Origin: Mesorhizobium terrae
GTDB taxonomy: Bacteria; Pseudomonadota; Alphaproteobacteria; Rhizobiales; Rhizobiaceae
Assembly: GCF_008727715.1 (NCBI RefSeq)
Contig: NZ_CP044218.1
Span: 2,621,501 to 2,685,500, forward strand
Reading direction: 5' to 3'
Length of the DNA: 64,000 nucleotides
The notes beneath the pieces are model-generated. The model worked only from the letters and a program-made list of their open reading frames with translations, was not told the DNA's origin and did not search any database. Below are positions 1 to 64,000 of the stretch, in pieces; position 1 is the first letter of the stretch, and every line of letters starts with the position of its first letter. Made by a program: the position numbers and the translations under genes.

Positions 1-753
1 GCCGCGCGCTGAGAACAGGTCGACCTGAAACACCAGCGAGCTGCGGTCTTCTTCCTGGTCGAGCAGATATTGCAGCGGCGTGTTGGAGACGATGCCGCCG
101 TCCCAGTAATATTCGCCCTCGATGCGCACCGCCGGGAAGGCGGGCGGAAGCGCGCCCGAAGCCATGATGTGTTCGGGCCCGATGCGGACCTTGTCGGTGT
201 CGAAATAGACGAAATTGCCGGTGCGCACGTTGACGGCGCCGACGCTCAGACGCTTGCGGCCGTCGTTGAGCACGTCGAAGTCGATCAGCTGCTCCAGCGT
301 GTCCTTCAATTCGGCCGTGTCGTAGAAGCTGGTGGCGCCTTCGGCCCCGGACTGCTCCAGCCATGGATTGGGGAAGCGTGGCTTGAAGAAGCCGGGCTGG
401 CCCATGGTCATCGTCATCCACGAACTGGTGCGGTTGCGGATGTCGCGATAGATGTCGCCTTCCGGCGTGTAGGCCCAGATCTTGCGGCCGGAAATCGTCT
501 GCCAGAACTGCTCCAGCCGCTGCAGGCGCCGGCTCGGCTCGTTGCCCGCGATGATGGATGCATTGATGGCGCCGATGGAGACGCCCGACAGCCATGCCGG
601 CTCGCAGCCGGCCTCCGACAGCGCCTGATAGACGCCGGCCTGATAGGCGCCGAGCGCGCCGCCGCCTTGCAGCACCAGCGCAACCCGGTCGTATTGCGAA
701 GCGATTTCCTGAATGGTGGCGACGTTCGCCTTGGCTCTGTAACGGTCCAGCAC
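1..753 (-). CDS. Patatin-like phospholipase (C-terminus outside window)
   Basis: The 251 codons present carry the patatin signature: a glycine-rich oxyanion loop (GGGALGAYQAG, about residue 24), the nucleophile elbow GVSIGAIN with its serine, and the catalytic aspartate in DGGIVSNTPL near residue 225. This predicts a serine/aspartate-dyad lipid acyl hydrolase. I chose GTG at 753 because CGGAG lies 6 bases upstream; an in-frame TTG at 768 is an alternative. It starts 28 bp after acetoacetate decarboxylase and is probably co-transcribed with it. Patatin-like proteins next to hydroxybutyrate dehydrogenase are thought to act on polyhydroxybutyrate or membrane lipid; the substrate here is inference. 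The reading frame is open to base 1, so the end lies beyond the window. Confidence 0.85.
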   Translation of the reverse strand, partial: MLDRYRAKANVATIQEIASQYDRVALVLQGGGALGAYQAGVYQALSEAGCEPAWLSGVSIGAINASIIAGNEPSRRLQRLEQFWQTISGRKIWAYTPEGDIYRDIRNRTSSWMTMTMGQPGFFKPRFPNPWLEQSGAEGATSFYDTAELKDTLEQLIDFDVLNDGRKRLSVGAVNVRTGNFVYFDTDKVRIGPEHIMASGALPPAFPAVRIEGEYYWDGGIVSNTPLQYLLDQEEDRSSLVFQVDLFSARG

Positions 754-781
754 GGTCAACTCCGGCAAAGAAAGGGGATGG

Positions 782-1531
782 TCAGCGTGTGCCGGCGAGA
801 TAGTCGTACACGACCTCGCCGAGGCCGAGCGTGAGATCGGCGGTGAAATGCAGCGCCGACACCACTTCCAGCACCGGCAGGCGAGCGACATCGGCCATCA
901 CATGCGGCCGCAGGTCGAGCGCGGCGGGACCCGCCCAAGCTTCCTTCAGCGTGATGTCGGTGAGGTGGTAGCGCACCAGTTCGCAGATGCGCGGCGTGCC
1001 GTCGACATGCGGGATGATCTTGACGAGAAAGTTAGGCGCGGTCAGCGCCGCCATCACCTGATCCTGGTCGGCGGCGCGGTGCTTGTAACCCATCGTGCCG
1101 GTGGCGCAGAGCACCGAGCCATAGTGTAGCGTGCCGACGACGACCTCGCCTTCATTGACGATCTTGGGATTGGCGAGCTTCTTCGGAAACCCCCACAATT
1201 CGCGGCCGCCGGCGATCGGCGCATCGTCGTCCAGATACATGGAATGGACGTAGACGCCGTGCTGGCCGTCGAAACGGACCGGAATGACCTGGCCGCTCTC
1301 GGTATAGTCGCCGAAGCCGGTCGAGTCCGGCATGCGGATGAATTCGTATTTCACCAGCGGATCGCCATCGATCTCGAGCGGCGCCGGCACGGCCGCCTCC
1401 AGCGCCTCGCGCGTGGTGCGGTAAGTGATGATGACATATTCGCGGTCGAAGAAACGATAGGGGCCGGGCGGGAACGAGGGATTGGTGAGCGGCATGGCAT
1501 AGGCGCGCTTCACGACGTCGGCGATTTCCAA
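782..1531 (-). CDS. adc: Acetoacetate decarboxylase
   Basis: A 249-residue protein of typical family length. It contains [14 protein letters not shown] at residues 109-122; the adjacent lysines 117 and 118 match the Schiff-base lysine pair of the Clostridium enzyme, and glutamates 63 and 78 match its other conserved active-site acids. It should decarboxylate acetoacetate to acetone and CO2 in the cytoplasm. It is transcribed away from 3-hydroxybutyrate dehydrogenase, which makes acetoacetate, so the two form a divergent ketone-body unit. The patatin-like gene follows 28 bp downstream. Other members of this superfamily act on different beta-keto acids, so the exact substrate is inferred from the neighbour. 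Confidence 0.88.
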
Positions 1532-1576
1532 GCTGTCACCTCAGGATTGACGAATGTCATATCGGAAACAACACCT

Positions 1577-1599
1577 GTCATGTTGCATGGCAGCATGAC
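1577..1599. promoter_or_regulatory. Imperfect palindrome in the adc / hydroxybutyrate dehydrogenase divergent promoter
   Basis: GTCATGTTGC and GCAGCATGAC form 10-base arms with one mismatch around ATG. The site lies 46 bp upstream of the adc start, inside the 202-bp divergent intergenic region. Position and symmetry suggest a regulator binding site; the regulator is not identified. Confidence 0.45.
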
Positions 1600-1604
1600 G
1601 GTCT

Positions 1605-1662
1605 TGTGTCGGGTCGATGAACGATTTCAGCTGTTTGTTGGTTCCAAACGAAGACCGACACA
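1605..1662. repeat. Inverted repeat TGTGTCGG ... CCGACACA
   Basis: Perfect 8-base arms at 1605-1612 and 1655-1662, 42 bases apart, in the same divergent intergenic region. It may be a second operator pair or chance; no family is assigned. Confidence 0.3.
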
Positions 1663-1733
1663 TGATTGTGATGGAAACTTGCTGCAATGCACCTAATTAG
1701 AATGCCATCGCAAACGCCAGACGAGAGATCATC

Positions 1734-2522
1734 ATGGGCTCCCTGACTTCGAAGAACGCGCTTGTTACCGGTTCGACCAGCGGCATCGGCCTTGCCATCG
1801 CCAGGGCCTTCGCCGCCGAAGGCGCCAATGTCACCATCAACGGACTTGGCGATGCCGATGCGATCGAGAGGGAACGTGCCGGCATCGAAGCCGATTTCGG
1901 CGTCAAGTGCCGCTATTCCAACGCCAACATGATGAATGGCCCGGAAGTGACCGCCATGGTGCACGAGGCCGAACAGGCATTCGGCAGCCTCGATATCCTG
2001 GTCAACAATGCCGGCATCCAGCATGTCGCGCCGATCGAGGAGTTTCCCGACGACAAGTGGGAAGCGATCATCCGCATCAACCTGCTCGCCGCCTTCTACG
2101 CCATCAAGGCCGCGCTTCCGGGCATGAAGGCGCGCAAATGGGGGCGCATCATCAACACCGCTTCGGCGCATGCGCTGGTAGCGTCGCCCTTCAAGTCGGC
2201 CTATGTCTCGGCCAAGCACGGTATTGCCGGCCTGACCAAGACGGTGGCGCTGGAGGCCGCGCAGGACGGGGTGACGGCCAATGCGATCGCGCCCGGTTAT
2301 GTCTGGACGCCGCTGGTCGAAAAGCAGATCCCCGACACGATGAAGGCCCGCAACATGACCGAGGAACAGGTCAAGCACGACGTTCTGCTGGCGGCCCAGC
2401 CGACGAAGGAGTTCGTGACGGTGGACGAGATCGCGGCGCTGGCGCTGTTCCTGTGCTCGGACGCGGCCAAGCAGATCACCGGCACGACGCTGCCGATCGA
2501 TGGCGGCTGGACGGCGCAGTAG
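1734..2522 (+). CDS. bdhA: D-3-hydroxybutyrate dehydrogenase (SDR family)
   Basis: A 262-residue short-chain dehydrogenase. The cofactor loop TGSTSGIG is at residues 12-19, NNAG at 91-94, and the catalytic Ser144, Tyr157 and Lys161 (YVSAK) are all present. The C-terminal GTTLPIDGGWTAQ and overall length are characteristic of NAD-dependent 3-hydroxybutyrate dehydrogenases, which oxidise hydroxybutyrate from polyhydroxybutyrate turnover to acetoacetate. The start ATG follows GAGAG. It is divergent from adc and the patatin-like gene, supporting a shared ketone-body role, and a strong terminator follows. Confidence 0.92.
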   Translation: MGSLTSKNALVTGSTSGIGLAIARAFAAEGANVTINGLGDADAIERERAGIEADFGVKCRYSNANMMNGPEVTAMVHEAEQAFGSLDILVNNAGIQHVAPIEEFPDDKWEAIIRINLLAAFYAIKAALPGMKARKWGRIINTASAHALVASPFKSAYVSAKHGIAGLTKTVALEAAQDGVTANAIAPGYVWTPLVEKQIPDTMKARNMTEEQVKHDVLLAAQPTKEFVTVDEIAALALFLCSDAAKQITGTTLPIDGGWTAQ

Positions 2523-2549
2523 GCCGGGTTTCGCCTGATATCTCCCTGG

Positions 2550-2594
2550 AATGCCCGGCGCGTCCGCGAGACATGCGCCGGGCATTCGTTTTTG
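2550..2594 (+). terminator. Rho-independent terminator after hydroxybutyrate dehydrogenase
   Basis: A perfect 12-bp stem (AATGCCCGGCGC at 2550-2561 with its complement at 2575-2586) is followed by CGTTTTTG. It starts 28 bp after the stop codon. Confidence 0.9.
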
Positions 2595-2609
2595 TTCGGG
2601 GCGTCGAAG

Positions 2610-3548
2610 TCAGTTTTGCGCCGTCGCCAGCAGCGGTGTCATCGCCTCGTTGATCCATTGCCACTCGTTGCCGGGCCCTTGGCCGGGTTCCTCACCGCGC
2701 AATATGGCAAGCAGTTCCTGATACCGGGTCGAGCGGGCATGATGCTTGCGGTATTGGCCGAGATGCCATTCCAGATAGGCCCGGTCCGGCTGCCTGCGCA
2801 TTGCCTTCGCCGATCGGTCCAGCCATTCGCGCGCGATCGTTTCGCCCTCCGGCGAGATCGGGGCTACGCCCGCGGCGATAGCGGCCTTCACCCTGGCCAG
2901 AATGGCGTTGGCAGCCTCGGCATAGGCGCCCGGGTCGAACTCACCGTTCCACATAGCGGCCGTCTCGGCCTGTATCTCGGAAACGAAGCTCTCGTCGCCG
3001 ATCATGGCGCTGATCTCGTTCCAGGCGTCGATCTGCCGGGACGTCGGCTCGTCGGGCAGCTCGGGCATGGCGGCATCGATCATCTGGCGCTTCCAGCCTT
3101 CGCCCATCTCGGCGCTCGTGCCCACCTTGTCGTAGAAACGCTCCATCATGGTGCGCATCTGGTTTTGGGACAGGGTCGTCATCGTCCAAAGTCTCCTCAG
3201 GTCGGTTGCGGTTGGTTCCGTGATCCTGAGCGTGGCACGCAACACGGCGGCGACCCGGCGACGGGAGGCGATTTCGACTTCCAGGGCATCAAGGCGCATG
3301 GCCAGGACATCTTTCAGTTCGAGCCGCCGGGACAGGAGCTTGCGGATGGCGGCCAGGCTGACGCCGGCCTCCCGCAAGGCCCTGATCAGGTCGAGGCGCG
3401 CGACATCGGTATCGCTGTAGATGCGATAGTTGCTGACGGTGCGGGTGGACGGCGGCAGCAGCCCCTTGTCGGAATAGAAGCGGATGCGCCGCACCGAGAT
3501 GCCGCTCAGCCGCGAAAGTTCGCCGATCGTGTGCATTTTCTCGCTCAT
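2610..3548 (-). CDS. MerR-family transcriptional regulator
   Basis: 312 residues. The N-terminal MerR winged helix-turn-helix (TIGELSRLSGISVRRIRFY, residues 7-25) is followed by the wing with NYRIYSDTDVARL and a long helix. The remaining 220 or so residues are far longer than the metal-sensing tail of classical MerR proteins and lack a cysteine cluster. They contain repeated aromatic/acidic helical segments (for example QMIDAAMPELPDEP) that may form an effector-binding domain, vaguely like TipAS. The target is unknown. The gene faces bdhA tail to tail, and the upstream sugar operon ends on the same strand, 133 bp away. Confidence 0.85.
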   Translation of the reverse strand: MSEKMHTIGELSRLSGISVRRIRFYSDKGLLPPSTRTVSNYRIYSDTDVARLDLIRALREAGVSLAAIRKLLSRRLELKDVLAMRLDALEVEIASRRRVAAVLRATLRITEPTATDLRRLWTMTTLSQNQMRTMMERFYDKVGTSAEMGEGWKRQMIDAAMPELPDEPTSRQIDAWNEISAMIGDESFVSEIQAETAAMWNGEFDPGAYAEAANAILARVKAAIAAGVAPISPEGETIAREWLDRSAKAMRRQPDRAYLEWHLGQYRKHHARSTRYQELLAILRGEEPGQGPGNEWQWINEAMTPLLATAQN

Positions 3549-3626
3549 GGGACCGTCCTAACGTCTCCACCAAGTGGAGGGTCAACCGTGCCGGCGAGGC
3601 TTTTTTCGCCCATGTTCCGCGCGGTG

Positions 3627-3656
3627 CGCGAGCCGGCCGCGAAGGTCGGGCTCGCG
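3627..3656 (-). terminator. Hairpin downstream of the LacI-type gene
   Basis: CGCGAGCC at 3627-3634 pairs with GGCTCGCG at 3649-3656 (8 perfect base pairs, 14-base loop), 26 bp after the end of the LacI-type gene. There is no clear U-tract, so it may be only a 3' stabilising hairpin. Confidence 0.35.
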
Positions 3657-3681
3657 ACGGTCCTGCGGTGGCCAGACCCGC

Positions 3682-4674
3682 TTATACAGCTTCGCGCCGA
3701 CCGACGGGTGCCGTGGAATTGCGCACGACAAGCACGCCGGAGAGCAGTTCGTCTTCTCCGGCAGCAACGCCGCTGCCGGCGATTGCCGCGGCGACGGCGC
3801 GTTTGGCGATGTCCTCCACCGGCTGACCGATGGTGGTCAGGCGCGGCGTGATCAGCCCGGCCAGCGGAATGTCGTCGAAGCCGATGACGGAAAGCTCGTC
3901 CGGCACCTTGATGCCGAGATCGGAGGCGGCGCGCAGCAGGCCGATCGCCTGCTGGTCGTTGGCGGTGGCGATGGCGGTTGGCCGCTTCGCTGGCGCCCGG
4001 TCGAGCAACTGGCGGCCGAGCGCTTCGCCTGAGACATAGTCGAAATGGCCTTCGATGATCTCGGGCTTGATGCCGGCGGCCTCGAGATGCTCGACGAAGC
4101 CCGCCCGGCGCGCCCTGGAAACCGGTGCGTCGGCCGGTCCGGCTATGTAGGCGATGTGGCGATGGCCGAGGCCGATCAGATGTTCGGCCGCCAGCGCCGC
4201 GCCGCCATGATGGTCGACGGAAAGCAGGCCGTGTCCTTGTAGTCTCCTGTCGACGACGACTGTGGCGGTGTCGCCGCGCCAGCTCTGCGACTGGCCGGAC
4301 TGGATTGGCACCACGATCAGGCCGGTGGGGCGGCTCTTCAAAAGGCTTTCGATCTGCGCCACCTCGATCTTGGGATCGTCATTGGTGATCGACAACAGCA
4401 CCGAAAGGCCGGCATGGAAGGCGACAGCTTCGACATGCTTGGCGAGTTCGGCGAAGAAGGGGTTGGTGATGTCGGGGATCACCAGGCCGATCATGTCGGT
4501 GCGGCGGCGGCGCAGGCCGCGCGCGACATGGTTCGGCTTGAAGTTCATCTCGCGGATCGTCGCCTCGACCTTTTCGCGCAGGGCAGCGCCGACCGTCTCG
4601 TTCCTGGCCATGACGCGCGAGACCGTTCCGACCGAAACCCCCGCCCGCCGGGCGACGTCCTTGATGTTGACCAC
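3682..4674 (-). CDS. LacI-family transcriptional repressor of the sugar ABC operon
   Basis: 330 residues. The LacI helix-turn-helix (NIKDVARRAGVSVGTVSRVM, residues 3-22) and hinge region (NHVARGLRRRRT) are followed by a periplasmic-binding-protein-like effector domain starting IGLVIPDITNPFFAEL. It is the last gene of the operon formed by the binding protein, ATPase and permease upstream on the same strand, 43 bp after the permease. It therefore most likely senses the transported sugar and represses the operon through the perfect palindrome at 8299-8316. That assignment is inference from position and symmetry. Confidence 0.92.
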   Translation of the reverse strand: MVNIKDVARRAGVSVGTVSRVMARNETVGAALREKVEATIREMNFKPNHVARGLRRRRTDMIGLVIPDITNPFFAELAKHVEAVAFHAGLSVLLSITNDDPKIEVAQIESLLKSRPTGLIVVPIQSGQSQSWRGDTATVVVDRRLQGHGLLSVDHHGGAALAAEHLIGLGHRHIAYIAGPADAPVSRARRAGFVEHLEAAGIKPEIIEGHFDYVSGEALGRQLLDRAPAKRPTAIATANDQQAIGLLRAASDLGIKVPDELSVIGFDDIPLAGLITPRLTTIGQPVEDIAKRAVAAAIAGSGVAAGEDELLSGVLVVRNSTAPVGRREAV

Positions 4675-4717
4675 GCTGCTATGCCCCGGATGTTGCGGCG
4701 ATCCATGCCGCGCTGCC

Positions 4718-5716
4718 TCAGGCCTTGGTTAGCCTTTCGCGATATTTGTCAAGGATGACTGCGAGGATAATGACGAAACCGGTGATCATCTGCCGCATGA
4801 AGTCGCTGAGGCCGAGCAGGATGAGACCGTTGGCCAGCACGCCGATGATGCAGGCGCCGAGCAGGGTGCCGATGATCGAGCCGCGGCCACCGCTCAGGCT
4901 GGTACCGCCGATGATGACGGCGGCGATGGCGTTGAGCTCGAAGCCGATGCCGATGATCGGGCTCGCGATGTTGAGCCGCGCCATATAGATGATGGCGCCG
5001 ATGCCGACGGCGGCGCCGCAAATGGTGAAGGCGGCGACCTTGTAGAAAAAGACGTTGTGGCCGGCGAGCCGGGTCGCTTCCTCATTGTTGCCGATGCCGT
5101 AGAGAACACGGCCGAACACCGTGCGGGTCAGCACGAACCAGCCGACCGCGACCAGGACAAGCGCGATCAGGAACAGCACCGGCACGCCGTAGATTGTCTG
5201 CGAGCCGAAGGCGTTGAAGCCGGCCGGGAAGGAATAGATGGTCGAGGCGCCGGTGACCTGAAGGGCCGCGCCGCGCGCGATGTTCAGCGTGCCCAGGGTG
5301 ACGATGAAGGACGGGATGCTCCACCAGGCGCTGATCAGGCCGTTCAGCACCCCGAAGACGATGCCCGCGGCGATGGAGCTGATCGTTGCCAGCACCACGG
5401 CAAGCGTGGGATCGAGGCCGGGCAGGGTCATCACCGTGCCGGCGACGACGGCGGCGAAGGCCAGCACCGACCCTACGGACAGATCGATGCCGCCGATCAG
5501 GATGACGAAGGTCATGCCGATCGACAGCACCAGATTGATGGTCACCTGGGTCAAGATGTTGGTGACGTTCGAAGCCGTCAGGAAATGGTCCGTTCCCAGC
5601 GAGAACACCACGATCAAGAGGATGAGCGCGATGCCGATGCCGGCTTCGCGCAACACGGTCTTGGTCGTGGTGGCGAGACCGCTTGAGGCCGGGCGGCCGA
5701 AGTCAGTGGCGTCCAT
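4718..5716 (-). CDS. Sugar ABC transporter permease (RbsC-like)
   Basis: 332 residues, highly hydrophobic, with 8-10 predicted membrane segments and the family hallmarks of ribose/xylose-type permeases: GIDLSVGSVLAFAAVVAG in the N-terminal half and AAVIIGGTSLSGGRGSIIGT near the C-terminus. I chose ATG at 5716, which overlaps the end of the ATPase gene by 14 bp; the frame stays open upstream but the extension is antisense-like, arginine/serine-rich sequence. It forms the inner-membrane channel of the importer with the adjacent ATPase and binding protein. The substrate is a pentose, hexose or polyol, not determinable from sequence. Confidence 0.92.
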   Translation of the reverse strand: MDATDFGRPASSGLATTTKTVLREAGIGIALILLIVVFSLGTDHFLTASNVTNILTQVTINLVLSIGMTFVILIGGIDLSVGSVLAFAAVVAGTVMTLPGLDPTLAVVLATISSIAAGIVFGVLNGLISAWWSIPSFIVTLGTLNIARGAALQVTGASTIYSFPAGFNAFGSQTIYGVPVLFLIALVLVAVGWFVLTRTVFGRVLYGIGNNEEATRLAGHNVFFYKVAAFTICGAAVGIGAIIYMARLNIASPIIGIGFELNAIAAVIIGGTSLSGGRGSIIGTLLGACIIGVLANGLILLGLSDFMRQMITGFVIILAVILDKYRERLTKA

Positions 5717-7268
5717 GATTGTTCTCGTCCTTGTAGGCGAAGCCGAGGATGCGTTCTTCGGAGAAATCCGGACGCAGAACCTCGCCGACGATGCGGTGTT
5801 TCGACATGACCAGGATGCGGTCGCAGAGCGTGATGAGTTCCGGCAGTTCCGAGGAGACGACGAGCAAGGCGAGCCCCTTCTCGGCAAGGCCGCGTAGCAG
5901 GGCGTAGATCTCCGCCTTGGCACCGACGTCGACACCGCGTGTCGGTTCGTCGAGCAGCAGGATCTTCGGGTCGTTGGCCAGCCATTTGGCCAAAACTACC
6001 TTCTGCTGGTTGCCGCCCGACAGTGTCGAGGCGGCATCGGAAGCCTTGCCGTATTTGAGCTTGATCTCCTTGCCGAGATTTTCGGTCATCCGTGCCTCGG
6101 CCACCCTGTCGAGCAGGCCGGCATGCGAGACCTTGCGCAGATTGGCGAGGCTGACATTGGCGGCGATGGGCATGGCCAGGATCAGGCCTTCTTCCTTGCG
6201 GTCCTCGGTCAGGAAGCCGATGCCGTCGCGGATCGCGGCTTTCGGGCTGCCATAGCGGCGCTGCCGGCCGTCGCGTTCCAGTGTCCCGGACATAGGCAGG
6301 TCGGCGGCGAAGATGGAGCGCAGCAATTCGGTGCGACCGGCGCCGACGAGGCCCGCGATGCCGAGGATCTCGCCATAATGCAGGTCGAGCGAAATGCCGT
6401 CAGGATTGGGGGAGGCGGGATGGCGCAGGTTCTTCAAGGCCAGCGCCACGCCGCCGCCGCGGTCCAGCTCACGCGTCGCGGCCATTTGCGCGGCCAGTTG
6501 GCGACCGACCATCGAACTGACAAGCTTTTCGGGCGAGGTGTCGGCAATGTCGGAAGTCATCACCGACTCGCCGTTGCGCAACACGGTGACGCGGTCGCAA
6601 TTGGCGAAGACCTCGCTGAGATGGTGCGACACGAAGACGATGGCCACGCCCTTGGCGCGCAGGCCGTCGACAATGGTGAAAAGCCGTTCGGTCTCGCGCG
6701 CGGTCAGCGTCGCGGTCGGCTCGTCGAGGATGAGGATGCGGCTTTCGCCCATCAGCGCGCGGGCGATTTCGACCAGCTGGCGGTGGGCGACGCCGAGCGT
6801 TTCCACCGGCCGGCGCACATCGATGTCGTCGAGGCCGATGCGCGCCAGCGCCTGCCGGGCCCTGGCGTAGACCTCGGGGTAGTCGACAATGCCGAAACGC
6901 CGGCGCGGAATGTCCTCGAAGCAGATGTTTTCCGCGATCGAGAGGTAGGGAAGGAGATTGAACTCCTGGTGCACGACCTGGATGCCATGTGCCTTGGCGT
7001 CGGCCGGCGAATGCGGCTCGTAGGCGGTGCCGTCCAAGGTGATCGAACCGGCGTCGCGCTTGACGATGCCGCACAGGATCTTGATCAGCGTCGACTTGCC
7101 GGCGCCATTCTCGCCGACCAGCGCATGGACTTCGCCGGGCCGTAGCGTGAAGGAGACGCCGTTCAGGGCGACGACGCCGCCGAAGCGCTTGCGGACGTCC
7201 GAAAGCTCCAGGATGGGATGCATGTCGGCCGTTGCCGCGCGTGCGGCATTCTGCGTTACATTTGCCAT
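5703..7268 (-). CDS. Sugar ABC transporter ATP-binding protein (RbsA-like, two NBDs)
   Basis: 521 residues with two fused nucleotide-binding domains, the usual RbsA/XylG arrangement. The first has GENGAGKST at residues 52-60 and ILDEPTATLT; the second has the ABC signature LSGGNQQKVVLAKWL and an intact Walker B LLLDEPTRGVDVG. The start at 7268 (MANVTQ) is preferred; upstream in-frame codons run into the binding-protein gene. It energises sugar uptake with the permease, which it overlaps by 14 bp. Both ATP sites look competent in Walker B. Confidence 0.93.
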   Translation of the reverse strand: MANVTQNAARAATADMHPILELSDVRKRFGGVVALNGVSFTLRPGEVHALVGENGAGKSTLIKILCGIVKRDAGSITLDGTAYEPHSPADAKAHGIQVVHQEFNLLPYLSIAENICFEDIPRRRFGIVDYPEVYARARQALARIGLDDIDVRRPVETLGVAHRQLVEIARALMGESRILILDEPTATLTARETERLFTIVDGLRAKGVAIVFVSHHLSEVFANCDRVTVLRNGESVMTSDIADTSPEKLVSSMVGRQLAAQMAATRELDRGGGVALALKNLRHPASPNPDGISLDLHYGEILGIAGLVGAGRTELLRSIFAADLPMSGTLERDGRQRRYGSPKAAIRDGIGFLTEDRKEEGLILAMPIAANVSLANLRKVSHAGLLDRVAEARMTENLGKEIKLKYGKASDAASTLSGGNQQKVVLAKWLANDPKILLLDEPTRGVDVGAKAEIYALLRGLAEKGLALLVVSSELPELITLCDRILVMSKHRIVGEVLRPDFSEERILGFAYKDENNHGRH

Positions 7269-7321
7269 GGGTCGTTCCGTCGAGGCGGCCGCGCCTGTTG
7301 GCGTGACCGCCGATCGTGAGG

Positions 7322-8257
7322 TTACTTCACGTCGTCCGAGGTGACGAGCTTGATGTCGGTCTTGACCCAGCCCTTGAGCGGGGCGCCGACGGCCAGAACG
7401 CCGAGCGCCTTGTCGATGGCGTTGGCCGCCATCTGCTGGCCGAACTGGTCGACCGTGGCCAGCATCTTCTTTTCCTTGAGCAGCGGCTGCACGGCCGGGA
7501 TGTTGTCGAAGCCGATGACTTCGATCTTGCCGGTCTTGCCGGCGGCCTCGATCGCCTTGACGACGCCGACTGCCATGGAATCGTTGGCCGCCATCACGCC
7601 CTGGATATCGGGATGGGCGGTGAGCATGTTGGCGAAGACGGAGTTCGCTTCTTCCGTCTCCCAATGGGCGGTACGGGAATCGAGCAGCTTCAGCTTGCCG
7701 TCCTTGATCGCGTCCTCGAAGCCGAGCTTGCGCTGAGCGGCGTTGTCGGCGCCGGGATTGCCCTCGATGATGACGACCTTGCCGCCTTCGCCGAGCTTCT
7801 TGGCCAGCGCTTCGCCGGCCATCTTGGCGCCGGCGCGGTTGTCCGGGCCGACGAAGGCGAGTTCGACGCCGGCCTCTTTCTTGGCCTTTTCGTCCAGCGC
7901 CACGTCGAAGTTGACGACGGTGATGCCGGCTTCCATGGCCCGCTTCAGCGGCGGCACCAGCGCGCGGGAATCGGCCGGCGCGATGACGATGGCGTTGACC
8001 TTTTCGGTGATGAAGCTTTCGACGGCGTTGATCTGGGTCTCGATGTCGGTCTCGGACTGCATGCCGACGGCCTTCAGCTTGTAGTCGCCACGCTTGGCTT
8101 CATGGGCCTTGGCGCCTTCCAGCATGTTCTTGAAGAACTCGTTGGCGAGCGATTTCATGACCAGGCCAACCACGGGCTTGTCGGCGGCGAAGCTGGCTGC
8201 GGGCATGGCTAGAGAGGCCGCCAGAACGCCGGCGGCGATAATCTTTCCGAACTTCAT
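7322..8257 (-). CDS. Periplasmic sugar-binding protein (RbsB-like)
   Basis: 311 residues. A signal peptide (MKFGKIIAAGVLAASLAMPAA, cleaved after SFA) leads into a type I periplasmic-binding fold starting KPVVGLVMKSLANEFFKNM. APADSRALVPPLKRAMEAG and GFDNIPAVQPLLKEKKMLAT are typical of the ribose/galactose-binding family. The ATG at 8257 has GGAGGA six bases upstream. It is the first gene of a four-gene operon (binding protein, ATPase, permease, LacI regulator), with the palindromic operator 42 bp upstream. Confidence 0.93.
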   Translation of the reverse strand: MKFGKIIAAGVLAASLAMPAASFAADKPVVGLVMKSLANEFFKNMLEGAKAHEAKRGDYKLKAVGMQSETDIETQINAVESFITEKVNAIVIAPADSRALVPPLKRAMEAGITVVNFDVALDEKAKKEAGVELAFVGPDNRAGAKMAGEALAKKLGEGGKVVIIEGNPGADNAAQRKLGFEDAIKDGKLKLLDSRTAHWETEEANSVFANMLTAHPDIQGVMAANDSMAVGVVKAIEAAGKTGKIEVIGFDNIPAVQPLLKEKKMLATVDQFGQQMAANAIDKALGVLAVGAPLKGWVKTDIKLVTSDDVK

Positions 8258-8298
8258 AACTTCCTCCACTTTGTCATCGCGCCGTTTCCTCCCAGGCA

Positions 8299-8316
8299 CG
8301 ATGAAACGTTTCATCG
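8299..8316. promoter_or_regulatory. Perfect 18-bp palindrome, probable LacI-type operator
   Basis: CGATGAAACGTTTCATCG is a perfect palindrome with the central CG step and AACGTT-type core seen in LacI-family operators. It lies 42 bp upstream of the binding-protein start codon, in the promoter region of the operon that encodes a LacI-type regulator as its last gene. Autoregulation is inferred. Confidence 0.8.
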
Positions 8317-8431
8317 CAGGTTTTCAACGGAACTGTCAAGCGTTCGCGAGGGCCAGGCCGCGCGGGCACTTCTGGCTTCGCAGGCCTCTGCGATCAGCCG
8401 GGGCCTGGAGAGCATTCGCCGCCGGCAAAGA

Positions 8432-8460
8432 AAAAACCGCCGGAGTGGCCGGCGGTTTTT
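8432..8460 (-). terminator. Rho-independent terminator for the AHSA1-domain gene
   Basis: AAAAACCGCCGG (8432-8443) pairs perfectly with CCGGCGGTTTTT (8449-8460) across a 5-base loop. It lies 23 bp beyond the stop codon of the minus-strand gene ending at 8484. The A and T tracts at both ends make it able to work in both directions. Confidence 0.9.
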
Positions 8461-8483
8461 CCCATTCAGGTTTTGCAATGCGA

Positions 8484-8951
8484 TCAGGCTGAAAGCAGGG
8501 CTTCCAAGCGATCCCAGCTCTCGACCGCGCCGGCTTCGGCTCCTGACTGCACCATGCCGTCGCGCGCTTCGACCGACTGGAATACCGACTGCGCCACGAC
8601 CCTGGTGCTGCCGCCGACTTCCTCGAAGGTGACGGTCTCGAGCAGCACATGGCCGGGCATGCCCTCGAATTCGAAGGTGCGCACGATGCGCGAAGGGGCG
8701 GTGGCTTCATGATGCACGCCATGGAAGCCGTATTCGTTGCCTTGCTTGTCGCGCTGCACGAAACGCCAGATGCCGCCCTGCCTCGGTTCGAACTTGTCGA
8801 TCGTCGTCGTCAGCCAGGCGGGACCCCACCAGTTCGGGATCGCTTGCGGGTCGGTGAAAACGGCAAAGATACGCTCGCGCGGCGCGTTGAATGTTCGCGT
8901 CAGGACAATTTCCTGCTTGCCCGGCTCGGCGGTAAAGGTGGTTTTGGACAT
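8484..8951 (-). CDS. SRPBCC/AHSA1-domain protein
   Basis: 155 residues forming one START/Bet v1-like domain. The AHSA1 hallmarks are visible: an N-terminal strand ending in LTRTFNAPRERIFAVFTDP, then NWWGPAWLTT and GGIWRFV, and a C-terminal helix ending SWDRLEALL. ATG at 8951 (MSKTTF) follows GGAG with good spacing. The domain binds small hydrophobic ligands; no enzymatic residues can be assigned. It lies directly downstream of an ArsR-type regulator on the same strand, a recurrent bacterial pairing in which the regulator controls the AHSA1 gene. Its ligand is unknown. Confidence 0.88.
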   Translation of the reverse strand: MSKTTFTAEPGKQEIVLTRTFNAPRERIFAVFTDPQAIPNWWGPAWLTTTIDKFEPRQGGIWRFVQRDKQGNEYGFHGVHHEATAPSRIVRTFEFEGMPGHVLLETVTFEEVGGSTRVVAQSVFQSVEARDGMVQSGAEAGAVESWDRLEALLSA

Positions 8952-9011
8952 GATTACTTCTCCACTCACAAATAAAAACAATAGGTTGAGTTAGTTCGAC
9001 CGGTGCCGGCG

Positions 9012-9350
9012 CTAATTCTTGCTGGCCTTGGTCGCCGCTTCGATGTCGTTCAGGAAAGCGTCGAGGCGATCGAAGCTTGCTTCCCAGTGGGTGCGGCAAT
9101 TCCATACCCACTCGGCGACTTCTTTCAGCGCCCCACTCTCAAGGTGACAGTGGCGGCGCTGCGCCTCGCGGGTCTGCGAAACCAGCGAGGCCTGCTGAAG
9201 CACTTTCAGGTGCTTCGAGATGGTCGGCAGCCGAAGGTCGAACGGCTCCGCCAATTCGTTGACGGTGGCATCGCTCTTGGCCAACCGCATCAGGATGGCC
9301 CTGCGTGTCGGATCGGCGAGCGCATGGAAGGCGAGGCTGAGTTGGTCCAT
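9012..9350 (-). CDS. ArsR-family transcriptional regulator
   Basis: 112 residues, a compact winged helix. LADPTRRAILMRLAKSD and the recognition helix PTISKHLKVLQQASLV (about residues 43-58) are typical of ArsR/SmtB proteins. It lacks the ELCVC-type metal site, so it probably belongs to the non-metal subgroup that accompanies AHSA1-domain genes. It is 60 bp upstream of that gene and presumably co-transcribed. A 24-bp near-perfect palindrome covers the region just ahead of its own start codon, so negative autoregulation is likely. Confidence 0.92.
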   Translation of the reverse strand: MDQLSLAFHALADPTRRAILMRLAKSDATVNELAEPFDLRLPTISKHLKVLQQASLVSQTREAQRRHCHLESGALKEVAEWVWNCRTHWEASFDRLDAFLNDIEAATKASKN

Positions 9351-9357
9351 TATTTTT

Positions 9358-9381
9358 CCGATTGGCTAATTAGCTAATCGG
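9358..9381. promoter_or_regulatory. 24-bp near-perfect palindrome, probable ArsR operator
   Basis: The sequence is symmetric with a single mismatched pair; the core is GCTAATTAGC (9365-9374), flanked by CCGATT and AATCGG. It ends 7 bases before the ATG of the ArsR-type gene, so a bound repressor would cover both promoter and ribosome-binding region. Confidence 0.8.
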
Positions 9382-9431
9382 TAAAATAGGAAGAAAAATT
9401 CGATTGTCAAGCGACCGCGATGCGTGCGGGG

Positions 9432-9451
9432 GAGATGAGAATTTTCATCTC
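9432..9451. promoter_or_regulatory. 20-bp palindrome between the ArsR and FkbM genes
   Basis: GAGATGAGAATTTTCATCTC is palindromic except for one pair. It lies in the 290-bp divergent region, 190 bp upstream of the chosen FkbM start. It may be an operator or a small hairpin. I see no other gene in this intergenic stretch. Confidence 0.4.
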
Positions 9452-9640
9452 ATGTCAGCGCTCCAGAGCGCGCGTGCGCGGGGTGCCCGGTCTGTAACGG
9501 CAGGCAATTTTCGAGGCTTAAGCGCCGTCAGGCCCAGCCGGTAAGGTTAATGATTGGTTTCCGAGCGAAACGGCGGCAAACATGGTTTATGGGCGAAGGG
9601 TGGCAAGGGCTGCGTTCAGGGAAAGCCTTGGGGTGGGCAG

Positions 9641-10651
9641 ATGACATCGTATTTGGAGGCGATCTCGGATATTGAACCGCGCATGCTGAAGCCTTCTGCA
9701 AAAGACATCGTCATCGACGCGCGAAGCGGGCGCATCAGCGGCGCCGGCCTGCGCGAGGGCATAGCGCTGACCACGCTGCGGCTGGCGATGCGGGTGCTCA
9801 TGCCCCTGCGCCAGTTTGGCTTTTCCTACGTGGCGCGCACGGTGCGCACGCTGCTGCCCAGTCGCCGGCCGATGATTTTCAGCCTGGCGCCCGGGGCGCT
9901 GATGCGTGTTCCTTATTGCGATGCCTATTGGTCGATCCTGCTGCTGCCGGGGTACTCCTACGAGCACTCCACCGTCGTGCTCCTGGAGGCGGCGCGCGAC
10001 ATCGACTACGGCTTCGTCGACGGCGGTGCCAATTATGGCTACTGGTCGATCCTGGCGAGCGGTCCCGAGGCCGGCGGCAAGGCAGCGGTCGCGGTGGAGG
10101 CGGCGCCGGACACGTTCAGGGTGCTGGAAGACAACCGGGTCCTGAACGACAGCCGGTTCAGCGTGCTCAACAGGGCGATCGGCGCAACCAGCGGTCAGCA
10201 TGTGCGCATTTTCGGCGCCAAGCACGAAGCGCGTACGACGGTCGATCCCGCCGACGGCTCCAGGCCGATCCTCGAATGCGACACGATCAGCCTCGACGAT
10301 ATCGCGGCGCTGCCGCAGTTCGCGGGGCTGGACAAGTTCATCGTCAAGCTCGACGTCGAGGGCGTGGAGATCGCGGCTTTTTCCGGCGCGGCGCGGCTGC
10401 TCGCCGGCGATACCGTCTTCGTCTACGAGGATCATGGGTCCGATCTCGATCACGCCACCACGCGCCATGCGCTGGACGTGCTGAAGCTGCGCGTCTTCTG
10501 GCTGGGCCGGGGCCGGCGCCAGGAAATCACTTCGCCGACGCAGCTTGCGGCGATCAAGAAATCGCGTCGCTTCGGCTACGACATGGTCGCCACCAACAGC
10601 CCGTTCTGGATCGAGCGGCTGGAACGACTGGTCGACGGGTCGCCGGAATAA
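9641..10651 (+). CDS. FkbM-family SAM-dependent methyltransferase
   Basis: 336 residues from ATG at 9641; a longer start at 9554 is possible but adds a glycine/lysine-rich stretch unlike the family. The methyltransferase FkbM domain is clear: YGFVDGGANYGYWSILAS (SAM-binding motif I), VAVEAAPDTFRVLEDN (motif II) and FIVKLDVEGVEIAAFSGA near the C-terminus. FkbM enzymes O-methylate sugars, glycans or secondary metabolites. There is no glycosyltransferase or polysaccharide cluster beside it, so the acceptor is unknown. It stands alone between an ArsR unit and the hydroxyproline genes. Confidence 0.85.
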   Translation: MTSYLEAISDIEPRMLKPSAKDIVIDARSGRISGAGLREGIALTTLRLAMRVLMPLRQFGFSYVARTVRTLLPSRRPMIFSLAPGALMRVPYCDAYWSILLLPGYSYEHSTVVLLEAARDIDYGFVDGGANYGYWSILASGPEAGGKAAVAVEAAPDTFRVLEDNRVLNDSRFSVLNRAIGATSGQHVRIFGAKHEARTTVDPADGSRPILECDTISLDDIAALPQFAGLDKFIVKLDVEGVEIAAFSGAARLLAGDTVFVYEDHGSDLDHATTRHALDVLKLRVFWLGRGRRQEITSPTQLAAIKKSRRFGYDMVATNSPFWIERLERLVDGSPE

Positions 10652-10786
10652 CCGTTCCGGCCTCGCATTCTCTAGCCCAGCCTCCTGCGTGCCGACGGTC
10701 CGTCGGCGGGATATCGCTGTGTCCCGCATCCGGATGGCGGGGATAACTCCGGAACTTGTTGATCCATCTGGCGACGGGACGTATTT

Positions 10787-10802
10787 CTCTTGTCGACAAG
10801 AG
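10787..10802. promoter_or_regulatory. Perfect 16-bp palindrome (TTGTCGACAA core) at the GntR gene, probable autoregulatory operator
   Basis: CTCTTGTCGACAAGAG is fully symmetric and lies just before the GntR-type start; its right half includes the AAGAGGA ribosome-binding region. The core TTGTCGACAA fits the TTGTnnACAA pattern common for FadR/FCD-type GntR regulators and recurs at 11532-11541. Confidence 0.8.
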
Positions 10803-10811
10803 GATTGCCAG

Positions 10812-11516
10812 ATGACCGATGCCGACTCCAATTCCGCCCCCGAGCGCAAGCGCGGCTCCGGCGTCAAAATGGTCTACGACCTTTTGCGCGACGAGATCCT
10901 CGATCTGGTGCTGCCGCCGGGAAGCCCGATCGACGAAGTGCAATTGGCCGAGCGTTTCAAGATGTCGCGTACGCCGATCCGCGAGGCGCTGGTGCGGCTG
11001 TCGGGAGAGGGGCTGATCGACACGCTGCCCAACCGCTCGACCATGGTGTCGAACATCGACTTCCTGAACATGCACACCTATTTCGACGCGCTGGTGCTGA
11101 TGTACCGCGTCACCACGCGGCTGGCGGCCGAGCATCACCGGGCCGAAGACCTTGAGACGATCCGCGCGCTGCAGGTCGAATTCGCCGCCGCCGTTGAGGC
11201 GCAGGACGCGCTGGCGATGATCGCCACCAATGCGGCGCTGCATTCGGCGATTTCGGAGGCCGGGCGCAATCCTTACTTCACCAGCCTGTTCAACCGGCTG
11301 CTCGATGAGGGGCGGCGCATCCTCAGACTCTATTACCAGTCCTATGACGACCGCCTGCCGCAGCGTTTCGTCGACGAGCACGAGGACATGATCGCCGTCA
11401 TCGCCGCCCGCGACGTCGAGGCAGCGGATCGTCTGGGCAAGGCGCATGGCGAGCAGATCGTGCATCAGATCCAGAAGCTTTTCACCCGTGGCGAGCGGCT
11501 GGACATAGCGCTCTGA
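10812..11516 (+). CDS. GntR-family (FCD domain) regulator, probable repressor of hydroxyproline catabolism
   Basis: 234 residues. The N-terminal winged helix (LAERFKMSRTPIREALVRL, around residues 45-63) is followed by an all-helical FCD ligand domain with the metal-binding pattern of acidic and histidine residues (LHSAISEAGRNPYF, and HEDMIAVIAARD near the end). The ATG at 10812 is preceded by AAGAGGA. In Sinorhizobium meliloti the hydroxyproline genes are repressed by a GntR-type protein, HypR. The gene order here, directly ahead of hydroxyproline-degrading enzymes, makes the same role likely. Matching palindromes lie before this gene and before the next one. Confidence 0.9.
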   Translation: MTDADSNSAPERKRGSGVKMVYDLLRDEILDLVLPPGSPIDEVQLAERFKMSRTPIREALVRLSGEGLIDTLPNRSTMVSNIDFLNMHTYFDALVLMYRVTTRLAAEHHRAEDLETIRALQVEFAAAVEAQDALAMIATNAALHSAISEAGRNPYFTSLFNRLLDEGRRILRLYYQSYDDRLPQRFVDEHEDMIAVIAARDVEAADRLGKAHGEQIVHQIQKLFTRGERLDIAL

Positions 11517-11520
11517 CCAT

Positions 11521-11562
11521 TTGTCGATTTCTTGTCGACAAATAAAATGCAACGTGTATATT
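11521..11562 (+). promoter_or_regulatory. Promoter/operator of the hydroxyproline deaminase gene
   Basis: TTGTCGACAA (11532-11541) repeats the core palindrome found at the GntR gene, and a half-copy TTGTCGA lies at 11521-11527. A possible -10 element TATATT sits at 11557-11562, which would put the palindrome over the -35 region. GntR repression is inferred. Confidence 0.7.
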
Positions 11563-11634
11563 GAGTGTCGAGAGCGTGAGCCGCGCCATGGCGTCGCGAT
11601 CCGCCCCGACCCGACAAGCCCAGAGGAGTTTGAC

Positions 11635-12597
11635 ATGAAGGCCAAGATTTTCTCCGGCGTAATCCCCGCGCTGATGACCCCGTGCAAGGCAGACCGCAGC
11701 CCCGATTTCGATGCGCTGGTGCGCAAGGGCAAGGAACTGATCGCGCAGGGCATGTCGGCGGTCGTCTATTGCGGCTCCATGGGCGACTGGCCGCTGCTGA
11801 CCGACGCAGAGCGCATGGAGGGCGTGGAGCGCCTGGTGAAGGCCGGCGTGCCGGTCATCGTCGGCACCGGCGCCATCAACAGCGCCTCGGCGGTTGCCCA
11901 TGCTGCGCATGCCCAGAAGGTCGGCGCCCACGGCCTGATGGTCATCCCGCGCGTGCTGTCGCGCGGTCCGTCGCTGACTGCCCAGAAGGCGCATTTCAAG
12001 GCGATCCTGTCGGCGGCCCCCGATCTGCCGGCTGTCATCTACAACAGCCCCTATTACGGTTTCGCCACCCGCGCCGACCTGTTCTTCGCGCTGCGCGCTG
12101 AACATAAGAACCTCGTCGGCTTCAAGGAATTCGGCGGTAATGCCGACATGCGTTATGCGGCCGAGAACATCACCAGCCGCGACGATGGCGTGTCGCTGAT
12201 GATCGGCGTCGACACGGCCGTCTTCCACGGTTTCGTCAATTGCGGCGCGACGGGTGCCATCACCGGCATCGGCAATGTGCTGCCGAAGGAAGTGATCCAT
12301 CTCTGCAACCTGTCACAGGCCGCCGCCGCCGGCGAGGTCGATGCGCGCCAGCGGGCGCTGGAACTGGAGCAGGCGCTGGCCGTGCTGTCGTCCTTCGACG
12401 AAGGCCCGGACCTCGTCCTCTACTTCAAGCACATGATGGTGCTGAAGGGTGACAAGGAATACACGCTCCACTTCAACGAGACCGACGCCCTGACCGACAG
12501 CCAGCGCGGCTATTGCGAGGCGCAGTTCAAGCTGTTCAACAGCTGGTATGGCGAATGGAGCAAGCTCCCCGGCGCTGTGCAGAAGTACAAGGGCTGA
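11635..12597 (+). CDS. DapA/DHDPS-family protein, probable 1-pyrroline-4-hydroxy-2-carboxylate deaminase
   Basis: 320 residues with a class I aldolase TIM-barrel. The Schiff-base lysine is in VGFKEFGG (Lys164) and the conserved tyrosine in IYNSPYYG (Tyr136). ATG at 11635 follows GAGGAG. Family members include dihydrodipicolinate synthase and N-acetylneuraminate lyase, but the flanking epimerase, FAD D-amino-acid dehydrogenase and ketoglutarate-semialdehyde dehydrogenase point to the hydroxyproline deaminase step (HypD of S. meliloti): pyrroline-4-hydroxy-2-carboxylate to 2-oxoglutarate semialdehyde plus ammonia. The assignment rests on context. Confidence 0.87.
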   Translation: MKAKIFSGVIPALMTPCKADRSPDFDALVRKGKELIAQGMSAVVYCGSMGDWPLLTDAERMEGVERLVKAGVPVIVGTGAINSASAVAHAAHAQKVGAHGLMVIPRVLSRGPSLTAQKAHFKAILSAAPDLPAVIYNSPYYGFATRADLFFALRAEHKNLVGFKEFGGNADMRYAAENITSRDDGVSLMIGVDTAVFHGFVNCGATGAITGIGNVLPKEVIHLCNLSQAAAAGEVDARQRALELEQALAVLSSFDEGPDLVLYFKHMMVLKGDKEYTLHFNETDALTDSQRGYCEAQFKLFNSWYGEWSKLPGAVQKYKG

Positions 12598-12617
12598 TCC
12601 CGGATTTGCCGAACGAC

Positions 12618-12646
12618 GAAAAAGCTCGCGTTTCGCGGGCTTTTTC
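12618..12646 (+). terminator. Rho-independent terminator between the deaminase and the semialdehyde dehydrogenase
   Basis: GAAAAAGCTCGCG and CGCGGGCTTTTTC form a 13-bp stem with one G-U-type pair and a 3-base loop, ending in a T-run, 20 bp after the stop codon. It should reduce or end transcription before the next gene, which then needs read-through or its own promoter. The 212 bp that follow hold no recognisable gene or operator copy. Confidence 0.85.
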
Positions 12647-12858
12647 CTGGCCGACGCGCAATTGTGAGCGCTGCGGCGGCGGTCGCCGTTTCCAGGTAGC
12701 GGCGGCTTTTCGTTTCAGAAGGCTTGCTGGTTGATTTCGGCAAGGCCGGGCGCGATGCTTTCGACGCCGGCATTGGCGTGTGTCGCAAAGGCATGGCGCA
12801 AACTGGTTGGCTGCTGCGTTGCTGCCTGTACCTCCGTTTATTTGAAAGGAATCGGTAG

Positions 12859-14376
12859 ATGAGCTTCACTCCGAAGGGAAAGCACCTTGTCGCGGGCGCA
12901 TGGCTGGATGGAGTGGGCACCTTCGCCAGCACTCCGGCTCATGGCCCCGCGCATGACTTTGCCGCCGGTTCGACCGAACTGGTCAACCGCGCCTGCGAAG
13001 CCGCCGAGGATGCCTTCTGGAGTTATGGCTACGCCTCGCGCAAGGAACGCGCCGCATTCCTGCGCGCCATCGCCGACGAGATCGAAGCCCGTGCCGCCGA
13101 GATCACCGAGATCGGCAGCCAGGAGACCGGCTTGCCCGAAGCGCGCCTGCAAGGCGAACGCGACCGCACCACCGGCCAGCTCCGGCTGTTTGCCGACTAT
13201 ATCGAGAAGGGCGATTATCTCGACCGTCGCCAGGACGCGGCGATGCCTGCTCGCCAGCCGGCGCCGCGTCCGGAAATCAGGCTGATCCAGCGGCCGATCG
13301 GCCCGGTGGCCGTGTTCGGCGCCTCGAACTTCCCGCTCGCCTTTTCGACCGCCGGTGGCGATACTGCGGCGGCGCTCGCCGCAGGCTGCCCCGTGGTGGT
13401 GAAGGGGCATTCGGCGCATCCCGGCACCGGCGAGATCGTCGCGCAGGCCATCGAGGCGGCGATTGCCAAAACCGGTGTGCATCCGGGCGTGTTTTCGCTG
13501 ATCCAGGGCGGCAGCCGCGAGGTCGGCCATGCGCTGGTGCAGCATCCGCTGATCAAGGCCGTGGGTTTCACCGGTTCGCTTGCCGGCGGCCGCGCTCTGT
13601 TCGACCTGTGCGCACAACGTCCGGAGCCGATCCCGTTCTTTGGCGAGCTCGGCTCGGTCAACCCGATGATGATGTTGCCGGAAGCGCTCAAGGCACGCGC
13701 CGAAGCGCTAGGGCAGGGCTGGGCAGGGTCGCTGACGATGGGCGCCGGCCAGTTCTGCACCAATCCCGGCATCGCGGTGGTGATCGACGGCGCTGATGCC
13801 GACCGTTTCGCCGGCGCGGCGGTCGAGGCACTCGCCAAGGTCGGTCCGCAGACCATGCTGACCGACGGCATCGCCAAGGCCTATCATGACGGCACGGAGC
13901 GGTTTTCAACGCGCAATACGCTGAAGCCGCTGCTGATGACGCAATCCTCGGGCCGCTCGGCCACCCCCAATCTGTTCGAGACGACGGGTGCGCGCTTCGT
14001 CTCCGACCACGCGCTGGGCGAGGAAGTTTTCGGGCCGCTCGGCCTGGTGGTGCGGGTCGGTTCGCTGGACGAGATGGAACAGATCGCGCGCGGCTTTGAC
14101 GGCCAATTGACCGCGACCATCCACATGGATGCCGGCGATCTCGACGCCGCACGACGCCTGCGCCCGGTGCTGGAGCGCAAGGCCGGTCGCGTGCTGGTCA
14201 ACGGCTTCCCGACCGGCGTGGAAGTGGTCGATTCCATGGTGCATGGCGGGCCTTATCCGGCCTCGACCAATTTCGGCGCGACCAGTGTCGGCACCATGTC
14301 GATCCGCCGGTTCCTGCGCCCGGTGTCCTATCAGAACATGCCAGAAGAGCTGTTGCCCGAGGATTTCCTCGGCTGA
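12859..14376 (+). CDS. 2-oxoglutarate semialdehyde dehydrogenase (aldehyde dehydrogenase family)
   Basis: 505 residues with a complete aldehyde dehydrogenase active site: Asn157 (GASNFPLAF), Lys182, Glu263 (FGELGSVNP) and nucleophile Cys300 (GQFCTNPG). The GELGSVNP and GQFCTNPG forms are typical of the NADP-preferring ketoglutarate-semialdehyde dehydrogenase group that works in hydroxyproline and pentose or aldarate breakdown. It converts 2-oxoglutarate semialdehyde to 2-oxoglutarate, the last step of the pathway (HypH role). GAAAGGA precedes the ATG. It follows the deaminase gene and its terminator. Confidence 0.92.
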   Translation: MSFTPKGKHLVAGAWLDGVGTFASTPAHGPAHDFAAGSTELVNRACEAAEDAFWSYGYASRKERAAFLRAIADEIEARAAEITEIGSQETGLPEARLQGERDRTTGQLRLFADYIEKGDYLDRRQDAAMPARQPAPRPEIRLIQRPIGPVAVFGASNFPLAFSTAGGDTAAALAAGCPVVVKGHSAHPGTGEIVAQAIEAAIAKTGVHPGVFSLIQGGSREVGHALVQHPLIKAVGFTGSLAGGRALFDLCAQRPEPIPFFGELGSVNPMMMLPEALKARAEALGQGWAGSLTMGAGQFCTNPGIAVVIDGADADRFAGAAVEALAKVGPQTMLTDGIAKAYHDGTERFSTRNTLKPLLMTQSSGRSATPNLFETTGARFVSDHALGEEVFGPLGLVVRVGSLDEMEQIARGFDGQLTATIHMDAGDLDAARRLRPVLERKAGRVLVNGFPTGVEVVDSMVHGGPYPASTNFGATSVGTMSIRRFLRPVSYQNMPEELLPEDFLG

Positions 14377-14442
14377 TCGGGCCGCTCCGCTCCGCGCAGG
14401 GTTTCCGCGCGGGGCGGCCGGGCAATCGTCGCCGAAATCGGT

Positions 14443-14480
14443 ATTCAAATATTTTTTGTATACTGTTTGTATTTTTGAAT
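14443..14480 (+). promoter_or_regulatory. AT-rich promoter/operator upstream of the D-amino-acid dehydrogenase gene
   Basis: In the 206-bp gap before the FAD enzyme an AT-rich island stands out from GC-rich surroundings. ATTCAAA (14443-14449) and TTTGAAT (14474-14480) are inverted around TTGTATACTG (14456-14465), which resembles the TTGTnnACAA pattern of the upstream GntR sites in its left half. It is probably a second regulated promoter of the cluster. Confidence 0.5.
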
Positions 14481-14582
14481 TGATTTGTAGGCGGCGACGC
14501 GGAATAGTGCATTGCCGTCAGCGGGCAGACCCATGCAGAGAGGGTATGTGAGAATGCGGAAATTCCTGGCGGACATGCGCTG

Positions 14583-15824
14583 ATGGCCGAAGCCGGCGTC
14601 ATAATCATCGGAGCGGGGGTCGTCGGGCTCTCGGCGGCGATTGTCGCGCAGGCACGCGGGCTCTCGGTCACGGTGCTGGACCGCGAAGGCCCGGCCGCCG
14701 GCGCTTCCGCCGGCAATGCCGGCGCATTCGCCTTCACCGACATCCTGCCGCTGGCATCGCCGGGTATCCTGAAGAAAGCGCCGAAATGGCTGCTCGATCC
14801 GCTCGGTCCGCTGTCGGTGCCGCCCGGCTATGCGCTTCAGATCGCGCCGTGGATGTTCCGTTTCTGGCGAGCCTGTTCGCCAACGCGCGTTGCCCATTCG
14901 ACGACGGCGCAAACGGCACTGATGGATTTGTCGAAGGCCGAGCTTGAGCCGTTCCTGCGGCAGACCGGCACGATGCCGATGCTGCGCAAGGACGGCAATC
15001 TGCAGGTTTATGAAGGCGAGGCGGAACTCAAGGCCTCGCTGCCCGGCTGGCAGGCGCGCGCAGAGCATGGGATAGAGTTTCGTCATCTCGACGCGGCCGG
15101 CATGGCCGAAATCCAGCCCGGCCTCGCTCCCCGCTTCACCCACGGCACTTTTACGCCCGGATGGTTTTCGATTTCCGATCCCCGGCTCTACACGCTGGCG
15201 CTGGCCGCGCACTTTCATGCGGCGGGCGGCGTGATCGAACGCGCCGAGGTGACGGCACTGCGTTCGCTTGAGGACGGGGTCGAGGTTGTTACCGCTGATG
15301 GCGGCATGCGGCGTGCCGCCAAGGTGGTGCTGGCGGCCGGCGCCTTCTCGCAGCGGATCGCGCGGACCATTGGAGAGAATATTCCACTGGAGACCGAGCG
15401 TGGCTACAACACCACGCTGCCTGCCGACGCCTTTGACCTGCGCACCCAGGTGACCTTCGGCGGGCACGGCTTCGTCGTCACCCGTCTTTCGACCGGCATC
15501 CGCGTCGGCGGGGCGGTCGAACTCGGCGGGCTGCAGCGCGCGCCGAACTTCCGCCGGTCAGAGGCCATGCTGAAAAAGGCGCAGGCTTTCTTGCCTGGCC
15601 TCAAGCCGGGCGGCGGGGTGCAATGGATGGGCTTCCGTCCGTCGCTGCCGGACAGCCTGCCGGCCATCGGTTATGCGCGTGCCACGCCGCGCGTCGTCCA
15701 TGCATTCGGCCACGGCCATCTCGGCCTGACCCAATCGGCGGGCACTGCCCGGATCGTCGCCGATCTGTTGACCGGCAAGGCGCCCGCCATCGACATCGCA
15801 CCCTTCTCGCCTCAAAGATTCTGA
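14583..15824 (+). CDS. FAD-dependent D-amino-acid (D-hydroxyproline) dehydrogenase
   Basis: 413 residues of the DAO/DadA family. The N-terminal FAD-binding loop VIIIGAGVVGLSAA (residues 6-19) is followed by GASAGNAGAF, typical of DadA-like proteins, and the C-terminal GHGHLGLTQSAGTA that closes over FAD. It lies 14 bp before 4-hydroxyproline epimerase, so it most likely oxidises cis-4-hydroxy-D-proline to pyrroline-4-hydroxy-2-carboxylate (HypO role). Electrons would pass to the respiratory chain or to oxygen. D-proline or other D-amino acids remain possible substrates. Confidence 0.9.
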   Translation: MAEAGVIIIGAGVVGLSAAIVAQARGLSVTVLDREGPAAGASAGNAGAFAFTDILPLASPGILKKAPKWLLDPLGPLSVPPGYALQIAPWMFRFWRACSPTRVAHSTTAQTALMDLSKAELEPFLRQTGTMPMLRKDGNLQVYEGEAELKASLPGWQARAEHGIEFRHLDAAGMAEIQPGLAPRFTHGTFTPGWFSISDPRLYTLALAAHFHAAGGVIERAEVTALRSLEDGVEVVTADGGMRRAAKVVLAAGAFSQRIARTIGENIPLETERGYNTTLPADAFDLRTQVTFGGHGFVVTRLSTGIRVGGAVELGGLQRAPNFRRSEAMLKKAQAFLPGLKPGGGVQWMGFRPSLPDSLPAIGYARATPRVVHAFGHGHLGLTQSAGTARIVADLLTGKAPAIDIAPFSPQRF

Positions 15825-15838
15825 CAAAGGTCCCGGCC

Positions 15839-16840
15839 ATGGCCAACCACACATTCTCGTGCATCGACGGACACACCTGCGGAAATCCCGTCCGCCTCGT
15901 TTCGGGCGGCGGCCCGCGCCTGGAAGGCGCGACCATGCTGGAAAAGCGCGCGCACTTCCTGCGTGAGTTCGACTGGATCCGCACCGGCCTGATGTTCGAG
16001 CCGCGCGGCCACGACATGATGTCAGGCTCGATCCTCTATCCGCCGACGCGCCCGGATTGCGATGTGGCGGTGCTGTTCATCGAGACGTCGGGTTGCCTGC
16101 CGATGTGCGGCCACGGCACCATCGGCACCATCACCATGGGAATTGAAAACGGTCTGATCACGCCGCGCGAGCCGGGCAAACTGTCGATCGACGCGCCGGC
16201 CGGCAAGGTCGACATCACCTATCGCCAGGAGGGCCGCTTCGTCGAGGAAGTGCGGCTGACCAATGTTCCGGGCTTCCTCTATGCCGAGGGCCTGACCGCA
16301 GAGGTCGAGGGCCTTGGCGAGATCGTCGTTGACGTCGCTTATGGCGGCAATTTCTACGCCATCGTCGAGCCGCAAAAGAATTTCCGTGACATGGCCGACC
16401 ATACCGCCGGCGAACTGGTGGGTTGGAGCCCGAAGCTGCGCGCCGCGCTCAACGCAAAATATCAGTTCGTCCATCCGGAGCACCCGGAAATACAAGGCCT
16501 CAGCCACATCCTGTGGACCGGCAAGCCGACGAAAGCCGAGGCGCATGCCCGCAACGCCGTGTTCTATGGCGAGAAGGCTATCGACCGTTCGCCCTGCGGC
16601 ACCGGCACTTCGGCGCGCATGGCGCAGCTCGCCGCCAAGGGCAAGCTCAAGGTCGGCGACGAATTCGTCCATGAATCGATCATAGGCTCGCTGTTCAAGG
16701 GCAAGGTGGAAGCGGCGACGAAGGTGGCCGACCGGGAGGCGATCATTCCCTCCGTCGCCGGCTGGGCGCGGCAGACCGGTATCAACACCATCTTCATCGA
16801 CGATCGCGACCCCTTCGCCCACGGCTTCGTCGTGAAATAA
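15839..16840 (+). CDS. hypRE: 4-hydroxyproline 2-epimerase (proline racemase family)
   Basis: 333 residues. Both catalytic cysteines of the racemase/epimerase class are present: Cys90 in MCGHGTIG and Cys253 in SPCGTGTSA, forming the two-base thiol system that epimerises C2. True proline racemases and hydroxyproline epimerases share this pair. The setting between the FAD D-amino-acid dehydrogenase and other hydroxyproline genes indicates conversion of trans-4-hydroxy-L-proline to the cis-D form, the entry step of the pathway. ATG at 15839 is 14 bp after the previous stop. Confidence 0.93.
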
Positions 16841-16872
16841 GCGGTTTCGGTCCTTCCGGAGAGTTCGTTCCG

Positions 16873-17904
16873 ATGCGTAGCACGAAGACAATTCATGTGA
16901 TCTCGGCTCATGCCGAGGGCGAGGTGGGGGACGTCATCGTCGGTGGGGTCACGCCGCCGCCGGGCGACACCATCTGGGAGCAGAGCCGCTGGATCGCGCG
17001 CGACCAGACCTTGCGCAATTTTGTCCTGAACGAACCGCGCGGCGGTGTGTTCCGTCACGTCAATCTGCTGGTGCCGCCGAAGCACCCGGAAGCGGATGCG
17101 GCCTTCATCATCATGGAGCCGGAGGACACGCCGCCGATGTCGGGGTCGAACTCGATCTGCGTTTCGACGGTACTGCTCGACAGCGGCATCCTGCCGATGC
17201 GGGAGCCGGTGACGGAAATCACTCTGGAAGCGCCCGGCGGTCTCGTCCGGGTGCGGGCGGAATGCCGGAACGGCAAGGCCGAGCGCATCCATGTGCGCAA
17301 CCTGCCGAGCTTTGCCGAGCGGCTGGACGCCAGGCTGGAGGTCGAAGGGCTGGGCACGCTCACCGTCGACACCGCCTATGGCGGCGACAGTTTTGTCATC
17401 GTCGACGCCGCGGCCCTGGGTTTCGCCCTGAAGGCGGACGAGGCGGGCGACATTGCCAAGCTCGGCGTGAAGATCACCAATGCGGCCAACGCCGCGCTCG
17501 GTTTCCACCATCCCGAGAACCCCGACTGGAAGCATTTTTCTTTCTGCCTGTTCGCCGGCGCCGTCGAGCGCACGGCCGAGGGCCTGCGCGCGGGAGCGGC
17601 CGTCGCGATCCAGCCCGGCAAGGTCGATCGTTCGCCCACCGGCACGGCGCTGTCGGCGCGGATGGCGGTGCTGCATGCCCGCGGCCAGATGGGGCTCGAG
17701 GATCGCCTGACGGCGGTTTCGGTGATCGGCTCGACCTTCACCGGCCGCATTGTCGGCACCACGGAAGTCGGCGGTCGCCCGGCGATCCTGCCGGAAATCT
17801 CCGGCCGCGCTTGGATCACCGGCACGCACCAGCACATGCTCGACCCCGACGACCCATGGCCGGAGGGCTACAAGCTGGCCGATACCTGGCCGAAGAAATC
17901 ATAG
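16873..17904 (+). CDS. Proline-racemase-family paralogue with Ser/Thr in place of the catalytic cysteines
   Basis: 343 residues, full length for the fold and alignable with the preceding epimerase ([15 protein letters not shown] matches [15 protein letters not shown]). The first catalytic cysteine is replaced by Ser90 (MSGSNSIC) and the second by Thr256 (SPTGTALSA). In this family the second Cys-to-Thr change is known from trans-3-hydroxy-L-proline dehydratases, so a dehydratase acting on a 3-hydroxyproline is the best guess. The added serine at position one makes this uncertain. It is 32 bp after the epimerase and likely the last gene of the operon. Confidence 0.85.
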
Positions 17905-17948
17905 GCTGCGCAAACAATCCTTCGCTGCCGGTGCCGGCTTGGCGATCC

Positions 17949-18542
17949 TCAAGGGAAAAACGGCAATGTGCGGACCCAGAGCTCAAGCGTCGTCTCGTTG
18001 CCCAATGTCGCTGACCTGTGCGGGAGGTGAGACTGAAAATGCATAGAGTCCCCCTTGTTCAGGATATGACGGGCGCCATCCACCTCGAGCAGGATGCTGC
18101 CTTCGAGGACGTAGACAAAATCCTCACCCTCATTGCGCATGAGTTCGGACATGTGGCCGGGGGGGCGACGCACCAAGGAGGGGTTCAGTTTGGCGCCCGG
18201 GAACCCCTGCCCGAGCAGCTCGTAGGTTCGCCGTGCGTCACCGAGGTTGAACGGCTCACGCTCGCCCGGCCGCGAGACCGCTCCGGACTGGCGTGTCGCG
18301 TTGACGAAGGCATCGACGCTCGTCCCCAGCGCCTCGGCGATGTTGCACAATGACGATAGCGACGGTGTCGATGTGCCGCGTTCGATCTGGGAGAGGAAGC
18401 CGATCGACAATCCGACCCGCTCCGACACCTGTTGCAACGTCATGTCGATGGCACGGCGGCGGCTGCGGATCTTTTTTCCGAGGGAGGTCCCCGTGACCTG
18501 ATCCGCCACGGCGTTCTCCCTGGTTTTTGGTTTTGTAGGCAT
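17949..18542 (-). CDS. XRE-family regulator with C-terminal cupin domain
   Basis: 197 residues. An N-terminal helix-turn-helix of the XRE type (LGKKIRSRRRAIDMTLQQV, then LSIGFLSQIERGTSTPSL) is joined to a small-molecule-binding cupin barrel (EDFVYVLEGSILLEVDG, then HFQSHLPHRSATLGN). ATG at 18542 (MPTKPK) is preferred. Proteins of this build usually control nearby amine or amino-acid uptake genes and sense a metabolite through the cupin. It is divergent from the dipeptide transporter operon and tail to tail with the hydroxyproline operon, so the transporter is the probable target. Confidence 0.9.
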   Translation of the reverse strand: MPTKPKTRENAVADQVTGTSLGKKIRSRRRAIDMTLQQVSERVGLSIGFLSQIERGTSTPSLSSLCNIAEALGTSVDAFVNATRQSGAVSRPGEREPFNLGDARRTYELLGQGFPGAKLNPSLVRRPPGHMSELMRNEGEDFVYVLEGSILLEVDGARHILNKGDSMHFQSHLPHRSATLGNETTLELWVRTLPFFP

Positions 18543-18652
18543 GCGGAAACTCTCTGCGGGTGCTGGTTGCCGATCGCAATTATGCGGCGGAGCCTGGCGC
18601 AATGTCGATGAACGGCTCGAACATATGCACCAGATCACCGGCGTCGCGACGC

Positions 18653-18717
18653 AAATTTTCCTTACTGCAGAAATTTCACGACTTCACTTAAATTTCTTTT
18701 GCATAACCTCAATTTTT
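18653..18717. repeat. Spaced AAATTT boxes in the regulator/dipeptide-transporter intergenic region
   Basis: AAATTT occurs at 18653-18658, 18671-18676 and 18690-18695, and a related AATTTTT at 18711-18717, at 18-21 bp intervals, roughly two helix turns. Two of the boxes extend to the inverted repeat AGAAATTT ... AAATTTCT (18669-18676, 18690-18697). This suggests cooperative binding, probably by the divergent XRE-cupin protein. Confidence 0.45.
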
Positions 18718-18763
18718 GAGTAACAGACTGAATGATCAATGCTGGTGCTCATGGGAGGAGCGT

Positions 18764-20506
18764 ATGCGCATTCGTGGTGGTTCGACGTCGTTTTTGGCTT
18801 TGATGGTGCTGGCCGGCACGCTTTCGATAGGAAGTGTCCAGGCGCAGGAGCCGCAGAAGGGAGGGACGCTGCGCATTCTCGCGACCGGCGAACCTGACCA
18901 CATGGACCCGGCGCTCGCGGGCATGGTGCCGACCAACAATCTGATGCGCGCCATTTCCCGGCAGCTGATCAGCTACGAGGCTTCGAGCGATCCGACTATC
19001 GCGATCAAGCCTGTCGGCGATCTGGCGACGGATGTGCCGCAGCCGACCGACAATGGCCTGACCTACACGTTCAAGCTGCGCCAGGGTGCGCTGTGGAACG
19101 CGCCGTCCGGGTCGCGCCAGATCACCTCGGCCGACGTGAAGCGCGGTTTCAAGCGCTTGTGCAACCCGCATATGCAGGCGGCGACGCTTACCTATTTCAC
19201 AGCACTGATCTCGGGGCTCGGTGAGTTCTGCGACGGCTTCGCGAAAGTCGAACCGACCGCGGCGGCGATGAAGAAATACATCGAAGAGAACGATGTGAAG
19301 GGCATCGAGACCCCGGCCGACGATACCGTCGTGATCCGGCTGAAGGAGCGCGCCGGCGACTTCATCTATATGCTGTCATTGCCGATGCCGGCGCCGGTGC
19401 CGGTCGAGACGCTCGACTATGTGCCCGACAGCCCGGAATACCGCGCACATTTCATCGCCAGCGGCCCCTACACGATCGGCGATTATACGCCCGACACCAG
19501 CCTGAAGCTGGTGCGCAACCCCGCCTGGAAGGCCGAGAGCGATCCGCTGCGCAAGGCCAATGTGGACGAGATCGAGATCACCATGGGGCTCCAGCCGGAC
19601 GCCATCATGCAGCAGCTGCAGTCGGGCGACGCCGACCTCGCTTATGACATCAATGTTCCGACCGCCATTCTCGCGACCTTCGTTGCCAATGGCGACGAGA
19701 AGCTGACCGCCATGTCGGCGGGCAACACCAACTTCCTGTTCATCAATACGGTGTCGGGCAACAACAACGGCGCGCTGAAGGACCTCAGGGTTCGCCAGGC
19801 GCTGCAATATGCGGTCGACAAGGTGGCAATCTCGCAGCAGTGGGGTGGTCTGACGGTGGCCGAACCGGTCGGTGGCATCTTCGGCCTCGGTGTCTTGGGG
19901 CACCACAAGTTCGACCTCTATCCCTCGCAGGATTCCAAGGGCGATCCGGAAAAGGCGAAGAAGCTTTTGGCCGAGGCCGGCTTCCCGAATGGCATCACGC
20001 TGAAGATGCCCTATCGCAACAAGGATATGGAGGCGACCACCGCCGCCACCATCCAGGCCAGCGTGGCGCGCGCCGGTATCAAGCTGGAACTCAGCCCGGT
20101 CACGGCCGCCGATTATTATTCCAAGTTCATGACCAATCCGATCAACACCAAGGAAGGCAAATGGGACATCGCGCCCGTTGGCTGGACGCCGGATTGGGTC
20201 GGCGGTGCCGCGCGTTCCGTGTTCCAGCCGCAGTTCACCTTCGACGGCACGCACCAGACCTACAACTACACCGACTACAACAATCCCAAGGCCAATGAGA
20301 TCGCGGCGCAGGCGATCAACGCCACCACGCCGGAAGAGACCGGCAAGCTGTGGGCGCAGGTCGATGAGATGGTGATGGCGGACGCTCCGGTTGTTCCGCT
20401 GATCGCCAACAAGAACCCGCGCTATCGCAGCGGGGCGGTCAAGAACTACCTGCCTTACGCGCTCGGCGTCGAAGGCGACTGGACCAATATCTGGCTCGAA
20501 CGCTGA
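18764..20506 (+). CDS. Peptide ABC transporter substrate-binding protein (SBP_bac_5)
   Basis: 580 residues from ATG at 18764, which has GGGAGGAG immediately upstream; an in-frame codon at 18716 lacks this. A signal peptide (hydrophobic FLALMVLAGTLSIGSV, cleavage near VQA-QEP) precedes GGTLRILATGEPDHMDPAL, the family-5 solute-binding signature. LRVRQALQYAVDKVAIS is the second conserved block. It should capture di- or oligopeptides in the periplasm. The downstream ATPase, permeases and proline peptidases suggest proline-containing peptides. Confidence 0.92.
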   Translation: MRIRGGSTSFLALMVLAGTLSIGSVQAQEPQKGGTLRILATGEPDHMDPALAGMVPTNNLMRAISRQLISYEASSDPTIAIKPVGDLATDVPQPTDNGLTYTFKLRQGALWNAPSGSRQITSADVKRGFKRLCNPHMQAATLTYFTALISGLGEFCDGFAKVEPTAAAMKKYIEENDVKGIETPADDTVVIRLKERAGDFIYMLSLPMPAPVPVETLDYVPDSPEYRAHFIASGPYTIGDYTPDTSLKLVRNPAWKAESDPLRKANVDEIEITMGLQPDAIMQQLQSGDADLAYDINVPTAILATFVANGDEKLTAMSAGNTNFLFINTVSGNNNGALKDLRVRQALQYAVDKVAISQQWGGLTVAEPVGGIFGLGVLGHHKFDLYPSQDSKGDPEKAKKLLAEAGFPNGITLKMPYRNKDMEATTAATIQASVARAGIKLELSPVTAADYYSKFMTNPINTKEGKWDIAPVGWTPDWVGGAARSVFQPQFTFDGTHQTYNYTDYNNPKANEIAAQAINATTPEETGKLWAQVDEMVMADAPVVPLIANKNPRYRSGAVKNYLPYALGVEGDWTNIWLER

Positions 20507-20521
20507 GCTTAGAGAAAATCG

Positions 20522-20546
20522 GTCGGCGCCGGATCGCGGCGCCGAC
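20522..20546 (+). other. Intercistronic hairpin after the peptide-binding protein gene
   Basis: GTCGGCGCC (20522-20530) pairs with GGCGCCGAC (20538-20546) across a 7-base loop, 15 bp after the stop codon, with no U-run. Such hairpins often protect the abundant binding-protein mRNA and lower expression of the genes behind it. Confidence 0.6.
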
Positions 20547-20574
20547 TTACCATCCGGCGTGAGCGAGGTATTGC

Positions 20575-22428
20575 GTGGCTATTCTCGAAGCCAGGGGACT
20601 GACGGTCGACATCCCGACCGAGGACGGCGTGATCCATGCCGTGCGCAACGTCTCGTTCTCGGTGAAGGCGGGCTCGCTTTTCGGCATCGCCGGCGAATCC
20701 GGCTCCGGCAAGAGCGTGCTCACGCAGGCGATCGTCGGCCTGCTGCCGAATGCGGATATCGGCGGTCAAGCCTGGTTCGAAGGACGCGATCTGATCGGGC
20801 TGCCGCCGCAGGAGGTTCGCAAGCTGCGCGGCGGGCGCATCGGCATGATCTTCCAGGATCCGCTTTCGTCCCTGCATCCTTATTACACGATCGGCGCTCA
20901 GATCGCGGAAGCGCTTTATCTCCACGAGAAGATCGATCGCCGCGACGCCAGGGCGCGTGTCATCGACATTCTCGGCAAGGTGGGCATCCCGTCTCCGGCC
21001 GACCGCCTGGACGACTATCCGCATCAATTCTCCGGCGGCATGCGCCAGCGCGTCATGATCGCCATGGCGCTGATCCTGAAGCCTTCGCTGGTGATCGCCG
21101 ACGAGCCGACGACGGCGCTCGACGTGACCGTGCAGGCGCAGATCGTCGCGCTGCTCGATGCCATGCGGCGGGAACTCGGCACGACGGTGATCCTGATCAC
21201 CCATGATCTCGGCCTCTTGTCGAGCGTGGCCGACGATGTGATGGTCATGTATGCGGGGCATCGCATGGAATACGGCAAGGGAGCGGCGGTTTTCCGTTCG
21301 CCGGCGCATCCCTATACGGCTGGCCTGCTCAGGTCGTCTCCCGCCAATTATTCGCCCGGTTCCGAACTGGTGCCGATCAAGGGGCGGCCGCCCAGCCTGC
21401 TCGCCACCCCGGCCGGCTGCGTGTTTGCCCCCCGATGCAGCGATGCGTTGTCGGATTGCGCCGTGCAGCCGCCGCCATTGCGCGTCTACAGTGACGGGGT
21501 CGAATCCCTGTGCTGGCGCGAGGAGGGGGCGAGCGCCGCGCCAGCCATCGCCGCGCCATCGCCGCCCGCGAAGAAAGAGAATGGACGGGCGGCGGAGCCG
21601 GTCGTGGCGGTGAAGGACGTTCACCTGACCTATCAGGTCGGCAGCTTTTTCGGGCCTCGCCGTTCCTTGGATGTGCTCAAGGGCATCGACCTCACGGTCG
21701 AAAAGGGCGAGACCGTCGGGCTTGTCGGCGAAAGCGGTTGTGGCAAGTCGACCCTGGCGCGGGTCATTGCGGGGCTGACCCGCGCGAGCGGCGGCTCGGT
21801 CAAGCTGCTCGGACAGGATATCGGCGCACTGGATGGCGCGCGCTGGCGCGATATGCGCCGGAACGTGCAGCTCGTCTTCCAGGATCCGTTCGGCTCGCTC
21901 AATCCGCGTCGCCGCGTCGGCTCGATCATCGGCGATCCATATCGCCTGCATGGCGAAGCCCATGGCGAGGAGCGCAAACGCAAAGTACGGCACCTGATGG
22001 AGATCGTCGGCCTCAACCCGGAACACTACAACCGGTTTCCATCGGAATTCTCCGGCGGCCAGCGGCAACGTATCGGCATTGCAAGAGCGCTGGCCCTCAA
22101 CCCGTCGCTGATCATCTGCGACGAACCGGTCTCTGCCCTCGACGTCTCGGTGCAGGCGCAGGTGCTGAACCTGTTGCGGCGCCTGCAGCGCGAGCTCGAC
22201 CTCACCTATCTGTTCATTTCGCACGATCTCTCCGTCGTGCGGCACGTATGCGACCGCATCGCCGTCATGCAGGGCGGCCGCATCGTCGAACTGGCCGGCG
22301 CCGAAGAACTCTTCGCCAACCCGCGGCATCCGTACACCCGAACCCTTTTGGCGGCCTCGCACGCGCCGCCGGTTCTGGCGGGCGCGTCCGATCGCAGCTT
22401 GCGTGAAATGCGGATGGTCGCGTCATGA
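20575..22428 (+). CDS. Dipeptide ABC transporter ATP-binding protein, fused DppD-DppF type
   Basis: 617 residues with two complete ATPases in one chain. Domain 1 has Walker A GESGSGKS (residues 40-47), signature [15 protein letters not shown] and [12 protein letters not shown], and ends with the oligopeptide C-terminal [14 protein letters not shown] motif. Domain 2 has [24 protein letters not shown] and [11 protein letters not shown]. Most organisms encode these as separate DppD and DppF subunits. The start is GTG at 20575 after GCGAGG. Its stop overlaps the next ATG by 4 bp (ATGA), implying translational coupling. Confidence 0.93.
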
Positions 22429-23393
22429 GCGAGATGGCATCGAACAACGTTGCGTCGGAAGCGGAAGTCGTCCAGCGCGGTTCGCTGGAACTGACGCTGC
22501 GGCGGCTGTGGCGCGACAATGCAAGCGTGGCGGCGTTCGGCGTCATCATCGCGGTGGTGCTGCTGGCGATCGTAGCCCCCGCAATCGCTGCCCTGACTGG
22601 TCATTCGCCGATCGAGCAGTTTCGCGACATCGGCCTGTCTCCCATGGGCATTCCGGTCGGGCCGGGCGCCGATTTCTGGCTCGGCAGCGATCAGCTCGGC
22701 CGCGACGTGCTGGTGCGGCTCGCCTATGGCGCGCGCGTGTCGCTGCTGGTCGGGGTGCTGGCCTCGCTGGCCGCCTCGACCGTGGCGGTGATCGTTGGCG
22801 TGACCGCGGGCTATTTCGGCGGCTGGGTTGACACCTGCCTCAGCCGGCTGACCGACCTTGTCATGAGCGTGCCGTTCCTGCTGTGCGCGCTCGCCCTGGT
22901 GTCGGCCTTCGGCCCAAGCCTTCTGCTCAGTGTCATCGTCATTGTCTTCTTCAGCTGGGCACCGATGGCACGCGTGATCCGCAGCCAGGTGATTTCGCTC
23001 GCCCGGCAGGATTTCGTGCAGGCGAGCCGGTCGCTGGGCGCTGGCCCGCTGTCGATCATGGTCATCGACATCCTGCCCAATCTGTCGGTGCCGATCATCG
23101 TCTACACGACCATGCAGATCCCCAATTCGATCGTCTTCGAGGCGACCTTGTCCTTCCTCGGCATGGGTATCGTGCCGCCGACGCCGAGCTGGGGTGGCAT
23201 GCTGGCCGACGCTTCCTCCAACTCGCTCTATCTCGTCGCGTGGTGGATGGTGTTCGTGCCGGGTACGGCGCTGCTGTTGACGACGCTGGCCTTCAACATC
23301 CTGGGCGACGGACTGCGCGACGCGCTGGACCCCAAAAGCGCCCGTACGGCGCGCCGGCTGCGCCGGAAAAGCAAGGGAGCGGCGAAACAATGA
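22425..23393 (+). CDS. Dipeptide ABC transporter permease (DppC-like)
   Basis: 322 residues. A cytoplasmic N-terminal stretch is followed by about six membrane segments. FWLGSDQLGRDVLVRLAYGA near residue 85 and the EAA-type loop ARQDFVQASRSLGAGPLSIM are characteristic of the DppC/OppC subunit. It overlaps the ATPase gene and the following permease by 4 bp each (ATGA), so the three are translated as a coupled set. Confidence 0.93.
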   Translation: MSEMASNNVASEAEVVQRGSLELTLRRLWRDNASVAAFGVIIAVVLLAIVAPAIAALTGHSPIEQFRDIGLSPMGIPVGPGADFWLGSDQLGRDVLVRLAYGARVSLLVGVLASLAASTVAVIVGVTAGYFGGWVDTCLSRLTDLVMSVPFLLCALALVSAFGPSLLLSVIVIVFFSWAPMARVIRSQVISLARQDFVQASRSLGAGPLSIMVIDILPNLSVPIIVYTTMQIPNSIVFEATLSFLGMGIVPPTPSWGGMLADASSNSLYLVAWWMVFVPGTALLLTTLAFNILGDGLRDALDPKSARTARRLRRKSKGAAKQ

Positions 23394-24343
23394 TCCGTTT
23401 TCTCGCCCGTCGCATTCTCTTCGGTGCCGGCGTCCTCCTGGCGCTCAGCGTGTTCGTGTTCTTTCTGTTCTTCGTTGCCCCGGGCGATCCGGCGCGCATG
23501 ATCGCCGGCGACAAGGCCACCGAGGCGCAACTCGTGCTGATCCGGAAGAACCTGGGTGTCGACCGGCCCCTCATCGAGCAATATGGCAGCTTCGTCGCCA
23601 AGGCGGTGACCGGCGATCTCGGCTTCTCCTACCGCAACCAGCAGCCGGTGGCGCAGATCATCCTGCGCCGTATCCCTGCGACGCTGTCGCTGGTTGCCGG
23701 CGCCGTCCTGCTGTGGCTGGCCATCGGCATTCCGATCGGCATTAGCTCGGCGCGCAACGCCGGCAGCCTGCGCGACCGGCTTGGCCAGGCCTTCATCCTG
23801 ATCGGGCTGAGCTTCCCGACCTTCGTGCTTGGCATGATGTCGCTCTACCTGCTTTATTTCCTGCCCAAGCAGTCCGGCTTCACGCTTTTTCCGGCTGGCG
23901 GATACAAGGCGCTTACAAGCGATCCTGTCCTGTGGGCGTGGCACCTGATGCTGCCCTGGACGACGCTGGCGCTGACCATGGCTGCGGTCTATGCACGGCT
24001 GACGCGCGGGCAAATGCTGGAGGTGATGGGCGAGGACTATATCCGCACCGCCCGCGCGAAAGGCGCCAGCGAACGCACCGTGGTGTGGCGGCATGGCATG
24101 CGGGCCGCCCTCACGCCGCTGGTCACGCAGTTGGGCGCCGATATCGCGCTGCTTCTGGGCGGCGCCATCGTCATCGAACAGGTCTACGGGCTGCAGGGTG
24201 TCGGTGCCTTGGCGGTGCAGGCGGTCAACAATCAGGACCGCCCCATCATCATCGGCGTCGTGCTGCTTGGCGGTGTCTTCATCGTGGTGGCCAACATCGT
24301 CGTCGACCTGCTCTATGTTCTTCTCGATCCCCGCATCCGTTGA
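23390..24343 (+). CDS. Dipeptide ABC transporter permease (DppB-like)
   Basis: 317 residues starting MIRFLARRILFGAGVLLALS, the usual DppB N-terminus. GDPARMIAGDKATEAQL and LGVDRPLIEQYGSFV follow, with the EAA loop DYIRTARAKGASERTVVWRH toward the end. The order here is binding protein, ATPases, DppC, DppB, which differs from the commoner dppABCDF order. It pairs with the preceding permease to form the inner-membrane channel, and ends 8 bp before the aminopeptidase gene. Confidence 0.93.
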   Translation: MIRFLARRILFGAGVLLALSVFVFFLFFVAPGDPARMIAGDKATEAQLVLIRKNLGVDRPLIEQYGSFVAKAVTGDLGFSYRNQQPVAQIILRRIPATLSLVAGAVLLWLAIGIPIGISSARNAGSLRDRLGQAFILIGLSFPTFVLGMMSLYLLYFLPKQSGFTLFPAGGYKALTSDPVLWAWHLMLPWTTLALTMAAVYARLTRGQMLEVMGEDYIRTARAKGASERTVVWRHGMRAALTPLVTQLGADIALLLGGAIVIEQVYGLQGVGALAVQAVNNQDRPIIIGVVLLGGVFIVVANIVVDLLYVLLDPRIR

Positions 24344-24351
24344 GATCAGCC

Positions 24352-25656
24352 ATGCCCATTGCCGAATACACCATCCCCGGAATGTTGGTACGCGACCATG
24401 TGGTTGCCGTTCCCCTCGACTGGTCGAAGCCCGATGGCGCCGCCATCGAGGTATTCGCGCGCGAGATCGTCGATCCGGCGCGCCGATCCGAGGATTTGCC
24501 GGTCCTCTGCTTTTTGCAGGGCGGTCCCGGAGGCAAGTCGCCACGGCCGACACGCGGATCGCCGGCATGGCTGGCGGAGGCGCTGAAGACGCACCGCGTC
24601 GTCCTGCCTGATCAGCGTGGTACCGGGCGCTCGACGCCGATCGAGGCGGCCGACATGGCCCGGTTCGCGGATGGCGAGGCGGCGGCCGACTATCTCGCGC
24701 ATTTCCGGGCCGACTCGATCGTCGCCGATTTCGAGCATGTCAGGAAAGCGCTTTTTTGCGGCAAGCCCTGGGAAACGCTCGGCCAGAGCTATGGTGGCTT
24801 CCTGACGATGACCTATCTCAGCCAGGCGCCGGAAGGGCTGGCCGCATGCTACGTGGCCGGCGGGCTGCCCAGCCTCGACCCGTCCGCCGACGAGGTCTAC
24901 CGCAGGACCTATCCGCGGGTCGTGGCCAAGAATGCCGCCTATCAACGCCGTTACCCGCAGGATGCGGCGCGGCTGGCGGCCATCGCGGATTTTATCGACA
25001 GCAATGATGTGCGCCTTGCCGACGGCGACCGCTTGACGGTCAGGCGGCTGCAGACGATCGGCCTCGACCTCGGCATGGGCCCCGGCTTCGAGAACATCCA
25101 TTGGCTCGTCGACGAGGCTTTCCATGGCCCGAAACAGGACCGGCTGAGCGAAGGGTTCCTGTCGAGCGTCATGGGCCTCACCGCCTTTCGCGGCGGTCCT
25201 TTGTTTGCCGCCCTGCACGAGGCGATTTATGCGCAGGGCGAAGGGGCGACGAACTGGTCGGCTGAGAGGCTGCTCGGCGATTTCCCGGAATTCGACGCCA
25301 GGCGGCGGCCGCTGCTTTTCACCGGCGAGATGATCTACCCGTGGATGTTCGAGGAGATCGCCGCCCTTCGGCCGTTCAAAGCGGGTGTCGATGCACTGGC
25401 GCAGCGCCGGCAGCACAGCCAGCTCTACGACCCGGCGCGTCTCGCCGCCAACGACATTCCGCTTTCCGCCGTCATCTACCATGACGACATGTTCGTCGAT
25501 GCAGAGCTGTCGCTGCACACGGCACGGCATGTCGGCAATCTCGACTTCTGGATCACCAACGAGTTCGAGCATGACGGCATCAGGCAGGCCGGAACGGTGT
25601 TTCGCCGCCTGGTCGACATGGTTCGCGACAAGGGCGGGCCGCGCGCGGCCGCATAA
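24352..25656 (+). CDS. Proline iminopeptidase-like alpha/beta hydrolase (family S33)
   Basis: 434 residues. The oxyanion loop QGGPGGKSP (from residue 56), the DQRGTGRST signature of prolyl aminopeptidases (residues 87-95) and the nucleophile elbow GQSYGG with Ser146 identify the S33 family. Acidic and histidine candidates for the triad lie in the last 50 residues (HDDMFVDAE, EFEHDG). It releases N-terminal proline, or possibly hydroxyproline, from small peptides. The ATG is 8 bp after the DppB-like gene, so uptake and hydrolysis are one operon. No signal peptide is visible, indicating a cytoplasmic enzyme. Confidence 0.9.
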   Translation: MPIAEYTIPGMLVRDHVVAVPLDWSKPDGAAIEVFAREIVDPARRSEDLPVLCFLQGGPGGKSPRPTRGSPAWLAEALKTHRVVLPDQRGTGRSTPIEAADMARFADGEAAADYLAHFRADSIVADFEHVRKALFCGKPWETLGQSYGGFLTMTYLSQAPEGLAACYVAGGLPSLDPSADEVYRRTYPRVVAKNAAYQRRYPQDAARLAAIADFIDSNDVRLADGDRLTVRRLQTIGLDLGMGPGFENIHWLVDEAFHGPKQDRLSEGFLSSVMGLTAFRGGPLFAALHEAIYAQGEGATNWSAERLLGDFPEFDARRRPLLFTGEMIYPWMFEEIAALRPFKAGVDALAQRRQHSQLYDPARLAANDIPLSAVIYHDDMFVDAELSLHTARHVGNLDFWITNEFEHDGIRQAGTVFRRLVDMVRDKGGPRAAA

Positions 25657-25680
25657 AACACAAGAACGAAATCACACTCC

Positions 25681-27501
25681 ATGAAATCGACTATGAATGA
25701 AGCGGCGACGCGTCTCGTTCGCCTGCGCAGCTGGATGGCCGACGCCGGCCTGGACGGGCTCATCGTGCCGCGCACCGATGCCTATCAGAGCGAAATCACG
25801 GCCGCGCATGACGATTGCCTGGCCTTTATCTCGGGTTTCACTGGTTCGGCCGGTCTCGCGTTGATCCTGCGCGAGCGAGCGCTGATCTTTGTCGACGGGC
25901 GCTACCAGGTCCAGGTTCGCGGCGAGGTGGATCTGGATGCCTTCGAGGTGCGGCACCTGCGCGACGAGCCCATCGACCGATGGCTGGAAGAGAGAGCCCA
26001 ACCGGGCTGGCGCATCGGCATGGACGGCATCAAGACGGCCTTCACGCTGCATGACAGGCTGGACGCGGCATTGACGAAGCGCGGTGCATCGCTTGTTCAG
26101 ACCGGCAGCGACCCGTTCGACGCGGTATGGGATGACCGGCCGCCGCAGCCACTCGGGACCATCCGCGCCATGCCCGTGGCGGCATCCGGCGAGACTTCGA
26201 TCAGCAAGCGCCGGCGCATCGCCGGGAAATTGCGCGAGATGGGAGCGGATTGGCTGATCGAGACGTTGCCGGACAACATTGCCTGGCTGCTCAATGTGCG
26301 CGGCTCCGATGTCGAGATGAACCCGGTGCCGCATTCGTTCCTCGCGCTTGGCGCGGATGGGACGGTGGAGTGGTTCGTCGATGCCCGCAAGCTCGGCAAT
26401 GATCTGGCCGCCTATGAAATAGCCGACGTGACACTGACGTCACCGCAGCGTTTCCTCGACCGGATTGCCGAAATTTCGGTGAACAAGGTGGCGGTGATCG
26501 ATGCGGATTTCGCGCCGCATGCGGTGCGCGCCGCGCTTGAGGCCGGCGGCGGTACCATTACCCAGACCAGCCCGGTTACGCTGGCGAAGGCAATCAAGAC
26601 CGGAGCCGAACTCGAAGGCTATCGCTGCTGCCATGTCGAGGACGGCGTGGCGATGACCGATTTTCTAGCCTGGGTGATGCAGGAAGCGGGCAGGCGGCAG
26701 ACGGCCAGCCCGTTGACCGAACTCGAGGCGGAGGCGCGATTGCTGGCCTTCCGCCGGGAGCGGCCGGGCTTCATCGAGCCAAGCTTCCGGACCATCTCGG
26801 CGGCGGGCGCCAATGCCGCGATGTGCCACTATGCGGCGAAGCCGTCGACCAATGCGGTGATTGACGGCCGGGCGCCCTATCTGGTCGATTCGGGCGGGCA
26901 ATATCTGACCGCGACGACCGACCTGACGCGGACGCTGATGCTGGGCGAGCCGAGCAACGACATGCGGGTGGCCTACACGGCCGTGCTGAAAGGATTCCTG
27001 TCGCTGATGTCGGTCCGCTTTCCGACTGGGACGCAGGGCCACCAGATCGACGCCTTCGCGCGGCGCGCGCTTTGGGATGTCGGTCTGGATTACGATCATG
27101 GCACCGGCCATGGTGTCGGCCACAATCTGCTGTTGCACGAATATCCGCACCGCTTTGACAAGAGGCCGAACCTCTACGGGCTGGAGCCGGGCAACATCAT
27201 GACCGTCGAACCCGGCTACTACAAGGAAGGCGTCTTCGGCATGCGGGTCGAAAACCAGGTCGAGGTGGTGGCTGACGGTCCGGGTTTCTGCCGCTTCGCC
27301 TCGCTCACGCTCGTGCCCATCGATCTCGCCATGGTTGAGCTCACGCAACTGACCCCGCAAGAGACGCGTTGGCTCGACGACTATCATGCGCGCGTCAGAT
27401 ATACGCTCGAGGAACTGGTGCGGCCGGAAACACTGCCTTTCCTCATCGAACAGACCCGCCCGATGGCGGAACGTCGGCGGGACATAGCCACCGGCGCCTG
27501 A
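25681..27501 (+). CDS. Xaa-Pro aminopeptidase, long form (M24B)
   Basis: 606 residues, like the three-domain aminopeptidase P of eukaryotes (about 620) rather than E. coli PepP (441). Two creatinase-N-like domains come before the pita-bread metallopeptidase domain. All five metal ligands are visible: the aspartates in VDSGGQYLTATTDLTRT, the histidine in GTGHGVGHNL, and the glutamates in TVEPGYY and MRVENQVEV. It removes the residue preceding proline at peptide N-termini. It lies 24 bp after the iminopeptidase gene; a second in-frame ATG at 25693 could also be the start. Confidence 0.93.
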   Translation: MKSTMNEAATRLVRLRSWMADAGLDGLIVPRTDAYQSEITAAHDDCLAFISGFTGSAGLALILRERALIFVDGRYQVQVRGEVDLDAFEVRHLRDEPIDRWLEERAQPGWRIGMDGIKTAFTLHDRLDAALTKRGASLVQTGSDPFDAVWDDRPPQPLGTIRAMPVAASGETSISKRRRIAGKLREMGADWLIETLPDNIAWLLNVRGSDVEMNPVPHSFLALGADGTVEWFVDARKLGNDLAAYEIADVTLTSPQRFLDRIAEISVNKVAVIDADFAPHAVRAALEAGGGTITQTSPVTLAKAIKTGAELEGYRCCHVEDGVAMTDFLAWVMQEAGRRQTASPLTELEAEARLLAFRRERPGFIEPSFRTISAAGANAAMCHYAAKPSTNAVIDGRAPYLVDSGGQYLTATTDLTRTLMLGEPSNDMRVAYTAVLKGFLSLMSVRFPTGTQGHQIDAFARRALWDVGLDYDHGTGHGVGHNLLLHEYPHRFDKRPNLYGLEPGNIMTVEPGYYKEGVFGMRVENQVEVVADGPGFCRFASLTLVPIDLAMVELTQLTPQETRWLDDYHARVRYTLEELVRPETLPFLIEQTRPMAERRRDIATGA

Positions 27502-27568
27502 TGCAATCCATAAGGGGCGGCGGGATCGTCGATTTTATTGCCCTTTTAGCCTCGACCCAGGAGTTCAC

Positions 27569-28711
27569 ATGCCTCTCTCAGCCCGTCCGCCACAGATTTC
27601 CGTCGCCGAAAGGCAGCAGCGGCTTCAGAAACTGCGCGAGAACATGGAAGCTGCCGGCCTCGCCGCCGTTCTGCTCGGTTCGACCGAGAGCCTCCGCTAC
27701 TTCACCGGCCTTGTCTGGCACCAGAGCGAGCGGCTCCTGGGAGCGCTGGTGACACCTAGCGGGCTCACCTACATCGTGCCTGCTTTCGAGCGCAGCCGCG
27801 TCGAGACGCTGCAGCATGTCGCTGGCGACATCGCGACCTGGGAGGAAGAAGAGAGCCCCTCGGCACTGGTGCGGTCTCTCGTCGGCGCCAAGGGCCGCGT
27901 CGGGCTGGACGACGCCCTGCCGCTGTTCATCTACCACGCGCTTGCCGAGAGCCTGGGAGCCGAGCGGCTCGCCAACGGCACGCGCCTCCTTCGCGACCTG
28001 CGCCTTTGCAAGTCGGCGGCGGAAATCGCGCTGATCCAATACGCCATGGATCTCACGCTTGAAGTGCACCGGCGCGCGCATGCGATCATGAAGCCGGGTA
28101 TCCGGGCCTCCGAGGTGGTGCGCTTTGTCGACGAACAGCACCGGGCGTTGGGAGCATCGGGCGGTTCGACCTTCTGCATCGTATCCTTCGGCGAGGCGAC
28201 CTCGCTACCGCACGGCGCCGACGGCGACCAGGTGCTGGAGAAGGGACAACCGATCCTGGTCGATACCGGCGCGCGGATCGAGGGTTACCATTCCGACCTG
28301 ACACGCAGCTACATGATCGACGAACCGGACGCGGATTTCGCGCGCATCTGGCACATCGAGCGGGAAGCGCAGCAGGCCGTTTTCGACAGCGCGCAAATTG
28401 GTGCCCCTTGCCGCAGCCTCGACGACGCGGCGCGCGCGGTGCTTCAACGTCACGGCTTGGGTCCCGACTATCGACTGCCGGGTCTGCCGCACCGGGCCGG
28501 GCACGGCCTCGGGCTGGAAATCCACGAGGAGCCCTACATCGTGCGTGGCAACGAGATGCCGCTTCGCCCGGGCATGTGTTTCTCGAACGAACCGATGATC
28601 GTCGTTCCCGGTCGCTTCGGCATCCGGCTGGAAGACCATATCTTCATGACGGAGGACGGGCCGCGCTGGTTCACGAAGCCCGGCAAGGGGCCGACCGAAC
28701 CATTTGCGTAA
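27569..28711 (+). CDS. M24-family Xaa-Pro peptidase (prolidase-like)
   Basis: 380 residues: an N-terminal creatinase-like domain (MEAAGLAAVLLGSTESLRYF) and a catalytic domain with an intact dimetal site: VDTGARIEGYHSDLTRSY (two Asp), AGHGLGLEIHEEPY (His), SNEPMIV and IRLEDH (two Glu). Size and motifs fit Xaa-Pro dipeptidases or short aminopeptidases P. It follows the long Xaa-Pro aminopeptidase by 67 bp. Together with the iminopeptidase the three can free both residues flanking an imino acid bond. It probably ends the operon; the branched-chain operon converges 64 bp away. Confidence 0.92.
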   Translation: MPLSARPPQISVAERQQRLQKLRENMEAAGLAAVLLGSTESLRYFTGLVWHQSERLLGALVTPSGLTYIVPAFERSRVETLQHVAGDIATWEEEESPSALVRSLVGAKGRVGLDDALPLFIYHALAESLGAERLANGTRLLRDLRLCKSAAEIALIQYAMDLTLEVHRRAHAIMKPGIRASEVVRFVDEQHRALGASGGSTFCIVSFGEATSLPHGADGDQVLEKGQPILVDTGARIEGYHSDLTRSYMIDEPDADFARIWHIEREAQQAVFDSAQIGAPCRSLDDAARAVLQRHGLGPDYRLPGLPHRAGHGLGLEIHEEPYIVRGNEMPLRPGMCFSNEPMIVVPGRFGIRLEDHIFMTEDGPRWFTKPGKGPTEPFA

Positions 28712-28775
28712 GTCGGGGGTGGGCCGCTGCTGACCTCTCAGGAAATGTGCTTGCGGCGTCCGCTCTCGGTCTTTC

Positions 28776-29753
28776 TTAGTTTGTCCCCGTTGAGCGGCGG
28801 CGCTCCAGCCATGCATAAATCTCGCCGACGATGCCGCGCCGGAAGATGAGGACACAGATCATGAAGATCAGCCCGGTCGCGATGGTGACCGGGAAATCCG
28901 ATGTCGCCAAAAGGTTCTGCAGCGCGACCACGAAGCCGGCGCCGAAGATCGGCCCGACCATCGTGCCGATGCCGCCCAGCAAGGTCATCAGGATGACCTC
29001 GCCGGACATCTGCCAGGCGACGTCGGTCAGCGTGGCGAACTGGAAGACCAGTGCCTTGATCGCGCCGGCGAGGCCCGCCAACGCCGCCGACATGACGAAG
29101 GCGGCCAGCTTGTAGTTCTGCACCGAATAGCCGAGCGAAATGGCCCGGCTTTCATTCTCGCGGATCGACCGCAAGATCAGGCCGAAGGGCGAATTGACGA
29201 TGCGCCAGACGAAGAAGAGGCCGACCAGGAAATTGGCGGCGACGAAATAATACATGGTGTGTTCGTCGCGCAGGTCGAAAATGCCGAGGAAGGTTCCGCG
29301 CGGCACGCCCTGGATGCCGTCCTCGCCGCCGGTGAAACGGGCCTGGACGCAGAAGAAATAGAACATCTGCGAGAGCGCCAGCGTGATCATGGCGAAATAG
29401 ATGCCCTGACGGCGGATGGCGAAGAAGCCGATGACGAGGCCGAGCAGCGCGGCTCCGGCAACGCCAATGAGAATGCCGATTTCCGGCGAAACGCCCCAGA
29501 CCTTGACGGCATGCGCGGTGAAATAGGCGGCGCCGCCGAAGAAAGCGGCGTGGCCGAAGGAAAGCAGGCCGGTATAGCCGAGCAGAAGATTGAAGGCGCA
29601 GGCGAACAGCGCAAAGCACATCATCTTCATGACGAAGATCGGGTAGACGAAGAACGGCAGAGCCAGAAGCGCCACGATGCCGAACCCGATCAGGATCATT
29701 TCGGCGTGGTTCGCGGTTCGGCCCTGGGGCGGCTGAGCGGTTGCGTCGGCCAT
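28776..29753 (-). CDS. livM: Branched-chain amino acid type ABC permease (LivM-like)
   Basis: 325 residues from ATG at 29753, two bases after the LivH-like stop with GGAAAGGAT upstream; ATG at 29762 is an overlapping alternative. It has about ten membrane segments with the LivM blocks CFALFACAFNLLLGYTGLLS and SFGHAAFFGGAAYF near the N-terminus. LGGIGTMVGPIFGAGFVV appears in the C-terminal half. It is the last gene of the operon and forms the membrane pore with the LivH-like subunit. The transported amino acid or small acid is not determinable. Confidence 0.93.
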   Translation of the reverse strand: MADATAQPPQGRTANHAEMILIGFGIVALLALPFFVYPIFVMKMMCFALFACAFNLLLGYTGLLSFGHAAFFGGAAYFTAHAVKVWGVSPEIGILIGVAGAALLGLVIGFFAIRRQGIYFAMITLALSQMFYFFCVQARFTGGEDGIQGVPRGTFLGIFDLRDEHTMYYFVAANFLVGLFFVWRIVNSPFGLILRSIRENESRAISLGYSVQNYKLAAFVMSAALAGLAGAIKALVFQFATLTDVAWQMSGEVILMTLLGGIGTMVGPIFGAGFVVALQNLLATSDFPVTIATGLIFMICVLIFRRGIVGEIYAWLERRRSTGTN

Positions 29754-29754
29754 A

Positions 29755-30636
29755 TCAGGCATCCTTTCCAAACAGGCCGGCGGGTCGGATGAGGAGCACG
29801 ATCGCCATGATGACGAAAATGACGATGCTGGAGGCTTCCGGGTAGAACACCTTGGTCAGGCCTTCGGCGAGGCCGAGCATATAGCCGGTGACGATAGCGC
29901 CGAGGATCGAGCCCATGCCGCCGACGACCACGACGGCGAAGACGATGATGATGAGGTTCGAACCCATCAGCGGGCTGACCTGATAGACCGGGGCAGCCAG
30001 GATGCCGGCCAGCCCGGCAAGACCTGCGCCAAGGCCATAGGTCAACGTCAGCAGCACCGGCACATTGACGCCGAAAGCCTGCACCAGCTTGGGGTTCTCG
30101 GTGGCGGCGCGCAGATAGGAGCCGAATTTCGTTTTCTCGACCAGGAGCCAGGTGCCGAGACATACGACGAGCGAGGCGACGACCACCCAGCCGCGGTAGA
30201 TGGGCAGGAACATGAAGCCCAGATTGACGCCACCGGCCAGCGCTGGCGGCACCGGATAGGGGTTGCCGGAAACGCCGTAGACGTATCGGAACACGCCCTC
30301 GATCACCAGCGCCAGGCCGAAGGTGAAGAGCAGGCCGTAGAGCGGGTCGACATCGTAGAGCCGCGACAAGGCGAGCCGCTCGACGACGACGCCGAACAGC
30401 GCCACCGCCAGCGGTGCCAGGATCAGCGCCGGCCAGTAGCCGATACCAAGCTTGGCGAGGATCAGATAGCCGATGAAGGCGCCCAGCATATATTGCGCGC
30501 CATGCGCGAAATTGATGACGCGCAGCAGGCCGAAGATGATGGCCAGGCCGAGCGAGAGCATGGCGTAGAACGAGCCGTTGATCAGCCCGACCAGCAACTG
30601 TCCGGCGAAGGCCTGGATGGGGATGCCGAAGATCAT
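29755..30636 (-). CDS. livH: Branched-chain amino acid type ABC permease (LivH-like)
   Basis: 293 residues, strongly hydrophobic. GLINGSFYAMLSLGLAIIFG and VINFAHGAQYMLGAFIGY at the N-terminus and VVVVGGMGSILGAIVTGYML later are diagnostic of the LivH subunit. The ATG at 30636 lies 3 bp after the LivF-like stop, indicating tight coupling. Confidence 0.94.
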   Translation of the reverse strand: MIFGIPIQAFAGQLLVGLINGSFYAMLSLGLAIIFGLLRVINFAHGAQYMLGAFIGYLILAKLGIGYWPALILAPLAVALFGVVVERLALSRLYDVDPLYGLLFTFGLALVIEGVFRYVYGVSGNPYPVPPALAGGVNLGFMFLPIYRGWVVVASLVVCLGTWLLVEKTKFGSYLRAATENPKLVQAFGVNVPVLLTLTYGLGAGLAGLAGILAAPVYQVSPLMGSNLIIIVFAVVVVGGMGSILGAIVTGYMLGLAEGLTKVFYPEASSIVIFVIMAIVLLIRPAGLFGKDA

Positions 30637-30639
30637 CGG

Positions 30640-31350
30640 TCAGACTCCCAAAACGTCATGCAGTTCGCCCATCCGGTTGTCGAGGTCGCCAACCGGAAAC
30701 TCGGACAGCACCTTGCCGTGCTCCATCAGATAGAAGCGGTCGGCGATGCGGCTGGCGAAGCGGAAATTCTGCTCGACCAGAAGGATGGTCATGCCGCGGC
30801 GCTTCAATTCAGCCAGGAGTTCGCCGATGCGCTGCACGATCACCGGCGCCAGTCCCTCCGTCGGCTCGTCGAGCAGGATGGTGCTGGCGCCGGTGCGCAG
30901 GATGCGCGCGATCGCAAGCATCTGCTGCTCGCCGCCGGAGAGCTTGGTGCCGGGGCTGTTGCGTCGCTCCTTCAGATTGGGGAACAGTTCGAAAATCTCA
31001 TCGACACCCATGCCGTCCTTGGCCACCACCGGGGGCAGCATCAGGTTTTCGTCCACGGTCAATGTCGAGAAGATGCCGCGCTCCTCGGGCACATAGCCGA
31101 TGCCGGCGCGCGCGGTGTGGTGCAAAGGCAGGCGGATCAGGTCCTTGCCGGCGAACGACACTTGGCCGGTACGCTTGCGGATGAGCCCCATGATGGCGCG
31201 CAGCGTCGTCGTCTTGCCGACGCCGTTGCGGCCGAGCAGCGTGACCGTCTCTCCTTGATGGATGTCGAGATCGACGCCATGCAGCGCATGGCTCTCGCCA
31301 TACCAGGCGTTCAAGCCGCGCACCGAAAGCAGCGGACCCGCGCTATTCAT
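30640..31350 (-). CDS. livF: Branched-chain amino acid type ABC ATPase (LivF-like)
   Basis: 236 residues, a single nucleotide-binding domain. Walker A LLGRNGVGKTTTLR, the Liv-specific YVPEERGIFSTLTVDENL, signature LSGGEQQMLAIARIL and Walker B ILLDEPTEGLAPV are all intact. ATG at 31350 overlaps the LivG-like stop by 8 bp; the frame is open further upstream but that part runs antisense-like over the LivG gene. Confidence 0.94.
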   Translation of the reverse strand: MNSAGPLLSVRGLNAWYGESHALHGVDLDIHQGETVTLLGRNGVGKTTTLRAIMGLIRKRTGQVSFAGKDLIRLPLHHTARAGIGYVPEERGIFSTLTVDENLMLPPVVAKDGMGVDEIFELFPNLKERRNSPGTKLSGGEQQMLAIARILRTGASTILLDEPTEGLAPVIVQRIGELLAELKRRGMTILLVEQNFRFASRIADRFYLMEHGKVLSEFPVGDLDNRMGELHDVLGV

Positions 31351-32119
31351 GCTCGGTCCCCATATAGGCGACACGCACGCGCTCGTCCTTGCTGACCGTG
31401 TCATAGTCTCCGGCCGCCAGTACCTGGCCGCGCTGCAAGACCGTCACCCAGTCGGCGATGTCCGCGACAACGGACAGATTATGCTCCACCATCAGCACGG
31501 CACGGTTCTCGGCTATCGAGCGGACCAGCCTGGAGATCGTGCCGACATCCTCGTGCCCCATGCCCGCCATCGGCTCGTCGAGTAGCAGCACCTTGGGGTC
31601 GAGTGCCAGCGTGGTGGCGATCTCCAGCACGCGCTTGCGCCCATAGGAGAGGTCGGAGGCCAGCCTATGTCTGGCGCTGTCCAGGCCGACTGCGTGCAGA
31701 AGCTCCATCGCCCTCGGCGTCAGCCGGTCGAGCGTGGAGAGCGAACGCCAGAACTGCGTGGCCAGTCCGTTGGGCCGCTGCAGCGCCACCCGAACATTGT
31801 CGAGCACGCTGAGATGCGGAAAGGTTGCCGATATCTGGAACGAGCGCACGACGCCCATGCGCGCCACCTTGGCCGGCGCAGTCCTGGTGATGTCGATACC
31901 GGCGCATGTGATCGTGCCCGCGGTCGGCTGCAGGAACTTGGTTAGAAGGTTGAAGACGGTCGTCTTGCCGGCGCCGTTGGGGCCGATCAGGGCATGTATC
32001 TTGCCGTGATGGACGTCGAGATCGACATCCTTCACGGCAACAAAACCGGCGAAATCGCGCCGCAATCCACGCGCCGACAGGATCGCCGGTTCAGGGCTCG
32101 GTTGGGGTTCGGTACTCAA
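31343..32119 (-). CDS. livG: Branched-chain amino acid type ABC ATPase (LivG-like)
   Basis: 258 residues from TTG at 32119, which has CGGAGG five bases upstream; a GTG at 32149, directly behind the binding-protein stop, is the alternative and adds 10 residues. Walker A IGPNGAGKTTVFNLLTKF is typical of LivG. The signature region reads DLSYGRKRVLEIATTLAL and Walker B LLLDEPMAGMG. It pairs with the LivF-like protein to drive uptake. Confidence 0.92.
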   Translation of the reverse strand: MSTEPQPSPEPAILSARGLRRDFAGFVAVKDVDLDVHHGKIHALIGPNGAGKTTVFNLLTKFLQPTAGTITCAGIDITRTAPAKVARMGVVRSFQISATFPHLSVLDNVRVALQRPNGLATQFWRSLSTLDRLTPRAMELLHAVGLDSARHRLASDLSYGRKRVLEIATTLALDPKVLLLDEPMAGMGHEDVGTISRLVRSIAENRAVLMVEHNLSVVADIADWVTVLQRGQVLAAGDYDTVSKDERVRVAYMGTEHE

Positions 32120-32150
32120 CGATGCCTCCGTCCCCGCATCTCCGAACACC

Positions 32151-33359
32151 CTATTTCACCAACGGGCACCCGGACTCCGCCGGCTTGATGTAGGCCTCGT
32201 CGCCGGGAATGGTGGCCAGAACCTTATAGTAGTCCCAAGGCTGCTTGCTCTCCGACGGCTTCTTCACTTCCATCAGATACATGTCGTGGATCATGCGCCC
32301 GTTGGCGCCGACCTTGCCGCCGCGCGCGAAAACGTCCTCGACCGGCATCTCGTGCAGGTTCTTGGCGACGGCTTCGGTTTCGTCGGTGCCGGCCTTGTCG
32401 ACGGCCTTCAGATATTGAAGGACCGCCGAATAAGTGCCGGCCTGGATCATGTTCGGCATGCGGCCGGTGCGGTCGAAAAACTTCTTCGCCCAGGCGCGGG
32501 ACTGATCGTCACGATCCCAATAGAAGCCTTCGGTCAGTGTCAGCCCCTGCGCTGCCTCGAGGCCAAGGCCATGCACTTCGGCGAGCGTGAACAGAAGGGC
32601 GGCCATGCGCTGGCCGCCGGCAACGATGCCGAACTCAGCCGCCTGCTTGATGGCGTTGGCGGTGTCGAGGCCGGCATTGGCAAGGCCGATCACCTTGGCG
32701 CCCGAAGACTGCGCCTGCAAAAGGAACGACGAATAGTCGGTGGTGGCCAGCGGATGGCGCACCGAACCCAGCACCTTGCCGCCTTTCGAGGTGACGAATT
32801 TCGAGGTCTGTTCTTCGAGCGAATATCCGAAGGCGTAGTCGGCGGTCAGGAAGAACCAGGTGTCGCCGCCCTGCTGCACCAGCGCGCCGCCGGTGCCGAC
32901 GGCGAGCGCATGGGTGTCGTAGGCCCAGTGAAAGCCATAAGGCGAGCACGACTTGCCGGTGAGATCCGAAGTGGCCGCGCCGGTGACGATGTCGATCTTC
33001 TTCTTTTCCTGCGAAATGCCTTGCACGGCGAGCGCGACCGACGACGTGGTTAGTTCCATGATCGCGTCCACCTGCTCGGTGTCATACCATTGGCGCGCGA
33101 TGTTGGAGGCGATGTCGGCCTTGTTCTGATGATCGGCGGTGACCACCTCGATCGGCACGCCCTTGACCTTGCCGCCGAAATCCTCGACCGCCATCTTGGC
33201 TGCCTCGTAGGACCATTTGCCACCGAAATCGGCATAGACGCCGGACTGGTCGTTCAGGATACCGATCTTGACCTTGTTGTCCGAGAATTGCTGCGCGGCG
33301 GCCGGAAACGAAACGCCTGCCAGAAGAACGACTGCAAGTGCGCGCGAGATCATCGCCAT
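32151..33359 (-). CDS. Branched-chain amino acid type substrate-binding protein (Peripla_BP_6)
   Basis: 402 residues. The signal peptide MAMISRALAVVLLAGVSFPA ends at AAA-QQF, followed by VKIGILNDQSGVYADFGGKW, the entry strand of the LivK-type fold. GGGAGGAGTT precedes the ATG. The C-terminus (AESGCPLVK) is typical of a subgroup seen with aromatic, urea or amide-type substrates as often as with leucine, so the substrate is left open. It is the first gene of the five-gene operon. Confidence 0.93.
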   Translation of the reverse strand: MAMISRALAVVLLAGVSFPAAAQQFSDNKVKIGILNDQSGVYADFGGKWSYEAAKMAVEDFGGKVKGVPIEVVTADHQNKADIASNIARQWYDTEQVDAIMELTTSSVALAVQGISQEKKKIDIVTGAATSDLTGKSCSPYGFHWAYDTHALAVGTGGALVQQGGDTWFFLTADYAFGYSLEEQTSKFVTSKGGKVLGSVRHPLATTDYSSFLLQAQSSGAKVIGLANAGLDTANAIKQAAEFGIVAGGQRMAALLFTLAEVHGLGLEAAQGLTLTEGFYWDRDDQSRAWAKKFFDRTGRMPNMIQAGTYSAVLQYLKAVDKAGTDETEAVAKNLHEMPVEDVFARGGKVGANGRMIHDMYLMEVKKPSESKQPWDYYKVLATIPGDEAYIKPAESGCPLVK

Positions 33360-33569
33360 AGAACTCCTCCCGTTTGGACTGCGGCCCTCCAGCCGTCACA
33401 TGCGCTCCCACCCTTGCCAGCACTGTAGCAGGGACAGGCGCGAAGTCAGCATGGCATAGCTGCAACGGACGTTTCTACTTGGACTATGTGTTTAGAGATC
33501 GTGGCGGCAGGGCGCGGGGGATCGCTGAATGCCTGTTCAGCCGGGGAAGCTCGCCGTTGCCCGGCGCGC

Positions 33570-33611
33570 TTTTCCATCGCGCAAAGCAAAAGGGCTCCGC
33601 GCGATGGAAAA
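33570..33611. repeat. Long inverted repeat downstream of the DhaL gene
   Basis: TTTTCCATCGCGC (33570-33582) and its exact complement (33599-33611) form a 13-bp stem around 16 bases, 22 bp after the DhaL stop. There is no U-tract on either side, so classic termination is uncertain, but it probably marks the 3' end of the ten-gene operon. The rest of 33360-33632 holds only the promoter side of the Liv-type operon; I see no gene. Confidence 0.6.
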
Positions 33612-33632
33612 TCAGCAGGTGGAACGGGGTTC

Positions 33633-34232
33633 CTAGCCCTTCAGCCCTTCGACGATGCGCAGCAATGCCAGCTGTCCGGGGTCGGCCAGGCCGATGCTCT
33701 TTTCGCCGAACATGCGGGCGCGCCCGAGAAGGTTGGGCTTGCCCTTGTATTCTTCCAGCGTGTCGGCGGCTGCTTTGATGGCAGTCGCCACCATGGCTTC
33801 TGGCGCAACGCCGTCGATGGCTTTCGCGATGGCGTCGAGGCTGTCCAGAACAGTCTTGTCGCCGAGTGCGCCCTTGCCGCGCGCCATCATGGCGTCTCGT
33901 GCAGCCGCGATCAGTCCGGGAATTTCAGCCGCGTCGATCGATGTCCTGCCCTTGGTCGTCTTGGCGGCGGACATGAAAGCGGTCGCAACCAGCGTTCCGT
34001 AGGAGGACGACGAGACGCGCTGGAACGCCTTGGCGGCTTCCAGAAGGGCCATGCCGAAATCTTCGGGAAGGGGAGCGGCGGCGGCTTCGGCAAAACCCTT
34101 GGAAACGGTGATGCCGAGATCGCCGTCGCCGAGTGCGCCGTCAGCCGCGCAAAGCTCGGCGGAGGCGTCTGCGGTAGCCGCCGCCACCCGTCCGAGCGCG
34201 GCCTTGAGTGCGGTGCTGTCGATCGCGGTCAT
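33633..34232 (-). CDS. dhaL: Dihydroxyacetone kinase subunit DhaL-like
   Basis: 199 residues, all-helical, with the metal/ADP-binding block LGDGDLGITVSKGF (around residues 34-47) and SSSSYGTLVATAFM downstream. PTS-coupled DhaL proteins commonly read GDGDHG here; the leucine is a difference. DhaL supplies the nucleotide to DhaK, which holds the ketose. No DhaM is encoded nearby, so ATP is the likely donor, as in four-carbon ketose kinases of this class. ATG lies one base after the DhaK stop (TGACATG). It is the last gene of the ten-gene operon. Confidence 0.9.
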   Translation of the reverse strand: MTAIDSTALKAALGRVAAATADASAELCAADGALGDGDLGITVSKGFAEAAAAPLPEDFGMALLEAAKAFQRVSSSSYGTLVATAFMSAAKTTKGRTSIDAAEIPGLIAAARDAMMARGKGALGDKTVLDSLDAIAKAIDGVAPEAMVATAIKAAADTLEEYKGKPNLLGRARMFGEKSIGLADPGQLALLRIVEGLKG

Positions 34233-34233
34233 G

Positions 34234-35229
34234 TCACACCTTCCAGAAAGCGCATTCCGCGGGCGCCTTGAGCAGACCTTCCAACTCGCCGTCGAGCTTG
34301 ATGATCGTCATCGTGGCGCCGGTCATTTCCATCGAAGTGGCAAAGCGGCCGACCAGCGGCATGACGATCTCGACGCCCATCGCATCGAGGCGCTTCCTGG
34401 CGTGCCGGTAGAGGATGTAGAGTTCTTCGGCGGGCGTCGCGCCCAGCGAATTCACCAGGATCGAGATGCGGTCGCCCTTGCCGAGCGGCTGGTCGGCCAC
34501 AAGCCTGTCGATCATCTCGTCGGCGATCTCGTCGGCGGGCTTGATGGCGGCGCGCCAGATGCCGGGCTCGCCATGGATGCCCATGCCCATTTCCATTTCG
34601 CCCTCGCCGATCTCAAACGTCGGCTTGCCGGCCTGCGGAATGGTGCAGGGGGTCAGCGCCATGCCGATGGAGCGGCAGGCATCGGCAGCCTTCTGCCCGA
34701 CGCGGGTAACCTCGTCGAGGTCCGCGCCGGTCTCGGCATGCGCGCCGGCGATCTTGTAGGCAAAGACCATGCCGGCGACGCCGCGGCGCTTCTGTGCTTC
34801 CGCCGCCGGGGCGGAGGCGACGTCGTCGGCTAGCAGAACGGTAGTCGTGCGGATGTCGTTTTCCATCTCGACCATCTCGCCGGCCATGTCGAAATTCATG
34901 ACGTCGCCGCCGTAATTGCCGTAGAGCCTCAGCACGCCGGCGCCGCCGTCGGCCAGCCTGATCGCCTCGGCCATCTGCTCGGCTGAAGGGCTGGCGAATA
35001 CGTCGCCGATGGCGCAGGCGTCGAGCAGGCCTTTGCCGACATAGCCGGTGAAGATCGGCAGATGGCCGGAGCCACCGCCCGATACGATGCCGACCTTGCC
35101 CTTGCGGGCGCCGGCGGCGCGCACGACGACGCGGCGCACTGGCTGCGCGTAATATTCCGGATGGGCGGCGACCATGCCCTCCAGCATCTCGTCGACATAA
35201 TCGGCGGGGTTGTTCAGGATCTTCTTCAT
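34234..35229 (-). CDS. dhaK: Dihydroxyacetone kinase subunit DhaK-like
   Basis: 331 residues. The N-terminal kinase fold (GIVSGGGSGHLPIFTGYVGKG) leads to GMGIHGEPG, whose His219 is the residue that binds the keto group of the substrate covalently. ATG at 35229 has GGAGGAAA upstream. With DhaL it should phosphorylate a short ketose: dihydroxyacetone or, given the sugar transporter and FGGY kinase in the operon, a four- or five-carbon ketose such as erythrulose. The substrate is inference. Confidence 0.92.
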   Translation of the reverse strand: MKKILNNPADYVDEMLEGMVAAHPEYYAQPVRRVVVRAAGARKGKVGIVSGGGSGHLPIFTGYVGKGLLDACAIGDVFASPSAEQMAEAIRLADGGAGVLRLYGNYGGDVMNFDMAGEMVEMENDIRTTTVLLADDVASAPAAEAQKRRGVAGMVFAYKIAGAHAETGADLDEVTRVGQKAADACRSIGMALTPCTIPQAGKPTFEIGEGEMEMGMGIHGEPGIWRAAIKPADEIADEMIDRLVADQPLGKGDRISILVNSLGATPAEELYILYRHARKRLDAMGVEIVMPLVGRFATSMEMTGATMTIIKLDGELEGLLKAPAECAFWKV

Positions 35230-35248
35230 GTTTCCATTTCCTCCAGAG

Positions 35249-36265
35249 TCACGCGCCGAGCGGCCGTGCGATGCGTTCGCGATGCCGGGCGAGGCGGTCG
35301 ATGACGATCGGCAGGCCGGTGCCGACGACGATAAGGCAACCGATGACGACCTTCTGCCAATAGGACGGAACACCCGCCATCAAGAGCGTCGTGTTGATCA
35401 TGGTGATGACGAAAACGCCAAGCAGCGTGCCGGTCACCGTGCCGTGGCCGCCGGTGATGCGGGCGCCGCCGAGCACCACTGCAGCAATGACGTTCAGCTC
35501 CATGCCGACCAGGTCGAACGGATTGGCCATGCGCGACAGCGTCACATGGGTCATGCCCGCCAGGCCGGCGATCGCACCCGCCAGGACGTAGATCATCACC
35601 TTGACGCGCTTGACCTTGATGCCAATGCGCTCCGCCGCATCTTCGGAGCCGCCGATGGCGTAGATCTTGCGGCCGAACAGCGTGTGGCCCATCAGGATCG
35701 CCACAGTGACGGCGACGCCCACCAGCACGATGAACGACATCGGCAGCGATACCATCTGGCCGGCTGCGTTCTCCAGCCGCACGAACACCTTGCGCGAGAA
35801 CTGGATGACCTCGCGGGGAACAGACGTGATGTAGACGGTGCCGAGGAAAGTCAGCAGCGCGCCGCGGAAGAGGCTCAGCGTTCCGAGCGTCACGATCAGC
35901 GTCGGCAGCCCGAGGCCGCCGATCAACAGGCCGTTGATCAGGCCGAGCGAGGCGCCGATCGAGGCACTCAGCGCGAAAAAGACGATGATCGGCACATCGA
36001 CATCGATGCCGAGGATGATCTTCATCGTCGCATACATGGCGAAAGCGCCAATCGCGGTGCACGAGACGTCGATGCCGCCGGACGCCAGCACCATCATGAC
36101 GCCGAGCGCGAAGATGCCGGTGACCAGCGAATTGCGCAGAAGGTCGACCAGCGTGGCCGGCGAAAAGAAGGCGGGGTTGAGCAGGCTGAGCACCAGCGCG
36201 AACACGATTGCCGTGGCCAGCACGACACCTTGCGGCGTGGCGAGGAACCGGAAAGAAGAATTCAT
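35249..36265 (-). CDS. Sugar ABC transporter permease 1 (RbsC-like)
   Basis: 338 residues with about nine membrane segments. LASGGIDVSCTAIGAFAMYA replaces the more usual GGIDLSVGS motif, and AAVVLGGARITGGHGTVTGT is the C-terminal family block. The start overlaps the ATPase stop by 4 bp. A second, different RbsC-like permease lies in the same operon at 41501-42484, so the channel is probably a heterodimer. Confidence 0.92.
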   Translation of the reverse strand: MNSSFRFLATPQGVVLATAIVFALVLSLLNPAFFSPATLVDLLRNSLVTGIFALGVMMVLASGGIDVSCTAIGAFAMYATMKIILGIDVDVPIIVFFALSASIGASLGLINGLLIGGLGLPTLIVTLGTLSLFRGALLTFLGTVYITSVPREVIQFSRKVFVRLENAAGQMVSLPMSFIVLVGVAVTVAILMGHTLFGRKIYAIGGSEDAAERIGIKVKRVKVMIYVLAGAIAGLAGMTHVTLSRMANPFDLVGMELNVIAAVVLGGARITGGHGTVTGTLLGVFVITMINTTLLMAGVPSYWQKVVIGCLIVVGTGLPIVIDRLARHRERIARPLGA

Positions 36266-37776
36266 GGCCGGTCCTCTCTGACCACTTCCTTGTAGAGTTT
36301 TTCTTCGTTGATTTCGGTCGCGTCGAAGTTCGCGGTGATGTGCCCGCGCACCATCACCAGGATGCGGTCGGACAGCGCGATCGCCTCGCTGATGTCGTCG
36401 GTCACCACCATCACGGCGGTTCCAGCGCGGCTCAGCGCGATCAGCAATTCATGGATTTCGCGCTTCGAGCCGACGTCGACGCCGACGGTCGGACCGTTCA
36501 GGATCATCAGCTTGGGATCGCGTTCCATCCAGCGCGCCAGGACGACGCGCTGCTGGTTGCCGCCGGAAAGCGTGGCGACCGGCGGCGTAATGCCTGGCGT
36601 CTTGATGCGCAGCTTCTTCACCGCATCCTGCGCCCGGCGCACCAGCGCCGCCGCGTCGACGATGCCGCCCTTGGTGTTCTTCTCCAGGCTCGACACGATG
36701 ATGTTGTCGCGGATCGGCTGGTTGAGGAACAGGCCCTCGGTCAGGCGGTCCTCCGGCACATAGGCGATGCCGCGCTCGATGGCGTCGCTGACGCTGGCGA
36801 AAGAAACCGGCCTGCCGTCGACCGTGATTTCGCCGGCGTCAGGCGACAGGCGCCCGAACAGGGTCAGCGCCAGTTCGGTGCGGCCGGAGCCGAGAAGACC
36901 GACCACCGAGACGATCTCGCCCGGCCTGAGGTCGAGGTCGACATTGGCGAATTCGCCACGCCGGCCGAGTTTTTTTGCGGAAAGGAAAGGGGAGGCGGCT
37001 GGAAATTCCGTGCGGGGAAGGCGCTGGCTGTCGATGGAACGGCCGGTCATCGCCTCGACGAGGCGGGCCGGATCGAACTCGCCGATAGGGCCTTCGACGA
37101 CGACGCGGCCATCGCGCAGCACGGTGACCGTGTCGCAGACCGCGAAAACTTCTTCGATCTTGTGGCTGACGAACAGGAAAGCGACGCCCTGCGCCTTCAG
37201 CGCCGACACGATTTCCAGGAGTTTTGCCACCTCGCTGCGGGTCAGCGCGGTGGTCGGCTCGTCCATGACGATGATGCGTGCCTGGTTGGCCAGCGCGCGG
37301 GCAATCGCCACGAGCTGCTTGGAGGCGACCGGCAGAAGCTCGACCGGCATGTCCGGGTCGATGTCGACCTGCATGCGCTTCAGCGTGTCGATGGCAAGCT
37401 TCCGGCGCGAGCCGCGGCGATGCCATCTGTCACCGGTGGTGACGGCGGCGAGAAATCCGATGTTTTCCCAGACACTCAGGTTCGGGAACAAGGAGAAATC
37501 CTGATAGATGACGGAGAGGCCGGCCGCGATCGCTGCCTTGGCGTCCTGGCCGGATGCCTTGCCATTGATGGCGACGCTTCCCGCATCGGCGCCGACGACG
37601 CCAGAGAGAACCTTGATCAGGGTCGATTTGCCGGAACCGTTTTCGCCGGCAAGGCACCTGACCTCACCCTCCTGCAAGGACAGGCCGACATCTTCCAATA
37701 CCCGTACCGGGCCATAGGCCTTGCGGATGCCACGCATCTCCAGCACGGGTCGATGATTGGGTGTTTCTTCGGTCAT
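36262..37776 (-). CDS. Sugar ABC transporter ATP-binding protein with atypical second Walker B
   Basis: 504 residues, two fused nucleotide-binding domains. The first site is canonical: GENGSGKST (residues 45-53) and IVMDEPTTALT. The second has a good signature LSGGNQQRVVLARWM, but Walker B reads LMILNGPTVGVDVG instead of LLLDEPT, so the magnesium aspartate and catalytic glutamate are replaced by Asn and Gly. The first half reads LLPVASKQLVAIARAL where a signature is expected. One composite site is therefore likely non-hydrolytic, as in several sugar importers of this subgroup. It is followed by permease 1 with a 4-bp overlap. Confidence 0.93.
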   Translation of the reverse strand: MTEETPNHRPVLEMRGIRKAYGPVRVLEDVGLSLQEGEVRCLAGENGSGKSTLIKVLSGVVGADAGSVAINGKASGQDAKAAIAAGLSVIYQDFSLFPNLSVWENIGFLAAVTTGDRWHRRGSRRKLAIDTLKRMQVDIDPDMPVELLPVASKQLVAIARALANQARIIVMDEPTTALTRSEVAKLLEIVSALKAQGVAFLFVSHKIEEVFAVCDTVTVLRDGRVVVEGPIGEFDPARLVEAMTGRSIDSQRLPRTEFPAASPFLSAKKLGRRGEFANVDLDLRPGEIVSVVGLLGSGRTELALTLFGRLSPDAGEITVDGRPVSFASVSDAIERGIAYVPEDRLTEGLFLNQPIRDNIIVSSLEKNTKGGIVDAAALVRRAQDAVKKLRIKTPGITPPVATLSGGNQQRVVLARWMERDPKLMILNGPTVGVDVGSKREIHELLIALSRAGTAVMVVTDDISEAIALSDRILVMVRGHITANFDATEINEEKLYKEVVREDRP

Positions 37777-37842
37777 CCCGGTCTCCAGGGACAGAAGCCG
37801 CCGGACGCATTGTCCGGCGGCGCCTGTCGGGGCTATTGCGAC

Positions 37843-38841
37843 TTAGAATTTATATTCGCCCATGTTTTCCTTGGTCACGTCGACCCAGGCCTGGCCGTAG
37901 ATGACCTTGCCGTCGAGACGGATCTTGGAATAACCCTCGACGCCGAGATCCATGCCGTCGGTGATCGGCTTGCCTTCGATCGCCATCGCGGCAACCTTGT
38001 TCATGGCGATGCCGGCCTTGGCCGGATCCCAGAACGAGATCATCTTGATGTCGCCGCTTTCGAGATACGGACCCGAAACCGAGACGAGGCTGGTGCCGAC
38101 GATGGCGACCTTGCCGGTCAGGCCGGCTTCCTCGACGGCAAGTGCCGCGCCGACCACGTCTTCACCGGCCGAGCCCTGGATACCCTTGAGGTTCGGGTAG
38201 GTGCGCAGCAGTTCCTTGCTCTTCTGGTAGGCAGTCTGCTGCTGCTCGTTGCTCTCGATCTTGTCGGTGACGAGCTTCATCTTCGGGTATTTGGCCTTCT
38301 GGTAGGCGATCGCCGCGTCCACCCATTCATTGTGGGTCTTGGCGGTGAGATGGCCGACGAACACGGCATATTCGCCTTCGCCGCCCATCGCCTTGGCCAT
38401 CGCTTCCATCAGATGCTCGCCATAGGCGCCATTGTCGAAGGCCTCGACATCGTAGGTTATGTTCTTGAGGCTGGAACCTTCATGGCCAACCACCTTGATG
38501 TTCTGGGCGAGCGCCTTGGCCAGCACTGGCTCCAGGGCTTCCGGCGAGTTCGGGACGACCGTGATCGCGTCGACCTTCTTGGCGATGAGGTCTTCGATCA
38601 TCTGCACCTGGAGAGCGGCGTCGGCGGAAGCCGGACCGACCTGGGTAGCGTCATGGCCGGTTTCCTTGGCGTATTCCGCGACGCCGTCGCCCATGCGGTT
38701 GAACCAGGCAATGCCCGACAGCTTCACGACCGTCACGATCGTGTGCTTGGCATCCTGTGCATGGGTGACAGCTGCAGCGCCCGCCAGAAGCGACGCGCCG
38801 AGCGCTGCCGCAACCGTCATTTTCCTGAAGTTAAAAGTCAC
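37843..38841 (-). CDS. Periplasmic sugar-binding protein
   Basis: 332 residues from GTG at 38841, which has GGAGGA five bases upstream; ATG at 38820 is an alternative. The signal peptide (MTVAAALGASLLAGAAAV, cleaved at THA-QDA) precedes a type I periplasmic-binding domain (VKLSGIAWFNRMGDGV, AITVVPNSPEALEPVLAKAL). The fold and TSLVSVSGPYLESGDIK resemble autoinducer-2/rhamnose-type binding proteins of the LsrB/RhaS group, which bind small polyols or deoxy sugars. It is the binding component for the two permeases and the ATPase of this operon. Confidence 0.92.
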   Translation of the reverse strand: MTFNFRKMTVAAALGASLLAGAAAVTHAQDAKHTIVTVVKLSGIAWFNRMGDGVAEYAKETGHDATQVGPASADAALQVQMIEDLIAKKVDAITVVPNSPEALEPVLAKALAQNIKVVGHEGSSLKNITYDVEAFDNGAYGEHLMEAMAKAMGGEGEYAVFVGHLTAKTHNEWVDAAIAYQKAKYPKMKLVTDKIESNEQQQTAYQKSKELLRTYPNLKGIQGSAGEDVVGAALAVEEAGLTGKVAIVGTSLVSVSGPYLESGDIKMISFWDPAKAGIAMNKVAAMAIEGKPITDGMDLGVEGYSKIRLDGKVIYGQAWVDVTKENMGEYKF

Positions 38842-38907
38842 AAGTTCCTCCACTTTAATAAACGCCCCGTCCGTCATGGTGACGTCCAGCCGGGCGCGGT
38901 TCGACGC

Positions 38908-40404
38908 TCAGCGCGAGGCCTCTTTCATGAGGTCCTTCGTCCGGGCGTAAAGCTCTTTGAATGTCTTGCGGCGGCGCGCGTAGACGGCGGCATTGCCGCT
39001 GTCCGGCTCGATCAGGCGTTCGACCGGGTTCCAGGCGCTAATGTCGCTGCGCCTGGCGTTGCCGACTGCGACCGCGCCGAGAAAGGCGTTGCCATAGGCG
39101 GCCCCGATCGTCTTGGCGCGTACGGTTTGCGGCCAGTTGCTGACATCGGAGACCGATTGCGACCACACCTGGTTCTTGGTGCCGCCGCCGACAGCGGCGA
39201 TCGTCTTCAGCGGCGCGCCGGCTCCGACATAGGTCTCGATGACGTCGTTGACGCCATAGGCGATGCCTTCGAGGAAGGCGCGGTAGATGTCGGCGCGGGT
39301 ATGGGTGAGGTCGAGGCCGAACAGCATGCCTTTTGCCTGCGGATCGTGGATCGGCGTGCGCTCGCCCGAGAAATAGGGAAGAACCACCAGGCCGTTGGCG
39401 CCCGCCGGTGAAGTCGCGGCCTGTTCTGCGAGTTCGCGCAATGCCGACTTCGGGTCGAGTTCGCGGGCGAACTGGTCCTGGAACCAGCGCGTCAGCGTGC
39501 CGCTTGTCGACGTGCCCGACATGCAGGCGTGCTGACCCTGGAACAGCCAGGGCGCATACCAGAGCCTGGGGTCCTCGACCCGCCTGTCGGTGACGAGAAT
39601 GATGAACATGGTCGAGCCGTACATGACCATCATCTCGCCGGTGCCTTGCACGCCGACGCTGACGGCTTCGGACGCCGCGTCGATCGTGCCGGCAATGACC
39701 GGTGTTCCTGCCGCAAGGCCGGTGGCATCGGCGGCCGCCGCCGTCACCGTGCCTGCGATGTCGGTCGTCCACAAAAGGCCTGGCAAGCGTTCGGGCGCGA
39801 TGATGCGATCGGCGAACCTGTCGGTCCATTGGTTGCTGGCGGCGTCGTAGAGCGGGCTCGAGCTGCAGGCCGAATAATGGTCTAGCACGTAGCGGCCGGT
39901 CAGCCGGTGAACCAGAAACGACGAGGAGTTGAGCACCTTGTGGGTGCGGGCATAAAGCTCCGGCCGGTTCTTCTTAAGCCAGAGGATTTTGGGCCCGACC
40001 GATTGCGATGTCAGCGCATTGCCGCCGGTGCGGACCAGTTCGTCCACGCCGATCTCGGCGGAAAGTTCCTCGATCTCGACCGCCGCCCGCGTGTCGACGC
40101 CGTAGAGCACCGCGTTCATCAGCGGCACGCCGTCGGCATCGACCGGCAGCATGCAGGGGCCAATGCCGCTGGCGCCGACGGAGCGGATGTCGCTCGGGGC
40201 AACGCCGCTGGAAGCGATCAGCTCCTTGCTGATGGAGCAGAACTCGCCCCACCAGTTCGTCTCGGCATCGTGTTCGGCCCAGCCTGGCTGGGGTACGAGC
40301 ATCTTGTGAGGACGCGCCGCCGTGGCGACGATCCGCCCGGTGTCGTCCACCAGGGTGCCCTTCGATTCAAAGGTGCCGATATCGATCCCGAGATAGTGTG
40401 GCAT
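38908..40404 (-). CDS. FGGY-family carbohydrate kinase
   Basis: 498 residues. The N-terminal phosphate loop YLGIDIGTFESKGTLVD and the second-domain blocks GTIDAASEAVSVG, MYGSTMFII and AVGGGTKNQVWSQSV identify an FGGY sugar kinase (xylulokinase-like rather than glycerol kinase-like). PYFSGERTPIHDPQAKG is the typical xylulokinase-group motif. It should phosphorylate a pentulose, hexulose or polyol. The start overlaps the M42 stop by one base (TGATG). A second kinase system, DhaK/DhaL, lies in the same operon. Confidence 0.92.
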   Translation of the reverse strand: MPHYLGIDIGTFESKGTLVDDTGRIVATAARPHKMLVPQPGWAEHDAETNWWGEFCSISKELIASSGVAPSDIRSVGASGIGPCMLPVDADGVPLMNAVLYGVDTRAAVEIEELSAEIGVDELVRTGGNALTSQSVGPKILWLKKNRPELYARTHKVLNSSSFLVHRLTGRYVLDHYSACSSSPLYDAASNQWTDRFADRIIAPERLPGLLWTTDIAGTVTAAAADATGLAAGTPVIAGTIDAASEAVSVGVQGTGEMMVMYGSTMFIILVTDRRVEDPRLWYAPWLFQGQHACMSGTSTSGTLTRWFQDQFARELDPKSALRELAEQAATSPAGANGLVVLPYFSGERTPIHDPQAKGMLFGLDLTHTRADIYRAFLEGIAYGVNDVIETYVGAGAPLKTIAAVGGGTKNQVWSQSVSDVSNWPQTVRAKTIGAAYGNAFLGAVAVGNARRSDISAWNPVERLIEPDSGNAAVYARRRKTFKELYARTKDLMKEASR

Positions 40405-41504
40405 CAGGTGTAGAGGTCGCGATCGAGGCTGAAGGACGGGGTGACGCGGCGAATGACCGAAACCAGCAGTTTGGTCAGTCCCTCCAGGTCGCGCAGGTCG
40501 CACATTTCGAGAGCGGTGTGCGTGTAGCGGCAGGGGAAACAGACATCGATACAGGCAACGCCTTCATTGACGAGCTGGACATAGGAAGAGTCCGTCAGCG
40601 CGCCGGTATGGGCGGTCCGCTGCAGCGGGATTTTTTCAGCCCTGGCTGTCTCGGCGAAAAGATGCGGCAGCGCCGGGTGCGGAATGGTGCCGTTCAGCGT
40701 TCCGCGTCCGTGGAAGGAATAGAGGCTGATCGCCGGTCCGCCGCCAAGCGCCACTTCGCCGCGATGCGCCATGTCGGGCGTATCGGAGTTCAGCGCGAGA
40801 TCGAGCTGAATGGCGATGTCCGGCTTGATCGACTGGGCCGCGACCATGGCGCCGCGCAGGTTGAATTCTTCGAGCACGGCAAAGACGAAGTGTACGGTCG
40901 GGCGCGGCCCGTCCTTGGAAAGCTGGCGCGCCACTTCCATCACCACCGCGCAGCCGGCGCGGTCGTCGATCGAAGTGCCGATCACGCGGTTTTCGTTGAG
41001 ATGGATGACGCGCGGGTCGTAGACCACCGGCGTGCCGATCGCGATGCCGAGCTTGTGCACTTCGTCCGCGTTTTCGGCGCCGACGTCGATGAACAGTTCG
41101 GCGTAAGGCGTGACCTTGTATTTCTCTTCGGCCGGCGTCGCGTGATGGCTCTTGTTGGCGATGACGCCGTGAACGTCTCTACCTTCGCCGACGCAGAACA
41201 GCACGGCCTGGGCGGGAAGCGCCTTTTCGGGAATGCCGCCGAGGCGTTCGATGCGGATCAGGCCGTTGGCCTCGACCTTGCGGACGATGAAGCCCAACTG
41301 GTCGGTGTGGGCAAACAGCATCACCGAGGGTGCGCCGGCGTCGCCTTCCAGCGTGGCGATCAGATTGCCCAGCGTGTCGGTGCGGAGCTTCAGCGGCAGG
41401 TCAGCCAGATCGCGGGCAATCAGGCGGCGGACGCGATCCTCATGGCCCGAAAGTCCGGGCGTCAGCATGAGGGATTCGAGCAGGGAGCGAAGACGGTCCT
41501 TCAC
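40404..41504 (-). CDS. M42-family metallopeptidase-like protein (SgcX-like)
   Basis: 366 residues with the M42 dinuclear site: AHTDQLGFIV (His and Asp), SIDDRAGCAV (bridging Asp), LEEFNLRGA (general base and ligand Glu), QLDLAL (Asp) and CRYTHTALE (His). The enzyme is therefore probably active. M42 members are aminopeptidases or were annotated as endoglucanases; E. coli SgcX of the sgc carbohydrate operon is also in this family. In an operon of sugar transport and kinases a peptide substrate is unexpected; hydrolysis of an acylated or amide-linked sugar is a guess. Confidence 0.9.
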   Translation of the reverse strand: MKDRLRSLLESLMLTPGLSGHEDRVRRLIARDLADLPLKLRTDTLGNLIATLEGDAGAPSVMLFAHTDQLGFIVRKVEANGLIRIERLGGIPEKALPAQAVLFCVGEGRDVHGVIANKSHHATPAEEKYKVTPYAELFIDVGAENADEVHKLGIAIGTPVVYDPRVIHLNENRVIGTSIDDRAGCAVVMEVARQLSKDGPRPTVHFVFAVLEEFNLRGAMVAAQSIKPDIAIQLDLALNSDTPDMAHRGEVALGGGPAISLYSFHGRGTLNGTIPHPALPHLFAETARAEKIPLQRTAHTGALTDSSYVQLVNEGVACIDVCFPCRYTHTALEMCDLRDLEGLTKLLVSVIRRVTPSFSLDRDLYT

Positions 41505-42484
41505 GACGGTTTGACCTTTCGTTGGAAGAGCGATGACAGGTTGAGCGAGCCCATGGCGACGCGCAGCGACATGGCGGCGACGAGGAAGCCGCCGAAGAAC
41601 AGGTCGCGCGAGAAGGCGCTGAAAGAGAGGAAGTTGAGGCCGCTCGAAATGAATTGCAGGCAGATGACGGCAAGCACGACGCCGGTGACGGTGCCGAAGC
41701 CGCCGGCCGGGCTGACGCCTGCCAGGATGTTGATCAGGATGACCAGCAACAGATAGGACGAGCCGTAATCGGCATTGGCGGAATTGACGCGCGCCAGCAC
41801 CACGAGGCCTGCAAGGGCCGCGATGAAACCGGCGATCGCATAGATGCGGATCAGCAGGCCGCGTTCGCGAATGCCGGCAAAACCGGCGGCGACCGGATTG
41901 GCGCCGAAGAGCCGCAATCTGAGGCCGACCGGCGTGCGGGTCAGCAGGAAGTAGAGGCCGAGCGCCACCAGCGCAAAGATCACCAGGGGCAGAGGCACCA
42001 CGCCGCCGAGCGACTGGTTGCCGAAGGACGTGTACCAGTCCGGCAGCCCGGTGATCGCGGGACCGCGGGTGATGACGATGCCGATGCCGGCAAACAGCTG
42101 CATGGTGCCGAGCGTCGCCAGGATGGGCGGCAGGCGGAGATAGGCGATGAGGAAACCGTTCAGCGCGCCGCAGCAGACGCCGACGGTGAGTGCCGCCGGA
42201 ATGGCGAGCCAGGCATATTCCGGCCCGGCGCGCATGATGACGGCGGCGACGATCGCCGCCAGGTTGGCGACGGCGACGACCGAGAGGTCGATGCCGCCGG
42301 AAATCATGGTCGGCAGGACGGCGAGGGCAAGCAGCCCGAACTCCGGGAACTGGAAGCCCATGGAGTTCAGATTGCTAAGGCCGAGGAAGCTTGGCGCCGT
42401 GATGCTCAGTGCGATGAAGATCAGGGCGGTGAGAACCGCCAGGCTTTTCAGATAGGAATTGGTGGTGTCCTGTCTGACGTCCAT
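41501..42484 (-). CDS. Sugar ABC transporter permease 2 (RbsC-like)
   Basis: 327 residues, about nine membrane segments. MISGGIDLSVVAVANLAAI and NILAGVSPAGGFGTVTGVVL are the two family blocks; the second is ILAGVSP rather than the commoner IIGGTSLSGG. It overlaps the M42 gene by 4 bp and is separated from permease 1 by five genes. Both permeases presumably pair with the same ATPase and binding protein. Confidence 0.92.
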   Translation of the reverse strand: MDVRQDTTNSYLKSLAVLTALIFIALSITAPSFLGLSNLNSMGFQFPEFGLLALAVLPTMISGGIDLSVVAVANLAAIVAAVIMRAGPEYAWLAIPAALTVGVCCGALNGFLIAYLRLPPILATLGTMQLFAGIGIVITRGPAITGLPDWYTSFGNQSLGGVVPLPLVIFALVALGLYFLLTRTPVGLRLRLFGANPVAAGFAGIRERGLLIRIYAIAGFIAALAGLVVLARVNSANADYGSSYLLLVILINILAGVSPAGGFGTVTGVVLAVICLQFISSGLNFLSFSAFSRDLFFGGFLVAAMSLRVAMGSLNLSSLFQRKVKPS

Positions 42485-42515
42485 ACGCTTCCTCCGCCCC
42501 TTCTTTCCGGTCCGC

Positions 42516-43325
42516 TTACTGGCCGCGCGTCGCCTTGACGATGCGCATGAATTCCTTGGCGCGCTCGGCGTCGACCGATTTCCAGGTGTCGCCGTCGATC
42601 TTCAGCGACGAGCCGACGATGCAGCCATCAGCGATCTTGAGGATGTCGGCGACGGTCGCGTGGCGAACGCCGGTGTTGGCCAGAACAGGCGTGTTCGGAA
42701 GCACCTTCTTCACCGATACCAGCGCAGACATTTCGGCGGCTTCGCCGGTGATGGCGCCGGAAACCAGCACGGCGTCCGGGATCGAGGAGAACACGGCCGA
42801 GCGGGCGCGATCGGCCAACGAACGCTTGTCGAGCGAGTCGGCGAATTCAGCCGAGACGTTGTTCAGCATCACGAGGTCGGAGCGGTCGAGGCGGTCGCGG
42901 TAGCGCATGGCCTGACCGGCGTTCGGCGTCCACGGGCCCATGTCGGAAGCGTAGGTGCCGGTGAAGATTTCGCGCACGAAGGACGCGCCGGTGGCGACTG
43001 CGAGGGCAACCGTGCTCATCGGGTCCCACAAGACGTTGACGCCGAATGGCTTGGCGATTTCCGAGCGAAGTTGGCCGATGACATAGGCCATGGTCGCCGT
43101 CGATGCAGTGTCGACCTGCAATTCGTAAGGACGGTCGTTTTCGTTGCCGAACATCACGGCGTCGACATCGGCGGCCTGCAGGGCGGTGAGGTCGCGACGC
43201 GCCGCCTCGACGATGCCGGCAACGCCTGCCTCCGCGTCATAAAGCGGGGTGCCGGGCATCGGGTTGAGATGCACCATGGCGATGATCGGCTTCTTGCCGC
43301 CGAACAACTTGTTGAATTTGCTCAC
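42516..43325 (-). CDS. BtpA/SgcQ-family protein
   Basis: 269 residues forming a TIM-barrel-like protein. The family is recognised from the N-terminal IIAMVHLNPMPGTP, the central VNVLWDPMSTVALAVATGASFVRE segments and the C-terminal ANTGVRHATVADILKIADG and IVGSSLKIDGDTW. BtpA was linked to photosystem I stability in cyanobacteria and SgcQ is an unassigned gene of the E. coli sgc operon; no reaction is established. The final phosphate-binding-like loop (GCIVGSSLK) suggests a phosphorylated substrate, which is inference. It follows the DeoR gene by 46 bp. Confidence 0.9.
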   Translation of the reverse strand: MSKFNKLFGGKKPIIAMVHLNPMPGTPLYDAEAGVAGIVEAARRDLTALQAADVDAVMFGNENDRPYELQVDTASTATMAYVIGQLRSEIAKPFGVNVLWDPMSTVALAVATGASFVREIFTGTYASDMGPWTPNAGQAMRYRDRLDRSDLVMLNNVSAEFADSLDKRSLADRARSAVFSSIPDAVLVSGAITGEAAEMSALVSVKKVLPNTPVLANTGVRHATVADILKIADGCIVGSSLKIDGDTWKSVDAERAKEFMRIVKATRGQ

Positions 43326-43371
43326 TGTATTTCTGCCTTTCTAGCCTTGGGAGGGCGATGACCGTTGACGG

Positions 43372-44145
43372 TCAAACGACTTGGATATCCGCGAACTTGT
43401 CGCGGTAGGGACCGAGCAACGGCTCGGCGCCGCGGTCGGTGATGAACAGGTTGACCGCGTCGAGCGGACAGACCGAGACGAAACTGTGCAGGTTGAGCTT
43501 GCTGTGGTCGGCAACGAGCGTGGTCCGTGCCGCCTGCGCGATCGCGGCGCGTTTGACCTCGGCTTCGTCCAGCGTCGAGTTGGTCACGCCGGTTTCGTCG
43601 ATCGCGTCGGCCGCCATGAAAAAGACGTCGGCGCGTATGCCTTTCAGCGCGTCGGCCATCCACGAGCCGACGATGCTGTAATAGCCGTTGCGGATGCGGC
43701 CGCCGAGAACATGCACTTCGGTCGCGCCGGAAGCGGCCGCCTCCGCCACCTTCAGGTCCATGGCGACGACGGTGACCGGACGCCCGGCCAGCTCCCGCGC
43801 GATGGCCAGCGATGTCGTGCCGGAATCGAGGATGACGACCTTGTTGTTGTCGACCGTGGCCGCGGCCGCGGCGCCGATGCGCGTCTTCAGGTTCTGGTGA
43901 ACGCGCAGCTTTTCGAGGAACAGCGGCTCGGTCGTGCTTTCGCCGATGCCGCGCGCCACCACGCCGCCATGGGTGCGCGACACAAGCCCGGCCTGTTCGA
44001 GAACGGCGACGTCGCGGCGAACCGTCGGCAGCGAAATGCCCATCTTCGCCGCCAGTTCGGTGGTTCCCACGCGCTTCAGTTCGACGATCAGATCGATCAT
44101 CTGCTGATGCCGCTCATGCGGGAACCTGGATCGGTGCTCGCTCAT
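43372..44145 (-). CDS. DeoR-family transcriptional regulator
   Basis: 257 residues. The N-terminal DeoR helix-turn-helix (RHQQMIDLIVELKRVGTTEL, then GISLPTVRRDVAVLEQAGLV) precedes the sensor domain with the sugar-phosphate loop ILDSGTTSLAIAREL and ADHSKLN near the end. Such regulators sense phosphorylated sugars. It is the first gene of the ten-gene operon and probably represses its own promoter. AAGAGGAGA precedes the ATG at 44145. Confidence 0.93.
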   Translation of the reverse strand: MSEHRSRFPHERHQQMIDLIVELKRVGTTELAAKMGISLPTVRRDVAVLEQAGLVSRTHGGVVARGIGESTTEPLFLEKLRVHQNLKTRIGAAAAATVDNNKVVILDSGTTSLAIARELAGRPVTVVAMDLKVAEAAASGATEVHVLGGRIRNGYYSIVGSWMADALKGIRADVFFMAADAIDETGVTNSTLDEAEVKRAAIAQAARTTLVADHSKLNLHSFVSVCPLDAVNLFITDRGAEPLLGPYRDKFADIQVV

Positions 44146-44166
44146 ATCGTCTCCTCTTGGTCGTGA

Positions 44167-44194
44167 TTGATAGTGATCGTTTTGATTTAGTCAA
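44167..44194 (-). promoter_or_regulatory. Promoter and likely DeoR operator of the sgc-like operon
   Basis: On the minus strand TTGACT (44194-44189) and TATCAA (44172-44167) are separated by 16 bases, 21 bp before the DeoR start. On the plus strand the same stretch holds repeated TGAT units (about 44165-44187), the kind of short direct repeat bound by DeoR proteins. Confidence 0.6.
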
Positions 44195-44562
44195 TCTCTA
44201 ACGAACGACATGCTGCGAAAAATCTTCGCTCTGTGGAAATCTTCGTCGAACACGGATCGCAGCAAAAACCATGTATCGGTTGCGCCGTTAAAGCCTTTGC
44301 CGGAACCGAAAGGGCCCGAAACGATCATAAGCGAGATTGGCCGGCGCAGGCCGATGAAAGGGCGGTTCAATGAACAGTGCGTGCGCGTCCGATTCAGCAA
44401 ACTCGGAGCAAGTCCCACAATTTCATAGCGGAATGGTGTGCCCACAAAGGCGGTCGCAGCGGCATGATTTGTTGGCCTGTCGGGAAACACGCGACCTGTG
44501 TCTACACTCAGCCCAAGCGTATTTCTCGTTCGGCGGCGGAAATCATGGATTTTGGAGGCTGA
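44195..44562. other. Intergenic stretch without a convincing gene
   Basis: The 368 bp between the sgc-like operon promoter and the tRNA-Ser contain short open frames on both strands, but none has a good ribosome-binding site, a recognisable motif or the codon bias of the neighbours. The tRNA transcript runs into this stretch from the right; no clear terminator hairpin is seen. Confidence 0.5.
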
Positions 44563-44652
44563 TGGCGGAGAGAGCGGGATTCGAACCCGCGTTACGGTCT
44601 CCCGTAAACACACTTTCCAGGCGTGCGCCTTCAACCACTCGGCCACCTCTCC
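44563..44652 (-). tRNA. tRNA-Ser (GGA anticodon)
   Basis: The minus strand folds as a class II tRNA: 7-bp acceptor stem GGAGAGG/TCTCTCC, D-arm, anticodon loop CTGGAAA with GGA at 44616-44618, a long variable arm (near TTTACGGGAGACCGTAA), the T-arm with GTTCGAATC, and an encoded CCA at 44565-44563. It decodes UCC and UCU serine codons. Confidence 0.96.
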
Positions 44653-45079
44653 GTCCTTGCGCGTGATCGCGGCTGGTTGCACCGCGCCGGTCGATGGGAT
44701 GCGCTCCCCTGGAAACCGGACCTTGGTCCGCGCCGGATTTCCTTATCGACCAAAGGCAATCCGTTTCCCGCGCCCTGAGCCGTCGAAGCTTCGGGCGCGG
44801 GGCTCATCTAGTCGATCCGACGCGGAATGCCAAGTCATATCGGCAGCGATCGTGGTGCTTCTCCGCCGCTTTCGGTCGCTGGTGCCCAAATGCCGGTCAA
44901 GCGTCGGCCATTGCCGGGTGAAATTCCGAGGTTCATGCGCGGGCCAGGCCTCAAGCAAATGCCAAGCCGAGGTGTCGGCGTCGCGGTGCGATCAACTGCG
45001 GGTAAAGTCGTCGCGCCGATTGCGCGAGCGGGCGCCAGGCCATATCTCTAGGGGCGAAACAGACGCTGGAAGGGCCTGC
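44653..45079. other. Intergenic stretch with one strong inverted repeat
   Basis: The 427 bp between tRNA-Ser and the small membrane protein gene hold CCCGCGCCC (44767-44775) and GGGCGCGGG (44793-44801), a 9-bp perfect stem around a 17-base loop that itself contains GAAGCTTC. No gene with supporting motifs is visible. The tRNA promoter must lie in the first 100 bp or so. Confidence 0.45.
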
Positions 45080-45406
45080 ATGTTGCGTTTCCTGTTCAGG
45101 CTTGCCGCCATGGTGGCGCTTGCGATCGCGGTCATCATGGCCGTGCTCGACGCCACGCGCACGGTGGCTGCCTCGCATCTGGTGGTGACGCCGCTCAAGA
45201 CGAGTTGGGGAGCGGTCTCGCCCGATACGCTTGCCGCCACGGAGGCTTTCGTGCGCGAAAAGGCCGGTGTCGTTGCCTGGGACGGGTTCGTCGACAAGGC
45301 GCTCGATCTGCCCGGATTCGCCTTGTTCGCGCTCCTGGCCTTCCTTCTCTACGCGATCGGTTATCGGCGGCAGCGGCGAACCGGGCGTGTCGCCACCAGT
45401 GCGTAA
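45080..45406 (+). CDS. Small conserved membrane protein, function unknown
   Basis: 108 residues from ATG at 45080, with GGAAGGG upstream. Two hydrophobic segments (FRLAAMVALAIAVIMAVL near residue 6 and GFALFALLAFLLYAIGY near residue 79) flank a polar region of about 55 residues with VTPLKTSWGAVSPDTLA. The basic tail (RRQRRTGR) suggests a cytoplasmic C-terminus. I do not recognise a named family. It lies 51 bp upstream of msrA on the same strand. Confidence 0.7.
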   Translation: MLRFLFRLAAMVALAIAVIMAVLDATRTVAASHLVVTPLKTSWGAVSPDTLAATEAFVREKAGVVAWDGFVDKALDLPGFALFALLAFLLYAIGYRRQRRTGRVATSA

Positions 45407-45457
45407 CATTTTGGCGTCCGCAGCGAATTAGCTTTCGACGAAACAAGGAGAAATCAC

Positions 45458-46123
45458 ATGTTTTTCCTCAGTGACATGTTGAACAAGAAGCTCAACCTGC
45501 CGAAGCCGGAAGAGGCGTTGCCCGGCCGCGACAGGCCGATCCCGACCGCCTCGAAGCACTATGTCTCGAAACGGGCTCTGAAAGGCCCCTATCCGGAAGG
45601 CTTGGAAACGGCGCTGTTCGGCCTTGGCTGCTTCTGGGGCGCCGAGCGCCTGTTCTGGCAGACCGAAGGGGTCTGGGTGACGGCGGTCGGTTATGCCGGC
45701 GGCGTCACCGCCAATCCGACCTATCAGGAAACCTGCACGGGGCTCACCGGCCACGCCGAGGTGGTGCTGGTGGTGTTCGATCCGAAGATCGTGTCCTATG
45801 CCGAATTGCTCAAGCTGTTCTGGGAGGCACATGACCCGACGCAAGGCATGCGCCAGGGTAACGATGTCGGCACCACCTATCGTTCCGCCATCTACACCTT
45901 CTCGGATGCACAATATCAGGCCGCGGTTGCCTCGCGCGATGCCTATGAGGCGTCGTTGCGCAGTGCTGGACGCGGCAAGATCACGACCGAGATCGCCCCG
46001 GCGCCGACGTTCTATTTCGCCGAAGAGGATCACCAGCAATATCTGGCGAAGAACCCCTATGGCTATTGCGGGCTGAAGGGCACGGGCGTGTCCTGCGCCA
46101 TTCCCGCCGCCGCGCCGGCCTGA
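45458..46123 (+). CDS. msrA: Peptide-methionine (S)-S-oxide reductase MsrA
   Basis: 221 residues. The catalytic motif GCFWG has its nucleophilic Cys58, followed by GYAGG and [11 protein letters not shown], all diagnostic of MsrA. Cysteines near the C-terminus ([12 protein letters not shown]) are the resolving residues regenerated by thioredoxin. The N-terminal extension of about 50 residues ([17 protein letters not shown]) matches the longer MsrA form common in proteobacteria. It repairs S-sulfoxides of methionine after oxidative damage. AAGGAG lies upstream and two hairpins follow. Confidence 0.95.
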
Positions 46124-46138
46124 CGAACGGCTTTCGCC

Positions 46139-46172
46139 GGAAACCGCCAGCCTTGACGATGGCGGTTTTCCA
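46139..46172 (+). terminator. First hairpin after msrA
   Basis: GGAAACCGCCA and TGGCGGTTTTCC pair around ten bases with a T-rich 3' arm, 15 bp after the stop. It works with the stronger terminator just behind. Confidence 0.6.
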
Positions 46173-46192
46173 TTGCCGGCAAAGGATTTTTC

Positions 46193-46220
46193 ATGGCGCC
46201 GCTTCGGCGCCATGCTTTTT
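46193..46220 (+). terminator. Rho-independent terminator after msrA
   Basis: ATGGCGCC (46193-46200) pairs with GGCGCCAT (46206-46213) across a 5-base loop and is followed by GCTTTTT. It separates msrA from the nucleoside-binding protein gene. Confidence 0.85.
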
Positions 46221-46229
46221 CCAAAGGGT

Positions 46230-46250
46230 CAAAATTCCACGTGAATTTTG
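46230..46250. promoter_or_regulatory. Palindrome CAAAATTC-N5-GAATTTTG upstream of the BMP-family gene
   Basis: Perfect 8-base arms around CACGT, 123 bp before the start codon of the binding-protein gene. The AT-rich arms contrast with the surrounding GC-rich DNA. A repressor site is likely; the regulator is not in the window or not recognised. Confidence 0.55.
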
Positions 46251-46372
46251 TCCGCAGCCGTGCAAGATAAAGCTTGAGCGGGAGGGAGAAGCTCCTGCCG
46301 GACGTCGCAAGCCGGGCCGGAACCTGGATTTGCGACCAAATTGGAAAAATAAACCGACAGGGTGTGGATCCT

Positions 46373-47362
46373 ATGAAACGTATCGTTCTCGGCCTTCTGG
46401 CCGCAACCGCGATGATCTTCCCGGCCGTCGCCGAAGAGATCAAGCCGGCGCTGCTTTACGACCTCGGCGGCAAGTTCGACAAATCCTTCAACGAGGCTGC
46501 CTTTAACGGCGCCGAGAAATTCAAGAAGGAGAGCGGCGTCTCCTATGTGGAATTCGAAGTTTCGAACGCCTCGCAGCGCGAACAGGCGCTGCGCCGCTTC
46601 GCCGAAGACGGTCGCAGCCCGATCGTCATGGCCGGCTTCTCCTGGGTTGATTCCCTGACCAAGGTGGCCAAGGAATATCCGGAGCTGAAATTCGCCATCA
46701 TCGACGATCAGGTCGATCTGCCCAACGTGCGCTCGCTGAAGTTCAAGGAACAGGAAGGCTCCTACATCGTCGGCCTGCTCGGTGCGATGGCCTCCAAGAC
46801 CAAGAAGGTCGGTTTCATCGGCGGCATGGACATTCCGCTCATCCGCAAGTTCGGCTGCGGCTATGTCGGCGGCGCCAAGGCAAACGGCGCGACCGATGTC
46901 ATCTACAACATGACCGGCGACACGCCGGCTGCCTGGAACGACCCGGCCAAGGGCGGCGAAATCGCCAAGACCCAGATCGATCAGGGCGCCGACGTGATCT
47001 ACGCGGCGGCTGGTGGCACGGGCGTGGGCGTGCTGCAGGCGGCGGCTGATGCGGGCAAGCTCGGCATCGGCGTCGATTCCAACCAGAACGGCCTGCAGCC
47101 CGGCAAGGTGCTGACCTCGATGCTGAAGCGCGTCGACGTTGCTGTCTACAGCGCTTTCACCGACGCCAAGAATGGCAAGTTCACCGGTGGCATCAATAAT
47201 CTCGGCCTCAAGGAAGGCGGCGTCGACTACGCCCTGGACGACAACAACAAGGCTCTCATCACGCCGGAGATGAAGGCTGCCGCCGACAAGGCCAAGGAAG
47301 ACATCATTGGCGGCAAGATCCAGGTGCATGACTATTCGAGCGACAACAAGTGCCCTTACTGA
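46373..47362 (+). CDS. BMP-family ABC substrate-binding protein, probable nucleoside binder
   Basis: 329 residues. The signal peptide MKRIVLGLLAATAMIFPAVA is followed by IKPALLYDLGGKFDKSFNEAAF, the basic-membrane-protein (PnrA-like) signature in which the DxxFN segment contacts the nucleoside base. GFIGGMDIPLIRKFGCGY and GIGVDSNQNGLQPGKVLTSML follow. Start ATG at 46373 after GTGGATC. BMP proteins feed nucleoside ABC importers. The matching ATPase and permeases lie 2 kb downstream (49345-52986), so this is their probable partner although a terminator and unrelated genes intervene. Confidence 0.93.
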   Translation: MKRIVLGLLAATAMIFPAVAEEIKPALLYDLGGKFDKSFNEAAFNGAEKFKKESGVSYVEFEVSNASQREQALRRFAEDGRSPIVMAGFSWVDSLTKVAKEYPELKFAIIDDQVDLPNVRSLKFKEQEGSYIVGLLGAMASKTKKVGFIGGMDIPLIRKFGCGYVGGAKANGATDVIYNMTGDTPAAWNDPAKGGEIAKTQIDQGADVIYAAAGGTGVGVLQAAADAGKLGIGVDSNQNGLQPGKVLTSMLKRVDVAVYSAFTDAKNGKFTGGINNLGLKEGGVDYALDDNNKALITPEMKAAADKAKEDIIGGKIQVHDYSSDNKCPY

Positions 47363-47385
47363 TCGGCATTTGACGGACGAATGAC

Positions 47386-47419
47386 GAACCGCCGGGCGAA
47401 AGTCCGGCGGTTCTTTTTT
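47386..47419 (+). terminator. Rho-independent terminator after the nucleoside-binding protein gene
   Basis: GAACCGCCGG and CCGGCGGTTC form a perfect 10-bp stem around 8 bases, followed by TTTTTTG. It starts 23 bp after the stop codon. Confidence 0.93.
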
Positions 47420-47543
47420 GAGAACCGATAGGTCCGGCGTGGTCTATCCCGGCGATGCACTGTGCGCCTTGCCCTTGTGCGACCATGGCGGCAGAGGGTG
47501 GCGGTAATTCGAGGCGCTTTTGCCGACACTGACGAGAACCGCC

Positions 47544-47999
47544 ATGCCCCCAGTCATTCGCAAGATGCGACATTCCGATCTCGCCGCGCTGGTGAAGCTA
47601 CGCCACGTTACTTTCTTTGACGACGGCAAGATTTCGCGGGAAGCCGACCGGGCCGGGCTGGCGAAACTCATCGACGGCGATGGTTTCGAAGCCGGTTTCG
47701 TCGCCGAGATCGATGGCGAGCCGATCGGCTCGTGCCTGTTCGTGCGCGAGGAGATCGAGCCGCTGCATGAGGTGTCGCCATGGCTCGCCGGCCTGGTCGT
47801 CGCCGAAAATCATCGCGGACAAGGTCTCGGCACAACGCTGATCGCGGCGGTCGAACGCCATGCCCATGCAGTCGGCTGCCGCGAGTTCTATCTCTACACC
47901 GATAGCGCCGAGGCGCTCTACATCAAGCTCGGCTGGACGGTCGCCGAAAGGATGGTCATCGACGGCGAGCCACTGGTGCTGATGAAACGGAAACTTTAG
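47544..47999 (+). CDS. GNAT-family N-acetyltransferase
   Basis: 151 residues of one acetyltransferase domain. IRKMRHSDLAALVKLRH opens the fold, and LAGLVVAENHRGQGLGTTLI carries the acetyl-CoA pyrophosphate loop (R/Q-G-x-G). FYLYTDSAEALYIKLGW is the conserved C-terminal block. ATG at 47544 is chosen; TTG at 47520 is possible. The substrate is unknown, and the gene is not obviously linked to its neighbours. Confidence 0.88.
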   Translation: MPPVIRKMRHSDLAALVKLRHVTFFDDGKISREADRAGLAKLIDGDGFEAGFVAEIDGEPIGSCLFVREEIEPLHEVSPWLAGLVVAENHRGQGLGTTLIAAVERHAHAVGCREFYLYTDSAEALYIKLGWTVAERMVIDGEPLVLMKRKL

Positions 48000-48093
48000 C
48001 ACGCTCTCAAAAGCCGGTCGCCGAACTGCCTCATCTGTCGTTGCCGCGTGCTAGAGTGCCTCGGCTGGGGATGCTGCAAGGGGAGATGACAGC

Positions 48094-48486
48094 ATGGCGA
48101 GGGTAACCGGTATTGGTGGCGTGTTCTTTCGCGCCCAAGATCCGAAGCTGTTGGCCGAATGGTACGAGCGCCATCTCGGCATCGATGACATCGCCAAGAC
48201 CGTATGGCGCCAGGATGCCGGGCTTACTGTGTTCAGTCCATTCGCTCAGGACACGGACTATTTCGGCCGCGACGAACAGCAGTGGATGGTCAATTTCCGC
48301 GTCGACGATCTGGATGGACTGATCGCCGGCCTAAAGGCCGCCGGCATCGCGGTCGAGACGCGGGGCGAGTGGGATTCCGAGGTCGGCCGCTTCGCCCGCA
48401 TCCATGACCCCGAAGGCAATCCGATCGAATTGTGGGAGCCTTCGGCAGGCTCGTCGGCCATGGCGGATGAAGCCGGCGAAGGCTGA
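48094..48486 (+). CDS. VOC-family (glyoxalase/bleomycin-resistance-like) protein
   Basis: 130 residues with paired beta-alpha-beta-beta-beta units: GIGGVFFRAQDPKLLAEWYE in the first, VNFRVDDLDGLIAGLKAAGI and RIHDPEGNPIELWEP in the second. The final glutamate in IELWEP is a likely metal ligand. GGGGAGATG precedes the ATG at 48094. The function could be a small-molecule isomerase, lyase or binding protein; nothing nearby specifies it. Confidence 0.85.
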   Translation: MARVTGIGGVFFRAQDPKLLAEWYERHLGIDDIAKTVWRQDAGLTVFSPFAQDTDYFGRDEQQWMVNFRVDDLDGLIAGLKAAGIAVETRGEWDSEVGRFARIHDPEGNPIELWEPSAGSSAMADEAGEG

Positions 48487-48503
48487 CGATGTCCTGACGG
48501 CGA

Positions 48504-48908
48504 TCAGCCGGCGAAACGCCCGGCAAGGTAGCCAAGCGCAAAGGCGATGATCAGCCCCGCGGCCACCGATAGGGCCAGCCGGCCGGGCAATGCTTGCAGG
48601 CCGATGCCTATCGGCGGGCGCGGGCCGTCGATGACGGGCTTGCCGCTTCCCACCCGATCCTGGCCGAGCGGCGGCATCTGTGGCAGCGCGGCGATATGGG
48701 CGGCGATGTCCTGCCAGGGGCGGCTGGTGTTTTCCGTGTCGCTGCCGGCGCGATCGAACAGATGCATGCGCTCGGCAAGTTGCATGACGGCATTGCGGAA
48801 GGCCGGATCGATTTCGAGGTCACGTTCGGCCCGCTCGCGGTCCCGTTCGTTCATCAGGCCAAGTACGTAGTCACTGGCCCGCGCAATGCGGTCGCCTTCT
48901 CCGGTCAT
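48504..48908 (-). CDS. Anti-sigma-factor-like membrane protein, short and without a partner sigma gene
   Basis: 134 residues from ATG at 48908. The N-terminal half (ASDYVLGLMNERDRERAERD, then FRNAVMQLAERMHLFD) resembles the helical sigma-binding region of zinc-less RskA/RsiK-type anti-sigma factors. A single hydrophobic segment (LALSVAAGLIIAFALGYLAG, about residues 111-130) follows, and the protein stops three residues later. RskA proteins normally continue with a periplasmic domain of 100 or more residues, which is missing. No ECF sigma gene lies in the window. SlyX is directly upstream. Confidence 0.75.
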   Translation of the reverse strand: MTGEGDRIARASDYVLGLMNERDRERAERDLEIDPAFRNAVMQLAERMHLFDRAGSDTENTSRPWQDIAAHIAALPQMPPLGQDRVGSGKPVIDGPRPPIGIGLQALPGRLALSVAAGLIIAFALGYLAGRFAG

Positions 48909-48940
48909 CGCTGCGCCTCCCTCATCCCCCAAAACTCCTT

Positions 48941-49144
48941 CTACCAGTGCGGCGGCTTGGTGACCGGAACGTCCGGCGCCGTCTGCTCTTCCAGCGCGAG
49001 AAAGCGGCTGGTCAGCGCGTCGAGCTTCTTCTGGATGCGCTCGATCGTCTTCCACTGCTCCGCGATCTGGCCGGACAGCTCCTCGATGGTCTTGGCCTGT
49101 TCGGCGACGTGGATCTCCAGCGTCATCAATCGGTTGTCGGTCAT
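48941..49144 (-). CDS. slyX: SlyX-family protein
   Basis: 67 residues, a single amphipathic coiled-coil helix (LMTLEIHVAEQAKTIEELSG, then WKTIERIQKKLDALTSRFL) ending in the SlyX signature tail KPPHW. ATG at 49144 (MTDNRL) gives the normal family length. The biochemical role of SlyX is unknown. It lies 32 bp upstream of the anti-sigma-like gene and is divergent from the nucleoside transporter operon. Confidence 0.9.
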   Translation of the reverse strand: MTDNRLMTLEIHVAEQAKTIEELSGQIAEQWKTIERIQKKLDALTSRFLALEEQTAPDVPVTKPPHW

Positions 49145-49344
49145 GTCAATTTCCCTGGGGACCCTGCTCTCGCGGGCTTGAGTTGCACAACGGCGCCTGT
49201 CAATGGCGCATGCCGCGCGTGTTCGAAATTGACAAGCATGCCGGGATTTGTCGAGAGTGGGCGTCATAGCCGGCCAATTGGCAGGGGACAGGTGCCGTGC
49301 TAGTCATTTTGACCAAACGATAAAAAAATTATGGGAACGATCGC

Positions 49345-50877
49345 ATGGCGGAAGCCGCAATCGAGCTGATCGGCATCAACAAGAGTTTTGGCGCCGTGCG
49401 CGCCAATCGCGACATCAATCTCGAGATCGCCCGCGGGACGATCCATGGCATCGTTGGCGAAAACGGCGCCGGCAAGTCCACGCTGATGTCGATCCTCTAC
49501 GGCTTCTATCAGGCCGACAGCGGCGAAATCCGGGTCAACGGCAAGCCGGCTTCGATCAAGAGCTCCAACGACGCCATCGCCGCCGGTATCGGCATGGTGC
49601 ATCAGCATTTCATGCTGGTCGACAATTTCACGGTGCTGGAAAACATCATCCTCGGCGCCGAGAGCGACGCGCTGCTCAAATCCTCGATCGCCAAGGCGCG
49701 CGCCGAGCTTGATCGGCTGGAGCATGAATACGGGCTGGAGGTCGACCCCGACGCGATCATCGAGGAGCTGCCGGTCGGCCTGCAGCAGCGCGTCGAAATC
49801 CTCAAGGCGCTCTATCGCGGTGCCGAAATCCTCATTCTCGATGAGCCGACGGGCGTGCTGACACCGGCCGAAGCCGACCATCTGTTCCGCATCCTCAAAC
49901 AGCTCAAGGACCAGGGCAAGACGATCGTGCTGATCACGCACAAGCTGCGTGAAATCATGGCGATCACCGACACTGTTTCCGTCATGCGCCAGGGCACGAT
50001 GGTGGCGACGCGCGTGACCAAGCAGACCACCGTCGAGGAACTGGCCGAGCTGATGGTCGGGCGCCGCGTGTTGCTGCGGGTCGAGAAGGGCGAGGCCAAG
50101 GCCGGCGAAGTCAAGCTTTCGGTCAAGAACCTCGTGGTGAAGGACCAACGCGGCGTCACCATGGTTGACGATGTTTCATTTGACGTGCGCGCCGGCGAGA
50201 TCGTCGGCATCGCCGGCGTCGCCGGCAACGGCCAGTCTGAGTTGCTGGAGGCGATCTCCGGCATCCGCAAGGCGGTTTCGGGCAGCGTCACGCTGGACGG
50301 CAAGCCGATCGATCTGACAGGGGCCGCCGATCCGGCCGAATTGCGTCGGCGCGGGCTCGCGCATGTGCCGGAGGACCGGCATCACGTCGGCCTTGTGCTG
50401 GCCTTCGAGGAGCATGAGAATTCGATCCTCGGCTATCACGCGGACAAGCGCTACGTGAAAGGGCCGCTGCTCGACATCGACGCCATCGTCGCCGACGCCG
50501 AGGACAAGATCGCGAAATACGATATCCGGCCCGCCAATGCGCGCTTGAAGACCGCCAATTTCTCTGGCGGCAACCAGCAGAAGATCGTGCTCGCGCGAGA
50601 AATTGAACAAGATCCCGGGGTGCTCATCGTTGGCCAGCCGACGCGCGGCGTCGATGTCGGCGCCATCGAGTTCATCCACAAGCGGCTGATCGCCATGCGC
50701 GATCAGGGCAAGGCGGTGTTGCTGGTCTCGGTCGAACTCGACGAGATCCGCTCGCTTTCCGACCGCATCCTTGTGATGTTCGCCGGCCGTGTCGTCGGCG
50801 AGCGCGGACCGGATGCGAGCGAAGGCGAACTCGGCCTGCTGATGGCAGGTGTCGAGCAGAAAGAGGCAGCCGAATGA
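49345..50877 (+). CDS. Nucleoside ABC transporter ATP-binding protein (two NBDs)
   Basis: 510 residues. The first ATPase domain has GENGAGKSTLMSILYGFYQ (the FYQ ending is typical of the nucleoside group) and ILDEPTGVLTPAE. The second has signature FSGGNQQKIVLAREI and a Walker B ending LIVGQPTRGVDVG, where Gly-Gln replaces Asp-Glu; this change is common in this subfamily. ATG at 49345. It is the first gene of an operon with two permeases and three nucleoside-cleaving enzymes, so it drives nucleoside import with the BMP protein at 46373. Confidence 0.93.
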   Translation: MAEAAIELIGINKSFGAVRANRDINLEIARGTIHGIVGENGAGKSTLMSILYGFYQADSGEIRVNGKPASIKSSNDAIAAGIGMVHQHFMLVDNFTVLENIILGAESDALLKSSIAKARAELDRLEHEYGLEVDPDAIIEELPVGLQQRVEILKALYRGAEILILDEPTGVLTPAEADHLFRILKQLKDQGKTIVLITHKLREIMAITDTVSVMRQGTMVATRVTKQTTVEELAELMVGRRVLLRVEKGEAKAGEVKLSVKNLVVKDQRGVTMVDDVSFDVRAGEIVGIAGVAGNGQSELLEAISGIRKAVSGSVTLDGKPIDLTGAADPAELRRRGLAHVPEDRHHVGLVLAFEEHENSILGYHADKRYVKGPLLDIDAIVADAEDKIAKYDIRPANARLKTANFSGGNQQKIVLAREIEQDPGVLIVGQPTRGVDVGAIEFIHKRLIAMRDQGKAVLLVSVELDEIRSLSDRILVMFAGRVVGERGPDASEGELGLLMAGVEQKEAAE

Positions 50878-52013
50878 GCACACCTTATGCCAAGCTGCCG
50901 GCCTGGGCCGACTATGGCCTGATCCCGCTCATCAATCTTGCGGTCGCCTTTGCCGTCGCCGGCCTGGTGGTGTTGCTGGTTGGGGAAAATCCCTTGCGCG
51001 CCGCGGTCATCCTGGTGGAGGGGGCGTTCGGCCGCGGACAGGGCATCGCCTACACGCTGTTCTACGCCACCAATTTCATCTTCACCGGCCTTGCGGTTGC
51101 GGTGGCCATGCATGCCGGCCTGTTCAACATCGGTGGCGAAGGCCAGGCCTATGTCGCCGGGCTCGGTGTCGGCCTGGTCTGCCTGGCGCTCGACAGGGTC
51201 GTGCCCTGGTTCGTCACTTTCCCGTTCGCCATCGCCGGCGCCGCTCTCTTCGGCGCGGCTTGGGCCTTTATCCCGGCCTATCTGCAAGCCAAGCGCGGCT
51301 CACACATCGTCATCACCACGATCATGTTCAACATGATCGCGGCGAGCCTGATGATCTACATGTTGCGCGACGTGCTGAAACCGGAGGCGATGCAGGAGGT
51401 CAAGACACGCACGTTCGAAGCGGGCGCCCAATTGCCCCGGCTGAACTGGATCATCGAACTGTTCGGCGCCAAGATCCGTTCGGCGCCGTTCAACGTCTCC
51501 TTCCTGCTGGCCCTGGTCATGGCCTATCTGGTCTGGCTGCTGATCTGGCGAACGAAGCTCGGCTACGAGATACGCACCTTCGGCTTCAGCCAGAAGGCCG
51601 CGCGTTATGCCGGCATTTCGGAAGTGCGGGTGACAATCATCGCCATGCTGATTTCGGGCGCGCTCGCCGGCATGATGTCGATCAACGCGATCATGGGCGA
51701 CCAGCACAGCGTCTATGTCGATCTGGCCGGCGGCGCCGGCTTCATCGGCATCGCCGTTGCGCTGATGGGGCGCGCGCATCCGGTGGGTATCATCCTGGCG
51801 TCGATCCTGTTCGGCATGCTCTATCAGGGCGGCGCCGAGCTCTCCTTCGAGATGCCGGCCATCAGCCGCGACATGATCGTCATCATCCAGGGTCTCGTCA
51901 TCCTGTTCGCCGGCGCGCTGGAGCACATGTTCCGGCCCTATATCCAGACACTGTTCGCTTCGTTCAGTCCGAAATCGGTCGGCATGGCGGCGGTGAAGGG
52001 CGAGGGGGCCTGA
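50874..52013 (+). CDS. Nucleoside ABC transporter permease 1
   Basis: 379 residues with about nine membrane segments. FTGLAVAVAMHAGLFNIGGE, EGQAYVAGLG and IMFNMIAASLM match the BMP-linked nucleoside permease family (YufP-like). It is longer than its partner because of an N-terminal extension and a central periplasmic loop. It overlaps the ATPase stop by 4 bp and ends one base before permease 2. Confidence 0.93.
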   Translation: MSTPYAKLPAWADYGLIPLINLAVAFAVAGLVVLLVGENPLRAAVILVEGAFGRGQGIAYTLFYATNFIFTGLAVAVAMHAGLFNIGGEGQAYVAGLGVGLVCLALDRVVPWFVTFPFAIAGAALFGAAWAFIPAYLQAKRGSHIVITTIMFNMIAASLMIYMLRDVLKPEAMQEVKTRTFEAGAQLPRLNWIIELFGAKIRSAPFNVSFLLALVMAYLVWLLIWRTKLGYEIRTFGFSQKAARYAGISEVRVTIIAMLISGALAGMMSINAIMGDQHSVYVDLAGGAGFIGIAVALMGRAHPVGIILASILFGMLYQGGAELSFEMPAISRDMIVIIQGLVILFAGALEHMFRPYIQTLFASFSPKSVGMAAVKGEGA

Positions 52014-52014
52014 C

Positions 52015-52986
52015 ATGGATTTCTTCAACATCGTCATCCAGACGCTGGACTCCACCATCCGTCTGTCGGTGCCTTTGCTTCTGGCCTGCCTGGCAGGGCT
52101 CTATTCCGAGCGGTCAGGCATTTTCGACATCGGCCTCGAAGGCAAGATGCTGGCCGCCGCTTTCGCAGGTGCCGCCGCTGCATCGGTCTTCCACTCGGCC
52201 TGGATTGGCCTCGGCATCGCAATCCTGATTTCGGTGTCGCTGGCCCTGGTGCATGGCTTCGCCTCGATCACCCATCGCGGCAACCAGATCGTCTCCGGCC
52301 TCGCGATCAACTTCGTCGCCGCCGGCTCGACCATTATTCTCGGCCAGGCATGGTTCCAGCAGGGCGGCCGCACGCCGGCTCTGGCGCCGAACGAACGGTT
52401 CGAGGCGATCACGCTTCCCGGCGCCGACGCCATGCGCGACGTGCCGATCATCGGACCGATCTATTCGGAGCTGATCTCCGGCCACTCGTTGCTGGTCTAC
52501 GTCGCCTTCCTGGCGGTTCCATTCACCTGGTGGGTGTTGTTTCGCACCCGCTTCGGCTTGCGTCTCCGCGCCGTCGGCGAGAACCCGGCGGCGGTCGACA
52601 CCGCCGGCATCTCGGTCACCTGGCTGCGCTACCGCGCGGTCATCTGCACCGGTATCCTGACCGGCATCGCGGGCGTCTATCTTTCGATGGTGCAGAGCGG
52701 CGGCTTCGTGAAGGACATGACGGCGGGCAAGGGTTACATCGCGCTTGCCGCGCTGATCTTCGCCAAATGGCGGCCGGTCAACGCCATGTTCGCCTGCCTG
52801 CTGTTCGGCTTCCTCGACGCGTTGGCGATCCGCCTGCAAGGAACGCCGCTGCCCATCATCGGCAAGGTGCCGGTGCAGTTCATGCAGGCGTTGCCTTATG
52901 TGCTTACCGTGATCCTGCTTGCCGGCTTCATCGGCAAGGCGATCCCGCCGCGCGCCGGCGGCGTGCCCTATGTGAAGGAACGCTGA
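52015..52986 (+). CDS. Nucleoside ABC transporter permease 2
   Basis: 323 residues, about nine membrane segments. SERSGIFDIGLEGKMLAAAF near the N-terminus, GNQIVSGLAINFVAAG and GKGYIALAALIFAKWRPVNA are the YufQ-like permease blocks. It forms the heterodimeric channel with permease 1. Cytidine deaminase starts 3 bp after its stop. Confidence 0.93.
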   Translation: MDFFNIVIQTLDSTIRLSVPLLLACLAGLYSERSGIFDIGLEGKMLAAAFAGAAAASVFHSAWIGLGIAILISVSLALVHGFASITHRGNQIVSGLAINFVAAGSTIILGQAWFQQGGRTPALAPNERFEAITLPGADAMRDVPIIGPIYSELISGHSLLVYVAFLAVPFTWWVLFRTRFGLRLRAVGENPAAVDTAGISVTWLRYRAVICTGILTGIAGVYLSMVQSGGFVKDMTAGKGYIALAALIFAKWRPVNAMFACLLFGFLDALAIRLQGTPLPIIGKVPVQFMQALPYVLTVILLAGFIGKAIPPRAGGVPYVKER

Positions 52987-52989
52987 CCG

Positions 52990-53382
52990 ATGTCGCATGA
53001 CCTCTACCTCGCCGCCAAGGCGGCCATGGCCAAGGCCTATGCGCCTTATTCGAAATTCCCGGTGGGTGCAGCGCTGCGCACCGAGGATGGGCGCGTGTTT
53101 TCCGGCGCCAACATCGAAGTGGCGTCCTATCCGGAAGGCTGGTGCGCCGAGACGACCGCATTGGGCCATTACATCATGGGTGGCGGCGGCAAGATCGTCG
53201 AGATCGCGGTCATCGCCGAACGCATGGCCAAATGCTCGCCTTGCGGCGGTTGCCGCCAGCGGCTCGCCGAATTCACCCGGCCCGATACCAAACTCTATCT
53301 CTGCGACGAGACCGGCGTGGCCGAGACGGTGACCATGGGCGAGATGCTGCCCTATGGGTTCCGGGGCGACATCCTCAAATGA
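52990..53382 (+). CDS. cdd: Cytidine deaminase
   Basis: 130 residues, the small tetrameric form. The zinc site is intact: CAE (Cys52, catalytic Glu54) and PCGGCRQ (Cys85, Cys88). YAPYSKFPVGAAL is the conserved N-terminal block. It converts imported cytidine or deoxycytidine to uridine or deoxyuridine, which the downstream pyrimidine phosphorylase can use. It overlaps the next gene by 4 bp (ATGA). Confidence 0.95.
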   Translation: MSHDLYLAAKAAMAKAYAPYSKFPVGAALRTEDGRVFSGANIEVASYPEGWCAETTALGHYIMGGGGKIVEIAVIAERMAKCSPCGGCRQRLAEFTRPDTKLYLCDETGVAETVTMGEMLPYGFRGDILK

Positions 53383-54185
53383 AGGACGCGATCGATCGCC
53401 TCGTCGAGCGGCTGGACGGTCTTGTGCCGAGTGCCGCGCTCGTGCTGGGCTCCGGGCTCGGCGGACTGGTCGATGAGGTCAAGGACGCCATCCGCATTCC
53501 TTATGCCGAATTGCCCGGCTTTCCGCAGAGCGGCGTGACCGGTCATGCCGGCGCGGTGGTGGCGGGACACTTCGCCGGCAAGCCGGTGCTGATGCTGGCC
53601 GGTCGGGCGCACTACTATGAACATGGCAATGCCGCCGCGATGCGCCCGGTCATCGAAACGCTGGCCGGCATCGGCGTGACGAAGTTGCTTTTGACCAACG
53701 CCGCCGGCTCCGTCGACCCGGACATGCCGCCCGGATCGGTGATGCTGATCGACGACCACATCAATTTCTCCGGCTCCAATCCGCTGTTCGGCGAGCCAAC
53801 CGACAGGCGTTTCGTCGGGCTGACCGAGGCCTATGATGCTGGCATGCGGGCGGCGATCGAGCGGGCGGCGAAGTCGACCGGCACTGTCTTGCACAAAGGC
53901 GTCTACATGTGGTTCTCCGGCCCGTCCTTCGAGACGCCGGCGGAAATCCGCATGGCGCGCATCATGGGCGCCAACGCGGTCGGCATGTCGACCGTGCCGG
54001 AGGTGATCCTTGCCCGGTTCTTCGGCCTGCGCGTGGCGGCCTGCTCGGTCATCACCAATCTGGCCGCCGGCATGACCGGTGCGGAACTCTCCCACACCGA
54101 GACCAAGGACATGGCGCCGATCGGCGGAGCCAAGCTCGCCACGGTGCTGAAGAAGATGTTCCAGGACGGCTTGCTGGACGGGTGA
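53379..54185 (+). CDS. Purine nucleoside phosphorylase (trimeric PNP class)
   Basis: 268 residues. LVLGSGLGGLVDEV and GRAHYYEHG hold the phosphate-binding residues, LTNAAGSVDPDMPPGSVMLI is the conserved core, and the base-binding GPSFETPAEIR and VGMSTVPEVILA segments follow. This is the low-molecular-mass trimeric class, specific for inosine and guanosine types, unlike the hexameric DeoD. It cleaves imported purine nucleosides to base and ribose-1-phosphate. It overlaps cdd by 4 bp. Confidence 0.93.
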   Translation: MKDAIDRLVERLDGLVPSAALVLGSGLGGLVDEVKDAIRIPYAELPGFPQSGVTGHAGAVVAGHFAGKPVLMLAGRAHYYEHGNAAAMRPVIETLAGIGVTKLLLTNAAGSVDPDMPPGSVMLIDDHINFSGSNPLFGEPTDRRFVGLTEAYDAGMRAAIERAAKSTGTVLHKGVYMWFSGPSFETPAEIRMARIMGANAVGMSTVPEVILARFFGLRVAACSVITNLAAGMTGAELSHTETKDMAPIGGAKLATVLKKMFQDGLLDG

Positions 54186-54191
54186 GCCTTC

Positions 54192-55511
54192 ATGCTGCCT
54201 CAGGAAATCATCCGCAAGAAACGCGACGGCTTCAGGCTGTCGGCTGACGAAATCGCTGCCTTCGTCGCCGGCATCACCATCGGCTCGGTCAGCGAGGGAC
54301 AGGCGGCGGCGCTGGCCATGGCCGTCTTCTTCAACGGCATGAGCCGGGAGGAGGCGGTGGCGCTGACGCTCGCCATGCGCGATTCCGGCGACGTGCTCGA
54401 CTGGTCCGACCTGCCGGGCCCGGTCACCGACAAACACTCCACCGGCGGGGTTGGCGACAATGTCTCGCTGATGCTGGCGCCGATGGTGGCGGCCTGCGGC
54501 GCCTATGTACCGATGATCTCGGGACGCGGTCTCGGCCATACCGGCGGGACATTGGACAAGATGGATTCGATCCCTGGCTATATCAGTCAGCCAGATGTCG
54601 CTCTGCTGCGCAAGGCGGTACTCGAGGCGGGTGCGGCCATCATTGGCCAGACCGGCGATCTCGCCCCCGCCGACCGGCGCCTCTATGGCATTCGCGATGT
54701 CACCGCCACGGTGGAGTCGGTGCCGTTGATCACGGCCTCGATCCTGTCGAAGAAACTGGCGGCCGGCCTGCAATCGCTGGTGCTCGACGTGAAGCTCGGC
54801 AACGGCGCCTTCATGGAAAAGTCGCGCGATGCGACGGCGCTGGCCACCAGCCTGGTCGAGGTGGCGAATGGCGCGGGTCTGAAGACCAGCGCGCTGATCA
54901 CCGGCATGAACGAGCCGCTCGCTTCCGCCGCCGGCAATGCCGTCGAAGTCTTGAATGCGGTCGATTTCCTGACCGGCCGTTATCGCGACAAGCGGCTGGA
55001 AACGGTGGCGCTGGCGCTGGCCGCGGAAATGCTGCAGTCGGCGGGTCTCGTTTCGTCCAATCAGGATGGCATGCAGCGCGCCACTGAGGCGCTGGCCAGC
55101 GGCCGGGCGGCGGCCGTGTTCGGCCGTATGGTCAGGGCGCTCGGTGGGCCGGCCGATTTCGTGGAAAAGCCTGGAAAATACGTGCCCGTGGCGCCGGTTC
55201 AGTTCCCGGTGAAAGCCCCGCGCAGCGGTTTCGTCACCGGTATCGCGACCCGCGACATCGGTCTTGCCGTGGTGACCCTGGGCGGCGGCCGCATCCGCCC
55301 ACATGACAGCATCGACCACACGGTCGGGCTCACCCGGCTCCTGCCGGTCGGTTCCGAAGTGCGCATCGGCGAAGCGCTGGCGCTTGTCCATGCCCGCTCG
55401 CAAGGTGACGCCGAGATAGCCGCCGCCGCAGTGATTTCGGCCTATACGATCGGTCCCGCCAAGCCGGCCGGCGAAAAGGCGATCATTCGAAGGATCGCAC
55501 CGCGCGCCTGA
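54192..55511 (+). CDS. deoA: Thymidine phosphorylase
   Basis: 439 residues of the typical pyrimidine phosphorylase fold. [20 protein letters not shown] is the phosphate-binding signature, followed by [20 protein letters not shown] and [10 protein letters not shown]. It phosphorolyses thymidine and deoxyuridine to the base and deoxyribose-1-phosphate. It is the last gene of the six-gene nucleoside operon, 6 bp after the purine phosphorylase. No deoC or deoB follows, so sugar-phosphate processing must be encoded elsewhere. Confidence 0.95.
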
Positions 55512-55522
55512 CGCCGACGGCG

Positions 55523-56077
55523 CTATTGCGCCATCATCAGCGCGCCATTCTCGACCGTGTATTTGTCGAGCCGTTTCAGGAAGCTCATGCCGATGAGGTT
55601 GGTTCCGAGCGACCTGTCGTCGATGATGACGGCGTCGACATCGTCGAGCGCGATCTTGCCGATCTGCAGGCTGGAGAGGCGAACCAGCGCCACCTTGACC
55701 GGGCCGTTGGCAGTGTTGACCTGATGGTTGAAATCGGCCGGGCCGACGGAGACGCCGACGCGGCGCGCCGTCGAGGCGTTGAGCGCCACCAATGTGGCGC
55801 CCGTGTCGACCATGGCGTCGACCTGACGACCGTTGATCTTGAAGCTCGCCAGGAAATGCCCAGTCGCATTGGCCTCGATCAGCACCTTGCGGCCCAGCGG
55901 CTGTTGCGGCGCGGAGTTTGCCGTTGCCTGAGCGGCAGGCGAGGAGATGTTCTGGACCGGCGCGTTGGAGCCGGTTCCCAACAGCCGCTCGAGCAACTGC
56001 GGGTTTGCCTGAAAGATGCTGGGTATGGCGGCGGAACCGCCGGCGAAGATACCCAGGATGACCAGTTTACGCAGCAT
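55523..56077 (-). CDS. Retropepsin-like aspartic protease (clan AA, TIGR02281-type)
   Basis: 184 residues. An N-terminal hydrophobic anchor (KLVILGIFAGGSAAIPSIF) and a linker precede a single retropepsin domain with the active-site triplet in DAMVDTGATLVALN (about residues 87-100) and the flap-like region VNTANGPVKVALVRL. One Asp per chain means it must dimerise to act. Such periplasm-facing proteins are common in Alphaproteobacteria; substrates are unknown. It converges on deoA with 11 bp between stops. Confidence 0.88.
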   Translation of the reverse strand: MLRKLVILGIFAGGSAAIPSIFQANPQLLERLLGTGSNAPVQNISSPAAQATANSAPQQPLGRKVLIEANATGHFLASFKINGRQVDAMVDTGATLVALNASTARRVGVSVGPADFNHQVNTANGPVKVALVRLSSLQIGKIALDDVDAVIIDDRSLGTNLIGMSFLKRLDKYTVENGALMMAQ

Positions 56078-56199
56078 GAAACGCCCCTATGCGAGGCGCA
56101 CCCTAAGCCGTCTTGGTATTCGACGCTTTAATGCCGGCCCGTGAATGCGTGCCTTGGCGTTGAAACCGCTGGGCTGCGTAAACGAAGGGTAAAGGCAGC

Positions 56200-56829
56200 C
56201 TATTTGGTGCCGAACATACGGTCGCCGGCATCGCCGAGGCCGGGCAGGATGTAGCCCTTCTCGTTGAGCTGGCGGTCGATGGAGGCGGTGTAGACCGGAA
56301 CATCCGGATGGGCGCTGGTGAAACGCTCGATGCCCTCGGGCGCGGCAAGCAGGCACAGGAAGCGGATGTTGGTGGCGCCGCGCTCCTTCAACTTGTCGAT
56401 GGCCGCGATCGCCGAATTGGCGGTGGCAAGCATCGGGTCGACGACGATGATGAGGCGGTCGGCGAGGTCGCTTGGCGCCTTGAAGAAATACTCCACCGCC
56501 TGCAGCGTCTCGTGGTCGCGATACAGGCCGATATGGGCGACGCGCGCCGCCGGCACCAGATCGAGCAGCCCTTCGAGCAAGCCGTTGCCGGCGCGCAGGA
56601 CCGAAGCGAAGACAAGTTTCTTGCCTTCCAGCGTGGGGGCTTCGATCGTCTCGAGCGGGGTCTCGATGGTCGTCTTAGTCAGTTCGAGATTGCGGGTCAC
56701 CTCATAGCCGAGCAGCAGCGAGATCTCGCGCAGCAGCCGCCGGAAGGAAGCCGTCGAGGTATCCTTGTTGCGCATGATGGTCAGCTTGTGCTGGACAAGC
56801 GGATGGTCGACGACGGTTACGCCCTTCAT
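56200..56829 (-). CDS. upp: Uracil phosphoribosyltransferase
   Basis: 209 residues, standard length. [20 protein letters not shown], the PRPP loop [21 protein letters not shown] and the C-terminal uracil-binding [17 protein letters not shown] are diagnostic. It converts uracil and PRPP to UMP, salvaging the uracil released by the pyrimidine phosphorylase route. Adenosine deaminase is directly upstream on the same strand with 92 bp between, so the two may be co-transcribed. Confidence 0.95.
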
Positions 56830-56921
56830 GGTCTTCTCCTCGATGCTTGGAAAAGACCCTAGCGGCTATGGCTTGGCCGATAAACGCCCAAGCCTGCTGG
56901 AACCACAGTTTTTGCGGGCGT

Positions 56922-57899
56922 TCAGCGCGCGCCGGCCTTGTCCAGCCGTGCGATGAGAGTGGCTTTGGTCTTCTTGTCGACGAAGGCAGCCTCGATCGCG
57001 GTACGGGTCACGGCGGTCAGCGCCTTTTCGTTCATGCCGAAATGCTCGGCCGCGATGTCGTATTCGCGCTTCAGCGAAGTCCAGAAATAGGGCGGGTCGT
57101 CGGAGTTCAGCGTCACCTTGCAGTCGGCGGCCTTCAGGGCCGGAAAGGGATGTTCGGCGAAACTGTCGAACACCTTGAGCGCGATGTTGGAACCCGGGCA
57201 GCATTCCAGAACGACGCCTTCGTCGGCGATGCGGCGCACGAGGTCTGGGTTTTCGATGGCGCGCACGCCATGGCCGATGCGGGAGGGGCGGATATGGTCG
57301 AGAGCCGCCTGCACGCTTTCCCAGCCCATCAGTTCCCCGGCATGGATGGTGATGCCAAGGCCGGCCTCGCGCGCGATCTCGAAGGCCCGCACATAGTCCT
57401 CGAAGTCGCCCATGCGCTCGTCGCCGGCAACACCGAAACCGGTCACCAGCGGGTGGTTGCATTTGGCGGCGAAACGGGCGGCTTTCTCGATCGCCTCGAC
57501 GCCGACATGGCGCACGCCGGTGACGATCATGCGCCCTTCGATGCCGGTCTTGGCCTTGGCGCGCACCATGCCTTCGCCGAGCGCGTCGGTATAAGCCTTG
57601 GGCGACAGGCCGGCGCGGATGGCATGATCGGGCGAGGTGAAGACCTCTGAATAGATGGCGCCGTCGCGCGCCAGGCTGGTCAGATAATGTTCGGCCAGCA
57701 GGACATAATCCTCCTCGGTGCGGAAGAGATCGGCGGAGAAGTTGTAGGCGGCAAGAAACGAGGTGAAGTCATGCCACACGAAAGACCCGTCGCGGATGAA
57801 GGGCGAGGGGTCCTTGCCATATTTCCGCGCCTGCTGGATGACGAGTTCGGGCGCCGCCGCCCCTTCGACATGGCAGTGCAATTCGGCTTTCAAGATCAT
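56922..57899 (-). CDS. add: Adenosine deaminase
   Basis: 325 residues from ATG at 57899; the frame is open further upstream but that region is the divergent promoter of ubiE. The amidohydrolase metal site is complete: ELHCHVEG (His8, His10), ITIHAGE (His and catalytic Glu), RIGHGVRA (His) and LNSDDPPYF (Asp). It deaminates adenosine or deoxyadenosine to inosine forms, which the purine nucleoside phosphorylase then cleaves. Adenine deaminases share this fold, but the nucleoside setting favours adenosine. Confidence 0.92.
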
Positions 57900-58011
57900 G
57901 AGGCATTCCTGTGAACGGGCCGGCCGGCGCGGCCGAACACCGCGCCTTTGACAATAGCGTCGCGTATCTCGATCGGCTATGGTCCGGCCGATTTTATGGC
58001 GGATCGAAAAG

Positions 58012-58788
58012 ATGTCAGTTGAGAGAACCACTGCGGCCGGTGGCATGGAGACCTCCTACGGCTTCAGGCAGGTGGGCAGCGGCGAGAAACAGCCGCTGGT
58101 CAACGAGGTGTTCCACAAGGTCGCCAAGCGCTACGACCTGATGAACGACCTGATGTCGGCCGGCATGCACCGGTTGTGGAAGGACGCCATGGTCGCTTGG
58201 CTCAATCCACCGAAGCGGCCGGGCTGGAAGGTGCTGGATGTGGCGGGCGGCACCGGCGATATCGCATTCCGCATCATCGACGCCAGCCAGGGTCAGGTGC
58301 ATGCCACCGTGCTCGACATCAATGGCTCGATGCTGGCCGTCGGTCGTGAGCGGGCGGAAAAGCGCGGGCTGGCGGCGAATACGGATTTCGTCGAAGCCAA
58401 TGCAGAGGAACTGCCCTTCGCCGACAACTCCTTCGACGCCTATACGATCGCCTTCGGCATCCGCAACGTGCCACGCATCGAAGTTGCGCTTGGCGAGGCA
58501 TTCCGGGTGCTGAAGCCCGGCGGGCGGTTCCTGTGCCTCGAATTCTCCGAGGTTGAGATGCCGTTGCTCGACAAGGTTTATGAGAGCTGGTCGTTCAACG
58601 CCATTCCGAAGATCGGCAAGGCCGTGACCGGTGACGGCGAGCCATACGCCTATCTGGTCGAATCCATCGCCAAGTTCCCGAATCAGCAGAATTTCGCCGC
58701 CATGATCGGCGCGGCCGGTTTCGAACGCGTCAGCTTCCGCAACTATACCGGCGGCATTGCCGCCGCGCATTCGGGCTGGAAGCTTTGA
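58012..58788 (+). CDS. ubiE: Ubiquinone/menaquinone biosynthesis methyltransferase UbiE
   Basis: 258 residues from ATG at 58012. [20 protein letters not shown] is the UbiE signature 1, [15 protein letters not shown] the SAM loop, and [20 protein letters not shown] with [16 protein letters not shown] the second signature. The C-terminal [12 protein letters not shown] is the usual end. It performs the C-methylation of the quinone ring. It starts a block of core genes (ubiE, ubiB, coaBC) on the plus strand, with only 13 bp to ubiB. Confidence 0.95.
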
Positions 58789-58801
58789 GGCAGGTGCGTT
58801 C

Positions 58802-60376
58802 ATGAGTTCGGTCGGCGCTGCATTCCGCCTCGTTCGGGCCGGCTGGGTGCTGGTGCGCGAGGGCGTCGTCGCGGCGATTCCCGGCGACCAGCTTTCCGGC
58901 CTGCCTAAATTCGGCTGGCGGATGGCGCGGCTGTTCACCCGCCGCCGGGCGTTGCGGGAAGGCAGAAGCGATCGCATGGCGCATGCGGTGGCCCGCCTCG
59001 GGCCGTCTTACGTCAAGCTTGGGCAATTCCTGGCCACGCGGCCGGATGTGGTCGGCAACGACATCGCGCTCGATCTTGCGCTGCTGCAGGACAAGATGGG
59101 AACCTTCCCGCAATCGCAGGCCATTGCCGCCATCGAGTCTTCGCTCGGCCGGTCGCTTTCCGACCTCTATGCACGTTTCGACGAACCGGTAGCTGCCGCC
59201 TCGATCGCGCAGGTGCATGAAGCCGAAGCGTTGCTGGAAGGGGTGCCGACCAGGGTAGCGGTCAAGGTGATCCGACCTGGCGTGCGCAGGCGCTTCCATC
59301 ACGATCTCGAAAGCTACTTCCTCGCCGCGCGCCTGCAGGAAAAATACATCCCGTCGTCGCGGCGCCTGCGCCCCGTAGAAGTGACGGAGACGCTCGCCCA
59401 GACCACCAAGATCGAAATGGACCTGCGTCTCGAGGGTGCTGCGCTTTCCGAACTCGGCGAGAACACCAAGGCCGATCCCGGCTTCCGCGTGCCTTCGGTC
59501 GACTGGGAGCGCACCGGCCGCGACGTGCTCACCATGGAGTGGGTCGACGGCGTCAAGATGAACGACATAGCGGGGCTGGCCGCCGCCGGCCACGACCTCA
59601 AGGCGATCGCCGCCAATCTGATCCAGTCGTTCCTGCGCCATACGCTGCGCGACGGCTTTTTCCACGCCGACATGCATCCGGGCAATTTGTTCGTGGAAGC
59701 CGATGGCACCATCGTGGCGGTCGATCTCGGTATCGCGGGCCGCCTTGGCAAGAAGGAGCGCCGGTTCCTCGCCGAAATCCTCTACGGCTTCATCACGCGC
59801 AACTATCTGCGCGTCGCGGAAGTGCATTTTGAGGCAGGCTACGTGCCGCACAAGCACGACGTTGCCGCCTTCGCCCAGGCGATCCGCGCCATCGGCGAAC
59901 CGATCCACGGCCAGCCGGCCGAAACCATCTCCATGGCGAAGCTCTTGACGCTGCTGTTCGAGGTGACCGAACTGTTCGACATGCAGACGCGCCCGGAACT
60001 GGTGCTTTTGCAGAAGACCATGGTGGTGGTGGAAGGCGTGGCCCGCACGCTCGACCCGGCCTTCAACATGTGGAAGACCGCCGAGCCGGTGGTGGGCGAC
60101 TGGATCCGCTCCAATCTCGGCCCGCGCGGCATGCTGGAAGATGCGCGCGAAGGCGTCGGCGCGCTGGTTTCGCTGGCCCGGCAGGCGCCTGACCTCGCGG
60201 CGCGCGCCGAGCGGCTGTCGCGCGAGATTGACCTGATGGCCGAACATGGCCTGCGGTTCGACGACGCAACCGCCAAGGCGATCGGCAAGGCGGAAGCCCG
60301 CCACACACGGTCGGGCCGCGTTGCGCTTTGGGTGATCGCGCTGACCTTGATCTTCATTGCCTGGAAGCTAATCTGA
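58802..60376 (+). CDS. ubiB: UbiB ubiquinone-biosynthesis atypical kinase
   Basis: 524 residues. SYVKLGQFLATRPDVVG contains the KxGQ motif unique to UbiB/COQ8 atypical kinases. The alanine-rich nucleotide loop EPVAAASIAQVHEAE, the invariant lysine in VAVKVIRPGV, the catalytic DMHPGN and the metal-binding VDLGIAGRLGKKERRF follow in order. A C-terminal membrane helix (ALWVIALTLIFIAWKL) anchors it to the inner membrane. UbiB supports assembly or lipid extraction for ubiquinone synthesis rather than performing a hydroxylation. Confidence 0.95.
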   Translation: MSSVGAAFRLVRAGWVLVREGVVAAIPGDQLSGLPKFGWRMARLFTRRRALREGRSDRMAHAVARLGPSYVKLGQFLATRPDVVGNDIALDLALLQDKMGTFPQSQAIAAIESSLGRSLSDLYARFDEPVAAASIAQVHEAEALLEGVPTRVAVKVIRPGVRRRFHHDLESYFLAARLQEKYIPSSRRLRPVEVTETLAQTTKIEMDLRLEGAALSELGENTKADPGFRVPSVDWERTGRDVLTMEWVDGVKMNDIAGLAAAGHDLKAIAANLIQSFLRHTLRDGFFHADMHPGNLFVEADGTIVAVDLGIAGRLGKKERRFLAEILYGFITRNYLRVAEVHFEAGYVPHKHDVAAFAQAIRAIGEPIHGQPAETISMAKLLTLLFEVTELFDMQTRPELVLLQKTMVVVEGVARTLDPAFNMWKTAEPVVGDWIRSNLGPRGMLEDAREGVGALVSLARQAPDLAARAERLSREIDLMAEHGLRFDDATAKAIGKAEARHTRSGRVALWVIALTLIFIAWKLI

Positions 60377-60400
60377 CAGCATTGCTGTTGAGAGCAAAGC

Positions 60401-61633
60401 ATGACCCTTTCCGGAAAACGCATCCTGCTTGTCATCGGTGGCGGCATCGCCGCCTACAAGTCGCTGGACCTGATCCGGCGGCTGCGCGAGCGGGGTGCCG
60501 CGGTGCGCTGCGTGATGACGGCGGCGGCGCAGCAATTCGTCACCCAGCTCTCGGTCGGCGCGCTGTCGGCCGACCATGTCTTCGCCGATCTGTTCGATCG
60601 CCAGGATGAGCACGATGTCGGCCATATCCGGCTGTCGCGCGAGGCCGACCTCATCGTGGTCGCGCCGGCGACCGCCGACCTGATGGCCAAGCTTGCCAAT
60701 GGTCACGCCAACGACCTCGCCTCCACGGTTCTGCTCGCCACCGACAAGAAGGTGCTGATGGCGCCGGCGATGAATCCCAGGATGTGGGCGCATCCGGCGA
60801 CGCGGCGCAACCACGCTACGCTCGTCAAGGACGGCGTCAGTTTTGTGGGGCCTACGAAAGGCGAGATGGCTGAAAGCGGCGAAGCCGGCGAGGGCCGCAT
60901 GGCCGAGCCGCTGGAGATCGTGGCGGCAATCGAGGCGCAATTCGACAGCCGGCCGAAGCCATTGGCCGGCAGGAAGATCATCGTCACCTCCGGGCCGACG
61001 CATGAGCCGATCGATCCGGTGCGCTACCTCGCCAACCGTTCGTCCGGCAAGCAGGGGCATTCGCTGGCTGCCGCCCTGGCCAAGCTTGGCGCCGAAGTGC
61101 ATCTGGTCTCGGGTCCGGTCGCCATCGCCGATCCGGCGGGCGTGGCAACGGTCCATGTCGAGACAGCGCGGCAGATGCAGGCAGCCGTGGAAAGCCTGCT
61201 ACCGGCCGATGCGGCGGTTTTCGTCGCGGCGGTGGCGGATTGGCGGACAGCGGGTTCCGCCGAAGAGAAGATCAAGAAGGTGGCCGGAGAGGGGCCGCCG
61301 GCACTGCAGATGGTGGAGAACCCCGACATTCTCGCCGGTGTGGGCCACCATGCGAAGCGGCCATATCTGGTGGTCGGCTTCGCTGCGGAAACGCAGGATA
61401 TTTTGAAGAATGCGGCTGCCAAACTCAGCAAGAAGGGCGCTGACTTCATTGTTGCCAACGACGTCTCGCAAGACAGTGGCATCGGCCCCGGCGGCGTCAT
61501 GGGCGGCGACCGCAACCGGGTGCGCATCGTCTCGAAATCGGGCGTCGAGGAATGGCCGGAACTCAGCAAGGAAGCCGTCGCGGCGCGCCTTGCCGAGCTG
61601 ATCGCGGAACGCCTGAAAACGACGGTCGTCTAG
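60401..61633 (+). CDS. coaBC: Bifunctional phosphopantothenoylcysteine decarboxylase/synthetase
   Basis: 410 residues. The CoaC flavoprotein domain (ILLVIGGGIAAYKSLDLIRR, the conserved His region DVGHIRLSREADLIVVAPAT, APAMNPRMW) is joined to CoaB (IIVTSGPTHEPIDPVRYLAN, then NRSSGKQGHSLAAAL, and the EEKIKK active-site loop). Together they make 4'-phosphopantetheine from phosphopantothenate and cysteine, essential for coenzyme A. It is 24 bp after ubiB. In many Alphaproteobacteria dut follows; here a convergent DUF992 gene follows instead. Confidence 0.95.
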   Translation: MTLSGKRILLVIGGGIAAYKSLDLIRRLRERGAAVRCVMTAAAQQFVTQLSVGALSADHVFADLFDRQDEHDVGHIRLSREADLIVVAPATADLMAKLANGHANDLASTVLLATDKKVLMAPAMNPRMWAHPATRRNHATLVKDGVSFVGPTKGEMAESGEAGEGRMAEPLEIVAAIEAQFDSRPKPLAGRKIIVTSGPTHEPIDPVRYLANRSSGKQGHSLAAALAKLGAEVHLVSGPVAIADPAGVATVHVETARQMQAAVESLLPADAAVFVAAVADWRTAGSAEEKIKKVAGEGPPALQMVENPDILAGVGHHAKRPYLVVGFAAETQDILKNAAAKLSKKGADFIVANDVSQDSGIGPGGVMGGDRNRVRIVSKSGVEEWPELSKEAVAARLAELIAERLKTTVV

Positions 61634-61690
61634 CCTCGCCCGCACGAGGGGCGGGTTTCGCGGCTCCAGCCAAGCGGACTGCCACGCAAT

Positions 61691-61717
61691 GGTCGGGCCG
61701 GGCGAAGACGCCCGACC
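61691..61717. terminator. Hairpin between convergent coaBC and the DUF992 gene
   Basis: GGTCGGGC (61691-61698) and GCCCGACC (61710-61717) form a perfect 8-bp stem around 11 bases between two convergent genes. A T-run (CAACTTTTAC) appears 15 bases later on the plus strand. It is a probable shared terminator, weak by sequence. Confidence 0.45.
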
Positions 61718-61731
61718 CTCGCGCTCAACTT

Positions 61732-62202
61732 TTACTTCAGCGAATGCTGCAGCTCGAGCGAAGTCACGGCGGCAGCGACATTGAGGCCGGTCTGCGCCTG
61801 TACCGAGAGCGGCTGCAGCGCGTAGGAGTTGTCGAAGCCGCCGACCAAAACGTTGAGGCCGCCGCCGGTGACGACGCTCGCTTCGGCGTTGACGCCGAAA
61901 TACTTGCCGGCCAGAGCACCTGAATCGTAGCTGCTCGATGCCGCCAGAACCGCCCAGGACAACTGGCCCTGATGGGTCATGCCGAGATCGACGCCGAGTT
62001 TCGAGATGACGCCGGTGTAGAGTTCGGACTTGCGGCTGTTATAGGGGCGGAAGGTGCAGGTGACGCCCTTGTTCGAGGCGATGATGTAGGACTGACCGCC
62101 ATCGATGACGCAATCGAGGACGCCGAGTTCCAGCTTGCCGGCATGAGCCGGGGCCGCGAAGGCGAGCGTTGCCAGTGCGGCGGAAATGACGAGCTTTTTC
62201 AT
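61732..62202 (-). CDS. DUF992-family exported protein
   Basis: 156 residues from ATG at 62202. The signal peptide MKKLVISAALATLAFAAPAHA is followed by the DUF992 pattern: LELGVLDCVIDGGQSYIIAS, CTFRPYNSRKSELYTGVIS and DLGMTHQGQLSWAVLAASS. The two cysteines at about 38 and 56 could form a disulfide. Function is unknown; these proteins are periplasmic and nearly confined to Rhizobiales. The gene is isolated, and 148 bp separate it from the TPR gene. Confidence 0.88.
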   Translation of the reverse strand: MKKLVISAALATLAFAAPAHAGKLELGVLDCVIDGGQSYIIASNKGVTCTFRPYNSRKSELYTGVISKLGVDLGMTHQGQLSWAVLAASSSYDSGALAGKYFGVNAEASVVTGGGLNVLVGGFDNSYALQPLSVQAQTGLNVAAAVTSLELQHSLK

Positions 62203-62314
62203 GGGGACGGGTCCTTCCAATGTTCCATGCCGGATAACGGTCCAGCGCGCGCAGCGTTCCAGAAAACCATGGCGCGACAGCGGCAAGGTCGGAGCGTGGT
62301 CAAAATAGGAGATG

Positions 62315-62350
62315 GCCGTTGCTCATCGGCAACGGTGAAACAGCAACGGC
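62315..62350. repeat. Three mutually pairable GCAACGG arms after the TPR gene
   Basis: GCCGTTGC (62315-62322) can pair with GCAACGG (62329-62335) or with GCAACGGC (62343-62350), giving two exclusive hairpins. They lie immediately downstream of the TPR gene stop on the minus strand, with TATTTTG further on. The likely role is transcript 3' end formation. Confidence 0.4.
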
Positions 62351-63199
62351 TCAGCCGGCGCTGCTCACTCTGGAGAGGCCGTCCTTGGCCGGCTGGTAGG
62401 TTGGCGCCAGTCGCGCCGCCTCGCGATAGGACTTGGCGGCCTTGGCCTTGTCGCCGCGCCGTTCATAGATCAGGCCCTGGTTGGTCCAGGCTTCGGCGTT
62501 CTTGCCGTCGAGCTTGATGGCCATGTTGAAGTCGGCGAAGGCGTTGTCGTCCTGGTTGAGCGCCAGGTAGGAGAGGCCACGACCGTTATAGGGCTCGGAA
62601 GCGTCCGGCGACAGCGAGATGGCGGTCGAGAAATCCTCGATCGCGAGATTGTGCTGGCCCTGGGTCTGATAGATCAGGCCGCGATTGTGATAGGCGCGCG
62701 CGTCGGTGGTATCGAGCTGGATCGCCTTCTGGAAATCGTTGAAGGCGTCCTGCGTGCGGTTGGCCTTGCGGTAGAGGTTGCCGCGGCCGATATAGGCGGC
62801 GTCGTAGTTCGCGTTGATCTGGATGGCACGATTGTAGTCGGCAAGCGCCTTCTGCTGGTCGCCGATGAAACGGTAGATCAGCGCGCGGTTTGAATAGGCC
62901 TGGTAGAAATCGGGCTTCAGCTGGATCGCCGTGTCGAAGTCCTTCAGCGCGGCCTGGTATTTGCCGCCGCGGCCGAGCGCCGAGCCACGCACATTATAGG
63001 CTTCCGGGTCGCGCGGGTTGCGGTCGACGACTGACGACAGCGAGGAGATGTTCTCGCTCGATCCCTGCGCCTGGTCGATGGAGCCGAGCTCGCCGGTCGG
63101 GGTCGACTGGCATCCCGCGAGCGCCAGGCCCGACAGCAAGGCTGCTGTCAGAACGAGCCTGTTCACGGAGTTTCCACGCTCTGCGGTCAAAACATGCAT
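62351..63199 (-). CDS. TPR-repeat lipoprotein
   Basis: 282 residues from ATG at 63199; GTG at 63166 (NRLVLTAALLSG) is a credible shorter start. A lipoprotein signal with lipobox LALAGC is followed, after a short linker, by about six tetratricopeptide repeats of 34 residues (for example YQAALKDFDTAIQLKPDFYQ and ALADYNRAIQINANYDAAYI). TPR lipoproteins scaffold envelope complexes, comparable to NlpI in E. coli; the partner here is unknown. The gene follows rpsU on the same strand but a strong terminator separates them. Confidence 0.9.
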   Translation of the reverse strand: MHVLTAERGNSVNRLVLTAALLSGLALAGCQSTPTGELGSIDQAQGSSENISSLSSVVDRNPRDPEAYNVRGSALGRGGKYQAALKDFDTAIQLKPDFYQAYSNRALIYRFIGDQQKALADYNRAIQINANYDAAYIGRGNLYRKANRTQDAFNDFQKAIQLDTTDARAYHNRGLIYQTQGQHNLAIEDFSTAISLSPDASEPYNGRGLSYLALNQDDNAFADFNMAIKLDGKNAEAWTNQGLIYERRGDKAKAAKSYREAARLAPTYQPAKDGLSRVSSAG

Positions 63200-63293
63200 C
63201 GGCTGCCGTATCCTCAATATCCGACGCCCGGCATTCCGGATCATCGCACCGGCCCCTATCCCGCAGTCCTGCGTATACAAATACCGGCTTGCG

Positions 63294-63332
63294 TCAAACA
63301 AAAAGGTGGCGGCGATTTCCATCGCGCCACCT
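63294..63332 (-). terminator. Rho-independent terminator of rpsU
   Basis: On the minus strand AAGGTGGC, GCGAT, four loop bases, ATCGC, a bulged C and GCCACCTT form a 13-bp stem that continues into TTTTTGTTTG. It lies 37 bp after the rpsU stop. Confidence 0.92.
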
Positions 63333-63368
63333 TGGCTATCCTTCGAAAAGGACGAAAACTTGGCAGGA

Positions 63369-63629
63369 TCAGCGCGGAGCGCGCGCTGCACCGGCGCCAG
63401 CAGGAGCCGGACGCGGGGTCGAGGGCAACAGGCCTTCGCGCTGAGCGCGCTTACGGGCCAGCTTGCGGGCGCGGCGCACGGCCTCGGCCTTCTCGCGAGC
63501 ACGCTTCTCGGACGGCTTCTCATAGTGACCGCGCATCTTCATTTCACGGAAGATGCCTTCGCGCTGCATTTTCTTCTTGAGCGCGCGAAGCGCCTGATCA
63601 ACGTTGTTGTCGCGGACGAGTACCTGCAC
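63369..63629 (-). CDS. rpsU: 30S ribosomal protein S21
   Basis: 86 residues starting at GTG 63629 with AGGAT upstream. [20 protein letters not shown] is the S21 N-terminus, followed by [20 protein letters not shown] and an arginine/lysine-rich helix. The C-terminal tail ([18 protein letters not shown]) is a Pro/Ala extension beyond the 71 residues of E. coli S21, as in other rhizobia. S21 binds the small subunit near the anti-Shine-Dalgarno helix. It is a single-gene unit with its own terminator. Confidence 0.96.
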
Positions 63630-63660
63630 GGGCGATCCTGTCTTTCAATTTGAAATCATT

Positions 63661-63679
63661 GGGCTATCGGCAATAGCCC
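63661..63679 (-). promoter_or_regulatory. Hairpin in the rpsU leader
   Basis: GGGCTAT (63661-63667) and ATAGCCC (63673-63679) pair across 5 bases, 32 bp upstream of the rpsU GTG. It may lie in the 5' untranslated region and affect translation, or mark the end of the preceding transcript. Confidence 0.4.
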
Positions 63680-63768
63680 TAAGCTTCCGCAGCGGCTTCC
63701 ACCGCGAATTCTGGCGGCTGATAGCAGAATCGGGATGGAATGTCCACAGTTCAAGCGGAAAACTTGGT

Positions 63769-63802
63769 GCTTTCCGTGCGCCACGCCGGACACACGGAAA
63801 GC
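63769..63802 (-). terminator. Hairpin after the right-edge membrane protein gene
   Basis: GCTTTCCGTG (63769-63778) and CACGGAAAGC (63793-63802) form a 10-bp stem, 20 bp after the stop codon at 63822. On the minus strand it is followed by ACCAAGTTTTCC, a weak U-tract. Confidence 0.55.
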
Positions 63803-63821
63803 CGTTCCTCTTCTTATCCTG

Positions 63822-64000
63822 TTATCCGACCGCGCGCCACCGCCTCGTTAGGATCATGTCGAAGATGAGAACGAAAATCAGCGATGCGCCGACAAGCGGA
63901 TAGATGGCGCCGCCAATGGCGAGGATGGTGACGACGCCGGCGAGCTTCCTGCGGTCGCCGGGCAGCGGCGGAACGCCGAGCCGCCCTATCGGCCGGCGTT
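63822..64000 (-). CDS. C-terminal end of a membrane protein (start outside window)
   Basis: The open frame enters from the right edge and ends at TAA 63824-63822. The last 38 residues include GVVTILAIGGAIYPLVGASL and a second hydrophobic stretch ending DMILTRRWRAVG, so one or two membrane segments with a basic cytoplasmic tail. The pattern of a proline and glycine followed by a hydrophobic stretch and FD is reminiscent of PepSY-associated transmembrane proteins, but too little is visible to assign a family. Confidence 0.5.
   Translation of the reverse strand, partial: RRPIGRLGVPPLPGDRRKLAGVVTILAIGGAIYPLVGASLIFVLIFDMILTRRWRAVG

Follow-up and report, generated by a model that had tools for sequence, protein, structure and literature searches.

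The window, a 64,000-nucleotide stretch of Mesorhizobium terrae DNA (contig NZ_CP044218.1, positions 2,621,501 to 2,685,500), carries a cluster of ten open reading frames between positions 33633 and 44145, all on the minus strand, in the order reported by the first-pass annotation and each above the cut-off of its Pfam family (DeoR, BtpA, BPD_transp_2, M42, FGGY N and C, Peripla_BP_4, ABC, BPD_transp_2, Dak1, and Dak2, in transcription order). The first gene (43372..44145; PF00455 and PF08220) encodes a DeoR/GlpR-family regulator. It is followed by genes for a BtpA/SgcQ-family protein, predicted to be a TIM barrel (42516..43325; PF03437, 250 bits), a CUT2-type ABC permease, A (41501..42484; PF02653), an SgcX-like M42 metallohydrolase (40404..41504; PF05343, 260 bits), an FGGY carbohydrate kinase (38908..40404; PF00370/PF02782), a periplasmic sugar-binding protein (SBP) related to AauA (37843..38841; PF13407), a sugar ABC ATPase with two nucleotide-binding domains (36262..37776; two PF00005 stretches), a second CUT2-type permease, B (35249..36265; PF02653), and the DhaK (34234..35229; PF02733, 401 bits) and DhaL (33633..34232; PF02734, 99.3 bits) subunits. 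The tight packing with overlaps that had been described is also present; the intergenic gaps are 46, 31, −4, −1, 66, 66, −4, 19, and 1 bp in transcription order. The start codons of DhaK (35229) and the FGGY kinase (ATG at 40404) were revised, and the SBP start is uncertain between a GTG at 38841 and an ATG at 38877. Promoter and terminator scans gave matches at the level of shuffled sequence. The ten genes include no PTS IIA, IIB, or IIC component and no SgcE epimerase, with an ABC transporter and the FGGY kinase instead, and the operon has no DhaM phosphate donor of the PTS-type DhaKLM systems.

The proposed kinship with the E. coli K-12 sgcXBCQAER operon holds: both have a DeoR-type regulator, SgcQ and SgcX homologs, and a sugar transporter, and the BtpA, M42, and DeoR proteins are 45, 35, and 30% identical to SgcQ, SgcX, and SgcR, respectively. 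They differ in that sgc has a PTS rather than an ABC transporter, contains neither an FGGY kinase nor DhaKL, and includes the SgcE epimerase. A 2026 paper on sgc (PMC13343008) agrees with the earlier statement that the substrate is unassigned, describing both it and the functions of the operon as yet to be determined.

The neighborhood survey was seeded from BtpA and consists almost entirely of Alphaproteobacteria; outside the window, 92 of the 106 distinct BtpA places were taken as loci, with weak, partial, and very-short-contig places omitted, and phylum-level sampling added few further BtpA genomes (12/249). Because BtpA went undetected by the gene caller in some loci (e.g., L033 and L160), the final counts use ORF-level matches, with 17 duplicate loci removed by their identical BtpA ends. 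Among the 100 distinct full-flank loci of the SgcQ clade, 96 show an FGGY kinase match no more than 8 kb from BtpA, where roughly 3% would be expected by chance (an estimate from about ten FGGY genes, 11 matched places, in 6.02 Mb); within the same distance M42 is found in 70, DeoR in 41, and DhaK in 18. The four loci with no nearby FGGY or PfkB match are that of E. coli, which has a PTS, and L030, L104, and L141. A different kinase family, PfkB, lies alongside BtpA in 22 of 24 loci of a distant BtpA clade, and ten very weak BtpA matches form a separate class, none with a kinase match. The core of DeoR, BtpA, and M42 that had been proposed thus survives only in part: M42 is common and not universal, DeoR is too infrequent to be a core member, and the near-universal partner, the sugar kinase, had been omitted. 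The suggestion that one module can be fed by different transporters fares better, as it occurs with CUT2 here, with two types of CUT1, with a further transporter in L050, and with the PTS in E. coli. Type-B clusters (e.g., L021 and L109), for example, have the BtpA-M42-FGGY core but a CUT1 ABC transporter with a 550-aa SBP, and lack the window-type SBP (SBP-A) and DhaKL; many of them add an aldo-keto reductase, an L-fuconolactonase-like protein, and a FucU-like protein, and some an HxlB-like SIS protein.

Among the 21 distinct loci of type A, that of the window, at least 13 have all ten genes in exact order by ORF sorting; this is a lower bound, because L036, L097, and L099 look rearranged by ORF sorting and have the standard order in their gene-level rows. 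Two others, L090 and L016, run up to the edge of a contig. In L032, L092–L094, and L096 one BtpA gene faces clusters of both types, A and C, and the BtpA genes of type A and some of type C lie within one starred set. The operon looks composite, because its two halves occur apart: the DeoR-BtpA-M42-FGGY set is separate in L029, as is the transporter with DhaKL in L189. The latter locus and L190, both from genomes of the same family, score highest for SBP and DhaK of all intact loci taken outside type A and have the transporter-DhaKL unit in common with the window, but they have no BtpA or M42 gene nearby and their SBP pocket is KWEHDS. Two side observations concern these loci: a 441-aa gene adjoins the module in L029, and one weak FGGY-like match (69 bits) lies upstream in L190.

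The window BtpA scores 249.8 bits against TIGR00259 (cut-off 153.4), which places it in the BtpA/SgcQ family. Cyanobacterial BtpA, which functions in photosystem I biogenesis, belongs to the same PF03437/TIGR00259 family, but the window protein falls below the cut-off of NF045918 (156.5 bits against 400). It carries all the residues typical of the SgcQ clade (H19, N61, E62, D101, R118, E119, D128, N156, E160, D184, and N217), a list drawn up from this alignment itself, in which each is present in 31–33 of 33 clade sequences; 11 sequences of the distant clade mostly differ at E62, D101, E119, D128, N156, E160, and N217. BtpA used on its own as the query matched no PDB sequence. The BtpA profile matches TrpA proteins through residues ∼170–266 (E = 1.5e-6 and 1.4e-5) and, more weakly through the same residues, GGGPS/PcrB (E ∼1e-3) and CutC (2.8e-3). 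The AF2 model (pLDDT 95.1) has as its nearest folds ThiE, DHPS, RPE, KDPG-type aldolase, GGGPS/PcrB, and PRAI, all distant and chemically diverse (TM-score by query length 0.52–0.64, identity 11–17%). The modeled barrel is likely to have a C-terminal phosphate site, and its resemblance to phosphate-barrel TIM folds suggests that BtpA probably acts on the product of its partner kinase. Literature searches turned up no reaction attributed to BtpA/SgcQ; the annotation of E. coli SgcQ continues to read "putative nucleoside triphosphatase."

The presence of KDPG-type aldolases among these folds speaks for one otherwise rather unlikely account, close to that of the first-pass annotation, in which BtpA is a lyase that splits the FGGY product into dihydroxyacetone, taken up by DhaKL, and a phospho-aldehyde. 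DhaK and DhaL end the operon in 18 of the 21 type-A loci, and all 12 mapped type-A loci are in DhaK-bearing genomes (mapping covered the 64 family loci L003–L066 and the window, some of whose genomes are incomplete, e.g., G043 at 76%); the window genome itself has two DhaK matches. However, 6 of 14 type-B loci and 5 of 9 type-C loci (11/23 together) lie in genomes without DhaK, no better than the background of 123 DhaK-bearing genomes in 199, and the idea that BtpA requires DhaKL was rejected. DhaKL also accompanies a related transporter with no BtpA or M42 nearby in L189, L190, L191, L202, and L203, and two type-A loci, L095 and L032 (the BtpA of the latter being in the adjoining cluster), lack it; a split yielding a ketose for DhaKL is thus not borne out. 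DhaK and DhaL score below the cut-offs of TIGR02363 (386.1 bits against 406.25) and TIGR02365 (79 against 138.3). The histidine of the GIHGEPG motif, which we take to be the substrate-binding residue, is present in all 19 aligned DhaK proteins, and DGDLG, presumably the nucleotide/Mg site, in all 18 aligned DhaL proteins.

The M42 protein has the conserved site residues H66, D68, D180, D181, E212, E213, and D235 (84/84 sequences) and H329 (83/84), so that its predicted metal ligands and catalytic Glu, assigned from the family motif, are intact, as in M42 metalloaminopeptidases. The branch closest to the BtpA-linked clade in the M42 tree is that of SgcX (93/91), at an unstarred fork with long branches. 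Annotation as a glucanase was rejected, since PMC3511314 argues against such labels. The M42 members assayed there, as far as the accessible part of that source goes, are aminopeptidases, two of them previously annotated as cellulases, and a plain sugar is therefore a poor fit for this enzyme. The substrate could be an aminoacyl- or peptidyl-ketose such as a glycated amino acid, with M42 a true aminopeptidase that passes the ketose to the kinase and BtpA. The S223G change in the SBP (below) could make room for a substituent, and sgc is reported to be induced in nitrogen-containing conditions, but the authors of that report read the induction as a marker of transcriptional state (PMC13343008). 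No deglycase of a known type is among the ten genes and 30 of the 100 full-flank loci lack M42, and we regard this specific form of the substrate as unlikely.

The SBP matches 9i1m (E = 2.7e-66) and is 39% identical to AauA (114/295). Uptake of autoinducer-2 was rejected: the SBP scores only ∼95–99 bits against LsrB, and its better matches are other proteins. Also rejected was 5bra as an orthologue, whose pocket, compared by eye, differs at H167, E196, and S223, like those of the KWEQDM relatives. Six AauA ligand contacts are named from its D-ribulose complex (PMC12307932, as excerpted), and five of them (K37, W43, E118, H167, and E196) are kept in all 23 distinct SBP sequences, whereas S223 is Gly in all 23, giving the pocket K-W-E-H-E-G. 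With five contacts kept and Gly in place of Ser223, a ketose-like ligand is likely and plain D-ribulose less so. In the SBP tree AauA groups with three KWEHES proteins (L195, L197, and L201) at 100/100, on a long branch, and the type-A proteins form their own clade (95/96) outside it; this placement and the Gly leave the ligand not fixed. A broken SBP copy with two stops on a 4-kb contig (L199, in G089; 66%) is nearer than those of L189 and L190 and cannot be classed. Beyond 13 type-A places, 47 places with related SBPs were listed (up to ten candidates per genome), of which 20 loci were taken and 18 pockets read; in the part of the neighboring genes scanned, pocket classes correspond in part to different sets of ketose-type enzymes, and class KWEHNA has no consistent set.

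The same contacts recall the D-ribulose systems Rbl of Citrobacter rodentium and Aau of EHEC, which have an ABC transporter with a related SBP and, in Rbl, an FGGY kinase adjoining it (PMC12307932, available portion). The window operon could likewise import D-ribulose for phosphorylation and entry into the pentose phosphate pathway, with BtpA, M42, and DhaKL peripheral, but this is very unlikely: it differs in the Gly at 223, in its SBP clade, and in its XylB-like kinase. The kinase scores 314.1 bits against xylulokinase TIGR01312 (XylB), its nearest model although below the cut-off of 380.25, versus 147.6 against TIGR01315, the model used to collect D-ribulokinase-type FGGY proteins, and the Rbl and Aau loci, as described in that portion, have no BtpA, M42, or DhaKL (PMC12307932).

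The window genome has one BtpA and one M42 match, both in this operon. The 199 genomes of the family hold 131 M42 places of at least 137 bits among the matches listed. In one M42 class, delimited after the fact by match lengths of 888–906 nt, 33 of 34 members adjoin BtpA (32 within 6 kb, and G189 at 6.1 kb), as against none of the other 97 listed places and a chance expectation of ∼0.2 adjacent pairs (three BtpA places below 36 bits being left out). The random placement of BtpA and M42 that would have spoken against the original proposal is thus not seen, and the ten-gene arrangement is more than chance. That the genes are unrelated neighbors brought together by accident or general synteny is practically out of the question, given this adjacency and a gene order kept in named type-A loci of many genera at 78–85% BtpA identity.

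The reading we prefer, to which we give nearly an even chance, is a single ketose-utilization operon built from two older modules. Module 1 (DeoR-BtpA-M42-FGGY) would be the catabolic core and module 2 (the CUT2 ABC transporter and DhaKL) would provide uptake and a second kinase, and the operon looks like their merger. The SBP would capture a ketose-like sugar or a ketose bearing an extra group, which M42 would hydrolyze off. The FGGY kinase would then phosphorylate the ketose, and BtpA may convert the ketose phosphate by isomerization, epimerization, or cleavage, while a short ketose, whether taken up from outside or formed further down the pathway, would be phosphorylated by DhaKL. Transporter and kinase would both be replaced by the PTS in E. 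coli sgc. Gene content and order, their conservation, the coupling to kinases, the intact site residues, and the predicted fold are results of computation, whereas we infer the substrate class, the order of steps, the action of BtpA on a sugar phosphate, and the merger of the modules. More tentatively, BtpA/SgcQ proteins may be a new class of ketose-phosphate enzymes that follow a kinase (FGGY, PfkB, or PTS); together with M42 hydrolases of the SgcX type they may form an undescribed pathway for conjugated ketoses, fed by a PTS in sgc and here by an ABC transporter through merger with a transporter-DhaKL unit.

Unlike sgc, the M. terrae operon supplies a soluble SBP one contact of six away from a solved D-ribulose complex and a soluble kinase expected to make the substrate of BtpA; these proteins are directly screenable, which makes the operon a concrete route to the function of BtpA/SgcQ and of E. 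coli sgc. If true, the coupling to kinases would argue for renaming a family now labeled by photosystem biogenesis or nucleotide hydrolysis.

The ten genes at 33633-44145 (reverse strand) are transcribed in the order DeoR, BtpA, permease A, M42, FGGY kinase, binding protein, ATPase, permease B, DhaK and DhaL. As the first-pass annotation had observed, all ten ORFs are present in this order and tightly spaced (intergenic gaps of -4 to 66 bp), and all ten pass their Pfam cut-offs. The operon, which holds the single BtpA match and the single M42 match of the 6.02 Mb genome, looks like a composite form of an already known kind of sugar operon. A 1067-aa open frame (36208-39411, forward strand) lies antisense to the permease B, ATPase, binding protein and FGGY genes and is probably an artefact of the high G+C content rather than a gene. 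Immediately upstream of the DeoR gene is a tRNA-Ser (GGA; 44563-44652, reverse strand), and the ORFs scanned at 46373-55511 (forward strand) form a nucleoside uptake and salvage cluster with a BMP-type binding protein (weak match), an ABC ATPase, cytidine deaminase, purine-nucleoside phosphorylase and thymidine phosphorylase. At 25693-33359 there are two forward-strand aminopeptidase/PepQ-like genes (matches under the cut-off), adjoined by a reverse-strand ABC operon, by eye of the branched-chain-amino-acid type, that lies directly downstream of DhaL.

In samples that overlap in some genomes, BtpA was matched in 69 of 199 Rhizobiaceae genomes, in 18 of 289 genomes drawn from the class and in 12 of 249 drawn from the phylum. 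We collected 92 of 106 distinct BtpA places listed outside the window, 80 named loci (the best 80 of a longer list, by contig scan) and five annotated records. Type A loci have the window's arrangement; by ORF sorting, 13 of 21 distinct ones keep the exact ten-gene order, and DhaK-DhaL is terminal in 18. Type B loci join a CUT1 transporter and a 550-aa binding protein to BtpA-M42-FGGY; frequent additions are an aldo-keto reductase (AKR), an amidohydrolase similar to L-fuconolactonase and a FucU-like protein, and some loci have an HxlB-like SIS protein (TIGR03127, 152.7 bits; cut-off 160). Type C, which lacks M42, has BtpA-FGGY, another CUT1 transporter and an SDR, often with a HAD phosphatase. 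Type D carries a distant BtpA clade. Most of its loci have a PfkB kinase and phosphotriesterase-like and PF07090 proteins, and some (e.g. L011, L020 and L064) have an M20 hydrolase or TENA protein. A type D cluster also occurs on a Pantoea plasmid (L165), and in Haloferax (L166) the BtpA gene adjoins one for a carbohydrate kinase that is encoded on the other strand.

After removal of 17 duplicates, 161 distinct loci had a BtpA ORF, 124 of them in the SgcQ clade. Among the 100 of these with at least 5 kb on each side (window and E. coli counted in; a sample seeded from BtpA and mostly alphaproteobacterial), FGGY lay within 8 kb of BtpA in 96, M42 in 70, DeoR in 41, DhaK in 18 and SIS in 13, so that the DeoR-BtpA-M42 core proposed in the first-pass annotation is wrong in composition. 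The 11 places with an FGGY match in the window's genome amount to about ten genes; at that density we estimate that a chance FGGY neighbour would be expected within 8 kb in about 3% of cases. Neither FGGY nor PfkB was found within 8 kb in four of the 100, namely E. coli (PTS), L030, L104 and L141. In the distant clade PfkB is nearby in 22 of 24 loci, and none of nine very weak full-flank BtpA matches has a kinase match nearby.

Among the matches listed in the 199 family genomes, 131 M42 places score at least 137 bits; BtpA adjoins 33 of a class of 34, delimited afterwards by match length (G189 included, at 6.1 kb), versus none of the other 97. The sole exception, G064, has an AKR-M42-FGGY type B cluster without BtpA (L184), and its BtpA (L030) lies about 2.3 Mb off on the same contig. 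The proposed kinship with the E. coli sgc operon holds. In the M42 tree the branch closest to the BtpA-linked clade is SgcX (93/91, not starred), and FrvX and YpdE fall elsewhere; the placement of SgcX is provisional because of long branches. The M42 site residues are retained in 83-84 of 84 sequences, SgcX among them. According to PMC3511314, two M42 enzymes annotated as cellulases turned out to be aminopeptidases.

The operon's two parts also occur separately. L029 has DeoR-BtpA-M42-FGGY with no sugar transporter recognised among the called neighbours, one 441-aa gene aside, and L050 has BtpA-M42-FGGY beside a different ABC transporter. The earlier idea that the module can be fed by several routes is borne out (the type A transporter, two CUT1 types, the ABC transporter of L050, and the PTS of E. 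coli). Conversely, L189 and L190 have transporter-DhaKL without BtpA or M42 (L190 has a weak FGGY-like match of 69 bits upstream), and the L189 DhaK adjoins type A DhaKs in the tree (84/86, not starred). In Ochrobactrum-type loci (L092-L094 and L096) and L032, a type A operon without its own BtpA faces a BtpA-bearing type C cluster, and the window BtpA falls in a starred set with type C genes of Roseibium and Aureimonas (98/96); we read these patterns as suggesting that BtpA has been interchanged between kinase clusters.

An AlphaFold2 model of BtpA (40 sequences) has pLDDT 95.1 and pTM 0.93. The 50 Foldseek matches shown are mostly TIM barrels (query-normalised TM 0.52-0.64), among them ThiE, DHPS, RPE, KDPG-type aldolase, GGGPS/PcrB, PRAI and IGPS. 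A profile search matched TrpA (E 1.5e-6 and 1.4e-5) and, weakly, GGGPS/PcrB and CutC (E about 1e-3 to 4e-3), in each case through the C-terminal half, where such barrels have their phosphate site. Seven otherwise conserved polar positions distinguish SgcQ-clade from distant-clade proteins, and the two clades therefore probably perform different chemistry on phosphorylated substrates.

The best PDB match of the binding protein (37843-38841) is 5bra, for which we know of no ligand. The second, 9i1m, is AauA of the EHEC Aau system with D-ribulose, as given in PMC12307932; the two proteins are 39% identical (114/295). The AauA contacts K37, W43, E118, H167 and E196 are kept in all 23 distinct type A proteins, every one of which has G in place of S223; a later alignment added one N-terminally gapped type A sequence with pocket --EHEG at these six positions. 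From relatives outside type A (20 fetched of 47 listed), 18 pockets were read: KWEHES (5), KWEQDM (5), KWEHDG (3), KWEHNA (3) and KWEHDS (2). The transporter is followed by DhaK-DhaL in all five KWEHDS and KWEHDG loci and in no KWEHES, KWEQDM or KWEHNA operon among the fetched relatives, DhaK being close to, yet outside, the operons of L194 and L206. Ketose-type enzymes occur in some KWEHES loci: L196 has a fuculose-phosphate-aldolase-like protein, L197 a psicose-epimerase-like one, and L196 and L206 each an SIS protein. L192 (KWEQDM) has a DeoC aldolase, and KWEHNA loci lack a consistent enzyme set. Across L189-L207 pocket classes partly track operon enzymes, and such classes could serve as a predictor of ketose transporters. 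The tree groups AauA with KWEHES proteins (100/100); type A forms a separate clade on the other side (95/96). Taken together, these observations make a ketose or a derivative of one the probable ligand and do not favour D-ribulose itself.

The first-pass annotation suggested that the substrate is split to a ketose for DhaKL. This is unproven, an option confined to type A. DhaK occurs in 123 of the 199 family genomes; the genome holds it for 12/12 type A, 1/1 A+C, 8/14 type B, 4/5 B0, 4/9 type C, 18/22 type D and 1/2 other loci. Since it is missing from the genomes of many BtpA loci, BtpA has no general need for DhaK. For E. coli, PMC13343008 (2026) describes sgcABCEQX as induced in nitrogen-containing slow-growth conditions, reports no growth defect in the sgc mutants tested and calls the substrate unestablished; PMC5797941, similarly, speaks of an unknown sugar. 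The chief use of the Mesorhizobium operon is that it makes the BtpA/SgcQ question testable.
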